Source of the DNA: Ailanthus altissimus | Lineage: Eukaryota; Streptophyta; Magnoliopsida; Sapindales; Simaroubaceae | DNA: 64,000 nt | NCBI GenBank assembly: GCA_946807835.1 | Contig: OX327705.1 | Location: forward strand, 14,352,501 to 14,416,500 | Direction of reading: 5' to 3' | Shown here: piece after piece, positions 1 through 64,000 of the stretch | Position numbering within the stretch: the stretch's first letter is position 1 | Layout of the letters: every line of letters begins with the position of its first letter | Notes under the pieces: model-generated | What the model was told of the DNA's origin: nothing | The model's database searches: none | The model's input: only the letters and a program-made list of their open reading frames with translations | Position numbers and translations under genes: made by a program

Positions 1-924
1 TATCTCTATAAACAATATACGCAAACACTTTTGCTATATTGTTTAACCCTATGGGAAACTCTTTTCCCGGGTTTATGCTTGTGGCCACAAGACTTTATGA
101 AATACAATCTCGGAGCATCGGATATACAACTTACCTACGTAAGCTGACGGATCCCGTATCTACGCACACCGGACTCCATGAGCATCGGACCATACCCAGC
201 GACACATAGCGGTCAGACCATGAAAGGTCTCTGACATATGTGGAACCAAAGCATGATGGATCACTTACAAGACCACCGTGGCGCTCAGGTCAAAGGACCA
301 CGAATACTACTCAACTCGAGAGGACCTTCCTTTGACGGTGTCATAGGATATCTATTGGGGTCCTCATAAGTCTATTCAGTATCCAGTCCTGACTGGATAC
401 CCGCATGCCTATACAAGCTCTAAGCTCATGGTCAGCTAAGAACAACCATCTGAACCAGTCAGATATAGACATACACTAATCTATATAAAGTGAATCACTG
501 ATAGACCCGCATTAGTGATTATAGATCAGGAACATTATCTTTGAGACATACTTACATAATGATATTTCTTAACACCTATTGCAACTCTTTGCAACTATAT
601 CATTACAAGTATACTCTCAGGTCTTTGTTCCATTATAGACAAGGTTCTAACTCTTTAGACCTCGCTGACTCTTATAACCTGCTAACTCTTAACAGTGCTA
701 ACTTTTAGCATTTATAACTCTCAGCTTTGCTAACTATTAGTTCTGATCTAAACTCCTTTAGACCAGATCTGAACTCTTTCAGATCAAACAATGTCTGTAA
801 TGTTACAAGCATTATACCATATTAATATGATATTAACAATCTTTATTCGAAATGTTTATTGTATAAATATTAACAATTAATATTCATACAATATTGGAAT
901 GGCACGTGAGCACCAGCTCCAACA
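1..924 (-). mobile_element. Ty1/copia LTR, 5' part, running off the left edge
   Basis: Read on the minus strand, the LTR begins with TGTTGGAGCTGG at 924 and runs leftward out of the window. It matches, block by block, the LTRs that begin at 53,069 and 59,082 on the plus strand. Shared blocks include the start, the segment around the 'gaatattaatt' motif, the 'ttgtaatgatatagttgca'-like segment and the 'agtgatccatcatgctttg' segment. No polypurine tract lies just right of 924, so the sequence to the right is flank, and the rest of the element (or of a solo LTR) lies off-window. Its U3 carries extra short repeats built on 'agagttagca', which the 53-kb copy lacks. Confidence 0.75.
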
Positions 925-1942
925 GATATTTATGTATAACAAGATTAATTAAAGTCTCAAAAACATGTTAGAACTTGTTTTAGCATTACTTGAGGCACAA
1001 TTCTACGGCATACATAATCTAAGAAATGATTTTAGGCCATCTTTGACCGATCGAGCCTTTCAACCCAACTATTGTATATTTTTACCTCTAATTACCCCTG
1101 TTGAGCCTAATAACCATTTTTTTCTAACCACATCAATACCTTAGATTTTAATTTAATTATTCTTTATAGTACCTATCACACCATAGGCATAACACTCTTT
1201 TAGAGAGTTATAATGGATTTTGGTTGTTCTAATATTGTAAAAGATTAAGTTTATAGGTATAATAACTTATACATGTATTAGAAAAATCTAAAAATTAATA
1301 TATATATATATATATCTATTTAAATGTATAAATTGAGTTTACTATAGTCCTAACTTAGAAAATAAAAAATATGAACAACAAATTAGTAAGGGAATAAAAG
1401 AAATAAGCTAGAGGGAAATTGGATGAAAAACAAATGGTTCTATTTGAGTAATATCTAGAAGAATATGTGTTTATAGTATAACTTGAGCCTAAATTGATCC
1501 ATTTCATCATACCCTCACCCTAGCCATAATTTCAAGTTAGATAAAATCCTATTTGATCCTTAATTATGTGAGTGCCTATATTAGTGGAGAATAATGCGAA
1601 AAATAAGCCTATAGAGTGTTAATTAAGTAAAAACTTGTAGAGACCATTTTATTGTTTTGTATGTATAAACTAATCCGAATGCATATGACTAATAATTCTA
1701 GCTACACATATACACGATCCAAGTAGGCCACTTGTGGGATAGAACAAGTATTGGATTCACATGTTAAATTAGTATGATGTTTAAACTTTCCTTGAAATTG
1801 CTAGTCATGAGAAATTTTTGAGGCAATTTTTCAATCATTTAATAACCTGGTGTTCAGTGTCTTCTTATAGTTTGCTATCATTTTAATTTTAGGTTATGCC
1901 TCTTTGCTTAAGGCAGAGAAAGCATTTAAGGTTACGAGAGTT
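925..1942. other. AT-rich non-coding stretch
   Basis: No convincing coding frame or element terminus is visible. A short (TA)n run lies near 1,299-1,314. The sequence is probably old, decayed repeat DNA. Confidence 0.5.
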
Positions 1943-3320
1943 TGATGAGTGTATTTTATATCTGTCATTTTAATCTCTTAAACTTGATAATTTCTCAACT
2001 TAAATAAGAATATATGTTTTTTAATGTGCAACAATGTTATTTTGTAGGCTCTAAGTTAATAGGGCTATTTAAGACAAAAAGTCGAGGAAAATGCACAAAA
2101 ATATCAAAAGGCTACTGTGACTGCTACAGTGGCCATAAACAGTACTTTGTTATAGTGTCCACCATGGTGCCAGAAAGTGCCACAAAAACCCAAGTCTTAG
2201 AGCCGCAATGCCAACAATTGAGGCCGCTTGGCACTACAGTGCATGAATAGTAAAAATAAACAGTAATTAATGTTCATAGGTATCGAGGTGCCAGTTTAGG
2301 CTGAAACTTGGTGCCTCAATGCCAAAATCGATGCCACGATGCCAATCGTTATAAAAAATCCCAATTTTGCCCTAATAATGGTACCTAAAAAATGAGAGTT
2401 AAAGGTCTCATTTGAGAAAATGAGGAGAGCACAAAATATTAAGAGAAAACTAAGGGTTTTAGTAAAAAGAAACATACTTGGAGCTTAGATTGTGGAGACT
2501 ATTGAAGATTGAAAGCCCCTAAGACTTCTCCAACTAGTTTCCTCTTTCTCTATACCTCATTTACTTTTATTTCAAGTTTATATTTTAATTTGAGTTGTTT
2601 GAACATGATTACTCTTGTGAACCTTTGGATTAATATAATTGAGCATTTTACTATGAATAGCTAGATTTCATGTTCTATGGCTTAATGTAACTTTAATTAG
2701 TACTATGTTTTAATTTATTTTGTTGATTAATGACTATCTTATGTTTATCATTTATACTTTTTATAAGTTTAATGCTTCTAATTGGATTGAAAAATTGAGT
2801 AGATGATTTAGAGCTATGGGTTATGTGTTTTGGAGAGTTTAATCCATGTTTTGGATTTAAAAAAGCATAACCTTGAGTTTATTGAGTTGGAAGACTAATA
2901 GGCTTAAAGTAATCACTTAAGAGTAACTTAATGCATGTATGTATAATAAGTTAAATAGGGATATCAACTTGGTTGTGTATGTATAAGGTCTCATTTGACA
3001 CTTGGGAAAAGTAATGAGATTCGCTCTAAACCCTTGATTAATAGCTATAAAAAAGAATAGGAACGGTATAATGAAACCAAGACCCTAGGACTCTTTACCA
3101 TAGAATTCTCACCTTCTTGACTAAATTGTTCAATTAAAGCATCTTTAATTTCATAAATCAACTTAGCCTTTAGATTAGTCTAGATAAAGTTAGGTTGTCA
3201 ACATCATAGTACTTAGCATTAATCTAGGACACCAATCCTTATGGGAACGAAATTCACTCATCACTTTATTACTTGATCATAACTTGTTCACTTGCAGTAA
3301 CAATTCACGTGTGCATAATT
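1943..3320 (+). mobile_element. Long LTR of a Ty3/gypsy type (probably solo or truncated)
   Basis: It begins with TGATGAGTGTATTTTAT and ends near a segment reading 'tccttatgggaacgaaattc', followed by an acttgatcataacttgttcacttgc-like stretch. In plant gypsy elements with long LTRs, a similar 'ccttgtgggaacgatact...acttgc' text lies in U5 just before the PBS. No TGGCGCC-type PBS follows here and no coding frames match, so this looks like a solo or truncated LTR. The exact right boundary and a target duplication could not be fixed. A 78-codon open frame at 2,014-2,250 has no recognisable product. Confidence 0.45.
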
Positions 3321-3329
3321 TTAGGACAG

Positions 3330-4440
3330 AAACTTTAAAGTATCTTCCCAAATGACTCATCCTGAAAGGATGGAGGATTGGTGTATTTTTACAAATGACT
3401 CATCATGAAGGGATGAAGGTCTCATACACCTTTTCAAATGACTCATCCCAAATGGGTGGAAGTTTATAGTACTTTCTCAGATGGATCATTTAAAAGGATG
3501 GAGGTTTGGAGCACCAAAGGGGATCACATAGGCACTCAAAGTGCTAACTACTAAAACTTCTAAAAGATTGAGATATCAACCGATCTGAGGATCTGAGAAC
3601 TAAATACCAAAACCAAAGGGGTGAGAACTAAGGTTGAGAATCGAGACTGAAGAGTTAAGGACTGAAGTGCTAAGGACTAAGGCTGATAAGTCTGTACTGA
3701 GGCTATTTAAGCCCTTACTAAGGCCACCTAAGTCCATACCAAAGCCAATCATTTAGTCACCAAAAAGCCTTCTCGATTAACAACCTGAAGAGCCTGCATA
3801 ATTTGTTTTTGGTTTTTAAGCTTACAAAACAAATTAAACTGAGCTTAATTAGAATATAAGATTAGACAATCTAAAGAGAGACACTACTTAAGCACTCTAC
3901 AGTAAATCAGTCTGAGGGTAGATCTCTTAGCTAAAAGACTCATGTTCCCCCTATATTTAGAAAAGTGAAAATATTCTAAAAGCAATCTTAGTCCTAAAAA
4001 GGAATCTTATACCTAAAATACTAGGGTTAATCTCAGTTAAGAAAATTATGGTAAATTTTATTTCTACAAGGATTTTATAATTAAACCTAACAAACACCTA
4101 TAAACACTAAGGGCTAAACAATAAAGAGGGGTATCCAAATTTCTCTATACGATATCTTCTGCATAATATTCTTCTTCTTTTTTCTTATAATTGCAATCTC
4201 TTGTAATATCATTGTAAAAAAAATATTATTTAATAATGACATAAAAGTGAGCCTGTCAAACTTGATAAAGTAGATGTAAGCTTACAATGAGCTGAACCAC
4301 TATAAATTCTATCTAGCTATGTTTTTTATGTTAATTTTTTGTTAATATTGATTTTATTTCTCTAACATTAATAAATTCAACTCATTGACCCTAAATTGAC
4401 CAAATTTTAGGGTCAGAAAATAATAATAAGACTGTAAATA
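3330..4440 (+). mobile_element. Tat-type LTR, plus orientation
   Basis: The block has repeated U3 text (3,350-3,510), then 'ctaaggactaaggctga'-like sequence, then a polyadenylation and R/U5-like segment around 4,200-4,340. That segment contains 'gtagatgtaagcttacaatg', followed by 'gagctgaaccactataaatt'. Plant LTRs often carry a matching 'gtggatgtaggc...gccgaaccacgtaaat' motif at the start of U5. Two further copies of this R/U5 segment are at 7,545 and 14,345. The boundaries are approximate. Confidence 0.45.
3350..3510 (+). repeat. Four-copy ~43-bp tandem repeat
   Basis: Units begin near 3,350, 3,392, 3,435 and 3,479, each containing variants of 'aaatgactcatcctgaaagg' followed by 'atggagg'. 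Copies differ from each other at several positions. Such short repeats are common in U3 regions of Tat-type gypsy LTRs, and this block sits where U3 of the following LTR would be. Confidence 0.75.
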
Positions 4441-4449
4441 AGACTAACT

Positions 4450-7130
4450 TTTGGGAAAATTAGTGGGCGGTGGATGATATTACTTTGAATAAATTCATCT
4501 GTTCCATACCCTTTTATAAGTAAGCTAGCATGTTTTCCCATCTAGCATTGAAATCTTGTATGATATGGTCTGCCACTAACTAAGAGTCATTTTTGATAAG
4601 GCATCTTTTAGTTAGTAATGTTGAGGTAACCTCATTATTGGTGTTTGAAATCTAAAGCTAATGGTGTAGTTGAGTTCATCTCTTTTAAGACTGATAAGTA
4701 CCAATCCTACTTTGTATCCATTAGAGTTGGAATCCCGGTCGACATAGAAAGTTAAAGCAAGGGACCTTGGGTCTTCGACCATATAATTATCCTCAGAATT
4801 TCCTTTTTCTTATATTGTGACCTCTTTATGGGTTCATTTACTACAAGTCAGCTAATGCTTATCCTTTAATGGTTGTTCTTGGCTTGTATTAAATATTGTA
4901 CTTGTTGAGTTCTATTGAACATTTTACCAAATGCTCAGATAGATCAGGTTTATGTAGGATTTACTTGAGGAGTTAGTTAGTTGAAAGATAATCATGTGTG
5001 CTTGCAAGTATGGTCCTACTTTCTTTTCTGATATGACTTATGCTAGACCATTTATGCTGATGGGTACCGACTCTCTAGGTTGATATAAGATTTAGTGGTG
5101 AAACAAACCAAACTTTGGATACTTGTTGCTTTAAAAAAAAAAAAGAATCAAGATCACATTACGGGAGGAAACTCTTAAATATATGCACATCTTGTCTCCA
5201 TTCCTTAGAACTACAAGGTTAAATGGGTGAGATAAATACTCTTTTACTTATTGAAAAGTCTCCTTATACTGTGGCATTCACCTTGTCTTATCCTTTCTCT
5301 TGATTGTCTAAAAAAACTCAAAATACTTATTAGTTGTTACTGAGATAAATCTACTTAATGCTACAACGCTAAAATAAACCTTTGAATTTCTTTGACAGTG
5401 CTAAAAGACTTCTTCTTGAGAATCACTTTAACTTTAACAGGGCTGGCATCTCATTATAAACCCAAGGCACTTCCCTAATTCTACTCTAAACGTGCACTTC
5501 TCATGGTTAAGTTTCATGTTATACTATTTTAAGATATCGAATGTTTTATTGAGGTTTTCAATATGGCCTTAAAATCCTTTTGACATAGTGATCATATCAT
5601 CCATATACACTTTCATGTTCTTGTCAATTAATAGATTGAATAAACGATTGACCAATCCCTTATATGTGGCTCCAACGCTCCTCAAACCAAAAGGTATGAC
5701 TTTGTAATAGTATGCTTCTTATGGGTAATAAATGATGTCTTCTCCTAAAGCTGAAGAGTCTGTGCTTAGTTGTAGAGTTAACTAGCTTATCAATCTTTGA
5801 TATGGCAAAACTATCTTTTGGGCAAGCCTTATTTAGATTAGTAAAGACCATGCATATTCTCTACTTTTCATTAGCTTTCTTCACCATGATCACATTGGCA
5901 AGCTACTATGGTAGTGGACTTCTTGAATGAAATCTACTATCAATAACTTCTAGACCTCGATTGCCATAATTTTATTTCTTTCTTGATTGAAAAAAAAAAC
6001 CCCCTTATTTTCTACTTCACTGAATTAAAGGTTAACCTTATTACTAACCTATAAGAGATTAGTGCAAGATCAATACTAACCACGTCCTTGAGTGACCAGT
6101 AGAAAATGTCAATATTCTTTCAACATGGTGCATTATTCTTTTTTTAGCTTGGGGTTCTAGGTTAGAGCTGATCTTGACTAACTTTAAAATGTCATCATCT
6201 TTTATTTGAACACTGATAACGTAACTAAGGGCTTATAGGACTTCAATTTCTTTTCTTTCATTAGATCTAGTATGTTGATACAAAATGTCTTCTTGGTTGA
6301 GGTTTAACAATTCCTTAACAGTTTTTAGTCCTTCGAGACTCCGTTTACTCCTTCGGCTGCTAGGAGTTTCAATTTTAGATAATGAATGGACATTATTTTC
6401 CTTGAGTTCCTTATAAATGGTTACCTTATAAGGATCATATATGGGAATGACTGCTCCACCTTCATAAAAGTCAGTATCATAATCTTGACATAGAGCTTTT
6501 CTCCCATAGATATGGAAAGGGTGACCCCTCCTTAAGGTATAAAACATCCTTCTCTAAACTCGTAGAGTGAAGTTTTTGTTCTCTCTACTTTAAGATCTTT
6601 GAGTCTGGGGTTACCTAAGGCTTTTTTAAACATTATATCCACTGCGATCCCTAAATCAATGAACACATTATTTATATCTATACCGACCATTTTTATTGTG
6701 ATTACCAACATGTCATCATTCGTAAAACTGATCCCTCAAGATTTTTCTTTGTTGAACATGATAGAGACTTCCTTAATCCAAGGTTTGTTAATGGTCGAGT
6801 TGTTATAGATCACTTGGTATCCTACCAAAGAATATCAAGAGTAGTTCTTCCTTTGACATTTTAGATCTCTAGCCAGCGTTGGTTCTTAAATGATTATCAT
6901 GGTGAGCTCTTACTGAGTGGTGTTTATGGCATCTTACTAAAGATTATTTTTTCTCCAACCAGTCCTAAACTCATTTAGATACCCATTCTTGGTCAACTGA
7001 TTTATTTACTTTCTCAAGTTATAATAATCCTTAGTTGAATGGCCATGATCATTATGAAAATTACACTTATCCTTATTTCTTCTAAAGGGTGGAGTTTAGA
7101 TATTGTCTAGTTCCTTTAAAAGCCTTTTAT
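4450..7130 (-). pseudogene. Tat-lineage Ty3/gypsy gag-pol remnant (knuckle, protease, RT, RNase H)
   Basis: On the minus strand, decayed frames in pol order are visible. Near 7,100-6,960 a gag-end segment resembles the 'C-x-F-H-x-D-H-G-H-x-T' knuckle of Tat elements. At about 6,725-6,600 there is an aspartic protease core in which the usual DTGSSAD site reads DLGIAVD. A protease-RT linker lies at 6,547-6,233. The RT block 'DLNKACPKDSF' is near 5,845, with the catalytic motif reading YMDD near 5,610. RNase H blocks ('HKPDLSEHLVK' and neighbours) are near 4,900. Stops and frameshifts occur throughout, so no protein can be made. Integrase was not seen. This strand is opposite to the LTR-like segments on either side. 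Confidence 0.75.
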
Positions 7131-7544
7131 CTTTAATCGTTTGAAGATCACATCTATAGGAGTTGTGAGAGGAATGAAGAACTAGTAATAAATCCTCATC
7201 TAATCCAAGAAAATTAGGGAAGGAAACAACTTACCCTAGTTCTACAAGGATTCAAGTATCATTAATGCTTATAATAAAGAACTAAGTGAGAAGAAAATGG
7301 ACTTTCCCTAGCTTTTAGAGGTATCAAAATGGGAGGCAACTTCTCTTTAGCTCTTGAAATACTTTTAAACCTTTTGAGAAAGGGAAGGGGTTTCCTTAAC
7401 ACATTTTCTTTGAAGATTGTCTCAAAAGATCATAATCATCCAACAGCTACACCGTGGCTCCTAGAAGATACTCTGACAATTCTTATGGTTAAAAAGTAAT
7501 ATGTTTTGTAACTTAGGATTTGTAAAGGCTATGACTCCTTATCA

Positions 7545-7790
7545 CCTATTATAAAAATATTATTTAATAGTGCACAAGAAGTGAGTTAAGACTTGATAAA
7601 GTAAATGTAGACTCTTATGAAGCTAAATCACTTTAACTCCTCTGTTTTACATGTGCGTGTGTTTATGTTTCTTAATTGTTCAATTTCATATGGCGAATTA
7701 ACAGCTCCCGCTCATTGCTCATCTCACGTCGTAGGCCCTAAAAATATGCCCAAACTTTGTTTCCTTCTTAAAACACAAAATTGACTCGTT
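7545..7790 (+). repeat. Second copy of the Tat-type R/U5 segment
   Basis: It matches 4,205-4,350 and 14,340-14,480: 'aaaatattatttaatagt' followed by 'gtgagttaagacttgataa', then 'gtaaatgtagactcttatga' and 'agctaaatcacttt'. It is probably the end of another LTR copy of the same family in plus orientation. Confidence 0.5.
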
Positions 7791-8689
7791 AGCTCAGAAT
7801 CGCCTAAAATTCAATGTCAACAAATATAACTAAAGGCACATTGATCAATTTATAGGAGTCACAAAATGCTTGAAACTCGTTGGTTCCTATATAAATAAAT
7901 CCTTGAAACAATCTATTAACTAAAACAAGAAAAAGACTTTTAAAAACAAAAAAGCAAGAAAAAGATAAATATTTTTATTTTAGCTTAAAAAATATTGGCC
8001 GAAGAAGATCTAGTCAAGTTCGGAGAAGATTTTGTGTTTTGTTATAAATTCCATACTTATAATATTAGGAAAAAAACTCAAGAACGAGGTTTTTTTTTTT
8101 TGGTAAGAGGAAATTATTGAAGTAAAATACTTTTGTAGACAACTACCTTTGGTTGCAATAACTGAACTGGTGATAATGGATAAGATATTACAACTCTAGA
8201 CATCTTCTAATCATCTTAGAAAAATATCTTTTGCTTACAGTCGAATATCAATTCCCTTAATTTATTTTCTTTGCTTTAGGAATATTGTTAGAATAGAATT
8301 TCAATTCCTTAATTTGTTAGGGCTTTTATTACTATTAATGGGTCATTTAGGCATTATAGTTGTCATTCTCTTTTTATCAATAAAATCATATTATTCAAGA
8401 AACTTTGTTTTTGACTTTAATGCTTCCACTACGTAACCTTCTATATATGAACCTCTTGCTCTTGCACTAAAATTACTATAAAGAAAATTATTGATAATAA
8501 TTTTTATTCATTAGATTATATTATGTTACATAAATTTGGATATTTAATATTATTCATGAGTTTAATATAAAGATTTAGTTTAATACTTTGATTCATGAGA
8601 TTTCTTGTTATTACTTTTTATTGCGAATATCAAGTCATACACTTTAGTTTAACACCTTTATAGCATCAACTAAGCCACAACCTTGATAT
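7791..8689. other. Non-coding, AT-rich stretch
   Basis: No gene-like frame is visible. It holds homopolymer runs near 8,090 and nothing that I can assign. Confidence 0.5.
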
Positions 8690-9480
8690 CCCTTTTGATT
8701 CTATGCTCAGCGAAAATCATACATCAATAAAAAAAAAAATAAACCAATCAACAAGACACAATATATATGTAGTTCGGCCCAAAAAGGCCTACATCCACGG
8801 AGGATCCGTGATCTAACTTTTTATTATTGATATACATACAACTAAGTATCTTCTTACATCATCAATGATCTCATAATACTCAAAGTATCTTCCATAGATC
8901 ACCTTAGTATCTCCCATAGAGATCTCTAAGTATCTACCTTTAATCACCATGACTTTTCCAAAACCTCTTAGTATCTCTTTATAAGATATTTCTACAAGGA
9001 ATACAAGAATAGCCCGAACATCTAAATCAAAATAATCTATGGTATTTTTGTTGTTCACACAAGAACCAAAAGAAAACACTCTTAAAAGGTTACACCCTAG
9101 TGCACCACGCACTTAGTGTCTACCTAACTCCTTTATTCTCTCTTATGGTTTACATCTTCAAACTTTAAATGCTTATTTTTCTCTGATTTATATAGTGAAT
9201 AAAACACCTCTAGAAACTCTAAACCTAGTTGTAATAAGAGTCCTTGTAAGAGTTTTAATCCCATTTTAAAAAGTCAATTGAGCCAAAATAGGAAATACTC
9301 CTAAGTTACCGCGTAAATAGTAATCAGTGAACAGTCATAATAAACAGTAACCATCTTTCGGCTTTTTATTTTACTCCTCCCTTGTACACTCAATGTGTAC
9401 TTGACTTCATAATGACTCTCCTCTTGATATTCTTTACAATTCTTATTTATACAAGATTGTTGAATTACTAATTTCTAACA
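8690..9480 (-). mobile_element. Solo or truncated LTR with a conserved R/U5 motif
   Basis: Read on the minus strand it starts TGTTAGAAATTAG at 9,480. It has a TATA-like 'cactatataaatcagag' near 9,197, and near 8,810 carries 'ccgtggatgtaggcc' followed by 'gggccgaactacat', the R/U5 motif seen in many plant LTRs. The first ~80 bases and several later blocks align with the LTR at 47,480-48,290 on the plus strand. No internal coding region flanks it. The 99-codon minus frame at 9,112-8,813 lies inside the LTR and is not a gene. The inner end is approximate. Confidence 0.6.
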
Positions 9481-10900
9481 CTATCTTTTGTAATTCTCTC
9501 AATTAGTTGTTTGATTATCTATGAAGATTGAACCTTCTAAAAAATGTAAAATGTATATAAATTATAAAATAACAATAACTAAATGTAAAAGAGATGAAGT
9601 AAATATATGTACACACTCATGATAATTAAGGAAAATAAATATATCGTGTATCACAATATATTATAAATTTTCTATTTTATTTGGAGTACGGTAAGGATAC
9701 CCCCAAAATTTGGTTCAAATTATAACAAGATTTCATTATTCTAAACATTACCCAAAATATCCCTCTATTTAAAATTTTCTAAAAAATGAATTTCTACTGT
9801 TATTATCACCACAATACCAATTGAACTATAATCGACTTAAAATTTAGATAGAATTGATGGATTATGACATATGTCACAATTTGAGCTATTTATTTTTTGT
9901 TTAATATATTTATAATGTAATAAATAAAAAGTAAAATAAAATAAATATTAATAATCTAGTTATGATATGGATTATATTGTATCTTTATCTTAAAAGGACA
10001 CATGATATAATAATATTAGTTATATATATTAAAAATAAAACAAAAAGTAAAACTAATATAAGAAATTTCTATTTAACTCAATGTTGTATTATTGGAATCT
10101 AAATTCCGTGATCCAAGTGATGGGGAGACTATTTTGTTAAAGGAAGCAATAAAAGAAGGCCAAATAGGGAGGTGAATCCAACAACCACTTAAAATTTGAT
10201 GATTCGAATTACCAAGCAAAATTCTTGCTGATGGTAGTTGTATGGCTTCAAAACACACACCATTTAACAATATTATTGTGGCCGCTAGCATTCATCTTTT
10301 TTCTTTGCCCTCTTTTCTATACCATTGTGAAGAATATGAGACTAGGAGTTTGAAAATGTCAACATTAAGTTGATCCACCTTCGTTGCTGTCGTCCATAAT
10401 GGTCACCGTGGCAGTGGCTACTTATTGTATTTATTTTTTAAAAAGAATATACAATAAATCTATTATTTCATGTATTCTTGTTAAGACTAAAATACCATAT
10501 TTCACTTAATGGTATCCTACTTATTGACATTTTTTAACATTATGGTTCTAACCTTTTTAATAGAACACCATTATCCTTATCATATTCTCTCTTAATACAC
10601 TACAAAATAATTTTTTTAAATAAAACAATTTTGCTTTTAATACATTGGAAAACTCTTGAAAATAGTCCCCAATTTTATGTTTTAATCTTTTTTAACCACA
10701 TATAAATTTTTTAACCTTTTATGGCCAAAAAAGAGTAAATTTAGACAATTTTGCCCCAACCCCGAATCTCTTTGATTTTTTCTCCTCTCTTTCACATCTA
10801 AATGTTTAAAAGTTTCAAAAATAGGTAGATTTTATATTTTAAAAAAGGTAAAAAAAAATAAAAAAAAAGAGTAAAACTAGTGAAAACACTTATTTTAGGC
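9481..10900. other. AT-rich non-coding stretch, possible transposon end
   Basis: No recognisable gene. A 72-codon minus frame at 10,291-10,073 has no family resemblance that I can name. Text from about 10,645 ('ggaaaactcttgaaaatagt' then 'ccccaattttatg') resembles a Mutator-like terminal repeat, but no inverted partner or target duplication was found. Confidence 0.4.
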
Positions 10901-10904
10901 ACCA

Positions 10905-11045
10905 CAGGTAGTGGGTCACACCCCTGTAGCGCATAACATGCACACACACGAAGATAGTGCACTAAGCCCATGCCAAAGCTACATACTAAGCACAGCTTTG
11001 GGCATGCTAGGTGGCATGTCCTAGCACTACCATGTGGTACACCTT
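10905..11045. repeat. GC-richer island with an imperfect inverted repeat
   Basis: 'agcccatgccaaagct' (about 10,965-10,980) and 'agctttgggcatgct' (about 10,994-11,008) are near-perfect inverted copies separated by about 13 bases. They would form a hairpin. The island stands out from the surrounding DNA, which is over 80% AT. It may be the subterminal part of a transposon. Confidence 0.5.
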
Positions 11046-11569
11046 AATTTTTTTAAAACTTTTTATTAAATTTATTTTGATTAAATTTATATTTATATTT
11101 TTAATTAATTAAAAATATAGTTATAATTTTTAAAATTTTAAATTTATTTATTTAGGGTTTTAATTTTTTTTAAAAATAGTTAAATATATTTTGATTTGAA
11201 TTAAATTAATTTTGATTATTAATGAAATCAATGAATTAGTATATTTAACAATATAATTTAAAGTGTTGTTATTTTAAATTTTTATAATTTTTTAAATAAA
11301 ATATAGTAATTAATATATTTATCAATATTATATTTAATTAATTAAAATGTTGTTGTTTTAAATTGGTATAATCTTTTAAATAAAATATAGTAATTAATAT
11401 ATTTTATTAATATTATTAAACTCTAAACCCTGAACTCTATACAGTGATCCTTAACCCTATACCTCAAACCTTATCTCCCCAAGGTAAATGACAAGAAATT
11501 TGTCAACAATAGACTTTTCAAGTACAATTTCAATTGCATGTAGAATAAGCATAAAATTATATTCTTTAT

Positions 11570-11835
11570 CCTCTATGGAGTCCATTATAGAGGCTGAATA
11601 TGCTGCATTTAAAGAAAAGATGAGACAGACAATTTATCTTGACATTCTCTTATCACAAGTTACTAAGTCTTTCCTCAAAACTACTCTTAATCAATTTGGG
11701 ACAATAAAAAATGTTTAATTTATTCCTAACTACACGGAATCAATAAACATGGCACAATGTGCTTTGATAGATATAGAAAACACAAAGCAAGCAAAGTTGT
11801 CTCATTTATGGCTAAGTTTCCTTTGATAATGTCAA
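11570..11835 (+). pseudogene. Fragment of an EDM3/AIPP1-like RRM gene
   Basis: A frame from the ATG at 11,572 reads 'EAEYAAFKEKMRQTIYLD' then 'TKSFLKTTLNQFGTIKNV'. It meets a TAA stop at 11,716 and continues in the same frame as 'FIPNYTESINMAQCAL', then 'ENTKQAK'. This matches, from memory, the start of the RNA-recognition motif of plant EDM3/AIPP1-type proteins, including the NxPxY-like stretch after beta-2. The stop replaces what is usually a glutamine codon (CAA to TAA is one change). The resemblance breaks into the +1 frame near 11,800 and then fades. No intron is visible, so this could be a single captured exon or a retrocopy. The family assignment rests on recalled similarity; its being broken is directly visible. 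Confidence 0.6.
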
Positions 11836-12633
11836 TAACGCTTTAATAAAAGATTGCTTGTCCATTTTATATGAATTGTCTCAAGTCCATATTGGAATTA
11901 GTTATAAATATAGATATCTAGAGAAGTCTATTAATTGGTTTTATGATTTTTCACTTTTTTCATTAATAAGTTTATTAAATAATCTGTAACTGAGTCCCAA
12001 GATCCCTTTATCTATTGTCTATGAGTACACCATTTAGATAAGGCATACTCTTCCTCTCATATGCTTCACTCGGTTCATTAAACTAAGAAATTGTGAAAGA
12101 GAACCTAAACCCTATAGAAGACGTAGCATTCAATAAAATTTTAATTTCTTTTCAGATAACATCAATGCAAAAAACATCATAAAAAATCTTATATAAAATT
12201 TTCAATTGCTTTTTGCACATGGTTTAGGATTTAGGATTTATAGGGTATATAGTTGATATAATTGACCTAGACAACCATCAAATATACACAAGGATAATTG
12301 CAGGGTATGGTCTACTACAGACTTTATTGTATCAACTCTTCAGTGTATTACTACTTGTACAAAACCCTTGTAGACATGACAGAGGCACGTATTTGTATAA
12401 AACATGGTGTTGTATCTCTTGATGGCGGGATTTTGAAAGAGTATAACATCATTTCTCTCGAACATAAGTATTCACTCTTTTCCAAGACGTTGGTTATTTT
12501 TATGAGTTAAAACCGGTTTCATAATTATATTTGAATTTAAAAAATTGAGGGAAAATTGGTGTATGTGTGATTAAATAAATAGTGGTAGCTGATAACATGA
12601 TCCCAGTTGATGAATCATAAAAGAATTTACAAG

Positions 12634-12729
12634 TATAGAATATAAAAGAATGACAAGAATAGACCTAAACTTTAAATATATATATAGTATAGAACATAAA
12701 AGAATGACAAGCATAGACCTAAACTTTAA

Positions 12730-12737
<8 letters not shown>
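12634..12737. repeat. ~54-bp tandem duplication
   Basis: The block 'agaatgacaagaatagacct' plus flanks occurs twice in a row with about three differences, immediately left of the TG microsatellite. Confidence 0.8.
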
Positions 12738-12789
<52 letters not shown>

Positions 12790-12804
12790 GTGTGTGTGTG
12801 TGTG
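12735..12804. repeat. (TG)n microsatellite
   Basis: About 35 TG units with a single TGCG interruption near 12,784. A minus-strand open frame through it (poly His-Thr) is an artefact of the repeat. Confidence 0.95.
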
Positions 12805-14339
12805 AATATGACAAGTTCTCAAGAAACTCGACATGCTCTTAGCCTTATTCCCTACGGACAAAGAAACACAAGTGCTTCCAGTTATGATTACTCGAGGGAA
12901 GTTCCCATATAAAGGAATTTCTCTTCTCATTATCATAAGTAGTGTGGTAATAAAACCCCTCATACTGATTAGTGTTTGCACTACTATAATAAATTTATTG
13001 TAATGATGAGAAAATAGGTTCACTATAGCCAACTTTTAACTATATCACATACAAACCGATCGGTATCCCTCATGAATTTAGGTTCAACTTGTAAAGTGCT
13101 AAGTTTAGATAGAAGAGTATATGTATAAAATATAGTTGCAAAGAAAGCCTTAACCTAAATCGAAGAAGACAATGTTAAAAGCCACCCCCTCAGTCGATGG
13201 TGCACTAGTATATTCATCCTCCCAAGGCACCCATAGTGTAACTGTGCTCAGCATACTATATTTTTCCTTTAACAGGTCAAGATCACCCTGCTTCACACCC
13301 AAATGTTGGTTGGGCAAGCAGTCTAACTCAAATGGAACATCATCATCAATTTAAGGGACAAATACTTTTTTTTCTTCGACCTACTCGATTTACCAGAGAC
13401 TAGTACTCAACCCTATGAGCACTAGTTGATACTTTCAAATCAACCCAATCTCCATTAAGTGTTCGCTCAAGATTATTAAATCCCTTAAGCAACCATACAT
13501 TGGTGCCTCCTCCTTAGACAAATTCCTTAGGAATCAGTTAGAGACCTTGGCCCCCCTAAGTACCTCTACTATTAACTTCTAGGGTTAAGTTTATTCAAGT
13601 AACCGAGTCACCACCAAGGTTATCGAACTCACAATCAAATATGTTTTAGGAGTCTTCGACTAAATACATGATTCTAACACCTAAACAAATGAGGTGGACA
13701 ACTTTTTAATAATATATTACAACAAGCAATGAAGATAATTAGATGAGCACTCAACATCCTTAATCTAAGCACTCTAATTTTAATGAATAAATGCCCAAAA
13801 CAATGCATAAAATATTGAAAGAATCTCTGAACAACAAAGGAAAGGCACTTAAAAAATGAAGAAATGTAATCAATACTACTTTGTTTGAATTTTGTTGAAG
13901 TTGAAAAGTGGATAATCTCAAAGAACACAGAGCTTCTATCTCTTTAAAACACCACAACTTCTCTCTCTTAAAATCATTAAATACAATAGAATGTGAAGAA
14001 ACAAAAGAGTTGTGTCTATATATATGAAGTCCTTGAAATAGTCTCATATGTTAATTCAAAATTTGAAGGTTGAAATGTCCTCAAGAATGAAGAGTCCCCT
14101 TATTTGACATATCTCTTTAAAAGCACAACTCAATCGTTCGATCAATACCAATGATTTAAAATATGGTCACATTAACAGAAGTGCTACTTTTAAGGGTCCT
14201 CATTCCTTGATTCTCTCTTTATAGGCACTACCACCTATTGGAACTCATCTAAATCAATTTCTTAATCAACTCTTCAAGGGAAAAACCATAAGGCTCTATG
14301 ATTAGAAGCCATATCTATAATTGTCTAGATCTATTGTAA
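12805..14339. other. Unassigned repeat-derived DNA
   Basis: No intact gene. Minus-strand text around 13,345-13,150 (frame containing 'DDDVPFELDCLPNQ' and 'WVPWEDEY') vaguely resembles the non-structural plant transposon proteins that accompany some gypsy elements, but I cannot name a family. Overlapping minus frames at 13,674-14,047 show no motif. Confidence 0.3.
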
Positions 14340-14640
14340 CTCTTATTGTAAAAATATTATTTAATAGTACATTTAAGTGAGTTAATCATGTTTAGTGGAG
14401 TGGATGTAGATTTATATAGAACCAAATCACTATAATTTTATTTCATGTCTATTTATGAATGCTTTAATTAATCTTTATTAAAAGTTCAATATACATCAAA
14501 GAGTAATCAACTTAGTCCAGTCCTTTGAGAAATTCATTTAGTATTTTAAAAATTAATAAATTTGGCTCGTGGATTCGAAATCTCCTAAATTTTAGGATCA
14601 ATAGTATTATATCATAATTAAACAATGTTAGCTATAAATT
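14340..14640 (+). repeat. Third copy of the Tat-type R/U5 segment
   Basis: 'aaaatattatttaatagtac' is followed by 'gtggatgtagatttatatag' and 'aaccaaatcactataatttt', matching the segments at 4,205 and 7,545. It is probably the right end of an old plus-strand LTR, next to the Mutator-like element that begins at 14,768. Confidence 0.5.
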
Positions 14641-14758
14641 TATTTTAAGGATATTACATTTTTCTAATGTTTTTATTAACATGATATATAAAAAAAGATA
14701 TAAAATCTAGCTAGTACATGTACAATTGCTTTTATTTAATATAACTAGCAGCATATAT

Positions 14759-14767
14759 TATTTATAT
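14759..14767. repeat. Left 9-bp target duplication of the MULE
   Basis: TATTTATAT, identical to 28,771-28,779. Confidence 0.9.
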
Positions 14768-15374
14768 GGGAAATTTCCCGCTTTGACCACTATTTAAGGG
14801 GATTAATGTTTTTTGACCTAACTCAAAATATTTAATTTTTGTTAACCAAATATAATATATACTGACCATTTTACCCTTATTTGTAATTTTATCATTTTTA
14901 TTTAATTATTTTTTTTCTTTTTTTTAAATGTTTTTCTTTTTATTTCCGTGTTCTCAACTCTCAACACCCCTCACAACTCTCTCTCCACTAATACAATTTT
15001 TTTTTCAAAATTCTCTTATAGATCAGTTACTTTCTTTATCAAAATTCTCTTATAGATCAATTACTTTCCAAAATTCTTACGTTACGAAGCGGAGGAAGCA
15101 AAGGAACTAAAAACAGACAAAAATTAGTAGGTTTTTATGTAAATTCAGTAGTGATATGTGTTTTTGTGTGTTTTGTATGTAATTATTAGAAATGTATAAT
15201 TGTAGTGTTAATGTATAAAATAGGTTAAAAATGAGTGAGTGATAAAAAAAATGACCAAAAATGGTCGAAACGGTAAAATTTGACATTTTTTGACCCGTAC
15301 TTCGTTGCACGCGCCACTTTGTTGCAACACGCGCAGCTTGTTCGACTTATTGCACAACAAGTTGCTAGACTTGT

Positions 15375-16937
15375 TGTTTACGCTCAAAATATAATGTGAC
15401 TATCGCAGTATAGATTGAGGTGTCGATCCCACAAAGAAGCTTTTGGTCAAATAGGTTGGTGAAGTAAAATATTAAAGCAGTAGCAAATAAGAATTAATTA
15501 ATTGATTTAAGTGGATGAGATAGAATTGTCTTTGAATTGGGAAAAATGTCTTATGATGATTTAAGCAAGGCTTCGAGAATCACAATTATGCTTTATAAAT
15601 CTATTCTACACTTTGATTCAATATTTATAACTCAATTGAAAGTTGCACATCCCAAACAATCAATCGGAAGATGTGTAAAATATAGCACATTTGATAACAT
15701 ATGCATTTGATATGACTAAACTCTTTGAAAACATTAACACGAATCACGTTCATTTATACAAATTATTTAAGATAAAAAATATATCATTTTGACAATATTG
15801 CAGTAAAAGATTAACTTAAATATCAAATTATTATTATCTTTATATTTTATCCAAGATCGACAATATATCGATTGACAATATTGCAGTAAAAAATTAACGT
15901 GTAAAACAATGTAACCAATAACAATTATAATTCAATAAGAATCACATAAAGAAAGTATGACTGAAAATATATGAAACATGAGAATTATAACCTCTAGATT
16001 ATAGAAAAATACTAGATAAGAGTTTAGACATAAACAAACTTACAAACATTTGTAGCTTTTGACAAAGAATCAAAGTATAGAAGTAGATTTATTACACATA
16101 AAAGTTCATCTCTTAACCTTGCCAAGACCTTTAGCTTAGATTACAATGCATGTCAATAAGAGAAAAATAAGAGAGAATTATCTAGTGTTGAAAACGTCCT
16201 AAGAGTGTCCTTATATAGGCAATGAATGAAAATATGTTAAGTGTGACTTCAATCTTTAATAATTTAGGCCAACAACTCGTTTACCCACTTGCAGAACCTT
16301 TTTGATAATACAAATGACTAATATAGCATTTTTACCCAACATAAAAGCTGTATAATGTTTTCTCTTCTTTCCATAGGCACCAAGTTCATCCAAATTGGAT
16401 GAGTATCAAATGCGATATGGGAAAAATACTAAAGATATGTCAGATTTTGACCAACAACACTTTTATCCACTTGCAATACAATTTTGTCCATAATAACGGT
16501 TGATTTATACTTTACCATCAACATAAGAGTTGTTGATAATTAAGTCAATATTTTATATCTTTAATAATTATACCAATTGGGTGTGTATTTTATGATATAC
16601 ATTCCAAATACATGAGTTGGGTCAAGCGAAGCAAAAGTTGTAACCCAATTCTATTATATCTCAATATTTGGCCCATAACATGTTAGATTTGGCTTTTCAA
16701 TTGTTCTTGAAGTTTGTGTAAGATTGAGTCATGTTACTCTAGATTCATGAATTTCTTCATTTTGATTTCTACATTGAGAGTTACGTCCATTTTACCTAAA
16801 CTTGTGCAAATAACATTCATTAATTACAATTTAAGGAGAACACTTTATGTCAAGCTAAAAATAAAAAAATGCTAAAATTAGTAATATTAAATGGTGACTA
16901 AATCTCTTAATAGATATGTATTTTCATGTGTTCATCA
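15375..16937 (-). repeat. 3' LTR of the Athila-like element
   Basis: On the minus strand it begins TGATGAACACATG at 16,937 and ends at 15,375. It has two similar internal blocks ('gacaatattgcagtaaaa' around 15,790 and 15,875). The polypurine tract expected just inside it is poorly preserved ('ggttggagactg'). Confidence 0.9.
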
Positions 16938-17129
16938 CAGTCTCCAACCAACTTATTGCTAGTCTCTAGCAATTTAAGCGTAAATAGAATATGCAAAACT
17001 ACTTAAGCATTTCAAATAAAAAGTCAATTCAAGACCACTATTGTTATTCTGGGTTTTTCACTTATAACTTCCAAAAATTGTGTGTGTTCATCAGGGAAAT
17101 CATCTTGAATTGGTGGCAAATTAGTAGAG

Positions 17130-18660
17130 TCAGTGAACTCAAGATAGGATAAATGATCAGCAACAACATTTTCAACGCTCTTCTTGTTTTTAATGGCTAA
17201 ATCAAATTCCTACAAAAGAATAATCCACTAAATTAAACGGGTTTTAGCATTCTTTTTAGAAAAAAGGTACTTAAGGGCCGCGTGGTCAGTAAAAATAATG
17301 ATAGGTGAACCAATCAAATAAGAACATAATTTGTATAAGGCAAAAACAACAGCTAGTAGTTCTTTTTCAGCAGTAGTGTAATTCATCTGAGCATCATTCA
17401 AAGTCCTACTATCATAATAAACAACAATAGGTTTCCCTCCTTTTGTTGCCCAAGAACTGCTCCTACAGCATAATTACTTGCATCACACATAATTTCAAAT
17501 TGGAGGTTCCAATCCGGTAATTGCATGATAGGAGCAGTGGTGAATTTGGCAATGAGTGTTTGGAATGCCTTCTCACACTCTCGTGTCTATGTAAATTCTG
17601 CATCTTTTAGTAAAATGTTACACAATGTTCTAGATATGGCAGAAAAATTTCATATAAACCTCTTGTAAAAGCTAGTATGTCCAAGAAAAGATCAGACATC
17701 TTTTACCATTTTGAGTATAAGTAATTTAGAGATTAATTCAATTTTGGCCTTATCAACCTCTATCCCTCTTTCAGATACAATGTGTCCCAAAACGATTCCT
17801 GAAGATACCATGAAATGACATTTCTCCCACTTTAGGACAAGTCATTTTTATTTATACCTACTCAAAATAACTTTCAAGTTAAGTAGACATAAATTAAAAG
17901 AATTACCAAAAACAGTCAAATCATCCATAAAAGTTTCCATGCATTTTTCAACCATATTAGAGAAAATACTTAGCATACAACGTTGAAAAGTAGCTGGTGC
18001 ATTACATAATCTAAATGGCATCCTATGAAAAGCATAAGTACCAAAAGAGCATGTAAAAGTCATTTTTTCGTGATCTTCTATAACTATTTAAATCTGGTAA
18101 TATCCTGAATATCCATCAAGAAAGCAATAAAGAGGATGTTTAGCTACACGTTCTAAAATTTGGTCGATAAAAGGCAATAAAAAATAGTCTTTCCTAGTGG
18201 CTGTGTTTAATTTTCTATAATCAATACACATTCGCCAACCACTTACTATCTTAGTTGGTACAAGTACTCCATTCTCATTTTCTACAATAGTAACCTCGGA
18301 TTTCTTAGGCACTACATAAGTTAGATTTACCTATTGACTATAAGAAATTTAGTAGATTATACCCGCATCTAATAGTTTCAAGACCTCTTTCTTCACTACT
18401 TCTTTTATTGTTGGGTTAAGTCTTCTTTGTGGGTCCCTATAGGATTGGGTACCTTCCTCTAAATGAATTCTATAGGAGCATATCAATGGAGAAATACCTT
18501 TAATATCAGCTATGGTCCAACCTAGTGCAGACTTATGTTCCTTTAATAATTTTATCAATTTTTTCTCTTGTTTAGCACTAAGTTCAGAAGAAATAATGAT
18601 AGGAAAGGTATCACCTAGTCCCAAGAATACGTGTTTCAAACCTTTGGGCAGTGGAAAAAG
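17130..18660 (-). pseudogene. Athila-like reverse transcriptase and RNase H, broken
   Basis: RT blocks run in order: 'SALGWTIADIKGIS' (about 18,540), 'GWRMCIDYRKLNTATRKD' (about 18,235), 'FLDGYSGYYQI' (about 18,120) and 'RRMPF-like/LCNAPATFQRC' (about 18,005). The catalytic motif reads FMDD at 17,931-17,920. RNase H follows ('CDASNYAVGAVLGQ' near 17,490; 'TDHAALKYLF'-like near 17,290; 'SVENVVADHLS' near 17,170). At least three frame breaks are present. Soon after RNase H the sequence runs directly into the LTR, so the integrase domain is deleted. Confidence 0.88.
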
Positions 18661-18929
18661 TTTAACTTTTGGTGTCTCGAGGTTTGATGGTTTCAGTCTC
18701 TCCCCCTCTCGTGGTAACTCTTCAAAGCATCGCTGCCAAAATCGAGTCCCTTTATTCTATGAGTAAAAAATAATAAACACATTAGTTGTTTCATCAGGAT
18801 AATACAATTCTTCAAAATCAAAATTGAGAAGGTTTTCCAAAGAATCAGAGTCATGATTTTTATAAGCTTCCTCCTCTACAAGTGTATCTATTATATATGA
18901 ATGATAGTATTCGTCTTCATCTCGTGGTT

Positions 18930-19700
18930 ACTTGCTAATATGGAAAATGTTCACCTCAAGAGTCATATTCCCAAAAGATAATTTTATTAGACCATTTCTG
19001 CAATTAATAAGAGCATTAGCAGTGGCAAAAAAATGTCTCCTTAAAATAAGAGAAATTTTAGACTCCATGTTAACCATAAAATGAGTATCTAAAACAAGAA
19101 AATCAACATGGTAGTAAAATTTATCAATTTGCAACAAAACATCTTTTACTATTTTTCATGGTTTCTTGATTAATCGGTCAGCTAATTGTAGGATTATAGA
19201 TGTAGGTTTAATCTCACCAAGTTTCAATTATAAGTAAATAGAATAAGGCATTAAATTTACACTTGCTCCTAAGTCCAACAACGTTTAACCAAACTCATGT
19301 GTCCCAATTTGACAGGAGATTGTGGGATATCATGGGTCTTTATATTTGGGTTGTGTCTTTTATGCAATCACTACACTTATCTGTTCTGTCAAAAATGCAT
19401 TTTTTTTTTACATAGTATTGTCTTTTGATAGTACATACATCCTTAATGACTTTGGCATAAGTTGAATTTCGAAGTTTTTTCCAACAGGTCGAAGAGCTTG
19501 AGGAAAAGGCACTGAGATTGAAAACTTATTTTCTAGCTCTTTTTCCACTGTGGCCTCTTTTTCAAGAGGGCCATCTTTACTACTCGTAGATGTGTTAGTT
19601 GAAAAAGTAGGCTCACTCACAATCTTACTACTTCGAGTAGTAATGGCATTGACTTCTTTGAGATTTTGTGCATCAGAAGTAAAAACTTGTGCCATAAATT
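18930..19700 (-). pseudogene. Athila-like aspartic protease region, broken
   Basis: The linker frame at 19,695-19,408 is followed by the protease core with LLDLGASVNLMP (active-site D-L-G-A-S) near 19,280. Its C-terminal part ('VLLQIDKFYYHVDFLVLDT') is at 19,145-18,930. Interrupted by stops. Confidence 0.75.
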
Positions 19701-19986
19701 GTCTTTTTAGATTAGATTGGGGTTAAGATGGGAACTTACCTCGCTCTTGTACAGTTAAGGCACTGGTCAACTTTACGATTTAACTCTTGATTTCTTTATT
19801 TTCATCTATCACCTGTGCAAGAACTATTTCAAATTTTTTATTAGTCTTACTTTGTGCCTTTATAAATGTTTGTAATGTATCCTCTAAAAGACTTCTAGTT
19901 GGTCGTGCATTATATTGAGGTGCAACATAAGACTTGGGTACTTAGTGTTCTTGTTTCCAATGGCTGTTGGCTTGTTGGTTAGATTT

Positions 19987-20950
19987 TTAACTAAAGTTTG
20001 GGTGGTTTCTCCAACTAGAATTATAAGTTTCAGGGTGGGGTGAATAAGACTTCTTGTACATTCTTAGGGCATTACATTGTTTCTCATATATCCCTCTTAT
20101 TTTACTATAAGTGGGACAATTTTGAGCTAAGTGTTTTACTCTTCCACAGACAAAACAGATATCGTGTGACTCAACCTTGGCAACCGCGTGGGTGACCCTT
20201 CTATCTTTGGTTTTTAAGGCCTTTAACTCCCTAATTAAGACCTCTAATTGGGCTTTGAGGTTATCCTCTTCCCTAAGATGGAAAACTTCACTGGGTCGTG
20301 ACCTATTTGTGTTTTCAATAATGCTATGTCTAGTCCATGTATAGGCTTTTTCGGCTAAGTCATTAAGGAATTCTATAGCTTCCTCGGGATCTTTGCGAAG
20401 GAACTCCCTATTACACATCATCTCAACAAATTAACACTCTCTAATTGTAAGTCTCTCATAAAAATAGCTAACCAAGTGCCAATTTTCGTACCTATGGTGA
20501 GGGCATAAATTTAGCAACTCTAAACTTTTTCCATGCTTGATATAAGGTTTCACTATTTTTTTGAGAAAATGAAGAAATTTTTCTTTTCAGGCCATTAGTT
20601 TTATGTTGTGAAAAGTATTTATTGAAAAATTCTCGAGTCATTTTTGCCTAAGTTCCTATAAACCTCGACCTCAAAGAGTATAGCCAACTCTTTACTTTAT
20701 CTTTCAATGAAAAAGGAAAAAATTTAAGCCTAACAGTACCTATAGCTTCAGGTTGGCTATGGAATGTGGTAATTACCTCTTCAAATTCCCTAACATGTAC
20801 ATAAGGATTTTTACTATCTAAACTAAGAAAAATGGGCAGAAGTTGTATCATTCCAAGTTTAAAATCAGAATGTGGTGTGTTAGGTGGAAATATAATGCAT
20901 GATGGTGTGGTTATGCGAGTAGGATGCAAGTAATCTTTTCAAGTCCTAAC
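19987..20950 (-). pseudogene. Athila-like gag, broken
   Basis: The minus frame at 20,929-20,648 carries the gag capsid segment ('TPSCIIFPPNTPHSDFKLG', then 'LKFFPFSLKDKVKSWLYSL'). After frame breaks it continues at 20,421-19,987 ('MMCNREFLRKDPEEAIEFL') to a zinc knuckle, CFVCGRVKHLAQNC (canonical CX2CX4HX4C). This would package retrotransposon RNA. Stops between the two halves mean no full gag can be made. The next 300 bp is the gag-protease linker. Confidence 0.85.
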
Positions 20951-21079
20951 AGAGTTTTCCTCGTGTTGGTTCATTATGTTAGAATTACAAGATGAACTAG
21001 ATGGTGAATTCTCTTTCCTTACAAATTGTGGTGGTGGTTCTAATTCCACTTCTCTCACAAATCTTCCTCGTTTGTCTTT

Positions 21080-21840
21080 AAGTCGATGTATACATCCTAA
21101 CAATTTTATTTTTAAAGAAAATTCTCAAGAAAAAATTAAGAAGTGAAATAAAACACAATAAGAAATAGAAATGAGTTAAGTGGTAAGACCAACCATGAAA
21201 TATAACTATAGAATACAATAAATAAACAAAAGATAATAAATTGTAAAGTACAATAAATAATAAATAAAAAGTATAATAAATAAATAAAAAGTACAATAAA
21301 TAAATAAGAGAAAAAAGTGCAATAAATAAATTAAATTAAATGCAAGGTACAATAAATAAAGAAAATACAAAAAATATAATAAATAAATAAATAAAAGTGC
21401 AATAAATAAATAAAATAAAATAAAATGTAAAGTAAAATAAAAGAAAATAAAGTGTAGTAACTAAATAAAAGGAAATAAAGTGCAAAGTGCAATAAATAAA
21501 TAAGAAAAAAATGAAGTACAATAATAAATAAAAGAAAATAAATTTTAAAGTACAATAAATAAATAAATAAAATAAAATAAATTACGCTGCAGAACCAGCC
21601 ATTAAAATAAAATAAAATACGAGAAATTAAATAAAGAAAATAAAGTGCAATAATAAATAAAAGAAAATAAACTAAGTTAGGCAGTAGAACCAGCCATTAG
21701 AATAAAATAAAATACAACAAAATAACTAAAAAAATAAACTGAGTTAGGTGGTAGAACCAACCTTGAACAATAAAATAAATTACAACAAGAAAAATAAATT
21801 TAAAAACTAAAATTTTACAACAAAAAAATATACAAAGTTA
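21080..21840. repeat. AATAAA-rich low-complexity leader with tandem units
   Basis: Between the primer-binding site and gag lies about 750 bp made almost only of 'aataaata/aaaataaa' runs. It is punctuated by 'gaaccagccattaaaataaa'-like units near 21,592, 21,689 and 21,752. Minus-strand open frames here encode only Phe/Tyr/Leu/Ile-rich text and are not genes. Confidence 0.85.
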
Positions 21841-21886
21841 CCGCTTTAGTATTGATAAACGCAACCGACTTCCGCTTAATGTGCCT

Positions 21887-21903
21887 CCTTAGCAATGGCG
21901 CCA
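21887..21903 (-). promoter_or_regulatory. Primer-binding site of the Athila-like element
   Basis: On the minus strand it reads TGGCGCCATTGCTAAGG. This starts like the TGGCGCCGTTGCC-type site usual for Athila-class elements and then diverges. Confidence 0.7.
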
Positions 21904-21908
21904 AATTT

Positions 21909-23471
21909 TGTTTACACTCAAAATATAATGCGGCTATCGTAGTATAGATTAAGGTGTCGATCACATAAGGAAGCTTTTGGCAAAATAAATTGGTGAAGCA
22001 AAATATTAAAGCAGTAGTAAATGAGAAAATTACTTAATTGGTTTAAGTGGATGAAATAAAATTGTCTATGAATTGAGAAAAACATCTTATGATGATTTAA
22101 GCAAGGTTTCGAGAACCACAATTATGCTTTATAAATCTACTTTACACTTTGATTCAATGTTAATAACTCAATTGAAAGTTGCACATCTCAAATAATCAAT
22201 CGAAAGATATGTAAAATATAGCACATTTGATAACACATGTATTTAATATGACTAAACTGTTTGCAAACATTAATATAAATCATGTTCATTTATACAAATT
22301 ATCTAAGATCGACAATATACTTTTTTGATAATATTGTAGTAAAAGATTCAACTTGAGTGTCAAATGAGTATTGTCTTTACACGTTATCTAAGATCGACAA
22401 TATATCGATTGACAATATTGCAATAAAAGATTAATATGTAAAATAATGTAACTAGTAACAATTATAATTCAATAAGAATCACATAAAAAAATTTTGACTG
22501 AACATATATAAAACATGAGAATTATAACCTCTAGATTATAGAAAAAATACTAGATAAGAGTTTAGGCATAAACAAACTTACAAACATTTGTAGCTCTTGA
22601 CAAATAATCAAAGTATAGAAATAGATTTATTACATATAAAAGTTCATCTCTTAGCCTTGTCAAGAACTCTAGCCTAGATTACAATGCATGTCAATAAGAG
22701 AAAAATAAGAGAGAATTATCTAGTATTGAAAATGTCTTAAGAGTGTCCTTATATAGGCAATGAATGGAAATATGTTAAGTGTGACTTCAATCTTCAATAA
22801 TTTAGGCCAACAACTTGTTCACCCATTTGCAGCACTTTTTTTATTATGAAAATAACCGATGTAGCCTTTTGGCCGACATAAAAGTTGTAGCATTTTGTCT
22901 CTTCTTTTTATAGGCAGGTTTATACAAATTGGATGAGTATCAAATGCGATATGGGCAAAATACTAAAAATATGTCAGATTTAGACCAACAACCTTTTTAC
23001 CCACTTATAATACAATTTGGTCTATGCTAACGGCTGATTTAAACTTTATCATCAACATAAGAGTTATTGATAATTAAGTCAATGTTTTATAGCTTCATGA
23101 ATTATACCAATTAGGTACTTCTTTTGTGAGATACAGTCCAAATACTTGAGTTGGGGCAGGTTAAGCAGAAGTTTTAACCCAATTCTATTGTATCTCAATT
23201 TTTGGCTCATAACATGGTGAATTTAACTTTTCAACTGTTCTTCAAGCTTGTGTAAGATTGAGTCATGTTACTCCAGGTTCAAAAATTTCTTCATTTTAAT
23301 TTTTACATTGAGAGTTACGTTCATTTTACCTAAACTTGTGCAAATAACATTCATTAATCACAATTTAAGAAGAACATTTTATTTCAAACTAAAAATACAA
23401 AAATGGTAAAATTAGTGACATTAAATGGTGACTGAATCTCTTAATAGATATGTATTTTTATGTGTTCATCA
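21909..23471 (-). repeat. 5' LTR of the Athila-like element
   Basis: Direct repeat of 15,375-16,937 with many substitutions and balanced indels. It is followed on the minus strand, five bases further in, by the primer-binding site. Confidence 0.9.
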
Positions 23472-23709
23472 CTTGTTGCACAACAAGTTGTGTTGCACAA
23501 CTTGTTGCACACCCAAGAGTATGCGGTGCCTTGCCTAGGAGCATACGGCGTGCGCAACAAGCCACATGGCATTCTAAATATATTTTATTTTATTTTATTT
23601 ATTTAAGTAAATTTTATATATTCAATATTTTCGATTATTTTAAATTTAATTATAGATATAATTATACTCAAATAGTGTTAGTTATTTTTAAGTGCTGCTG
23701 ATATCATCA

Positions 23710-26320
23710 TGTTGCAAATTTCGACCATTATATATTTTGGGAAAAGATAGGAGAGCTCTAGTAATGATTTTGAAAAATACATTAGATATCAAAATATCCA
23801 CATGGTGGTTCCAAAAAATATTAAATATGAAGCATTATTGAGAAGAGTTTGTCATCTTTTGGGAGTTGATCAAGTGTATTACAAAGTGACTCTAAAGTTC
23901 GAGGTTTCTTCAAATACTATAAAGTTGAGACCTATTCCACTTGAAAATGATGATGATACGATATTGTGGTTGAGCTTATTGAATAATATGGCTACACCTA
24001 TTTGTGTAATAGTAGATGTTCGAGCTCCTGAATATGAAAGTAATGCAGAAGCACCCATGGAGCAAAAACAAATTTATGCAAATCAATTAGCATCGGCAAC
24101 CCTTGTGTATATTTCAAATCTCCTGAAGGATTATCATTATTCTCCTTCGATGTTCAATGAACAACTAGCCTATACATATTATAATAGTCAGATATATGAA
24201 GATATTGGCATTGATCTTAGTTATGATATTGATCAAGATGTTTGATATAATGTGAGTACTGAGGGAAAAAATTAAGAACGTTATGAGAATGAAAATTATG
24301 GTTACAATTTTGGTTATGACGTTGATGATGATGATGATGAGGAGGAGGAGGAGGAGGATGATGATGATGAGGAGGAGGAGGATGACGATTATAAAGAGAC
24401 TGGGATGGAAATGATGATGTTAGTGATGATGATGATGACGATGAGGGTGATGGTGATGATTATGATAATGATTGTGGCAATGAAGAAAAGGTTAATGTAG
24501 AAAATCCATTTCAATTTTAGCTTGAAATACCACCATTTGACTTGAATATATCAGAAAAGATATCTTCTACTGGGATTGGCGATGTATTTGTAGAAAAATT
24601 GTATAACAACAAAAATGAAATTCATGAATCTATAAGCATGGTTGCACTGAAGGAAAAATGGAGCTTCAGAGTTTACAAGTCCACCAAAGATCGTTTCGAG
24701 TTAAAATGTGATGATGACAGATGCAAGTTAAGATTATGGGCAGTGTCGACTGAAGGGCGACAGTTTTTCATCATAAGATGAGTAGATGCAAAGCATACTT
24801 CTATTATGAGTTAATTGCAAGATGGTCACCAGCAAGCTAAGAGCCAAATTATTGCTAAAGTAATAAAAAATAAGTTTACATCAGTCAATAGAAATTATAG
24901 GACGAAAGACATTCAAGTAAACATACGTGAAGAATTCGGTGTTCAGATAACGTATACTACATCTTGTTGACCTAGGGAGCGTACATTAAGAATGATAAGA
25001 GGTGCTCTAGAAGATTCGTTCAAATTGCTTCCTGTACACAGCTATATGCTGCAACAAAATAACTAGGTACGGTTACTCATTTGAAAACTAACGTGAATAA
25101 TCATTTCAAGTATTTTTTTTTTGTGTTAAGACTATACATAAGAGGTTTTAATTCATCAATCCGACCAATGATTGTAATGGACAAAATATTTTTGAAAGTT
25201 TTCTATCTTGGTACAATGTTTGTGACTATTTGTAAAGATGAAAAAAATTAAAATTTTTCATTGGCCTGGGGAATTGCTAACTCAGGAAATGATACTTCTT
25301 AGGAGTGGTTTATGGTTAAACCGCAGGGAGTAATTATGAGCCATCATAATCTTTTCTTTATATCTGATCGACATACAAGTATTGAGAGGGCTATATGGGG
25401 TGTATTTCCTCATGCATATCATAGGTTTTGCATATATCATTTGAAGGCAAATTTGATCACAAAATACAAGTTACCATCATAAAAGTCTAAAAATGGGTAT
25501 ACTTATTTGCCTACTTTGCTACTGCCAAGGCTTATCATGTCCCTAATTTTTAACACTAATTAAATAAGATATGACAAATGAGACTTGACGTAATGAAGTA
25601 TTTAGAGGAGGTGGTTAGTACGATAAAATGGGTCTCATCAGCTGGTGCTTTCAGAAGGTACGGAGTCATAACTATTAATATTGCTAAAAGCATTAATGCA
25701 GGTGTAAAAGAAGCAAAAAAGCTTCCGGTGACCAATTTGGTGGAGTGGATGCGGGAGCTAACGCAATTGTAATTTTACAATAGATGATTAGTAGCAAAAA
25801 ATATGACGAATATCTTATCGAATTGGGCACATCATAAAGTCATAAAACATAACGATGACGTAAGTCGAATGACAATTTCTCCTGTTAATGATTTACGATT
25901 TGTAGTTAAGGACGGTGATGTGAACTGGATAGTGGACATTAGCAAAAGAACATGTAGTTGTTGAAAGTTTGACTATCGTTTACTGCCTTATTCCCATGCA
26001 CTCGTTGTATGCAGATATATTAGATTATCGCACGAGAGTTTTTGTTCGACTTATTATACATCTAAGACTTTATTCCATGCCTATAGCGAGCTAGTACTTT
26101 TGATTGGCCAAGTGTCGTATTGGATAGTCCTAAAGTGTCTAAAAAATATGGACATTCAACCTTTAATAGCACATCGTCAGTCAGACAAAACATCAGATGA
26201 ATTGGATTCTATCTTAAGGAGAGGAACCATTGAAGAATATATGTAGTCATCGTAGACAGCATGTACATAATCGAAAGACGTGTCGAAACCTTACCCCTTT
26301 ACAGAGCAGATGATGTATGT
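23710..26320 (+). pseudogene. MULE transposase (mudrA-like), decayed
   Basis: The N-terminal segment (23,802-24,245) has the 'YEALLRRVCHLLGVD' and 'PIPLENDDD' pattern of plant MULE transposases. It is followed by an acidic Asp/Glu run encoded by GAT/GAG repeats (24,320-24,480). The MuDR DNA-binding domain follows at 24,640-24,780 ('FRVYKSTKDRFELKC', C-x4-C-type), then 'RERTLRMIRGALEDSFKLLP' (about 24,980). The catalytic region includes 'SDRHTSIERAIWGVFPHAYH' (25,360-25,430) and the tail 'SINAGVKEAKKLPVT' (25,690). A degraded SWIM zinc finger lies near 25,950-26,010. In-frame stops (24,243; 24,779 and others) and frameshifts make it non-functional. Confidence 0.88.
24320..24480 (+). repeat. 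GAT/GAG trinucleotide repeat (poly-acidic)
   Basis: Imperfect runs of GAT and GAG/GAC codons encode an acidic linker typical of MULE transposases. It is slippage-prone. Confidence 0.9.
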
Positions 26321-26569
26321 TTATTTATAAAACTATCTTGTTGATATTTAATTTTACTATAATATAAGGCTAATATTTATTTTTTGCTTCAGACGGACCT
26401 AAAATACATGGAAACGAGTTAGACACAATAAAATTTAGGTTCAGATTTTATCATACTCTGCTCTGCATCTTTAGAGATCTTAGCTGGCTTAAACTGTTAT
26501 ATCAAGAGAGATATCTAATGTAAGATATATTTTTCGGCCTTAGCCACCCTACTTATTACCTCTAAGCTA

Positions 26570-27800
26570 ATATGATCAATCTTGGTGGAAAACTCTGAGT
26601 TAATCTCATTAATCTTGGTAAATAGCCTTGTTTCAAAATCATCCATCTTTTTCTCTAAGACATGATACTATGTTGATGACGTGTCGGACTCAAGCTATAC
26701 ATAAGTAATTATAATTAATTTTCACAATCTAATACTTATCTATAATTCAAAGAAAAATTTTAAATTATTATACCATTGATTCAGTCTCTAGCGGGGCTTG
26801 CAATTCATAGTCAAGCTGAACATCATCGGTGAATTGGGTATCTGAAATCTCATGTTTGTGGGGCGCCAATTTTCTAAAACTTTCAAAGCCTTCATAATAT
26901 TTTAGATTTATTAATCATTATTAGAAAAAATAATAAAAGTTATAAGGAAATTAAATATATTTTTTGTTGAACGTAAAAGTATACCCCAACACCATCAAAG
27001 ATAATATTTACGAGGCTTTTTTATAATGGGATGCATGTACCAGACCAATTTAAAAGAGAAGAAAAAGTCTCCATTATTGCGAGAAAACATCTCCCCTCAT
27101 CCCTACATCGGGATTGCCTCTTAGATCCACACCTGATATGATAATAAATGAAAGAAATAACAATGTCAATAAAATAATTTTTTTCTGTATCCCAATATGA
27201 TAATGAATCAAGAAAATAGAATTTCTTACCAAGATTACTTGACTAAATGAATACAGGTTGTATGATTCCCTATTCGTAGTACCCGATTTGTTAAGCTTTA
27301 CTAACTTATTAATTAAAACCGTGTATAAGTTATTATAGGGTACAGTCCATGCAATTGTGCCCCAAAGATATGCATTAAACTCATTAAGATTATCTACGAG
27401 GCGAAGCAAAAAATATTATATGACTCTATTCCGATCACGTGGCATTAACAATTAATGAATTACATAAAAAAAAGATATATTTTTATTATATCTATATTAT
27501 CATCAAATGTAATGCTTTTGAACCACGAATCAAAATCTTTGTAAGTCAATACATTTTTACCCAAAAAGTATTTGTGCTATAGTCTATCACCTAACCCACT
27601 TACTACATGATAATCCTCCATCCTCAAACTAATAATCAAATAACATTTTAGATGAGAGAATCTAATACGTCTTTTGCCTTTATAGAGCCATAATTCTTCA
27701 TATAAATTTTTGGTATATACGCGTCTTAATAAAATCTCATGTGCTAAAATACCTGAGAATGAAATATTTGATACATCCAAAAAAATAAACAAAATATATG
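26570..27800 (-). pseudogene. DUF1985-type gene carried by the MULE, decayed
   Basis: On the minus strand the frame at 27,792-27,577 contains 'AHEILLRRVYTKNLYEELW' and 'GKRRIRFSHLKCYLIISL'. The frame at 27,409-27,074 begins 'VDNLNEFNAYLWGTIAWT' and continues 'ESYNLYSF'. Both blocks match the conserved core of plant DUF1985 proteins, which accompany Ulp1-like (C48) protease genes in KAUP/Kaonashi-type MULEs. A coiled-coil-like piece ('DDFETRLFTKINEINSEF') lies near 26,640. The protease catalytic domain itself is not seen. The gene is convergent with the transposase. Frames are interrupted and introns cannot be placed with certainty. Confidence 0.7.
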
Positions 27801-28134
27801 GTTCTAAATATTTTAACCAGACTCGAAGTCAATTTGTTTTTTATATTTTTCATAACTCATAACTTTGAGTAAATATGTACGGTTGATCGATAGAATTTAT
27901 TTTCGGCAATCACGTAGTCTTTTGAAATATTTTCCTTTTTGAAAAAAAATTAAGTTAAAAAAACTTATTAACATATAGAATTAAAAAAACTTATTATTAA
28001 CATATACAAAAACCTAATATTACAATAAAAAACAATAATATAAAATATATATATATATATAACAATGACAATTTTCAAATTACACACATTAATTTAAATT
28101 TAAATTATTAATTAAAAAACTATATTTTTAAATT

Positions 28135-28330
28135 ATTTAAAAATAAAAAAATAAAAAAATTTCCATGTGGCTACGCCCACAATGGAGTACAACGCGTGCC
28201 CGGTGCTGTGTGTCACGCACACCGTATTGTTGCCATGCACCATTCGCATGGACCACAGTTTAGGCGCATGAGACACTCGCCGGTACGTGTCCGGTGCGTG
28301 TCTTACATAAAATTGTCGAAAATTCATCAT
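28135..28330. repeat. GC-rich subterminal segment of the MULE
   Basis: A block with motifs such as 'gtgtgtcacgcacaccg', 'ccatgcgaatgg'-type inversions and 'cggtacgtgtccggtgcg' stands out in AT-rich DNA. A similar GC-rich block ('gttgcacgcgccactttg') lies near the other end at 15,295-15,350. The open frames through it are not genes. Confidence 0.55.
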
Positions 28331-28770
28331 TTTCGGGTTTTTTTTTTTGTATTTTTAACTTTTTACACATATTTTCAACCTTTTTTCTACATTTCTAATA
28401 CTATCTATATACATTTCTAACAAATAAATAAAAAATAACTCAAAAATACAACAAAAATAAATTTATAATAAAAACTCACTAATTTTTATTATTTTTTTAT
28501 TTTTTTTCAACTTTACACTTACTTATTATAGTTGAAATCTTCAAAATATACTAACTTTTGAGTCGATCTACAATTTATGAGAATTAAAAAAGAATTTGCC
28601 AAAAAAATGAGATTAAGTGAGAGTGAGGAGAGTGTTTTAATTTCATTATTTTTTAGAATAAGGGTAAAATAGAAACTTAATTGAGTATTTGGTTAATATA
28701 TATTAATAACTTTGACTTTGGTTAAAATATTAATTTTATTTAAATTTTAGGTCAAAATGAAAATTTTTCC

Positions 28771-28779
28771 TATTTATAT
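28771..28779. repeat. Right 9-bp target duplication of the MULE
   Basis: TATTTATAT, identical to 14,759-14,767. Confidence 0.9.
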
Positions 28780-29862
28780 TATAAATAACAATGAACAATA
28801 ATATATTATTATCAATGACGGTTGAAACCGTCGCCTTATAGCCTCTAGTGTTTAGTGATAGTTTTTCTTTATCAAGAAGTTACCGTTATTTATTTCTGTA
28901 GCAATGAAAATAACAGCAGGAAATGAGAACTACATTAACTTTATTTTATTTTTTTTATAAGTACATTTATCCCATTATATTTTCAAAACATTACTAATTA
29001 TTTTCCTCAAATTTCAGTAAGACTAACATTTTTTTACAAAATGAAAATCCTAAACTAAGAAAATAAATGCAAAATTGTAATGCCAAAATAATTTTGATGT
29101 GCACAAAACATAATAATTCTAATATAATTATCACATTAGGTTGAAAATTATTAAATTACTAAATAAATACAAAGTGTTCATAATTAATTGTTATTATATA
29201 ACTACCTTAATAATAAGTAAAAAATTAGTAACAATTTATAAGTAATAGCCAACACATCAAGATATAAAAAATTTTGAATAAAAAATATTTTGTTCTACAA
29301 ATTTGATTTAATTCTCAATTTTATTTTACGAGTTTCCAAAAACTCAATAAATATTTTTATTTTTGCCCTTACAAGATTTAAAATTTTACACTTTGATTTA
29401 TTTGTAATATAAATTTTGCTCTAAAATTTTGAACTTTGATCATTTGCCTTAAAATTTGGCTTCGCTCCTAGAACCCGACCACAGACCACAGATAATTTTT
29501 TCTTCTCGAAACTATTTGCACGGTATACCAAAACATGATAACAAGACACCGAAATGCATTTAATATGAATCTATAGAATAGATTTTCTTTAAGTATAGAT
29601 ATTTTGTGATTTTATTTGTGTATTTGGGGACATGATAAATTTAGAAAATTTTGACATTTTTGAGATTTTTCCACATCTCAATATAATTCTTAGATACAAA
29701 ATCCAATTTACTGGATTTCATATTACATTTTTTAAATTATTTTTACAATTTCGTAAAAATTATGAGTTTCCAACCACATCAAAAGTATAATATCTAGCTA
29801 CAAAACCTAAACTGTTCATGCATCCTGCTTTCTTAAATGCAAAGTTATCACTTTGTCTTCTT
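28780..29862. other. Intergenic DNA, possible CACTA-type relic
   Basis: Near 28,817-28,835 the text 'gacggttgaaaccgtcgc' is a palindromic subterminal-type motif. Near 28,897 'tttctgtagcaatg' resembles a worn 'tttcttgtagtg' CACTA end. The left partner was not found. The rest shows no features. Confidence 0.35.
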
Positions 29863-29870
29863 TATATAAA
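29863..29870 (+). promoter_or_regulatory. TATA box candidate for the response regulator gene
   Basis: TATATAAA about 450 bp upstream of the start codon. That spacing requires an intron in the 5' UTR. A good acceptor (pyrimidine-rich, then TTTTTACAG at 30,288-30,296) precedes the ATG exon. Confidence 0.5.
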
Positions 29871-30314
29871 CTCTCAAGAACTAGTTTGCATAAGCATAGT
29901 TAAATAGTGTTAGTTCTAAGTAAGCAACAAGGTACTTCAAACTAGGTTATATTTAGTTATGAGTTCTTGGTCTTTCTTGTTTATTTTATCGGTGTTTTGA
30001 TTCTCTATACAGGCATTTCATCAATTTTAGCATCAATATAGAGTAGCTTTTCTTGCTACTTATCCTTGTCTGTTAATATATATTCTATATAAGATAGGAT
30101 CCCTTTCCTTTTTTATTTTCATTACCGATCACAGGCTCATTGCTTTGGCTGTAGAAATATTAATCAGCAAGCATATGACTAGCTGAAGAAATATGCATCC
30201 ATAAATAAGCTCGCTTATACATAAATGAAGCTAATATTAAAAAACTATGACAAAAAAAAATAGCTACAACTTTTACTGAATAATTCATTTTTACAGGAAA
30301 TTCAAGTGCAAAAT

Positions 30315-30581
30315 ATGGTGCTTGAAGAAGGAACGTCTAACTCGAAGAAAATGAAGATTGCTGAAGAGAAAAGTACTGTGCCGAGAAACTTGTTTTTTTC
30401 GGCCCTTGTGGTTGATGATGATCCTATCATCCGAAAGATCCACTCAATGATGTTGAAGTCTCTTGGCTTCAAAATTGAAGTAGCTGAAAATGGAAAAAAA
30501 GCCGTTGATCTCTTCCGTGCTGGGGCTAACTTCCATATCGTTTTTATTGACATGGAAATGCCAATCATGAATGGAATTGAG
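30315..30581 (+). CDS. Response regulator exon 1
   Basis: 89 codons from ATG 30,315 to the GT donor at 30,582. The N-terminal 25 residues are variable and Lys/Glu-rich. The receiver domain starts at about residue 28 ('FSALVVDDDPIIRKIHSMML'). The ATG was chosen over an in-frame GTG three codons upstream. If unspliced, the frame stops within the intron at about 30,602. Confidence 0.85.
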
Positions 30582-30782
30582 GTAGATTCTATGTTTTCCT
30601 GATATGAAATTTTATAAATTATTATTGTCGTATCTGCTGTAAAACAAATGTAAATGAAACATAGCAAGCATTTATAATACATTTTCCCTTTTAATTTTAA
30701 AACTAAGAGAGGAAGCAAGTGTTTTACTAAAAGGTAAAGAAAAAACTAATTGTCTTTTGAGTACGTGCACAAGACAACCAAG

Positions 30783-31314
30783 TGTCACGCCCCAAATATT
30801 TTCAAGCAATTACTCGAGTATTTGGCGCGCGACAAGGCCACCAAGAGGGTTTTTGGCCCATGATGTGTTACATGGGTTGAAGATTCTAGAAGGCCCAATA
30901 GATTTGGGTTAATGCCACATGTGTGTGGTAGGTGGGGGAGTTTTCTAGAAAAGGCATATTCCTTTGGATATACTTTTGGTAGTTGGCATCTTTTGGAATA
31001 TTCCTTAGCATATTCTCCTCTTTAGATTTGGACCCTTGGATTAGAGTTAATCCTAGCCGTCCATTGTATATAGCTTTAGCTATAAATAGGTGGAGTTCTC
31101 ATTTGAGAATTCATCCTTCAAATTGTAGAAATACTCTTAGCTTGTAAGTATATAGCTTTGTAATCTCTCTTTAGTAATAAAATACGAGAGCATTCTCTCA
31201 AACACTTGGTGTGCTTCTTCTTCATCTCTTTCTTTGGTTAATTGGGGTCTTGTAGGCTGCTTAGCACTAGCAAGTGTCTAAGGCCGCACGGTTTCGAGAA
31301 ATCGGGTCGTGACA
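30783..31314 (+). repeat. 5' LTR of the gag-only element
   Basis: 532 bp, TG...CA, with 7-bp inverted ends. It contains a TATA box (TATAAATA, 31,081-31,088) and a poly(A) signal (AATAAA, 31,176-31,181). Confidence 0.95.
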
Positions 31315-31316
31315 AG

Positions 31317-31328
31317 TGGTATCAGAGC
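31317..31328 (+). promoter_or_regulatory. Primer-binding site
   Basis: TGGTATCAGAGC, two bases after the 5' LTR, complementary to the 3' end of initiator tRNA-Met. Confidence 0.93.
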
Positions 31329-31341
31329 GGGTTCAAAGAAG

Positions 31342-33972
31342 ATGGTGAAAGAAGTTGCTGGAACATCGGGGATTACTCAAGGGAGGGGTAGAGACCCCAA
31401 AGCTAGGAGACATGGGAGTATTTCGCCAGAAAAGTTCGTTGATCCGAACCATGATCTAGGGGACATGGTTATGAGGCTCGGTGGTGCTGTGAGCAAGGCA
31501 ACAGATCGCCTTGGGGAGTTGGAGGAGCAAGTCCAGAATGTCGAGGTGGGCCTCGATACTCAAGGTGATGAGCTGCGCTCCCTAATCGAAAGCTCCATTG
31601 ACGAGCATGCTGTCAAGCAACGGGACTGGATCAAGGCTTTTCAGGAGAAGGTCTACAACACCATGGACAAAGTTCAAGCCCAAGTAGAAGAGCTACGAAA
31701 GGGGTTTGAAGGTGTCAAGGAGGATGTGGTGTTGTGCAAGCGAGCGGTCGCTAATGGCGTAGCTACTCAAACCGCAGTGGCTGCACCAAGGGTCGAGGCC
31801 CCTAAACCGAAGGAGTTTAGCGGCAGACGGGATGCCAAGGAGCTTGACAACTTCTTTTGGCAAATGGAGAGGTATTTCGGCGCTATGGGCGTGCGGGACG
31901 AACACAAGGTAAGTACCGCAACTTTATACCTTTCCGATCATGCAATTCTGTGGTGGCGTAGGAAAAGCGAGGAGATTCGCAAGGGTACCTGCACCATAGA
32001 CACATGGGAAGAATTGCAACGGGAGCTAAAACGCCAATTCTATCCGGAGAATGTGGCGCACGACGCTCGCAAGCGGTTGAAGGAGTTGAAACAAACGAAG
32101 TCCATTGGGGAGTACGTAGAGGAGTACTCTTTGTTGATGCTGCAAATCCGCAACATGACCGAGGAGGACTTGTTGTTCAATTTCCTGGATGGGTTACAAT
32201 CCTGGGCAGCCAATGAGTTGAAGCGGCGTGGAGTGCAGAATATATCCGACGCCCTTACAATGGCGGAGACGCTCATGGATTACCGCAAGGGGGATTCGGG
32301 AAAGTCCAGAAATTCTAAACCCAATCACAGCAAGGGTGGGGAAGCCAAGGAGTTTCAGCCTCCGGAGAGCAAGGAGGAGAAAGGCAAACCGCCCAAGTGG
32401 AAAGAACAGAAACGCAACGGCCATAGAGGTAATGGTCCGAAGTCTAACTGTTTTCTCTGCGATGGGGATCATTGGGTGAAGGACTGTCCGAAGAAGAAGG
32501 CTTTCAATGCAATGTACGAGGCAAAATACGAGGGCGAGCAGAGCCGTATGGGTTGCATGCAGCTGTTCAATTCCCTCAAAGCCAAGCGGCGTGCAGACGC
32601 GCCAACGGGGACGGCGCTCATGTACATTGAAGCCAATGTCAATTGCATCAAGACTCAAGTGTTGGTTGATACGGGGGCTACGCACAACTTCATTAGGCGT
32701 GCGGAAGCGGAACGCTTGGGTCTTCATGTGGAGAAAGGAGAGGGATACCTCAAGTCCGTGAATGCAAGAGCCAAGCCGCTAGATGGGGTGGTTCGTGGAG
32801 CTGAAATCCACCTTGGCAAATGGCACGGTGAGGTAAATTTCTCGGTAGCACCTCTCGATGATTTTGATGTGGTGCTAGGTATGGAGTTCTTACGGCAGTA
32901 CAATGTGGTGTTACTTCCTCAACACAACTATATGTGTATTTTGGAAGGAGGGCCTCGAATGATACCAACGGTAGACATGCCCAAGGGTGGGCGATCCAAG
33001 CCAAACGCCAAGGTCCTTTCCGCAATGCAGCTAAGGGTAGATGCTGGGCGCAAAGGAGGGTCACATTCAGCCTCAACAACGGGGGTGGATGATGCGGCAA
33101 ATGGGGGCGAGGATGAAATACCGAAGGTTGTTGCAGAAGTGCTCGGGGAGCACAATGGGGTCAAGCCTACTGCCATACCGGAAGAACCGCCTTCAAGAGA
33201 TGTAATTGAGGGCAAGTTGGAGCTTGAGATTACGCTTCCAACTATGGGGTCGATGCCTCCATCGGAGATGGGAGAGTTGCAGGGGCAGCTCGAGGAGTTG
33301 TTGGATGCGGGTGTCATCCAAAAGTCCAAGGTGTCACATGATGTGCAGTTTCAGCACAAGGAGTGGGGCGAAGACAAGCAGCGGCGTGTCAAGCACAGTG
33401 CGGGGGACTTGGTGATGGAGACGATACTTCCACCACAACGCAAGTCAGCACGCCCACTTCATAAGGGCCTTGATCGTGGGGACGAGGGGCCAAGGTTGAT
33501 TGCCAAGAGAGTTGGCTACGTCTCGCATAAGGTGGAGTTACCTTCGAGACAGAGACAGTGGCAACATCAGGTGCATTCCGCAAGCTGTTGGAAGCAGTAC
33601 CGTGGAGGTACGGGAGATGCAGAATTTGAGCCACACAACCGGGAACCTTTGGGGATTTCCACACGCCATGACAAAGGGGAGCAACTCAGGGCGAGCCTTG
33701 AGTACTTTGTTGAGTGGAAAGGGTTTCCGGATGGGAGAGCTCGCTTGGGACACGAGAGCGCACAGCAAGAGTTTGCAGAACGGGGCGCGCAAGTTCCAGC
33801 GAAGACGCGACGAGGGCGTCGCGTGAATTTGGTGGGGGAGAATGTCACGCCCCAAATATTCTCAAGCAATTACTCGAGTATTTGGCGCGCGACAAGGCCA
33901 CCAAGAGGGGTTTTGGCCCATGATGTGTTACATGGGTTGAAGATTCTAGAAGGCCCAATAGATTTGGGTTAA
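31342..33972 (+). CDS. Gag-protease polyprotein fused to integrase C-terminus/chromodomain remnants
   Basis: Start is ATG 31,342. An in-frame GTG at 31,309 lies in the LTR and is not used here. The frame is open for 876 codons, to a TAA inside the 3' LTR. Residues ~20-120 are coiled-coil-like. Residues ~160-310 are a retrotransposon gag domain ('FFWQMERYF', 'ILWWRRKSEEI', 'LKRQFYPENVAHDARKRL', 'NFLDGLQSWAANEL'). The zinc knuckle is at 370-382, CFLCDGDHWVKDC, spaced CX2CX3HX4C, one residue shorter than canonical. The aspartic protease active site is DTGATHNF at D443. Residues ~627-665 match only the start of RT ('LQGQLEELLDAGVIQKSKV'). The frame then jumps to integrase C-terminal text ('SAGDLVMETILPPQRKS', 'KRVGYVSHKVELP') and a chromodomain scrap ('YFVEWKGFPDG', ~788). 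Keeping a frame this long despite the pol deletion suggests selection or youth. Confidence 0.9.
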   Translation: MVKEVAGTSGITQGRGRDPKARRHGSISPEKFVDPNHDLGDMVMRLGGAVSKATDRLGELEEQVQNVEVGLDTQGDELRSLIESSIDEHAVKQRDWIKAFQEKVYNTMDKVQAQVEELRKGFEGVKEDVVLCKRAVANGVATQTAVAAPRVEAPKPKEFSGRRDAKELDNFFWQMERYFGAMGVRDEHKVSTATLYLSDHAILWWRRKSEEIRKGTCTIDTWEELQRELKRQFYPENVAHDARKRLKELKQTKSIGEYVEEYSLLMLQIRNMTEEDLLFNFLDGLQSWAANELKRRGVQNISDALTMAETLMDYRKGDSGKSRNSKPNHSKGGEAKEFQPPESKEEKGKPPKWKEQKRNGHRGNGPKSNCFLCDGDHWVKDCPKKKAFNAMYEAKYEGEQSRMGCMQLFNSLKAKRRADAPTGTALMYIEANVNCIKTQVLVDTGATHNFIRRAEAERLGLHVEKGEGYLKSVNARAKPLDGVVRGAEIHLGKWHGEVNFSVAPLDDFDVVLGMEFLRQYNVVLLPQHNYMCILEGGPRMIPTVDMPKGGRSKPNAKVLSAMQLRVDAGRKGGSHSASTTGVDDAANGGEDEIPKVVAEVLGEHNGVKPTAIPEEPPSRDVIEGKLELEITLPTMGSMPPSEMGELQGQLEELLDAGVIQKSKVSHDVQFQHKEWGEDKQRRVKHSAGDLVMETILPPQRKSARPLHKGLDRGDEGPRLIAKRVGYVSHKVELPSRQRQWQHQVHSASCWKQYRGGTGDAEFEPHNREPLGISTRHDKGEQLRASLEYFVEWKGFPDGRARLGHESAQQEFAERGAQVPAKTRRGRRVNLVGENVTPQIFSSNYSSIWRATRPPRGVLAHDVLHGLKILEGPIDLG
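33834..33842 (+). promoter_or_regulatory. Polypurine tract
   Basis: GGGGGAGAA directly abuts the 3' LTR. Confidence 0.85.
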
Positions 33973-34374
33973 TGCCACATGTGTGTGGTAGGTGGGGGAG
34001 TTTTCTAGAAAAGGCATATTCCTTTGGATATACTTTTGGTAGTTGGCATCTTTTGGAATATTCCTTAGCATATTCTCCTCTTTAGATTTGGACCCTTGGA
34101 TTAGAGTTAATCCTAGCCGTCCATTGTATATAGCTTTAGCTATAAATAGGTGGAGTTCTCATTTGAGAATTCATCCTTCAAATTGTAGAAATACTCTTAG
34201 CTTGTAAGTATATAGCTTTGTAATCTCTCTTTAGTAATAAAATACGAGAGCATTCTCTCAAACACTTGGTGTGCTTCTTCTTCATCTCTTTCTTTGGTTA
34301 ATTGGGGTCTTGTAGGCTGCTTAGCACTAGCAAGTGTCTAAGGCCGCACGGTTTCGAGAAATCGGGTCGTGACA
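33843..34374 (+). repeat. 3' LTR of the gag-only element
   Basis: 532 bp, 2 differences from the 5' LTR. TATAAATA is at 34,141-34,148 and AATAAA at 34,236-34,241. The outward-facing promoter could in principle drive the exon-2 remnant just downstream. Confidence 0.95.
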
Positions 34375-34378
34375 CAAG

Positions 34379-34543
34379 GAACTGCGGGGCATGGGGGTGG
34401 AAAGTAAGATTGTGGGCGTGACTTCCCGCGATTTAGAGATTGAGAAGCAAATTTTCATGCAAGCCGGTCTTGATATATGTTACACAAAACCACTGAATGT
34501 GGCCAAGATCTTCCCTCTGCTGGAGGAACTAAAGAAGAACTGA
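34379..34543 (+). CDS. Response regulator exon 2, distal part
   Basis: It encodes the last 54 residues, with 'SKIVGVTS', 'FMQAGLDICYTKPL' and 'AKIFPLLEELKKN', and is free of stops. The nine bases of exon 2 upstream of the insertion are at 30,774-30,782. The absence of decay agrees with a recent insertion. Confidence 0.88.
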   Translation, partial: ELRGMGVESKIVGVTSRDLEIEKQIFMQAGLDICYTKPLNVAKIFPLLEELKKN

Positions 34544-37500
34544 ACTGTCATCAAACTCATCAAAGAAATTAACTGCATCCTCGTTATATGTTCTCAGCTT
34601 TGATCAATGAAACTTCACATCTTCATGATTTTCTTGATCATCTAGAGTACATAGATTGGTGTTGTTAATTTCATTGATAATTATCTAGGGTAAGAGTTAA
34701 AACTAGCCAGCTGAAGTTGATTTATTCAGCTTTGGCAATGAATAAAGTGTTTGTTTGCTGGGTCTTTTTGTTTTTATGTTTTCAAGTGTCAAAGTTTGTT
34801 TTTTGTCAGAGTTGTTTTAAGTTGTGTCTTTTTGAGAGTCAATGTAAACTTGCCTTCTTAATATGAAGTTCTAAGGAATAAAGCCTTTTTTTTGGCTATT
34901 TAAAATTTGTGGATGGATGTTTTAATATTCATATATTTTTACATTGATTGATATACCACAACATGTGCTATTTATAGATAACATATTATTAGAAGTTATG
35001 GATATAATTAGAAGTGTTTTTTAAATACTGTTGGAAACCACACTTCATACCGTCTATAGCGTTTGATTGAAATAAATAAAATTGTTTTTAAAGATCGGGC
35101 CTCTTCAGGATTGCTTCTGGAAATTTAAAAAGCAACTTTAGAGTTTATAATAATTTAATTTAAAATATATACAAACATATACAGGTGCTAATTATATTCT
35201 CCAGCGATTTTATCAAAAACTTTTAGAAGCAATTTAGAAAAGGATGAGGATGGTTAGATGGTGTTGGGAGAACAAAGAAAAATGAAGATTATAACCCTAT
35301 TTGGATCAACACCATCTAATCATCATCATCTCTTCTTCTTTATAATCTTCCTTTTTTTTCTGTTTCACCTAAATTTTATTCAAAAGTTAAGAAGTTGAAA
35401 TTGAAATAAAATTCTTATATAAGCCAAAGTTATGACCCATTCTAGCGAGGTTTGGGATTACTGAAAAAACCTCAGAAGAATCATTGTCATATTCTTTGCT
35501 TAATTGCCGTCATTTTGCATAGAGAATGCTTTTAAAGACTGCATAGTAACAGTGTCTCAACTTTCTTTTGAAATAAATTAATTTACTCTTTGGTTACCCA
35601 AATATATATAAAGGAAAAAATGTAATAAATTGCGTAATTTACCACATAAAGAGTTTTTAAATACATATTAAGATTTTATATCATATTATAAATTATGAAT
35701 TAATTAAACAGTATCATATAGTAGTATTGTTCATTATACAGTGAACTACTTAGGTCATTAAATTATTTATATATATATATAAAATATCATTTGATCTTTA
35801 ATTTTATAAATATATACTAATTTCGTTCTCATTTTTTTAATATATATTATATTAATTCTTATAAGAACAAAAATAATAGTTTTTTAAAAATAAAAATGAT
35901 AATAAAAAATTAAAAAGTCCTTATATAAACTAATATGGTATATATTTAAAAACCGAGGACTCAATTGATTTATATCTATAAAATCAAAAATTAAAATAAC
36001 ACTTCCTTTATATATATATATATATATATATATAGCGCAAAATCACATTATATACTATAACCATAAAAAAGATTGCATCATTTGCTTAATTAAGTTGGTA
36101 GAAAACAAATTTTAATTCCTAAAGACCTGACACGACATGAGTTTTTAGTTTGAAAATGATTCTTTAATCCTGAAAATCAATCATAAGAAATTTGAATATT
36201 ATGGTTTTTATATTTTGAGTTGCTTTGTCCACATAAATAATTTTAATTAAGAATATTATGATAATAATAGAATTTTTGAAAAGATAGGTGAAGAGGAAAA
36301 CTACGGGTGCACGGAGCTCCATCCTTTTTTAAGTTATTCATGAAAAATATTTACTGATGCGGAAATTATTATTTCTTTCCCGGTGAAATTTTATAATTAT
36401 CATATATCTCCCTATACTTTACACAATACTTCATTACTCTCCTATTGTTAGAAAAAAAAAAAATTTAACCAACTATTTTTTTAGTTCTTTTGCATTTTGC
36501 CCCTAATATGACATTTCAACAATGCTTGACACTCAGGTAAAAAACAAATGCTTGACACTAAAATAGATATGCTAGGAGTTCAAAACAATATATATTGATG
36601 AAAATTCCTTGATTTATAATTAAGATTAATAATATATTTATTTTTATTTAAAAATTATCAAGTAAAATGAACCAATTTTTTAAAATATAAATATAAATAA
36701 AAAGACATGTGACCTAATTTAGTAGGTTTATTTTTATTTTTACTAATAAAATAAAAAATAGAATGAATACAATATAAAAATTGGAAAGTTAAAAAGAAGT
36801 GAGGGGGGACGGCCTTTCCCTAATCTAATCGGTTTATTTTTAAGTAAAAAAATATAAACAAACTAAATAAAAAAAAACATCACCAGAAACACTACCTTCA
36901 AACTCTAAATTTTAGACCATGGATCGACAATTCTAAAAGAGGTCATGGCACACTGCAACACACTGTCTTGTAATAATATTATTACAATGACTGTAACTTT
37001 GCTCACCACATTTAGCTTTGTGCTAATGCTTTGTTAATAAAAATAAGCCGACAATGAGTATATGCCACTATAACATCTCAATCCTTCGAGCCCAAGCACA
37101 TTAATATTTATTTTGGCCCATTAGAAGAATTTAGCGCCATTGTGAATTTTAAAAAGTCTTTTCTTTTAGGAAATAAAAAAATTGAATGAAAATGAAAAGA
37201 GAGAGGTGCAGGACATTAGATGGGAAAGATGAAAAGGAAAAAAAAATACATGAGAGGAAATAGAACCAAGTAAATGAGTTAAAGAAAATAGAGGAATTAT
37301 TGATGAAGGATTAACTGTTGAGCTCAAGTTTTAAGCAATGGAGCTTGAGATATAGAAAGAGAGAACTTGAAATTCAAATTTAAAGGCTTAAAGCTTGTAA
37401 AATGTCTTTATTTTTCTTTTTCTCAAGAAATTGATACTTGAGTAAGTTCTCTCTCATTCATAACACTCAAATGTTTGCTTATATTTCTTAAGCACTCATT

Positions 37501-37590
37501 TATTCATAAAGATTAAAATTTTAAAACTTTTAAAGAAAATTACAGATTTTATACTTAATTTTTAGAAAAAAAAATGATATTTATATCTTT
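34544..37590. other. Intergenic AT-rich DNA
   Basis: The first ~350 bp is the response regulator 3' UTR region. The rest shows no gene-like frame. (TA)n runs occur at about 35,768-35,782 and 36,010-36,034. Confidence 0.55.
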
Positions 37591-37899
37591 TGAGTTTAAA
37601 CTAATTTTTAATTTTGTTCCATAAATTTTGTAAAAATTAATTTTATCCTAAACTATTAGATAATCATCGTTAAATTTTCGTTATTAAGATAAAATCGTAA
37701 GTTAACATAATAAAATGTATAAACTAATATGCAACAAGTCACATCATGTCAATAAATCATCAATTACAAATTGAACATTAATAAAAATAAAATATAAAAA
37801 AAATGTGGCAATGGCACAATCTGATAATTTTATATATTTAATATTTATTTTTAATTTTTTATATTAAATTTCATTAAAGTAAAAATTAATAAATTTTGG

Positions 37900-38195
37900 T
37901 CAACGCTTATCAACACTCTCACCTAATCCTCCCTCTCCTACCATGACTAGCCGCCCTTTAACTCCACCATCCCCTTCTCTGCTGCCACCGCGGTCTCTTT
38001 CTAGACCCATAATTTCAAGTACTGGCGTTACAGAGGCGTGGACTAAAATCATGATTTCAGGGACGGGCGGTGGTTCAAAAGCCAAGCTTAATTTTCCTCA
38101 CCTCGTTGGCTCTAATGTTAACGAGCCAAAACTAAAAGAAAATGAAATTACAATGGATTTGGATCATGGTTGGCCATTGGAAATTTTTCATTGAA
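37900..38195. other. GC-rich unassigned segment inside the TIR element
   Basis: Overlapping open frames occur on both strands (plus 37,943-38,194; minus 38,085-37,900), rich in Pro/Ser or Gly/Glu. No family was recognised. The text 'ttgaaattcgctg' recurs at 38,192 and 38,278, about 86 bp apart. It is possibly a second captured fragment. Confidence 0.35.
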
Positions 38196-38386
38196 ATTCG
38201 CTGGCACCAAAAGCAATTATTTTTGGATCGAAATCAAATATCTGCATTAAAGCTTTGGGGATCCACCAGGTCACATTGAAATTCGCTGAAGAAGGTGGGC
38301 TATTGGAAAATTTTCATTTAATAAAAAAGAAAGAATGAAGCCTTTGTAAATCTAGCTACTTGTTCCTTACTCCCACCACCACAACT

Positions 38387-38584
38387 TCAATCATCTGCGG
38401 TAATAACTTGTGTATAATGAATGAGTTGAGATCTCAAATCAACCACCTCCTTTTTCCCACTTTGCTTCTTGCCATGACCTTTTCCACCATCAGATCCTTT
38501 GATTGTCCATGGATTTGGATTCTTCTTCATTGCTTTATCAAACACAGTGATGGTGGAGGGCAGGCGTGAGGGTCGGTTGGCCAT
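38387..38584 (-). pseudogene. GRAS-domain (SCL-like) gene fragment
   Basis: The minus frame carries 'KGHGKKQSGKKEVVDLRSQL' followed by 'IHYTQVITADD' and a stop at 38,387-38,389. This matches the linker and first motif of the GRAS domain (leucine-heptad I start, 'VVDLRxLLxxCAQAVAxDD') of SCL14/SCL33-type transcription regulators, with the usual 'CAQAV' worn to YTQVI. The remaining ~350 residues of a GRAS domain are absent. It is a captured or abandoned fragment, not a functional gene. Confidence 0.7.
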
Positions 38585-38920
38585 GGTCGGGAGTGAGAGG
38601 CGAGGTGATGAGTTTGAGCTTGGGTGGGAGTGGTGGTGAAAGTTGACAAAAAAAATTAATTTGATCTATATTTTTATTTTTTAAGATAAAAATGTAATAA
38701 TTTTTAAATTATTAATTTGCTGGGTATCTTGTTATTTTAATCATTATCTGCAACTAATATAATAAAACAAAGACAAAAATGTCATTTAACATTAAAATGA
38801 GCTTTTATCTTAAAATAAATAACAACTAGCTCGTTTAAAAAAAACAAAACAACTGGTTAATTGATTGTAATAAAATTGAACGTTTTAAAATGTGTAAGAT
38901 AAAATTAAAAATTAGTCCAA

Positions 38921-39640
38921 CCTCCAATGAAAAGTTATTCTTATTACTAATTTTTATTTGTTCAACTTGATTTATAAAGATTGGATTTGATCCATTAAAT
39001 TCATTTTCTTTATTGCATGTTAAATTGTCTTAAATAAGTCATTCTTCTTGTTTGTATGTTTAAGTTTTGCTATTTTATCTTTTATTGAAGATATTTAATG
39101 ACGTTTTCTAGTTGTTTTTAGTGAGCCATTTCTTCATATTGTAAGGGCTGGCATTTTAAATTATTTTATTTGTAATTATATTTAGTTGCATGTCAAATTT
39201 GTATTTTAGAAGTAAAAACAAGGTTCTTTTAGTAGTTGATTTTAGAGGGGGAAGTGAAGTCTTTGGAGAGTTGGAGTTGCTGATTATGCAGGGTTTTGGT
39301 TTAGGTAGGTAATTCATGTGCGATTTGGTGTTTAAAAACTGAAAAGTAGGGTATTCTGTATTTTAATGCTTATGTTTCTATTTTAAATTAGTAATAAGAT
39401 AATTATTCTACTTTATTGTTTTAAATTTAATAGTTTAGTGTTTTTAGCATTTATTAGTTGTTAGTTTAGTTATTTGTCATGTCTATGCAGACACTGGAAA
39501 TCTCCATTGTTCGATACAAATTGATATTTAATAATCACATATTGTTATTCTATTGTGATACATGAATAATATTCTCGACAATTCTTAACATGTTTTTGTG
39601 TGAATAAGTAAAGATATTTAAGAACTCTTTTATCAGAAAG
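38921..39640. other. Non-coding stretch
   Basis: AT-rich; nothing identifiable. Confidence 0.5.
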
Positions 39641-39643
39641 GCC

Positions 39644-39732
39644 GATTTTTCTCTCATTTATAGTTCTATTTGTAAGCCTATCTTTACGTTTTTCTCTCAT
39701 TTATAGTTCTATTTGTAAGCCTATCTTTACGG
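39644..39732. repeat. ~43-bp perfect tandem duplication
   Basis: 'tttttctctcatttatagtt' plus 'ctatttgtaagcctatcttt' and 'acg' occurs twice with no visible difference. Confidence 0.9.
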
Positions 39733-40925
39733 TTTTTTCAGGAGAGCTTGGTTGGAAAACTATTGGAAGCATGTCTCCCATTGGTTCTAGAGAATTGGAT
39801 TTATTATTTTTTTATAGTGGTGATGTAAAAGGTTCTCCCGAATATAATTGCATAGAAACTCCTGGTTGTTTTGTGATCACCCATAAGGATTCCTACTTTG
39901 TCTTTAACAAGGAATTTGAGCTTTAGATAATAGATGGCTATGACAAAATCAAAGTTTATCATGAAGGGTTTTCTTAACATTGTTTTGGGTTTTCTTAACA
40001 TTGTTTTGTACAATATTGACTGGTTGATTACCACAAAGTTTACAATTATTCTCTTGTTGTAGGTTTCTTCTCTTTGGATATCGGCAAGCTTATGACTCCC
40101 AATGATATTATGCAGTTGTCACCAAACTTATAGAGGAGAGTCTATATGCGTTCAATCTTGAGATTCTTAATGCCGAGCTTGTTAAGTGTTTCTTTGAATA
40201 TTATATCGACCGAGCTTTCAGTGTTGATAAATAATGTATTCACCTCTATTCCAATTATCTAGATGGTCACGACTAATGTATCGTTATAGGGGGTAACTGA
40301 CATCTTTGACATCTTTGACATCTTTTTTAGTAATAAACACAATTAGTACTGATTATACTCGTGATTTTTAACGGTTTGAGTATTACACATCACTTGGTGT
40401 CTTATTAGCAAGTATCGAGAATATTTCTTTCTTTGTCTGTTCGAGCCTCTTACTAGAGTCGCACCCCTTAAGATGATCATGGTCGTTTTTTATATTGGAA
40501 AATTCTCATGCTCTCAATTTCTTCTACTCAAAGGTTTCTTTGGCCCAATGTCTACTCTAAACTCATCAAGGTATCCATTTCTCATTAGTTGATATATTTG
40601 GACTCGCAAATTTATGCATTTATTAATGGTGCAGTCGTGTTCCTAATGGAATTGACATTTTTTATCCTATTTCAGTGTTTGAGCAGTGTTAAGAGATGGA
40701 TAAGCTCTTCGAGCAAATTTTTTTCTTTAATGGCCTTGAATATCACAGCCAATGAAATAGTTGTAAGAATACACATATCTTCTTATACCTTGGCCATTCT
40801 AGGAGGAGATTTTTTTGTTTGTTTTGCCTTACCCATTTCTTAAGGTAGATCCCTTTGTAGATACTTTACAGTTCTTTGTAGGGCACTATCTCCTCGTTCT
40901 CATGTTGCTCTCCTCTAAGGGAATT

Positions 40926-41006
40926 TTCTGGACTCTAGAACTTTTGGCTTTCCTCGGGCATTTTTCTGGACTCTAGCACTTTTGGCTTTCCTCAGGCATT
41001 TTTCTC
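40926..41006. repeat. ~39-bp tandem duplication
   Basis: 'tctggactctagaactttt' plus 'ggctttcctcgggcattttt' is repeated once with two changes. Confidence 0.85.
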
Positions 41007-42474
41007 GACTACCCTCTTTGCTACCCTCTTTGCTGCTTCTTCTTCTTCTTTTACCTATATATATTGAGAGGCTTTCTCATAGGTAGTTGCATAGGTAGCA
41101 GATCAACTTTTCAATAAAAAGTACTAGAATTGACTTATTTTGAGTCCTTTTAAAATTTCTAATGTAACTGGTATCTCAAATGCCCTAAATAGATTACCTC
41201 CTTATTCAATCATCTCAAAAAGTCTCTTAAGCTCTCATTATGACCTTGCTTGAGCTGTCATAAATGTTAATGGTCTCTAACATTCTTGCAGACTCCCTAA
41301 AAATGCTAAATGAACTTCTCAGTCAATTCACTAAAGAAGAAAATGCTTTTCTATCTAGACTTTTATACTAAAGAAGAGCTTGTTCGTTAAGATTGAAATG
41401 GAATCTTTGGTACATCTTCTTCTATCTAAGACCAAAAATTGATATCAAGTTAGTTATTTGATCAATGTAAGAATAAGGATCTATTATGCCTTTATAAGAT
41501 AGGAATTTGGCAGCTTAAATCTATCTGGTAGCTCAATGTCCTTAAATTCATCGATGAGATGGGACTTTTTCTCTCACTCTATTCTTTTTTGTGTGGGGAG
41601 CTTCTATTTCTCCCCATTTTGAGGAGTTGGTATAGTCATTTTCTTAGGCTTTAAACTTTTTATACTAGTAGATCTTTGTTTTTAATGATGAGCTATGTTA
41701 TTTATTGTGCTCACATTCTTTGATTCTGTTAAAAACCTTTCTTACATCTTCCTCAATTCTGCAGTCACTTTTGTTTTTATTCAATATGTCTCTAGCATCT
41801 CCTCTAATTTGGTTACCTTCTCTCTTTTTATTTTAGATTTCTCGAACATCCTGTGTATGCTCATTGTCTCTTCTAAGCCCATCTATTATTCTTCTGGCAT
41901 CGTTTTAATCTAAATCATTATTGTTATTAGTTCTCCCAATGAAGTATGAGTCTCAAACCTTTAACTAATTAGGGGAGTGGTCGTAATCACCTTATTGTGA
42001 TCTTGGACTTGGTAGTTTACTCTTCCTTTCAAAAGGTTCTGGCATAACCCATTTTCTTTTATGTTCTCAATTAAATCGAGGAGGATTTTTTGTTTCTCTT
42101 GCTATCAGGGGAACACTTCTTAATGGCAAGAAGTGTTGTTGTAACTCGGAGTTAAGATGAGATTCTTATGATCCTTCTTGGTTTTTTTGCACTTTTTCTA
42201 GACGTTTTGCCATAATCTTTCAACTCATCCCTTTCTTGCCATGATTTTTGTAATTCTTCCTCCAACACTTTCTACCAAACTTGTGATACTTTTTATTGGT
42301 GCGAGTTGTTTTTGTGCTATATTTTTGTTGATTTATCTTGGTTATGTAACCCAAGATTCTTATCATGTAATAGAGTTTGTTCGTTGTTTCGTGTAGCCAT
42401 AAAATAGGTAGTGATAGTTTTTTACCGCTTATCCTTCATATTTTTTGTTTGCTCCCAACAATGAGTGCCAAGCT

Positions 42475-43537
42475 GTTGACCCCAAAATTTCATAACTTGA
42501 GAGTCAATAAGTTTAATTTTTTTCATTGGGGAAGCTTGGTTTTGATGTGAAGGATAGGACAATTATTGAATTGAATTAGACTGCTTTTTCTCCTACAAAT
42601 ATCACGTCTGATGAGAATTTTGAAAAAACAAATGAGATCATACTGAAAATTTTTCTAGCATAAGCACTCTGATGCTTAAGTCATCAAAAGTTTAAAAAAT
42701 TGAAAAAGTTAGGCAAACGAGTAAGAAGGGAGGAAATGAAATAAGATGGCTTGATCTATGTGTTTTTATGTATATTCTTGATATGCTCACGTATGTGACA
42801 ATATTAAAAAAAAAATAATCACAATTTAATCCTAATGATAATCCCATGATCCCTTATATGCTGAATTTCTCCTTTATTTAGAGGATGGGGATATAGGTTT
42901 AACTCGTAGTGTTAGAATCTATTTTGGATTTAGAAGTCTCATGAAAAATTCCCTTTTAAGATTATACTATCAGAGTTTTCCTAAAATTGTACTAGATCTT
43001 TCTTACACTGTTAGATCTTATATCGTGATTTTAGGGATCTTTTCATGATAATGTTGATCTTATCTACTACTTTCACAAGTTAAGTGCTTTTAGAAATTAT
43101 CTTTGATTTTCAAGTGGTCGAGTTCGACTTGTGCTCAATAAGAGCAAATATTATTCTATATTAGGAGTCTAACCAAACAGGATAGTCAGATTACGGCTAA
43201 TGTTCTAACTAGTTTGATAGGTTTTGAGTTTGACCAAACAGGACAATCAAGTTATGATCAATGTTTTGACTAGCTCACGTAAAAGTATAGATTGTTTTCT
43301 CAATTTACGATCAATGTTCTGATCAGCTCAAAGAGATTGTTCATGACTTGAGGACATTTTATAGGTTGATATTGTTCTCGACTCTTGTAGGCCAAAACAT
43401 TTTGGGCTTTATAGCCCAACTCTTTGGGCCTCGCGGGCAGAAGCTTTTGGGCCTTGTAGGCCAAAGCCTTTAGTTGTAGGCCTAAATTCAAGGGGGAATA
43501 GATAATATATAATAAAAGGATATCTCAACTTCCATCA
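42475..43537 (-). repeat. Tat-type 5' LTR next to the GDSL gene
   Basis: It starts TGATGGAAGTTGAGATATCC at 43,537 (minus strand). U3 holds short repeats of two kinds: 'gaccaaacaggacaatcaag'-type units (43,150-43,330) and 'gggccttgtaggccaaagcc'-type units (43,370-43,485). It ends about 360 bp from the GDSL start codon. Confidence 0.6.
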
Positions 43538-43807
43538 TGTTTAGATTAATGGGCGATTTTAGGAAACAATCTAGCACGCACGTATAGCTTAGCAAGAAAA
43601 TTTAAAACATGATTATTGCTCAAAGGTGTAGATACAATTTGCATTGAAGTCGCAGTAAATCAAACATCTGCATTTTAAGGTATTGATTAAGTTATAAAGC
43701 AATTCCTAGCTAATAAACTTAATTGTTTCCTTCTACAACTACCTGTGCTAGCTAACTTGCGGGCTTTCGATTTATGGCATTCGTCCAATGTAGGTAAAAT
43801 CACAAGC

Positions 43808-43816
43808 TATATAAAG
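43808..43816 (+). promoter_or_regulatory. TATA box of the GDSL gene
   Basis: TATATAAAG lies about 85-90 bp upstream of the start codon, a normal distance for a short plant 5' UTR. Confidence 0.7.
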
Positions 43817-43899
43817 TGAGTCCTTTCATCCACATCCCACAAGTAGTCAATTTCAATACAAATTAAGTTGCTATCTAGGTTTCTATAACTCTCAGTTCA

Positions 43900-45728
43900 A
43901 TGGCCACTTCATCAATGTTCCGTTCTTTGATGATCTGCAGTCTTGTATTTGTTTTGGGAAGTGTTGCTCCCCTAGCTGAGGCTCGAGCTTTCTTCGTGTT
44001 TGGTGATTCACTTGTTGACAGCGGCAACAACAACTACCTTGCGACGACTGCCCGCGCAGACTCGCCGCCATATGGGATAGATTATCCTTCTCGTCGTGCC
44101 ACAGGCCGATTCTCTAATGGCCTTAACATCCCTGACATTATCAGTATGTTTCTAGTATTGTGTCTTATGAATTTCATATTAAACCAACACTCTGTTATCC
44201 AAGTCGTCAAAGTTCAGTGGTCAAATCCTTTACTATCTCAATGTTGTATCGCTCATTTCTGTAACTGAGTTTACGCACATATACATATATTAGGTTACTT
44301 AATCTAGCCATGTAATATTTCCAGGTCAGAAAATTGGCCAATCACAGCCCCCGTTGCCATACTTGAGTCCAGATCTCACGGGACAAAGGCTTCTTGTTGG
44401 TGCCAACTTTGCTTCAGCGGGAATAGGAATTCTCAATGACACTGGAATCCAATTTGTAAGCAAATCTTCACCTTGACTTCTCAATCTGCATCTCAAAAAT
44501 TAATTAATACAAATAAAACTAAGAAATTCTCTTGTTCTCTAACCTGAATCATGCTACATTGCAGCTAAACGTAATTAGAATGTTTAGACAACTGGATTAC
44601 TTCGAGCAATATCAACGTCGAGTAAGTGCTCTCATTGGAGCTCAGCAAACTCGCCGGCTTGTAAACCAAGCGCTTGTGCTCATGACTGTAGGCGGCAATG
44701 ATTTTGTGAATAATTACTATTTGGTGCCTAACTCTGCAAGATCTCGTCAATTTTCTCTGCCTGATTATGTTAAGTACCTCATCTCCGAGTACAGAAACTT
44801 ACTAATGGTAATTCGCTACCACTTTGCTAGCTACACTTTTTGCTATGCATGACATGTCACAGGAGCAATACCAAAAAATATGTATCACGAGTTTATTGAG
44901 GGCGTAGTTAATGTGCTTCCACAAGAGGAATGCTTGGCAACAGCATGCAGTTTTTGTGAATTGTATTTGACAAAATTAATGTAACTCAATCATAATTGTT
45001 GTTGGCTTTAAGTCGATTAATAAAATATTGTCGATTGACAATCAGTTTTTAAATTATATATGTAATTTAATGCTTTTAAGAACATTGTTGCTGTGAACAT
45101 ATGCATGCAGAGGCTATACAAACTGGGAGCACGTAGGGTTCTTGTAACGGGGACCGGGCCGATGGGTTGCGTGCCGGCAGAGCTTGCCATGCGGAGTACA
45201 AACGGTGGATGCTCAGCGGAACTGCAAAGAGCAGCCGCCTTGTACAACCCACAACTCGTTCAAATGCTGCAAGGACTGAACAGGAAAATCGGTAAAACCG
45301 TCTTTGTAGGCGCAAATACTCAACAAATGCACATGGATTTCATCAGTAACCCTCAAGCATATGGTATGCCTTCAGCTTTTCCATGCCTACCGGTTTATAA
45401 TAAGCAAAACATTTTAATGAAAATGAAACTGGGATTGCTTTGCTGAGATACATATTAACCAAAATAATTAACATTCATGCTGTGTTTGGCAGGATTTACA
45501 ACGTCAAGGATAGCATGTTGTGGGCAAGGACCAAACAATGGGCTAGGTCTATGCACAGTGTTATCAAATTTGTGCCCAAACCGTGACGTCTATGCATTCT
45601 GGGATCCATTCCATCCATCGGAAAAGGCAAACAGAATAATTGCTCAACAGATAATGAGCGGCTCCACCAAGTACATGACCCCGATGAATCTCAGCACTGC
45701 CATGGCTTTGGACTCAATCACCAATTGA
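43900..45728 (+). CDS. GDSL esterase/lipase, five exons, 368 residues
   Basis: Exons: 43,900-44,143; 44,325-44,455; 44,565-44,807; 45,111-45,363; 45,493-45,728. All introns are GT-AG and phases join without stops. Residues 1-28 form a signal peptide ending in an Ala-rich site, so the enzyme is probably secreted to the wall or cuticle. Block I is [17 protein letters not shown] with nucleophile Ser37. The block III-type motif GGND has Asn170. Block V DPFHP gives Asp328 and His331. Together these make a complete SGNH-hydrolase active site. Length and the five-exon layout are typical of plant GDSL lipases. The family hydrolyses acyl esters, including cuticular lipids, but the substrate cannot be told from sequence. 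It looks intact. A Tat LTR ends 360 bp upstream. Confidence 0.95.
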
Positions 45729-45830
45729 TTGACCTCCTATTAAGAATATTGCCCCTAAAATTATGTATTTATATTAATTTTATGAAATAAATAAAGTTAT
45801 AATTTCATATATGAAAGGTGTTCATAATTT
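45729..45830 (+). terminator. Probable 3' UTR and poly(A) region of the GDSL gene
   Basis: AAATAAATAAAG at about 45,786 provides overlapping AATAAA signals about 60 bp after the stop codon. Confidence 0.55.
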
Positions 45831-45977
45831 TATAACATAAATATTAAAAAAATTAAGTTTATTTATGTGACCATAATTTTAATATATAATTATTATATAC
45901 AAAAAGATTAAAGTTGTAAATAAATAATTTGTAATAAATTAATTAAAGTTTGAGATTTTTAACTAAATATTAATAGT

Positions 45978-47479
45978 GTGATCCACAGACATTGAGAATG
46001 TAATAGTTTTATCTAAATCACTAATAAAGTGACATTATGGTAGAGACACTTTATATAATATGATTATGTAAGATTGGGCTAAACGTGATTTAAATTCTTA
46101 ATAAAAAATACCATTGTTAATTAATAATTCAAAAAATGTTAATTGATGATCACATATAGATCAAACTTAATATTGAGTGATTATAAACTCTTTTATTTAT
46201 TACTATGTCATTTGAAATACTCATTATAATTTGTCTAAAAAACAGACTAAAAATTTGTATTTTTGTGGTACAGTGAGATAATCAACTGGGAATGTAATTT
46301 ACAGATATGAAATATATACCTTCCTAATGAAAGTTAAAAAGAATGTTTATTTAAGTGTTAGTTTTAAAACTGAACGGTTAAAATGTTCAATTTATAATAA
46401 GTTATAAAATAACTGTTCAGTGGTAAATTAATAATACTTAAGGATAAATAAATAATTAGAGAGGTAAAATAGTAATTTGATTTAACTCTAATTATAAACC
46501 ATCTACGGAGAGTTAAATTACATGTAGTGATTAAATTAATGGACTGTTCTAAAATTTTTAAGTAAACTAAGAGTGCAATTATAAATTTTCGGTGAAATAA
46601 CATTGGAATTAATAAATTAGATTAATTGATTAAAGGGTTTAATTAATTATTTAAAATTTATTGAAGCTTAAAATTATAGGTACATAGGTCTCCAATACCA
46701 CCTCTTAGTTTATTACAATGAACAATTAAAAGGATTTTATTTTATTACACCATTGTTATGTCCAAAATTCGTTTTCAAAATACGAATGTTTTTATAATTA
46801 GATAAAATTAATTAATTAAGAATTTAATAATTTTAGAGATAATATTTTATCCAAATATAATATTTAATTTGAGAAACTAAATAGATAAAAATTCAAGAAT
46901 AATTTATAAAATTATTAAAGAGATTTTTTTGGATAATTTTTGAAATTATTTAAAAGATTTTTTTCTCTTTGTAGTAAGGGAACAGGACCAACACAGAGGA
47001 ATTTCCTCTCTGTTGAACGTGTATCTCTCCTTAAAAAGAGGAGAGATTTTTCTCTAAATTTTTTTTATAAAAATAAATTTAAAAAAAAATTAATTTTGAT
47101 AAGATTTTAAAAAATCAAAATTGGAAGTTTTGTAACACTCACATTACATGTGAATCATGGTGAGTGGAACTTTCTATGGCTCACCTTTTTTATCTCCTTA
47201 GTTGAAAGGAGATAATTGTTTAAATAATTAATAAATGTTACTAATTAATTTATTCAATTAAATTAAAAGAGTTTTAGTTTAATTGAAGTATTATAAAAGG
47301 AAGAGATAGACTATTATAAAAGAATGAGATGAGAAAAGAAATATCATTCTCTCACTCAAAATACAAAAAAATACGTATTTTTTTAAGAAAAAAACTTAGA
47401 AGCGTACTCTACCATTCATTGTGATACAAGAGACTTGATTTTAAATTTTTTTTTTAAATAAAAAAATTAAGCGCAAATT
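45978..47479 (+). mobile_element. Degenerate LTR-like DNA
   Basis: The stretch contains text I associate with plant copia LTRs ('ttatgtccaaaattcgtttt' near 46,757; a gagagattttt-type tract; a run of 'tctctcactcaaaatac' near 47,350 that resembles a transcription-start region). No coding domains, exact ends or target duplication were identified. It is interrupted at about 47,480 by a different LTR. Confidence 0.35.
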
Positions 47480-48290
47480 TATTAGAGATTTGGTGATTCA
47501 ATAATCTTGTTACAACAAAACTTGTGAAGAATATCAAAGAAGAGAGTCACAAGAAGTCTAGAATATGTGGGGACACGTATGAAAAAATCTAGGACGTGTA
47601 GAACACGAAGAGAGAAGCACAATGAGACTTGAAGACTCAAAAAAAACGAGAAAGATGAGGACTGGTAGTCCAGGGCGTAGTGTTGTGGTGCTGAAAACCC
47701 GTGAATATAGCACTGTAGCGCTGACTAGCCAGCGCTACAATGCTAGATAGAATTCATACCAGTGCCAAAGCATCGAATGAGGGAAAGTTCATTTTGGTTC
47801 AGGGTTTCTGAGTTTTAGGAAGTTTTGGACTTTTAAAATATGTGAACTCTTATTCCAAATAGGATTATGGTTAATAAGCATGAAATAACTCTTATATAAA
47901 CTCTTGTAAATACTTTAGTTTGAAATCAATCATTAAAAGAGATTCTAAAGAGAAAAGAATTAGATTGACACTAAGTGCATGTGTGCGCTAGAGTACAACC
48001 ATTGTTCAAGTGTTTATTATTCGTGGGAGAGCAATGGTATACTTAACATTAGATCCTTTTGAGTGTTCTTAATTGTGCTTTCTTGTAAATTCTCTAGGAA
48101 GTTAATAAGAGATGCTAAAATCCTTGGATCTATCGTGGACGTAAATAATTGACCGAATTACGTAAGTGATTGTATTGTGCTCTTGATTATCTCATTTATA
48201 TTATTGCTATTTTTACTTGATATTTTGATTATTCCGTTGCGTATAAAAGTTAGAGTTTAAGATTGAACTTGATTAAAAAATTTTATTTAA
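47480..48290 (+). mobile_element. LTR of the same family as 8,690-9,480
   Basis: It begins 'tattagagatttggtgattc', aligned to TGTTAGAAATTAG of the 9.4-kb copy. Both continue with 'aagaatatcaa' and 'gagagtca', and later share 'gacactaagtgc'. It has a TATA-like 'cttatataaactcttg' near 47,890 and the R/U5 motif 'cgtggacgtaaataattgac' then 'cgaattacgtaa' near 48,135. The internal region is absent, so it is solo or truncated. Within U3 the text 'gtagcgctgactagccagcg' forms a GC-rich inverted cluster. Confidence 0.55.
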
Positions 48291-51200
48291 ACCTAATCTC
48301 ACCAAAAAACAAATGGCAATTCCTCTCATAGTTCTTGATTCTTTTATTTAAAATTATACACTCAAACCATATATTCATAAATATTCAATGAAAAATAAAA
48401 AATAAAAAGAAATTTTATGTAAAAAAATATTTTTAATTTAAAAATCCTTTCCTTCTATTCAACAATAAGTTTTCATTAATTTTGTTTTTTTTTTACTCTC
48501 TTCCTGAGTTTCATGTAATTGTGCAAATGCTGATGTTTAAATATATTTGTTTTTGAGTAAGCAATATATTCTACCATGCAATTTCAATTAGTCACACACA
48601 TCCTCTTTTTTATTATTATTAAAAAAGAAATAAAAATACATACATGATGTCAATGGAAATGGAACAGAGTTGAAATTGGAAGGATAAAAATGTCAAAATC
48701 AGAAAATTATGCCAAAGTCTATATTGTAGGGGATAAGCCAATTGAGAACAAAGTATAAATATTTATTTTTTAAAAATATTTGTTTCGTTTAAAAATTATT
48801 AATGCCTTTTAAATGATAATAAAAATTACTCATAAATGTAGTTAATAATCCCACGTGCTACACATTACCATAAACACTTCACACACCCATAAATTGGGTG
48901 GCAAAATTTCTTATATGGTTGGGGTGTTGTACGACATGCTCCAAATTCAAAGTAATTTGAGTTTTATTTTAGATAAATTCTTTTTTGGAAATGTCAGGTT
49001 TAGATCCAATAATTTAAATTTTAATTAAATTTGAGTTAGATTTTAAGATAAATTATTTTTTTTAAATTCGTTCCAAATAGTCAATTTAAAAATAAAATTA
49101 AAAAAATTTGTTGTATAAAAATTTACTTATTTATACAAATTAAAATTGACTACTTAAGATATAAAATTTACTTACATTATATTTTTTTTAAATTTAATTC
49201 TTATTCATATTTTTTATTTTTTTCTTTATTTTTTAATTATTTTTAATATTAAACACTTGCTTTCAATTAGAGTGAACTCATTTGTTAAAATAAAAAGATG
49301 AAGATAAATAAACAAAAAAGATAAATAATTTTATTACCATTCTTAATTTCTTAGTCATCACTCATCTAACTCAAAATTTCTTTTTTTTTTGTGTTACTGG
49401 TTTGCAAGAAATCTTAATAAAAACTTGATATTTTGATTACAAATAAAGTATAATGATTTGGATGTCAAAGTTCAAAGAAACTATTAATTTTTATAATTTT
49501 TGGATTGTAATTAATGTTATTAATTTTTAAAATTAATAACTGAAGACTTAAAGAATTGATGTAATTTATATTTTCATATGATGTTTACAATTTTTTTGTG
49601 TATATTATTATTATAGGTGAAAGATTAATTTACAAAATTAATCAGTACAAATAAAAAAATATTTAAAATTTTAAAAGAAAATCGTATATGAAATATTTAT
49701 GAGGATTCTTAACTCTAAACTCGAATTATATATACCAAATATAAGATGGGTATAGAGATTCTCACACAATTCGAATATAGGATGAGAATTGTAATCTCCA
49801 TTTCAATCTACCCTATTGCCATCCTTACCTATAAATTATAAGTAGAATTTTAATTTGTTACAAACTCTTCCGTAAAATAAATATAAAAAAAAAAACTATT
49901 TGTTCTTCAAACGTAATGCAAGATAGGTTTAATTTAGAAAATTTTATATTACAATGAAAAATAAAATATGATATATGAAGAGGACTACAAGCAAAGGTGG
50001 TGAGGACAAAAGACATAACATTAATGAGTTTCAACCACCATCACATTAATATAGCAAAGTAATACTATCAATAATCACATTCAATAGGTCTAAGATAGAT
50101 GAATGAATGTATTAATTATTTTCTGAAGGGACAAAAACAGTTCAACAAACTTCTAATTTTCCACAATAAAACAGCCATTGACTTTAACATAATAATAATA
50201 ATAACAATAAAAATAATAATAAAAGTTATTTTTCTTTTGGGTGGGCTAGTAAATACTCGCTCTGTCACAACTCACATGTGACATTTTTGTCCACTAAAAA
50301 AGTAACATTAATATCTTCTTTAATTTAATGTGTCAAAGAAAATTATCAATTTAATTTTTAAAATTTTATTAAATTACTTAATCAGATTTTATCTGTGATA
50401 CATATAACAAGATAAGATATGTAGATTTAAATCTTTTTTTAAAGCATTTCATGTAAGTTGCAATTTAATAAATATAAAGTTATACATAAGTAAAACTCAG
50501 TATGTAGACTCTTAATTTAAAGTCACTTGAGGGATACTTAATTTAAAATAAGGATAAGTTTAGGTTATTAAGCTAACGAAGAGATACAGTCTTAATAAAA
50601 TACTATTTGACCATTTAACTCATTTTTAAAATAAAATATGATAAATTTTTTATTGTAATTAGCCTCTAGTAAATATATAAGAGTTTTATTTAGAATAAAA
50701 TAATATGTTCATCATTTTTATTCATTAAATTTATTTTTTCTTTTTATAAAAACTCATTAAATTAATCATTTTTAAAGAAAAACAAATGGTCAAATAATGA
50801 GTCTAATCCTAATACTATAAATATCATTCATATTTACGTGAAAGAGTGTTTTTTTCCTTTGAAATTATTGGCAACCTTAGAACACAACCATGCACCATCT
50901 TATTTTTTATGCGCAAGAACAAAACATAGCATCTTGGCTTTTTCTTTTTTATTAAAATGCATTTTTCATACAACAACCTATTCAAGACCATTATTATGCA
51001 TTGTTTCATAACTCGTACACTCTATAGGTAAATCTCATAAAATCAAATACAAAGTTCTAGAGGTATGTTCCTCCTAACCCTCATAAATTTGAGTTTTGTA
51101 GCATAATCCTAACTTGCATCGCATACTACAACCTCATATAGGTTTTTTAATGTCTCTCACTATCTCTATGTACACCATATTCTCACATTTTGTTCGACCC

Positions 51201-51690
51201 ATTGTTTATTGTATAATCTCAACTCCCATACCTCTCAAAGCTAGTAACTAGATTTATCCATTTAACACCTTTCTCTCCTGTTAACATGAGCCAATTCACA
51301 ATATCGGTTGTTTAGACTCTAGGAGCTCTTTAAGAGTTATATGAGCTTTACTCGTGAACTCACAAAGGGTGAAGAGGTTAAGATTTAAGTTTTAAGCTCA
51401 AGTCGTACTGTCCTTACAACTTGCCATATAAGCATAGATCATTATAGCCAATAGCATTTTACCACATCACAATCTCCAAATATTGTACTAATATTTTTGT
51501 GACTCCACGGGGAGTTTGGCTAGGATTTTTTAATAGCAAATATTAAAAGAAAATGTGAAAAGTAAAGAAACATTATCGCTCACGAACAAGATGAGTCATC
51601 TCGCAATGGTGATGCAGAAACTAATATGCCCTTGAATTCAGAGGAAATCTAAGGAAATAAATAGACTATTGACACTAATTTGAAGACCAT
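48291..51690. other. Intergenic AT-rich DNA
   Basis: No recognisable genes. An (ATA/ATAA)n run lies at about 50,188-50,222. Short open frames at 50,099-50,281 and 51,009-50,824 have no motifs. Confidence 0.5.
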
Positions 51691-51699
51691 AAGCTTACT

Positions 51700-51960
51700 A
51701 TTCAAAGATGTCATGTAGAAAATCTTATGACAAAATTAGGAAGAGTTGCTTGAAGCCATCAATCCGATTAAAATAATAGAACAACTTATAATTGCAATAA
51801 CCAATCTAAATGTTGCCAAGGGCACTCTTGAGAAGGGGGCTCAAATGGCCTTAGGTAACCACGAGATGCCATAGGGCAAGGTAAAAGCCTTCTCCCAAAT
51901 TAGTATTATGGTAATGCTTACCTAAATAAGTTATAACCAACGTAGATATAGAGTAAATTC
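51700..51960 (+). pseudogene. Possible gag N-terminal fragment of a chromovirus-like gypsy element
   Basis: The translation around 51,740-51,900 ('ELLEAINPIK', then 'ITNLNVAKGTLEKGAQM') resembles the coiled coil just before the gag domain in elements related to the one at 31.3 kb. It is broken by stops and the resemblance is weak. Confidence 0.3.
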
Positions 51961-52559
51961 TTTTATTGTCATAACCGACTAAAATTCTAGATATGTTATA
52001 CCCCAAGGGCTATGATAAACCATTTTATAATTTGTTTAAATGAATTTTAGATGAATTTAATTGTGTTTGAATAATTACTTTGTGATGGATTTGTTGCAAT
52101 GTATTAAGGAATTAATTTTTTAACAATGTTATTTTTTACAATATTTTTAAATGAGGTTTAGATAGATTGTATATTTTAGTTTTTAAAATAGAATATGTAT
52201 TTTTTTATTATTAATAATCTATTTCTTAATTTAAGCTAATTTTGTTTATCAAATTAAAATAAAAATTGAATCTGGGTCGAATTTAGGTTATTCGCGAATT
52301 TGTATCAAACACTAGATTAATTGAATTTGTCTACTCCATTTAGAAAATTAATCAAGTTTGAATTTAAGATTTAGATTCGATTATGAAAATAAATTTAATT
52401 TTCTTTTATTTATTTCGTCACCCCTAATCGAGAGATATCGCCTTTTAAAAGTTTTTTTAGGTGGCCAACCAATTAGTCCTCAATAAGTATTCAATTATGC
52501 TTATTCTTTCTTCTAAAGTATTAATAAGGGAAATTTTGAATTTGGAAGAGTATGTGGAA

Positions 52560-52725
52560 AGATTCTACGCAGGATTTCACGAATCCATTCAAGAAGCAAG
52601 TGAAGATTGTTATTGCTACAATGGCATTGTATAATTATTTATATAAATCGATGAAACTGAGAATGAGTCAAATTATTGCATTAGTGAAGAGAAAATGGAC
52701 GTCATAACTCAAGAAGAGTATCACA
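52560..52725 (+). pseudogene. PIF/Harbinger-type transposase C-terminal fragment
   Basis: The frame 'NPFKKQVKIVIATMALYNYL' resembles the C-terminal end of plant Harbinger (DDE_Tnp_4 / HARBI1-like) proteins, usually 'R-x-Q-x-K-I-V-I-A-x-M-A-L-H-N-F-I-R'. The fragment is short and no terminal repeats were found. Confidence 0.45.
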
Positions 52726-52917
52726 ATAAAAATATTTACAGTGCTCAAAAGTATAGAAATTCTAAAAGATAGCATTGCCACATATTTAATGGGAGCATGA
52801 TATTATATTTATTTTTTATATGAATTATACAATTAATAAGATTTTAATTTCTATAAGTTAGGTTATATATACATATATATTCTAATTGAATCCCGTTGAG
52901 TTAATATATATATATAT

Positions 52918-53027
52918 GTGTGTGTGTAATTGCTTAAATGGTCTAGTGATAAAAGGTTTACATTACATTTTTTTTATTAAAGTAAAGGTCTCAAATTTGA
53001 TTCTCCTTTTTTAAAGTTAAAAAAAAA
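52918..53027 (+). mobile_element. tRNA-derived SINE, about 110 bp
   Basis: The head has an A-box-like stretch ('taaatggtctagtgataaaa', about 52,934) and a B-box-like stretch ('ggtctcaaatttgattctcc', about 52,987). The tail is A-rich (aaaaaaaag). It is flanked by near-identical repeats starting GTTAATATATATATATAT (52,900) and GTTAACATATATATATAT (53,028), which look like a target duplication, although the TA-rich text makes this less certain. Promoter boxes are worn. Confidence 0.5.
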
Positions 53028-53068
53028 GTTAACATATATATATATATATATAAATGAAAATTTGTGCA

Positions 53069-55366
53069 TGTTAGAGTTGGAACCTACGTTCCATCCTAAT
53101 TTTGTATGAATATTAATTATTTAATAGTTATATATATTTTGTATAAAATCGTTAATATTTTCATATAATATCAAGTTTGTTATTTTTCAAATATCGTAGA
53201 TATAAAAAATTTAGATCTGATCTAAAGGAGTTTATGTCAGCGCTAAAAGTTAGCATTCTAAGGATTAAAACCTTATTTAAAATAAGGATAAAGACCTGAG
53301 AATATACTAGTAATGATATAGTTGTAAGGAATTACAAATGATGGTAAGAAATATCATTATATAGTTTATTCTCGAAAATATCGTTTCTGGTCTATGGTTA
53401 CCGACACAGATAGATTGGTATTTCTCCTGGATTAGTGTGTTTCTTTATCTGGATTATCCATATAGTTAATCTTAGCATATCATAGGCTTAACGGAAGCTC
53501 ATATAAACATACATGTATTCAATAAGGACTGAATACTGAACAGGCTCACAAGAACCTCCAATAAACATCACATAGAACCGTCAATGGAGGTTCTTTTTTA
53601 GTCGAGTAGTATACGTAGTGCTTTGACCTAAGACCCACGGTGGACTTGTGAGTGATCCATCATGCTTTGATTTCATGCATGTCAGAGACCTTTCATGATC
53701 TGATCTCTAGGTGTCGTTGGATATGGTCCGATGCATATAGAGTTTGGTGTGCATAAATATGGAATCTGTTAACTCATATAGGTGAGTTGTATATCTTAAT
53801 GCTCTAAGATTAAATTTCAGGAAGTCTTGTGGCTATAAGCATTAGACACCAAAAAATAGTATTTTATAAAATTAAACAATATCGTAAAAGAGTTTGTAGA
53901 TATTATTTACGAAAATACAAATCTGAAGATAAGTTCATGGTTAAACATATAGAGATTTGACTATAATGATCTATATCTCTACTCTTCTAGAATATAAATG
54001 ACTGAATGATTATATGGATATGATTGACCTTAACTTGTATGGTTCAACATGTCATTCTATAAAATATGTAACGTGCATGTGGGGCATCATTCACAAACTT
54101 GTGAAAGAGTTCTATAAGATAAATAGATGCAAACTTAGGAAGACTCATAATATGAAGTGTATTTTTTTAGGTACTAGGTAGCGGACCGAATTAAACAGTT
54201 CAATCTAAAAGAAACAATTATTGTTAAGTTAATTAATTAATGAAAAGTGACATTTGCATGGCTTAGAATATTTAACACTTGGCATTATGCATGAAAAAGT
54301 AAGTGTGGGCCATCATTCACAAACTTGTGAAAGAGTTCTATAAGATAAATAAATGCAAACCTAGAAAGACTCATAATATGAAATGTATTTTTTTAAGTAC
54401 TAGGTAGCGGACCGAATTGAACAGTTCAATCTAAAAGAAACAACTATTGTTAAGTTAATTAATTAATGAAAAGTGACATTTGCATGGCTTAGAATATTTA
54501 ACACTTGGCATTATGCATGAAAAAGTAAGTGGATAATTAAATTTATGCATGAAAAAGTTAGTAAACACTTATGCATAAAAAAGTAAATGGACAAGTGTAT
54601 TATAATTAAACTAATTAATTAATAAGTGTTGTTAATTTTTATATTTGATAGACACTTGGCTTTATATAAAACACATATTCTTTAAAAAAAAATTTAAAAA
54701 ACACATTCAAATGAGATTTGCATAGTTTTCACTTAGTAGAAATTCATTTGGCCATAGGGTTCTTCATGAGATTAGAAAAATGAATTTGGTTTTTTTATTT
54801 TTCTCTCAATCAAAAAAGTGTGGAAAATTTTTCTTCATCAATAGCTAGACTTCATTCGGCAAGGTAAAAAGAGTTTATGAGATGAACAAAAGTCAAAATA
54901 ACATGTAAAGGTTTGCATGTTTTAGTCTTAAAATATTTGGCCAAGTGAGAAGTAAAATGAAGAAGAGTTTTTCATCTCTGTGTCATAGTCAACCATTAGA
55001 GAAAAAAATAGGCAAAAGTTGTTATTTTGTTCTTTCAAGAATTTGACCACATTTAGGGAGAAAGCAAGAGTTGCTTAAAGTAAATTTTGCATAAATTTAA
55101 GGCTTCTATTCTAGCGCCTTAAGCCCACATTATTAAGGATTAGAATTATTCATAAAGATGCTTCAAGGTGAATCTAAAAAAATTGAAACTACACCGATGA
55201 TCTTTAAAGGTATATTTCTATTAATGAAATAGACTTATATTCAGTGTGTGGTTGTTGAAATAAGAAATAGAATTTCATTCCCGCTATGCTATATATATAT
55301 GATATACATTGTATATTTCAATAACCACACCATTACATACAAGCATAATAAGTGCACTAGTTGCAA
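53069..55366 (+). repeat. 5' LTR of the copia element (about 2.3 kb)
   Basis: Starts TGTTAGAGTTGG and is followed by the primer site. It contains a tandem duplication not found in the 3' LTR. Confidence 0.75.
54079..54530 (+). repeat. 226-bp tandem duplication inside the 5' LTR
   Basis: Copy 1 is 54,079-54,304 and copy 2 is 54,305-54,530, from 'catcattcacaaacttgtga' to 'atgcatgaaaaagtaagt'. About 8 differences were counted. The 3' LTR has a single unit at about 60,050-60,355. Confidence 0.9.
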
Positions 55367-55369
55367 TAA

Positions 55370-55381
55370 TAGTATCAAAGC
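55370..55381 (+). promoter_or_regulatory. Primer-binding site of the copia element
   Basis: TAGTATCAAAGC, two changes from the initiator tRNA-Met site. Confidence 0.7.
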
Positions 55382-56779
55382 ATGTTTATGTGTTGTTCTA
55401 GGTAAATGAGATTGTTTTATGGTGTTTAAGATGCTCAGTAATAGCTGGAATTATATTTTCAAGTATTGAAAGTGCATAACCAAGTCACTATTTGAATTGG
55501 TGCTTGGTGGTACATGCATTTTACTGAAGTGTTCATAAGAATTGGATGAACATTGTGACAAATGCATGGTCAGGCGTTGTGACAGTAACTGCATTACACT
55601 ACAGCGTTGAAAGTACTGACCTTAGCATTGCAATGGTGGGAACTTAGAATCGCAGCACTTAAAGTATAATTAGTACTGCAGTGGTGACATCTTGGCACCA
55701 CAGCGCTGAAGGTACTAACCTTAGCACTGCAGTAATGGATATATTTCACTCCATTAACATTTTTAATTCTTGTGATATTTATTTAATGCACTAATATTAT
55801 TGTTGTATATAAATTGTGGTCATTTTTTTGTGTTGTTAATCATAATATGAGGCTTACTAGTAGGGGCTAGTTGTGCTTATGTAAAAATAATTGTTTGATT
55901 AAGAATAATATTCTCATAAGATGTAGATAGTGAAAAAATCTCTCTTAATTAGATTTAAAATGTATTTCATTTTGAGATAATATTGTGCATGGTCTGTCTT
56001 GTTAATATGATGTTAGACAAGTCACCTCGGTCTTTCTCAATATTACTAAAGCATGAGAAATTGGTCGGTATGATTTCGACTATACTGGTTAAACATAAGA
56101 TAATAAAAATATAAGCAAAAGTATTACTCATATTGCTAAAGTGTGAAGGTAGTATTAGTAACTTATATTTAATTATTGACAAGTTAATATGTAACACATT
56201 TACTTAATATTGTTAAAGTGTGAGGATAATGTATGTTTAGGTTCAAGGGTGAGAGTTGCACAAGATGTAATTGACAAAAGTTATCTATCTTTTGGGTTTT
56301 ACAAAAGCCAATATTGCTAAAGCATAAGGCTTGAGTAGAATGCCTATTAGATATACTTCTCACTATAAAGTTTAAAGTGTTTAAATTTTGGTTTTCTTGT
56401 TTGAGAAATTAAAGGGAATATGTAAAGCAGTGTGATGATTTCTTTAGATTGAAAACATATACTAGCTATATCCATGATCTAAAACGTTATTAATTAGTAA
56501 TAAGAAAAATGTTCTGTAAAATATCTTCTCTCTTGTCTTATGGAGATAAGATAAGATAAGTATGAGATATCTATAGATACACATATTAAATGCACACCAA
56601 ATATGGGGTGCCAAAAAATAATTTTGACTGACTTATGAATTTCAAAATTATTCTAAATTCGAAATAGCTTGGATTTATTATTGCTCAGATAATGCCAAGA
56701 AATGTTTTTGATAATGCCTTTTTGGAAGAGATCAAAAGTTATTAGAAATGTATAGATGATGATTTTAGAGTCAAACATA

Positions 56780-59060
56780 TATCATGACCTTGATGTCAAT
56801 TGATCTTCAATGGAAGCGTTTGCACATGGATAATGCAAGTAGTATTAAGCTCCATCTAAAAGAATTGTTTGATATATTCAAACCACAAAAAAAGATAACA
56901 AATGCAAAGGAAAGTGTTTTCGTTGTGGTGAGGTTACACGTTATTGTCCAAAGTATCTTACCATAGAAAAAAATAAACCCCTTAAGTGTCTATTTACCAA
57001 TCATTGACTTTTTATTAGCATTTGATGCTAGTATTAGGTGGATATCAAATTTTGCTTGTCTATCTTATATAGTCCAATATGTTACATGTTTTGAGGGATG
57101 CTACGAAGCTAAGGAGAGAAGAAATACAATTTCACATATGAAATGGAGATTTTCAATATGTTGAAGCTGTTAGGACTTTTGAGTTACTTCTTCCTTCTAG
57201 TAGTAGCATTATATTGTATAATTGATATTTTGTACTAAACAATGTCAGACAAATCATATCACTCTCTATGTTAGATAGAGAGAGTTATTATGTGTACATT
57301 AGGAATAATTTCTTATGTTTATATGATCATGATAATGTTTTGCCAATTGAGTATCAGTTAATGAATGATCATTATATCTCAGATGCAACAGAAATATCTT
57401 GAATGCATAGGTAAATGGAATAAGTAGTAGTTCAAAAATTTTAAATGATATAAAATTATGGCATATAAGATTAAGTCATATAGACGTGAGATGCCTAACC
57501 TGTCTGGTTAGGGATGGTCAAATACCTAATCTTACTATAAAAATTTATCCAGTTTGTGAATACCTAAAGATAATGGCAAGAAGCCATGAATAGTATGATA
57601 CTTAAAGTTACCCTTGAGGTTTTCTTAGTTGAAGAAAATGATCATTTGACTTATAGAGATGCGACGTTAGACATCAATTTAGGATAATGGTAAGAGACCA
57701 TGAAGTTTGAAACTAACTTTATGCATGTCAATCAACTCTGGGACTTAGTTGAGCCTTCCGAAAGAATCATTCCAATTAGTTATAAATTAGTTTACAAGTG
57801 GAAGCATAAGCCGATTGAGGAGGTAGAAACCTTTAAAAACCTGACTAGTGGTAAAAGGTTACACTCAGCAATCTAAGATCGATTATGAGGAAACCTTTTA
57901 ACCAGTAGCCAGCTAAAGTAGATTCGAATTTTATTTGCTATTATAGCATATTATGCTTTTGAGATCTGGCATATAGATTTAAAGATGACGTTTCTGATTG
58001 GATATCTTAAGGAAGACATATTCATAAAGCAGCCTGAAGGATTTATATCTAGCCTGACTTCTAATCTAGTATACAGACTTAAGAAGTCCATTTTGGACTT
58101 AAGCAAGATTTCTAAAGCTGGAATATTTATTTTGGTAAATTAATCTGAAGGTCTAGTTTTATCAAAAACAAAGAGAAAGCATATGTGTGTAAAAATGTCA
58201 ATGTGAGCATGATTGTCTTTCTTGTTCTTCATATAGATGACATACTCATTATCAAAAATGATATTGGTATGTTACAGTCAGTTAAGAGTTATCTGAATAA
58301 GAACTTCTCCATGAAGGATTTAGGAAAGTTTTTCTGTATACTAGATATAAAGCGTTATAAAGATAGAGGTAGGAGGCTGATAGCACTCTCAATCCTCGTA
58401 CATAGAAAATATTTTAAAAAGTATAATTTCAATAATTGTAAGATAGTTAATGTACATTTCAAATGATATGTCCTTAGTAGGAAGATAAAAGAGTTAGAAT
58501 GTCTGATATATTTTATGCATCAGTTATTGAGAGCTTGATATATGCCATGTTATGTACAAGACTTGACATTAATATGGCTATAAGTGTTACAAGCAGCATC
58601 ATTTTGATTTAAACTTCGAATCTAATTTGGATGATAAAAAGTCTACATCTAATTATATGTTTCTTCTCAATAGTGTTGCTATTAGTTAGAATAGTAAAAA
58701 ACATAGATTCACAGCTAATTATATGACTAAGGCATAATACATTTCGGCTTTAAAAACTACAAAGGAAGTGGTATAGATACACAAGTTTATAGCAGAACTT
58801 GGAATAGTCTTAAGTTTACTGAATCATATCCCAGGACAATAACAGGCCAATTGGTCAAGCTTATAAGCCAAAAACACACCAAAATTCAAAGCATGTGGAA
58901 TGAAAATACCATATAATTAGAGAAATCTTGACTAGATGAAATGTTATAGTATCTAAAATAGATTCTATGAATAATATAGTGGACCCACTCATTAAAGCTT
59001 TAACTCCTAAGGTGTTTAAGAAATACATAAAGTCAATAGGTATTAGATATCTTCAATAAT
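56780..59060 (+). pseudogene. Copia gag-pol remnants
   Basis: A knuckle 'CFRCGEVTRYCP' (about 56,915; the third ligand region is disturbed). Then 'ILNDIKLWHIRLSHIDVRCL' (57,440) with 'PVCEYLK' (57,550), which is the pre-integrase zinc motif. RT 'DLVEPSERIIPISYKLVYKW' (57,740) and the frame at 58,185-58,466 follow, with 'VLHIDDILIIKNDIGML', where the usual YVDD reads HIDD, and 'SYLNKNFSMKDLGKF'. The RNase H/tail 'VDPLIKALTPKVFKKYIKSI' (58,978) precedes the polypurine tract. The integrase core is missing. Frameshifts are numerous. Confidence 0.88.
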
Positions 59061-59081
59061 GACACTAAAGTAAGTGGGAGT

Positions 59082-60584
59082 TGTTAGAGTCGATGCTTAT
59101 ATGTTAATCCAACTTTGTATGAATATTAATTGTTTATATTTATATAATATTTCTTATAAAATCGTTAATATTATTTATATGGTATCAAGGTTGTTACATT
59201 TTAGACATTATAGATCTAAATGAGTTTAGATCTAATCTAAATAAGTTTATATTAGTACTAAAAGTTAACATTCTAATAAGTTAGAACCTTATCTATAATA
59301 GGGATAAAGACTTAAGAATTTATTAGTAATGATATAGTTGTAAAGAGTTGCAAATTGTGCTAAAAAATGTCATTATGCAATATGTTCTGGAAAATATCAT
59401 TCATGATCCATAGTTACCAACACAGATCGAGACTATTAGTCTTAGCAGTCTGTGGATGTAATAAAAGCTCGTATAAGCATACAACTATTTTATAATGACT
59501 AGATACTGAATAAACTTATGTGAACCTCCAATAGACATCCCATAGAGCAGTCAATTGAGGGTTTCTTGAGTTAAATAGTATTTGTGGTCATTATCTGAGT
59601 GCCACGGTGGGCTTATGAGTGATCCATTATACTTTAATTCTACACATGTCATAAACTTTTTATAGTCTGACCTCTAGATGTTATTAGGTGTGATCCGATG
59701 CTCATGGAGTCCGTAGTGCGTAGTTATGGGATCTATCAGCTCATATAGGTGAGTTGTATATCTTGATACTCTGAGATTGTATTTTATGAAGTCTTTTATC
59801 CACAAGCATTAAACTCCAAAAAAAAAAATTTCTGTAGGGTTAAACAGTATCGTAAAAGAGTTTGTATATATTATTTACAAAAATACAAATTTGAAGACAA
59901 GTTCATGGTTAAACATATAGAGATTTGACGGTGACGATCTACATCTCTGCTCTTCCAAGATATAGGTGATGTAAGGATTATATGAATATGGTTTACCTTA
60001 ACTTGTATGATTTAACGTATTATTTTATAATATCCTTAATGTATGTGTAGGACATTGTTCACAAACTTGAGAAAGAATTTCATAAGATAAACAAGTGTAA
60101 ATGTAGAAAGTTCTCCAATATGAAGTGTGCTTGTTAAGCATTAGGTTAACGAATCGGATCAAATAATTTAATCTAAGAGAAATTTGAAAAGCATAATTTA
60201 TTTAATGATCTCTCAAGATGTGCACCTATTAAAGCTTAAGAGTTAAAATTTTATTAATTAAATAAATAATTATTGTTAATTTAATTAATTGATGACAAAT
60301 GGCATTTGTATGAGTTGAAATATTTGACACTTGACATTATGTATAAAAAAGTAAGTGAATATTTAATTTTATACATATAAAAGTAAGTGGATACTTGACT
60401 TTATACATGAAAAAATAAATAGACAAGTGACTTCTAATTAAACTAATTAAGTAACAAGTGTTGTTAATCTTCACATATTATGGACACTTGGTTTTATATA
60501 GGACACATGTTCTTTAATTAAAATAAAAAAAATATGTGCAAATGATATTTACATAATTTTCATTTATAAGAAATTCATTTAGTC
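59082..60584 (+). repeat. 3' LTR of the copia element, truncated
   Basis: Starts TGTTAGAGTCGATGC after the polypurine tract. It is alignable with the 5' LTR to about 60,580, where a CACTA-type end begins. The last ~780 bp of the LTR is not found in the window. Confidence 0.8.
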
Positions 60585-60599
60585 CACTACTATAAAAAT

Positions 60600-60654
60600 G
60601 AGCTTTACTGACACCATGTTACTGACATTTTTATAAATGGTGTCAGTGAAGCTC
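60600..60654. repeat. Subterminal hairpin of the CACTA element
   Basis: GAGCTTTACTGACACCAT (60,600-60,617) pairs with ATGGTGTCAGTGAAGCTC (60,637-60,654) with one mismatch, leaving a 19-base loop. Confidence 0.9.
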
Positions 60655-60929
60655 ATTGTCAGTAAATTGCTGATGTCATAGTATCAGAAAAATAAAGTGT
60701 CAGTGAATTGTTGATACTATAGTATTAGAAAATGGAAGTGTCAGTAAATTAGTGATACCCTAGTATCAGAAAGTTATTTTTTAATTAATAAATTTTAATT
60801 ATTAAAATAATTTTAAAATTTAAAAAATTAATATAACGCCCAAAACGACATCTTTTTTTGCTTCTTTTTTTTTATACATTTTTGGGTATTTGCTAAATTT
60901 AAGTATTTACATTATTTTTGCCCTTTTTT

Positions 60930-61315
60930 TTGTATTTTTATGTTAAATATTATAATTTCAATTTTAATTAAGTTAAATGTCATAATTTTGAATTCAATTT
61001 TAATTTTAATTAGGTTAAATATTATAATTCTAAATCTAATTATAATTACGTTAACTGTTAAAATTTTGCCATTTTCACTTTCAATTATGTTAATGTTATA
61101 ACTTTAATTTCAATTTCAATTTCAATTACATTAAATGTTATAATTTAAATTTTAATTTTAATTTTAATTATGTTCAATGTTATAATTCCGATTTCAATTC
61201 CAATTTCAATTACATTAAATGTTATAATTTCAAATCTAATTTCAATTTCAGTTATGTTAAATGTTATAATTTCATAATTTTAAATATAATTTTAATTACA
61301 TTAAACATTATATTT
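60930..61315. repeat. Degenerate AT minisatellite
   Basis: Repeated 'ttaaatgttataatttcaat' plus 'ttcaatttcaattacat' units of roughly 55-60 bp, about six copies. Confidence 0.75.
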
Positions 61316-61360
61316 AAAAGTAAAATATGAACAAAAAATATAATTAAAATAGTAATTATA

Positions 61361-61600
61361 TATAACTACATGTAATAATTAAAATTAGAAAAGCTAACAA
61401 ATTTATTACTAATTTTAATTTATTTAAAACAAAACTTAAATTATAAAATTTAAAATATAACTAATAGTTATTTAATTACTTGTAATGATTAAAATTATAA
61501 AAGTTAACAAATTTATTTTTATTTTTATTTATTTAAAACAACACTTAAAATTAAATTTTAAAATCTAAAATATAACTCAATATTATTTAATTTAAATAAT
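61361..61600. repeat. ~115-bp tandem duplication
   Basis: Two copies of a block from 'gtaataattaaaatta' through 'taacaaatttatt' to 'ttaaaatataact', about 10-15% different. Confidence 0.7.
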
Positions 61601-62100
61601 TATATTTATTTAATTAAAATAATACATATTACATTCCCAAATTCCATTTGAACATTTCCAAATTAAAAACTTAAAAAACTTTAAAACCTAATTGGCTAAT
61701 TCCCAAATCCCTTTCACCATTCCCAGAATCCCAATTTCCCACCCAACCTAAGCCAAAAAAATTTAATTATTTTAATTGCACTATAATACCAAAACGTTAG
61801 TGTTTTGAGGGGAAAAAAATCAATTAAAATAATGCCATTTTTAACTATCCCAAAATCATCTCATCTCTAAATCCCTAAAACTCTTAACTCTCGGTTTATA
61901 TATTCAATCCATAGCTATCGTATTCCACTACCATCGAAACATCGCACCAAAATTCTTCCGATGCAATCTCGCAGCCGCATCTTTCTCAACACTTGCTCTA
62001 TCAAAAAAGGAAACTATCCTTAAAGGTATTCATGGCTAGGAGCTCAGACTGACCTTTCATGGCCTTTGATTTTCCTATCGGATGGAAAAATAAGTTTGTA

Positions 62101-63166
62101 ATTCTTGTAAATAATTTTTGTTTCTTTTTTAAAAAAAAATTATGAAATTTTTTAATTTTTCAATGTGAAGTAGAGCTCTGAAATTGATATGCTCAGTTAT
62201 TGAGAGAAAAAAATATATAAACTTTTGCAAATCTTCCTATGAATAAATATATAGTTTCGGATTGGTTGAATAGTGATACGTTGTGAGAGTGACTACCTTC
62301 TCGTAACATCTTAGGTTGATCCGTATAGTTTTGACTAAATCTTTTTTTCTCTTTTCTGTTTTATTTTTAATAAGTTTAATATTTTATTTATTGTAAAAAT
62401 TTGTTGAAGATGTTACATAGATACTTTTGACTTGTTTCGTAGATCTTGAAAGAGATCTATGACATGATTATGAAACTAAGAAGATATTTATTTGTCTTTG
62501 TAACTGTAAAAAAAAATTGTCATATCATCGTTGTATTTTATGTAACACGTTTGCTTAAACACCCATCTCTCATGGTAATTTTTTTTTTGAAATTTTATAA
62601 GTACTCGTGATATTTTATTTCTAATAAATTTATGTTAGATTTTAAGCTCGATCGAGCCCTCCATTAATTTGATCTCCAATTATATATAATAATAAGTTGT
62701 TTTAAAAGTTATGCACATGCAATATTATTTGAAATAAAAAAAATCATGATATTATATTTAAAAAATTTAGTATTACTATTTTTTTAAAAGAATTATTTTA
62801 ATATGGTAATAAGGCTAAAATAAATAAAGAAAGTAGAAAAAAAAATACTAAACTCTTATTGTTTATTAAAGGAAACATTCTAATATGGTAATAAGGCTAA
62901 AAATAAATAAAGGAAAAAAAAAGAACATGGTAAATTGACAATGTTTTTCCTATTGCTGTTCGCTCATTCTTCCTCAGTCACAAAGGGTAAGCTCATTCAA
63001 CTCTCCTTCAATTTCCCATTTTTAACCTCAATCGAGCTTATTATTTCATTTCTTTGACACCCAAGATTCAATATTCAATCATGTCCCAAGATTTAATATT
63101 CAATCATCTCTCGTTCTTTTAACAAACCCTTGAACATGCAGAATAAGCAACAAAATAATCAAGAAT
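62101..63166. other. Intergenic region upstream of the PPR gene
   Basis: AT-rich. 'aatatggtaataaggctaaa' occurs twice (62,800 and 62,881). The text at 62,941-62,990 (ATG, then 'ttcctcagtcacaaagg', then GTAAGC) could be a short 5' exon with a good donor, but its phase does not join cleanly to the next visible acceptor. Confidence 0.4.
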
Positions 63167-63244
63167 AGCAGCAATTCCGAGTCTTTCTCTCTTTCAAGAT
63201 TTCTATCTTCTGGAGCTTTAAGAAGCGAATTTGTAGGAGAGACA

Positions 63245-63424
63245 ATGAGTTCTGATGGAAATGATGATCTCAGGAGCAGAATCTTCAAACTCAGACTGCC
63301 GAAGCGAAGCGCCATTAATGTTATTCAGAGATGGGTCAGCGAAGGAAACCAAACTTCGATTGCTGAGCTTCGACAGATCTTAAAAGAACTCCGAAAGTCT
63401 CAGCGTTACAAGCACGCTCTTGAG
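63245..63424 (+). CDS. PPR protein, first visible exon (gene continues off the right edge)
   Basis: 60 codons from ATG 63,245 to GAG|GTTCGG, a phase-0 donor. The text 'DDLRSRIFKLRLPKRSAINV', then 'QRWVSEGN', 'ELRQILKELRKSQRYKHALE', matches the start of the plant P-class PPR proteins of the At4g01990/At1g02370 type, which are mostly mitochondrial RNA-binding proteins. The same frame is open upstream from 63,134 and reads 'SFSLSRFLSSGALRSEF', typical of a mitochondrial presequence. The true start may therefore lie further upstream across an intron. The final nine bases of the window (after CTTCTGCAG) may begin another exon. PPR repeats themselves lie outside. Confidence 0.75.
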
Positions 63425-64000
63425 GTTCGGTTTTATTTCCTTTTATTATTATTTTTGGTATTAAGCTTATAATAGAATATGCATATTTTATTGTTTACAA
63501 ATTTGACTCGTTGATTATAGAACAAGTATTGAGCTGATTTTGTAAACAATAGAATTGTTTAATTTTTTTAAAAAATTTATAAATCATCTATTTTATGCTT
63601 TTTTTTAATAGATTCTTATGGGCTTGTTTCTGGGGACAAATTCTCTCTGTTAGAGGTAACTCATTATTATTATTATTATTTTATCACGTTTTGTAAATTT
63701 TAATTTTAATTTTATTTTTTTACACTTATCTATTAGTTATTTGTTTTTGAGCGTCTATTTATCACATTTTGGAGCAACTTCTGGGCAAGAGTTATTTGGG
63801 CTCTGTTGATCAGGTTGGTACTCTAATCACTGTTATTGCTATAAATTTTTATCAATTTATGGTTTTCTGATCAACTGTTATATTGCCTATATAATACTTA
63901 GACAAAAGATAATCATGGGAGGATTGAGGTTTGGCGTATTTATATAACCTGTTACATGTTTTTAACATGTGGGTATGATGTGCTTCTGCAGATGTGTGTG

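Follow-up and report, generated by a model that had tools for sequence, protein, structure and literature searches.

A young pol-less chromoviral retrotransposon in exon 2 of an ARR22-class response regulator gene of Ailanthus, and its likely helper family

The 64-kb window (the whole stretch of DNA that was analysed) contains a response regulator gene whose second coding exon is interrupted, nine bases from its start, by an LTR element flanked by a 4-bp CAAG duplication (Table 1). The exon-2 start, the TG...CA ends of the element, the duplicated CAAG and the in-phase continuation at GAACTG, all described in an earlier note on this DNA, are borne out at 30774-34379; the span given there, 30774..34380, places the insertion correctly but misses its exact limits, slightly overrunning the element (30783-34374). 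A 5-bp target duplication was rejected for this insertion because the element's family gives 4 bp. In the transcript, coding exon 1 probably comes second, following a 5'UTR intron whose end, at ~30297, was placed by eye from TTTTTACAG followed by G. Neither the element nor the ARR gene was found a second time within the 64-kb window, and no tRNA gene was found there.

Table 1. Features of the split gene, the inserted element and the neighbouring gene (positions in the window).
Feature	Position	Strand	Remarks
ARR22-class gene, coding exon 1 (89 codons, phase 0)	30315..30581	+	open frame that is homologous to ARR22 proteins
Native intron, GT..AG, 192 bp	30582..30773	+	branch-point-like CTAAT 28 bases before intron end
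Coding exon 2, first nine bases ACAACCAAG (Thr-Thr-Lys)	30774..30782	+	ends in the target copy CAAG
Pol-less chromoviral Ty3/Gypsy LTR retrotransposon, 3,592 bp	30783..34374	+	in the gene's own orientation
5' LTR, 532 bp, TGTCACG..CGTGACA	30783..31314	+	TATAAATA at ~31081, AATAAA at ~31177, both by eye
Spacer AG and primer-binding site TGGTATCAGAGC	31315..31328	+	common to the full-length family
Single open frame: gag, aspartic protease, RT stump, decayed integrase-C/SH3 and chromodomain remnant	31342..33972	+	
Deletion junction	33320..33402	+	lacks ~2.19 kb of the full-length family, with RT, RNase H and the greater part of integrase
Polypurine tract TTTGGTGGGGGAGAA	33828..33842	+	identical or nearly so in the full-length family
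3' LTR	33843..34374	+	2 mismatches to 5' LTR
Second CAAG copy; AG a possible in-frame splice acceptor	34375..34378	+	
Remainder of coding exon 2, in phase from GAACTG	34379..34543	+	TGA at 34541-34543
GDSL esterase/lipase gene, neighbour of ARR22	43901..45727	+	exon limits drawn by eye

The 146-residue protein encoded by the empty site matches the Pfam model Response_reg with 74.6 bits over residues 31-137, and no output domain was found in it, as no Pfam family besides Response_reg scores above its cut-off. Among 28 aligned proteins, Asp35 and Lys129 are invariant and Asp79, which is present in the query, is conserved in at least 90%; we take Asp35 to belong to the acidic pair of the receiver, Asp79 to be the phospho-acceptor and Lys129 to be the receiver lysine. 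The nearest of the matches listed are ARR22 proteins, with those of Citrus and Melia at 70%. On its sequence, the split gene is a type-C response regulator, as the earlier note had proposed, of the ARR22 class and with a receiver domain only. ARR22 and the GDSL gene adjoin by locus tag in Theobroma, Xanthoceras, Reevesia and Dipteronia; the two are neighbours in other rosids too, and the broken copy is, judged by its position, the syntenic ARR22.

The exons of the split gene have no stop, no frameshift and no lost splice site, and to that extent the statement that they carry no other damage stands; it fails at one conserved site, Thr90. All 27 homologues aligned, which come from the 120 matches listed of 156 found, read Ala-Thr-Lys/Arg at the insertion point, so that Thr91 is invariant (27/27), and the residue equivalent to Thr90 is Ala in every one of them and in an intact duplicate of the gene. 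This duplicate was found by the paralogue search in the same assembly that had been suggested earlier, and lies 2.2 Mb away at C23:16579963-16579397 (minus strand). At the insertion point it reads CACAAG directly followed by GCAACCAAGGAGCTG, without the element, which confirms the empty site of the split gene and the claim that it could be read. The intron of the duplicate, 123 bp long, has the same position as the native 192-bp intron, and the two copies are 89% and 91% identical by exon; their codons differ synonymously in 11 cases and by replacement in 13 (dN 0.040, dS 0.133, NG86). A crude majority rule assigns six replacement changes to the broken copy and five to the duplicate and leaves two unclear; on this count the broken copy has no clear excess of replacement changes. 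Two further type-C-like loci, more distant, occur in the genome and, with the duplicate, weaken the argument from few such genes per genome. Near C30:11.377 Mb a damaged exon 2 alone survives of an ARR22 homoeologue, and the homoeologue of the GDSL neighbour lies at C30:11.447 Mb. A copia-like sequence was seen by eye upstream of the damaged exon 2.

The LTRs of the inserted element, 532 bp each, differ by 2 mismatches and no gaps, in agreement with its earlier description as very young. LTRs, primer-binding site, polypurine tract and target duplication are all present. In the single open frame, whose stop falls within the 3' LTR, gag (63.9 bits) and protease (49.5 bits) both exceed their cut-offs and DTG is in frame, and no RT, RNase H or integrase domain was found. 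The chromodomain is a remnant only (Chromo 12.9 bits against a cut-off of 25.1), and SH3_Tf2-1 scores 14.4 bits in the remnant against a cut-off of 30. The deletion junction was placed by the internal positions 2005-2089, which are unaligned, set against 3205-5398 of locus L039. By this anatomy the element derives from the chromoviral Ty3/Gypsy lineage and is not an autonomous member of it; with intact GAG and protease and no RT/INT, it is of the GAG-Pro semi-autonomous type. The viral contigs scanned with its gag-protease part gave no match.

Besides the copy in the window, 12 full LTR pairs of the pol-less family were fetched (3,578-3,594 bp, with 0-6 LTR differences), of which 11 have an internal part of exactly 2,528 bp and 10 a fully open frame. 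LTR/primer-binding-site junction sites with at most one mismatch number up to 422, and the reversed control gave 0. Of the 21 copies that have host DNA on either side, the window copy among them, 20 are flanked by a 4-bp duplication; L032, one of the ten fetched copies with such flanks, has none. The family is young. In 66 pairwise comparisons of 12 equal-length copies, which are related and were picked by LTR similarity to the element in the window, dN/dS was 0.139 for gag and protease, 0.468 for the linker and 0.615 for the integrase/chromodomain remnant; dS itself is not the same in all regions (0.091 and 0.053), perhaps because of recombination. Gag and protease thus appear to be under purifying selection and the remnant to have decayed. 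The relative P0130 was rejected as a sharer of the ~2.19-kb deletion; its junction lies elsewhere, so that its loss was probably independent.

The full-length family is represented by 10 loci of 5.6-5.8 kb, half of them (5/10) with a frame without stop. All ten start with TGTCACG, eight have the tract tggtgggggagaa, and eight have 4-bp duplications, the other two lacking a clean one; LTR differences range from 0 (two loci) to 12. Exceptions are L045, with a primer-binding site one base off, and L040, with an altered 3' LTR end. In six loci compared with the pol-less element, the LTRs are 67-68% and the gag-protease DNA ~75% identical. A second full-length group has matches spanning residue 25 to 1441. 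We assessed the autonomous/non-autonomous pair by criteria given in PMC11302176. The full-length family is the likely helper, as its termini and its tract match those of the element and it, too, habitually duplicates 4 bp of its target; since its LTRs are just ~68% identical to those of the element, another family could be the helper.

Because RT, RNase H and integrase are missing and the LTRs are young, we infer movement in trans. We hold it to be highly probable that a gag-protease chromoviral element, for which a full-length relative elsewhere in the genome would have supplied RT and integrase, recently entered exon 2 of the syntenic ARR22 and created a null allele. As the sequence shows, integration duplicated 4 bp at a CWWG-type target. 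The native acceptor is undamaged and the closest to the donor, so it would be used and the mRNA is expected to run on into the LTR, coding for Thr-Thr-Lys followed by 26 residues of LTR origin before a stop. The predicted product, 118 residues long, is a receiver that lacks its second half, and the null allele proposed in the earlier note is very probable; that note had missed that the element is pol-less and would have to move by a helper, and that the duplicated target makes an in-frame AG.

This AG, at 34377-34378, sits exactly at the in-phase boundary, and splicing to it from the donor at 30582 would remove the element with the intron and leave a hypomorph in which the frame is restored and Thr90-Thr91-Lys92 are the sole residues missing; the shortened protein still reaches 62.7 bits with the receiver model, where the empty-site form reaches 74.6. 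We consider this very unlikely, since the native acceptor is intact and far closer to the donor and has CTAAT, whereas the new one shows neither CTRAY nor YTNAY over 60 bases, has 7 pyrimidines in 20 against 11 in 20, and is preceded by another AG 22 bases upstream; moreover, Thr91 would be lost, and the sense-oriented LTR carries a poly(A)-like signal, seen by eye. In the pol-less family 9 of 20 duplications end in AG, in the full-length family 4 of 8, and AG makes up 5.5% of the dinucleotides of the window. If the integrase of the pair prefers CWWG-type targets, the duplicated target will often end in AG, and a general softening of gene damage by an AG at the 3' edge of the insert, of which ARR22 would be a case, is conceivable and, in our judgement, very unlikely; were it true, exonic sense insertions near an exon start would often be removable with the preceding intron, and ARR22 would here lose three codons with the frame kept. 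The 3' LTR, in which TATAAATA was found by eye, might also have promoter activity and yield a short protein from exon 2 that begins at an in-frame ATG (Met97). We regard this as highly improbable; the product would be without Asp79, the phospho-acceptor, and most of the receiver core. Repeats can be misassembled, but an artefact or chimaera at the junctions is scarcely credible: the perfect duplication agrees with the habit of the family, the duplicate gene is empty of the element, and the consensus quality of the assembly is 61.1 according to PMC10472066.

A further reading, compatible with recent disruption by a trans-mobilised element except in the matter of fixation, is that the gene had already become dispensable and that the insertion is one stage in the usual loss of genes that follows duplication, putatively fixed in the species. 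We give this an even chance. The intact duplicate at C23:16.58 Mb and the homoeologue reduced to a damaged exon speak for it, as do the Arabidopsis arr22 T-DNA nulls, for which PMC2478664 reports no aberrant phenotype; against it, the exons of the broken copy are still intact and show no clear excess of replacement changes, so that any loss of constraint must be recent. The alternate haplotype assembly is GCA_946808065.1 (PMC10472066). With the intact duplicate present, the loss of the split ARR22 is probably buffered and the function of the gene probably kept by the relocated copy. The duplicate and the Arabidopsis nulls also weaken the suggestion that the loss could alter the cytokinin phosphorelay, and the mention of cultivars finds no support, Ailanthus altissima being a wild tree.

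The locus offers a clean natural disruption of the syntenic ARR22 in a genome that keeps an intact, relocated duplicate, and it suggests that a dicot tree harbours a young pair of helper and dependent retrotransposons. As conserved gag-protease and a decaying remnant stand in one frame, the question of why dependent elements retain their own gag becomes testable, with cis preference or shared capsids as candidate reasons. Among the matches listed in the literature on Ailanthus retrotransposons, on 4-bp targets in chromoviruses, on retrotransposon insertions in type-C regulators and on spliced retrotransposon insertions with target duplications, none was recognised as the present case.

Arabidopsis ARR22 and ARR24 are receiver-only like the split gene and, to judge from position, probably have the intron at the same place. 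The T-DNA insert of arr22-3 sits 3 bp short of that intron's 3' splice site (PMC2478664), hence ~12 bp from the equivalent of the Ailanthus insertion, which differs in being natural, within the exon and a retrotransposon, and in lying in a species that has duplicates of the gene. The wheat Gypsy element RLG_Sabrina_SA, a GAG-Pro 'semi-autonomous' element described in PMC9744471, likewise has intact GAG and protease, no RT/integrase and multiple copies; the Ailanthus element is 3.6 kb long against 8.1-8.3 kb, has another host and retains a recognisable, decaying integrase-C/chromodomain remnant. GAG is also kept in the RLG_Quinta / RLG_Cereba pair of einkorn (PMC11302176). TR-GAG elements, whose transposition was shown in ddm1 Arabidopsis according to PMC8704663, are pol-less with gag retained, as is the Ailanthus element; they code for GAG only, whereas the Ailanthus element also keeps the protease and so falls outside their definition, and the ddm1 example is Copia, whereas the Ailanthus element is Gypsy.

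The precise insertion that the earlier note had described in the response regulator gene is real: the element's ends carry a 4-bp target duplication, CAAG, and an intact duplicate of the gene holds the empty site, which reads GCAACCAAG followed directly by GAGCTG. The LTR element of 3,592 bp interrupts a type-C response regulator, ARR22, and its description as a very young retrotransposon also agrees with its two LTRs, which differ at 2 of 532 sites. At the substitution rates used for LTR dating, this gives 0.15 My (0.02-0.52) at 1.3e-8 substitutions per site and year, and 0.75 My (0.09-2.7) at the slower 2.5e-9. The element is young; age by itself is no proof of polymorphism.

The spliced ARR22 protein is 70% identical to the Citrus and Melia ARR22 proteins, has the receiver as its sole domain in a profile search, and shows 11 invariant columns when aligned with 27 homologues, chosen from the 120 listed of 156 found. 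A GDSL esterase gene follows about 9.4 kb after ARR22, and the two have neighbouring locus tags in Theobroma (QUC31_009818/009817), Reevesia, Xanthoceras and Dipteronia; on this adjacency we take the window locus to be the ancestral place of ARR22. Pistacia and Mangifera are among the listed GDSL relatives but absent from the ARR22 relatives, of which 120 out of 156 were listed; Anacardiaceae may be without this type-C gene, by absence or loss, or it may be unannotated there.

The genome search (939,062,666 bp in 37 contigs, the window being C23:14352501-14416500) returned 15 ARR22 matches, including, in the search for a paralogue that the earlier note had proposed, the intact duplicate without the element. 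Its similarity covers pieces of window 28771-35563, so flanking DNA was copied along with the gene; no GDSL match lies within 10 kb on either side. The broken copy and the duplicate differ by 11 synonymous and 13 replacement codons, the duplicate having one extra codon, with dN and dS of 0.040 and 0.133 (NG86), 0.046 and 0.096 (YN00) or 0.043 and 0.110 (ML). Polarised by a crude majority of homologues, which Melia contradicts at residue 24, six replacement sites look derived in the broken copy, five in the duplicate, and two are unclear; Thr90 is found in the broken copy only. On C30, a homoeologous ARR22 remnant, a damaged exon 2 with in-frame stops, lies about 70 kb from the GDSL homoeologue; copia-like coding sequence closely precedes it (by eye), and exon 1 was not found within the 10-kb stretch around it. 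The wider matches at two further, more distant type-C-like loci contain stops, probably from intron overrun. Because the window gene is interrupted, the C30 remnant damaged and the C23 duplicate intact, both syntenic copies appear dead while the relocated duplicate survives.

Coordinates of the features described (window positions unless a contig is named)
Feature	Position	Strand	Remarks
ARR22 coding parts	30315-30581, 30774-30782, 34379-34543		
Pol-less LTR element	30783-34374		
Intact ARR22 duplicate	C23:16579963-16579397 (16579963-16579694 + 16579570-16579397)	minus	123-bp intron
GDSL homoeologue	C30:11447416-11449544		86-93% identity by exon
ARR22 exon-2 remnant	C30, fetched locus L023, about 4692-5303		
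Type-C-like locus	C2		both exons, 50% and 47%
Type-C-like locus	C1		both exons, 46% and 43%
Tandem pol-less elements, L035	C9:88907-94121		right flank runs into primer-binding site
Tandem pol-less elements, L026	C32:10940781-10945373		right flank runs into primer-binding site
Tandem pol-less elements (LTR-97 bp-LTR piece), L036	C9:397181-399343		
Older Gypsy-like element	15374-23472	minus	~1.57-kb LTRs, only 88% identical
snoR71	20489-20593	+	window's sole Rfam match at gathering threshold
Related repeats	1-924, 53093-54749, 59082-60580		about 70-79% identity over pieces; first inverted relative to the others
228-bp tandem copy	54078-54531		

By eye, the snoR71 match within the older Gypsy-like element is antisense to gag-like fragments.

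The native splice acceptor is most likely used in the transcript of the broken gene; the mRNA would then encode Thr-Thr-Lys plus 26 LTR-coded residues before a stop, giving a 118-residue product, or would alternatively end within the LTR. Were the AG of the second CAAG to serve as acceptor, an in-frame 143-residue protein without Thr-Thr-Lys would result, which is very improbable, as that acceptor is poor, Thr91 is invariant in 27/27 homologues, and 23 of these have Lys at residue 92, the other 4 Arg. The earlier note suggested that loss could alter the cytokinin phosphorelay; the consequence is probably small, given the relocated intact duplicate and the Arabidopsis nulls arr22-2 and arr22-3, which have no transcript and no aberrant phenotype (PMC2478664); the arr22-3 T-DNA sits in intron 2, 3 bp short of its 3' splice site (PMC2478664).

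In a domain search, the element's single frame matched gag at 63.9 bits and aspartic protease at 49.5 bits, with no match to RT, RNase H or integrase. It aligns to residues 18-585 and 1284-1435 of a public polyprotein of 1,450 residues and therefore lacks about 700 of them. The SH3 part of integrase-C and the chromodomain are still in frame but score below their family cut-offs (14.4 of 30; 12.9 of 25.1), whereas the full-length protein reaches 66.8 and 52.6 bits. Twenty of the 120 listed relatives (P0175, P0176, P0178, P0180-P0183, P0185-P0188, P0193-P0196, P0205-P0207, P0225, P0233), 19 of them from Vitis, have precomputed gag and chromodomain families without protease, RT or integrase, possibly a pol-less family keeping the opposite end of the frame.

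Searching the genome with the element's LTR listed 42 matches (40 of 2,060 candidates scored), and the 13 loci fetched from this list, a sample therefore biased towards window-like copies, comprise 12 full LTR pairs and one LTR-97 bp-LTR piece. The full pairs span 3,578-3,594 bp; the internal part is exactly 2,528 bp in 11, and the frame fully open in 10, one with a 12-bp deletion. Their LTRs differ at 0 (n=4), 1 (n=2), 2 (n=1), 3 (n=3), 5 and 6 sites, with some short gaps, and the four pairs without substitution indicate very recent movement. The LTR/primer-binding-site junction pattern occurs at 422 genome sites at ≤1 mismatch (0 in the control), part of which may be truncated or full-length elements. 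Across 66 pairs of 12 equal-length copies, the window's included (2,516-bp copy excluded, stop codons skipped), dN/dS is 0.139 for gag and protease, 0.468 for the linker and 0.615 for the remnant; we read this difference as a sign that the frame is maintained for gag and protease, its first two products, and decays towards its end.

With the full-length polyprotein as query, 32/32 of those scored among 28,584 candidates matched, a second group of matches among them. The ten loci retrieved measure 5.6-5.8 kb, five with a frame free of stops; all start with TGTCACG, and eight carry the tract tggtgggggagaa, of which L045 and L047 have one-base variants; L045 also differs by one base in its primer-binding site. 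Duplications of 4 bp are clear in eight, off by one base in L039 and absent from L040, whose 3' LTR end is altered. LTR differences range from 0 (two loci) to 12, one further pair having a long gap. In the six of these loci that were compared with the window's element, identity is 67-68% in the LTR, ~75% in the gag-protease part and 68-69% in the 3' part. PMC11302176 describes termini and a primer-binding site held in common as signs of a helper/dependent pair, and we infer that this family is the helper of the pol-less element.

Among 23 pol-less copies surveyed (the window's, 12 fetched and the first 10 listed junction sites, with short flank reads), 20 have a 4-bp duplication, the exceptions being two tandem copies without right host flank and L032, which has none. 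In 28 targets (20 pol-less, 8 full-length), the first base is C in 19 and the fourth is G in 20, while the second and third are A or T in 26 and 24 targets respectively, a pattern that the window's CAAG fits. Duplications ending in AG number 9/20 among pol-less copies, and 8/19 without the window's, against 5.5% AG in the window (p = 4e-6). A preference for weak palindromes is already documented for retroviral and LTR-element integration (PMC4422553, PMC6911290), and the target habit is therefore not novel in itself. Each component of the case has a known counterpart, and the young pol-less family is more informative than the gene disruption.
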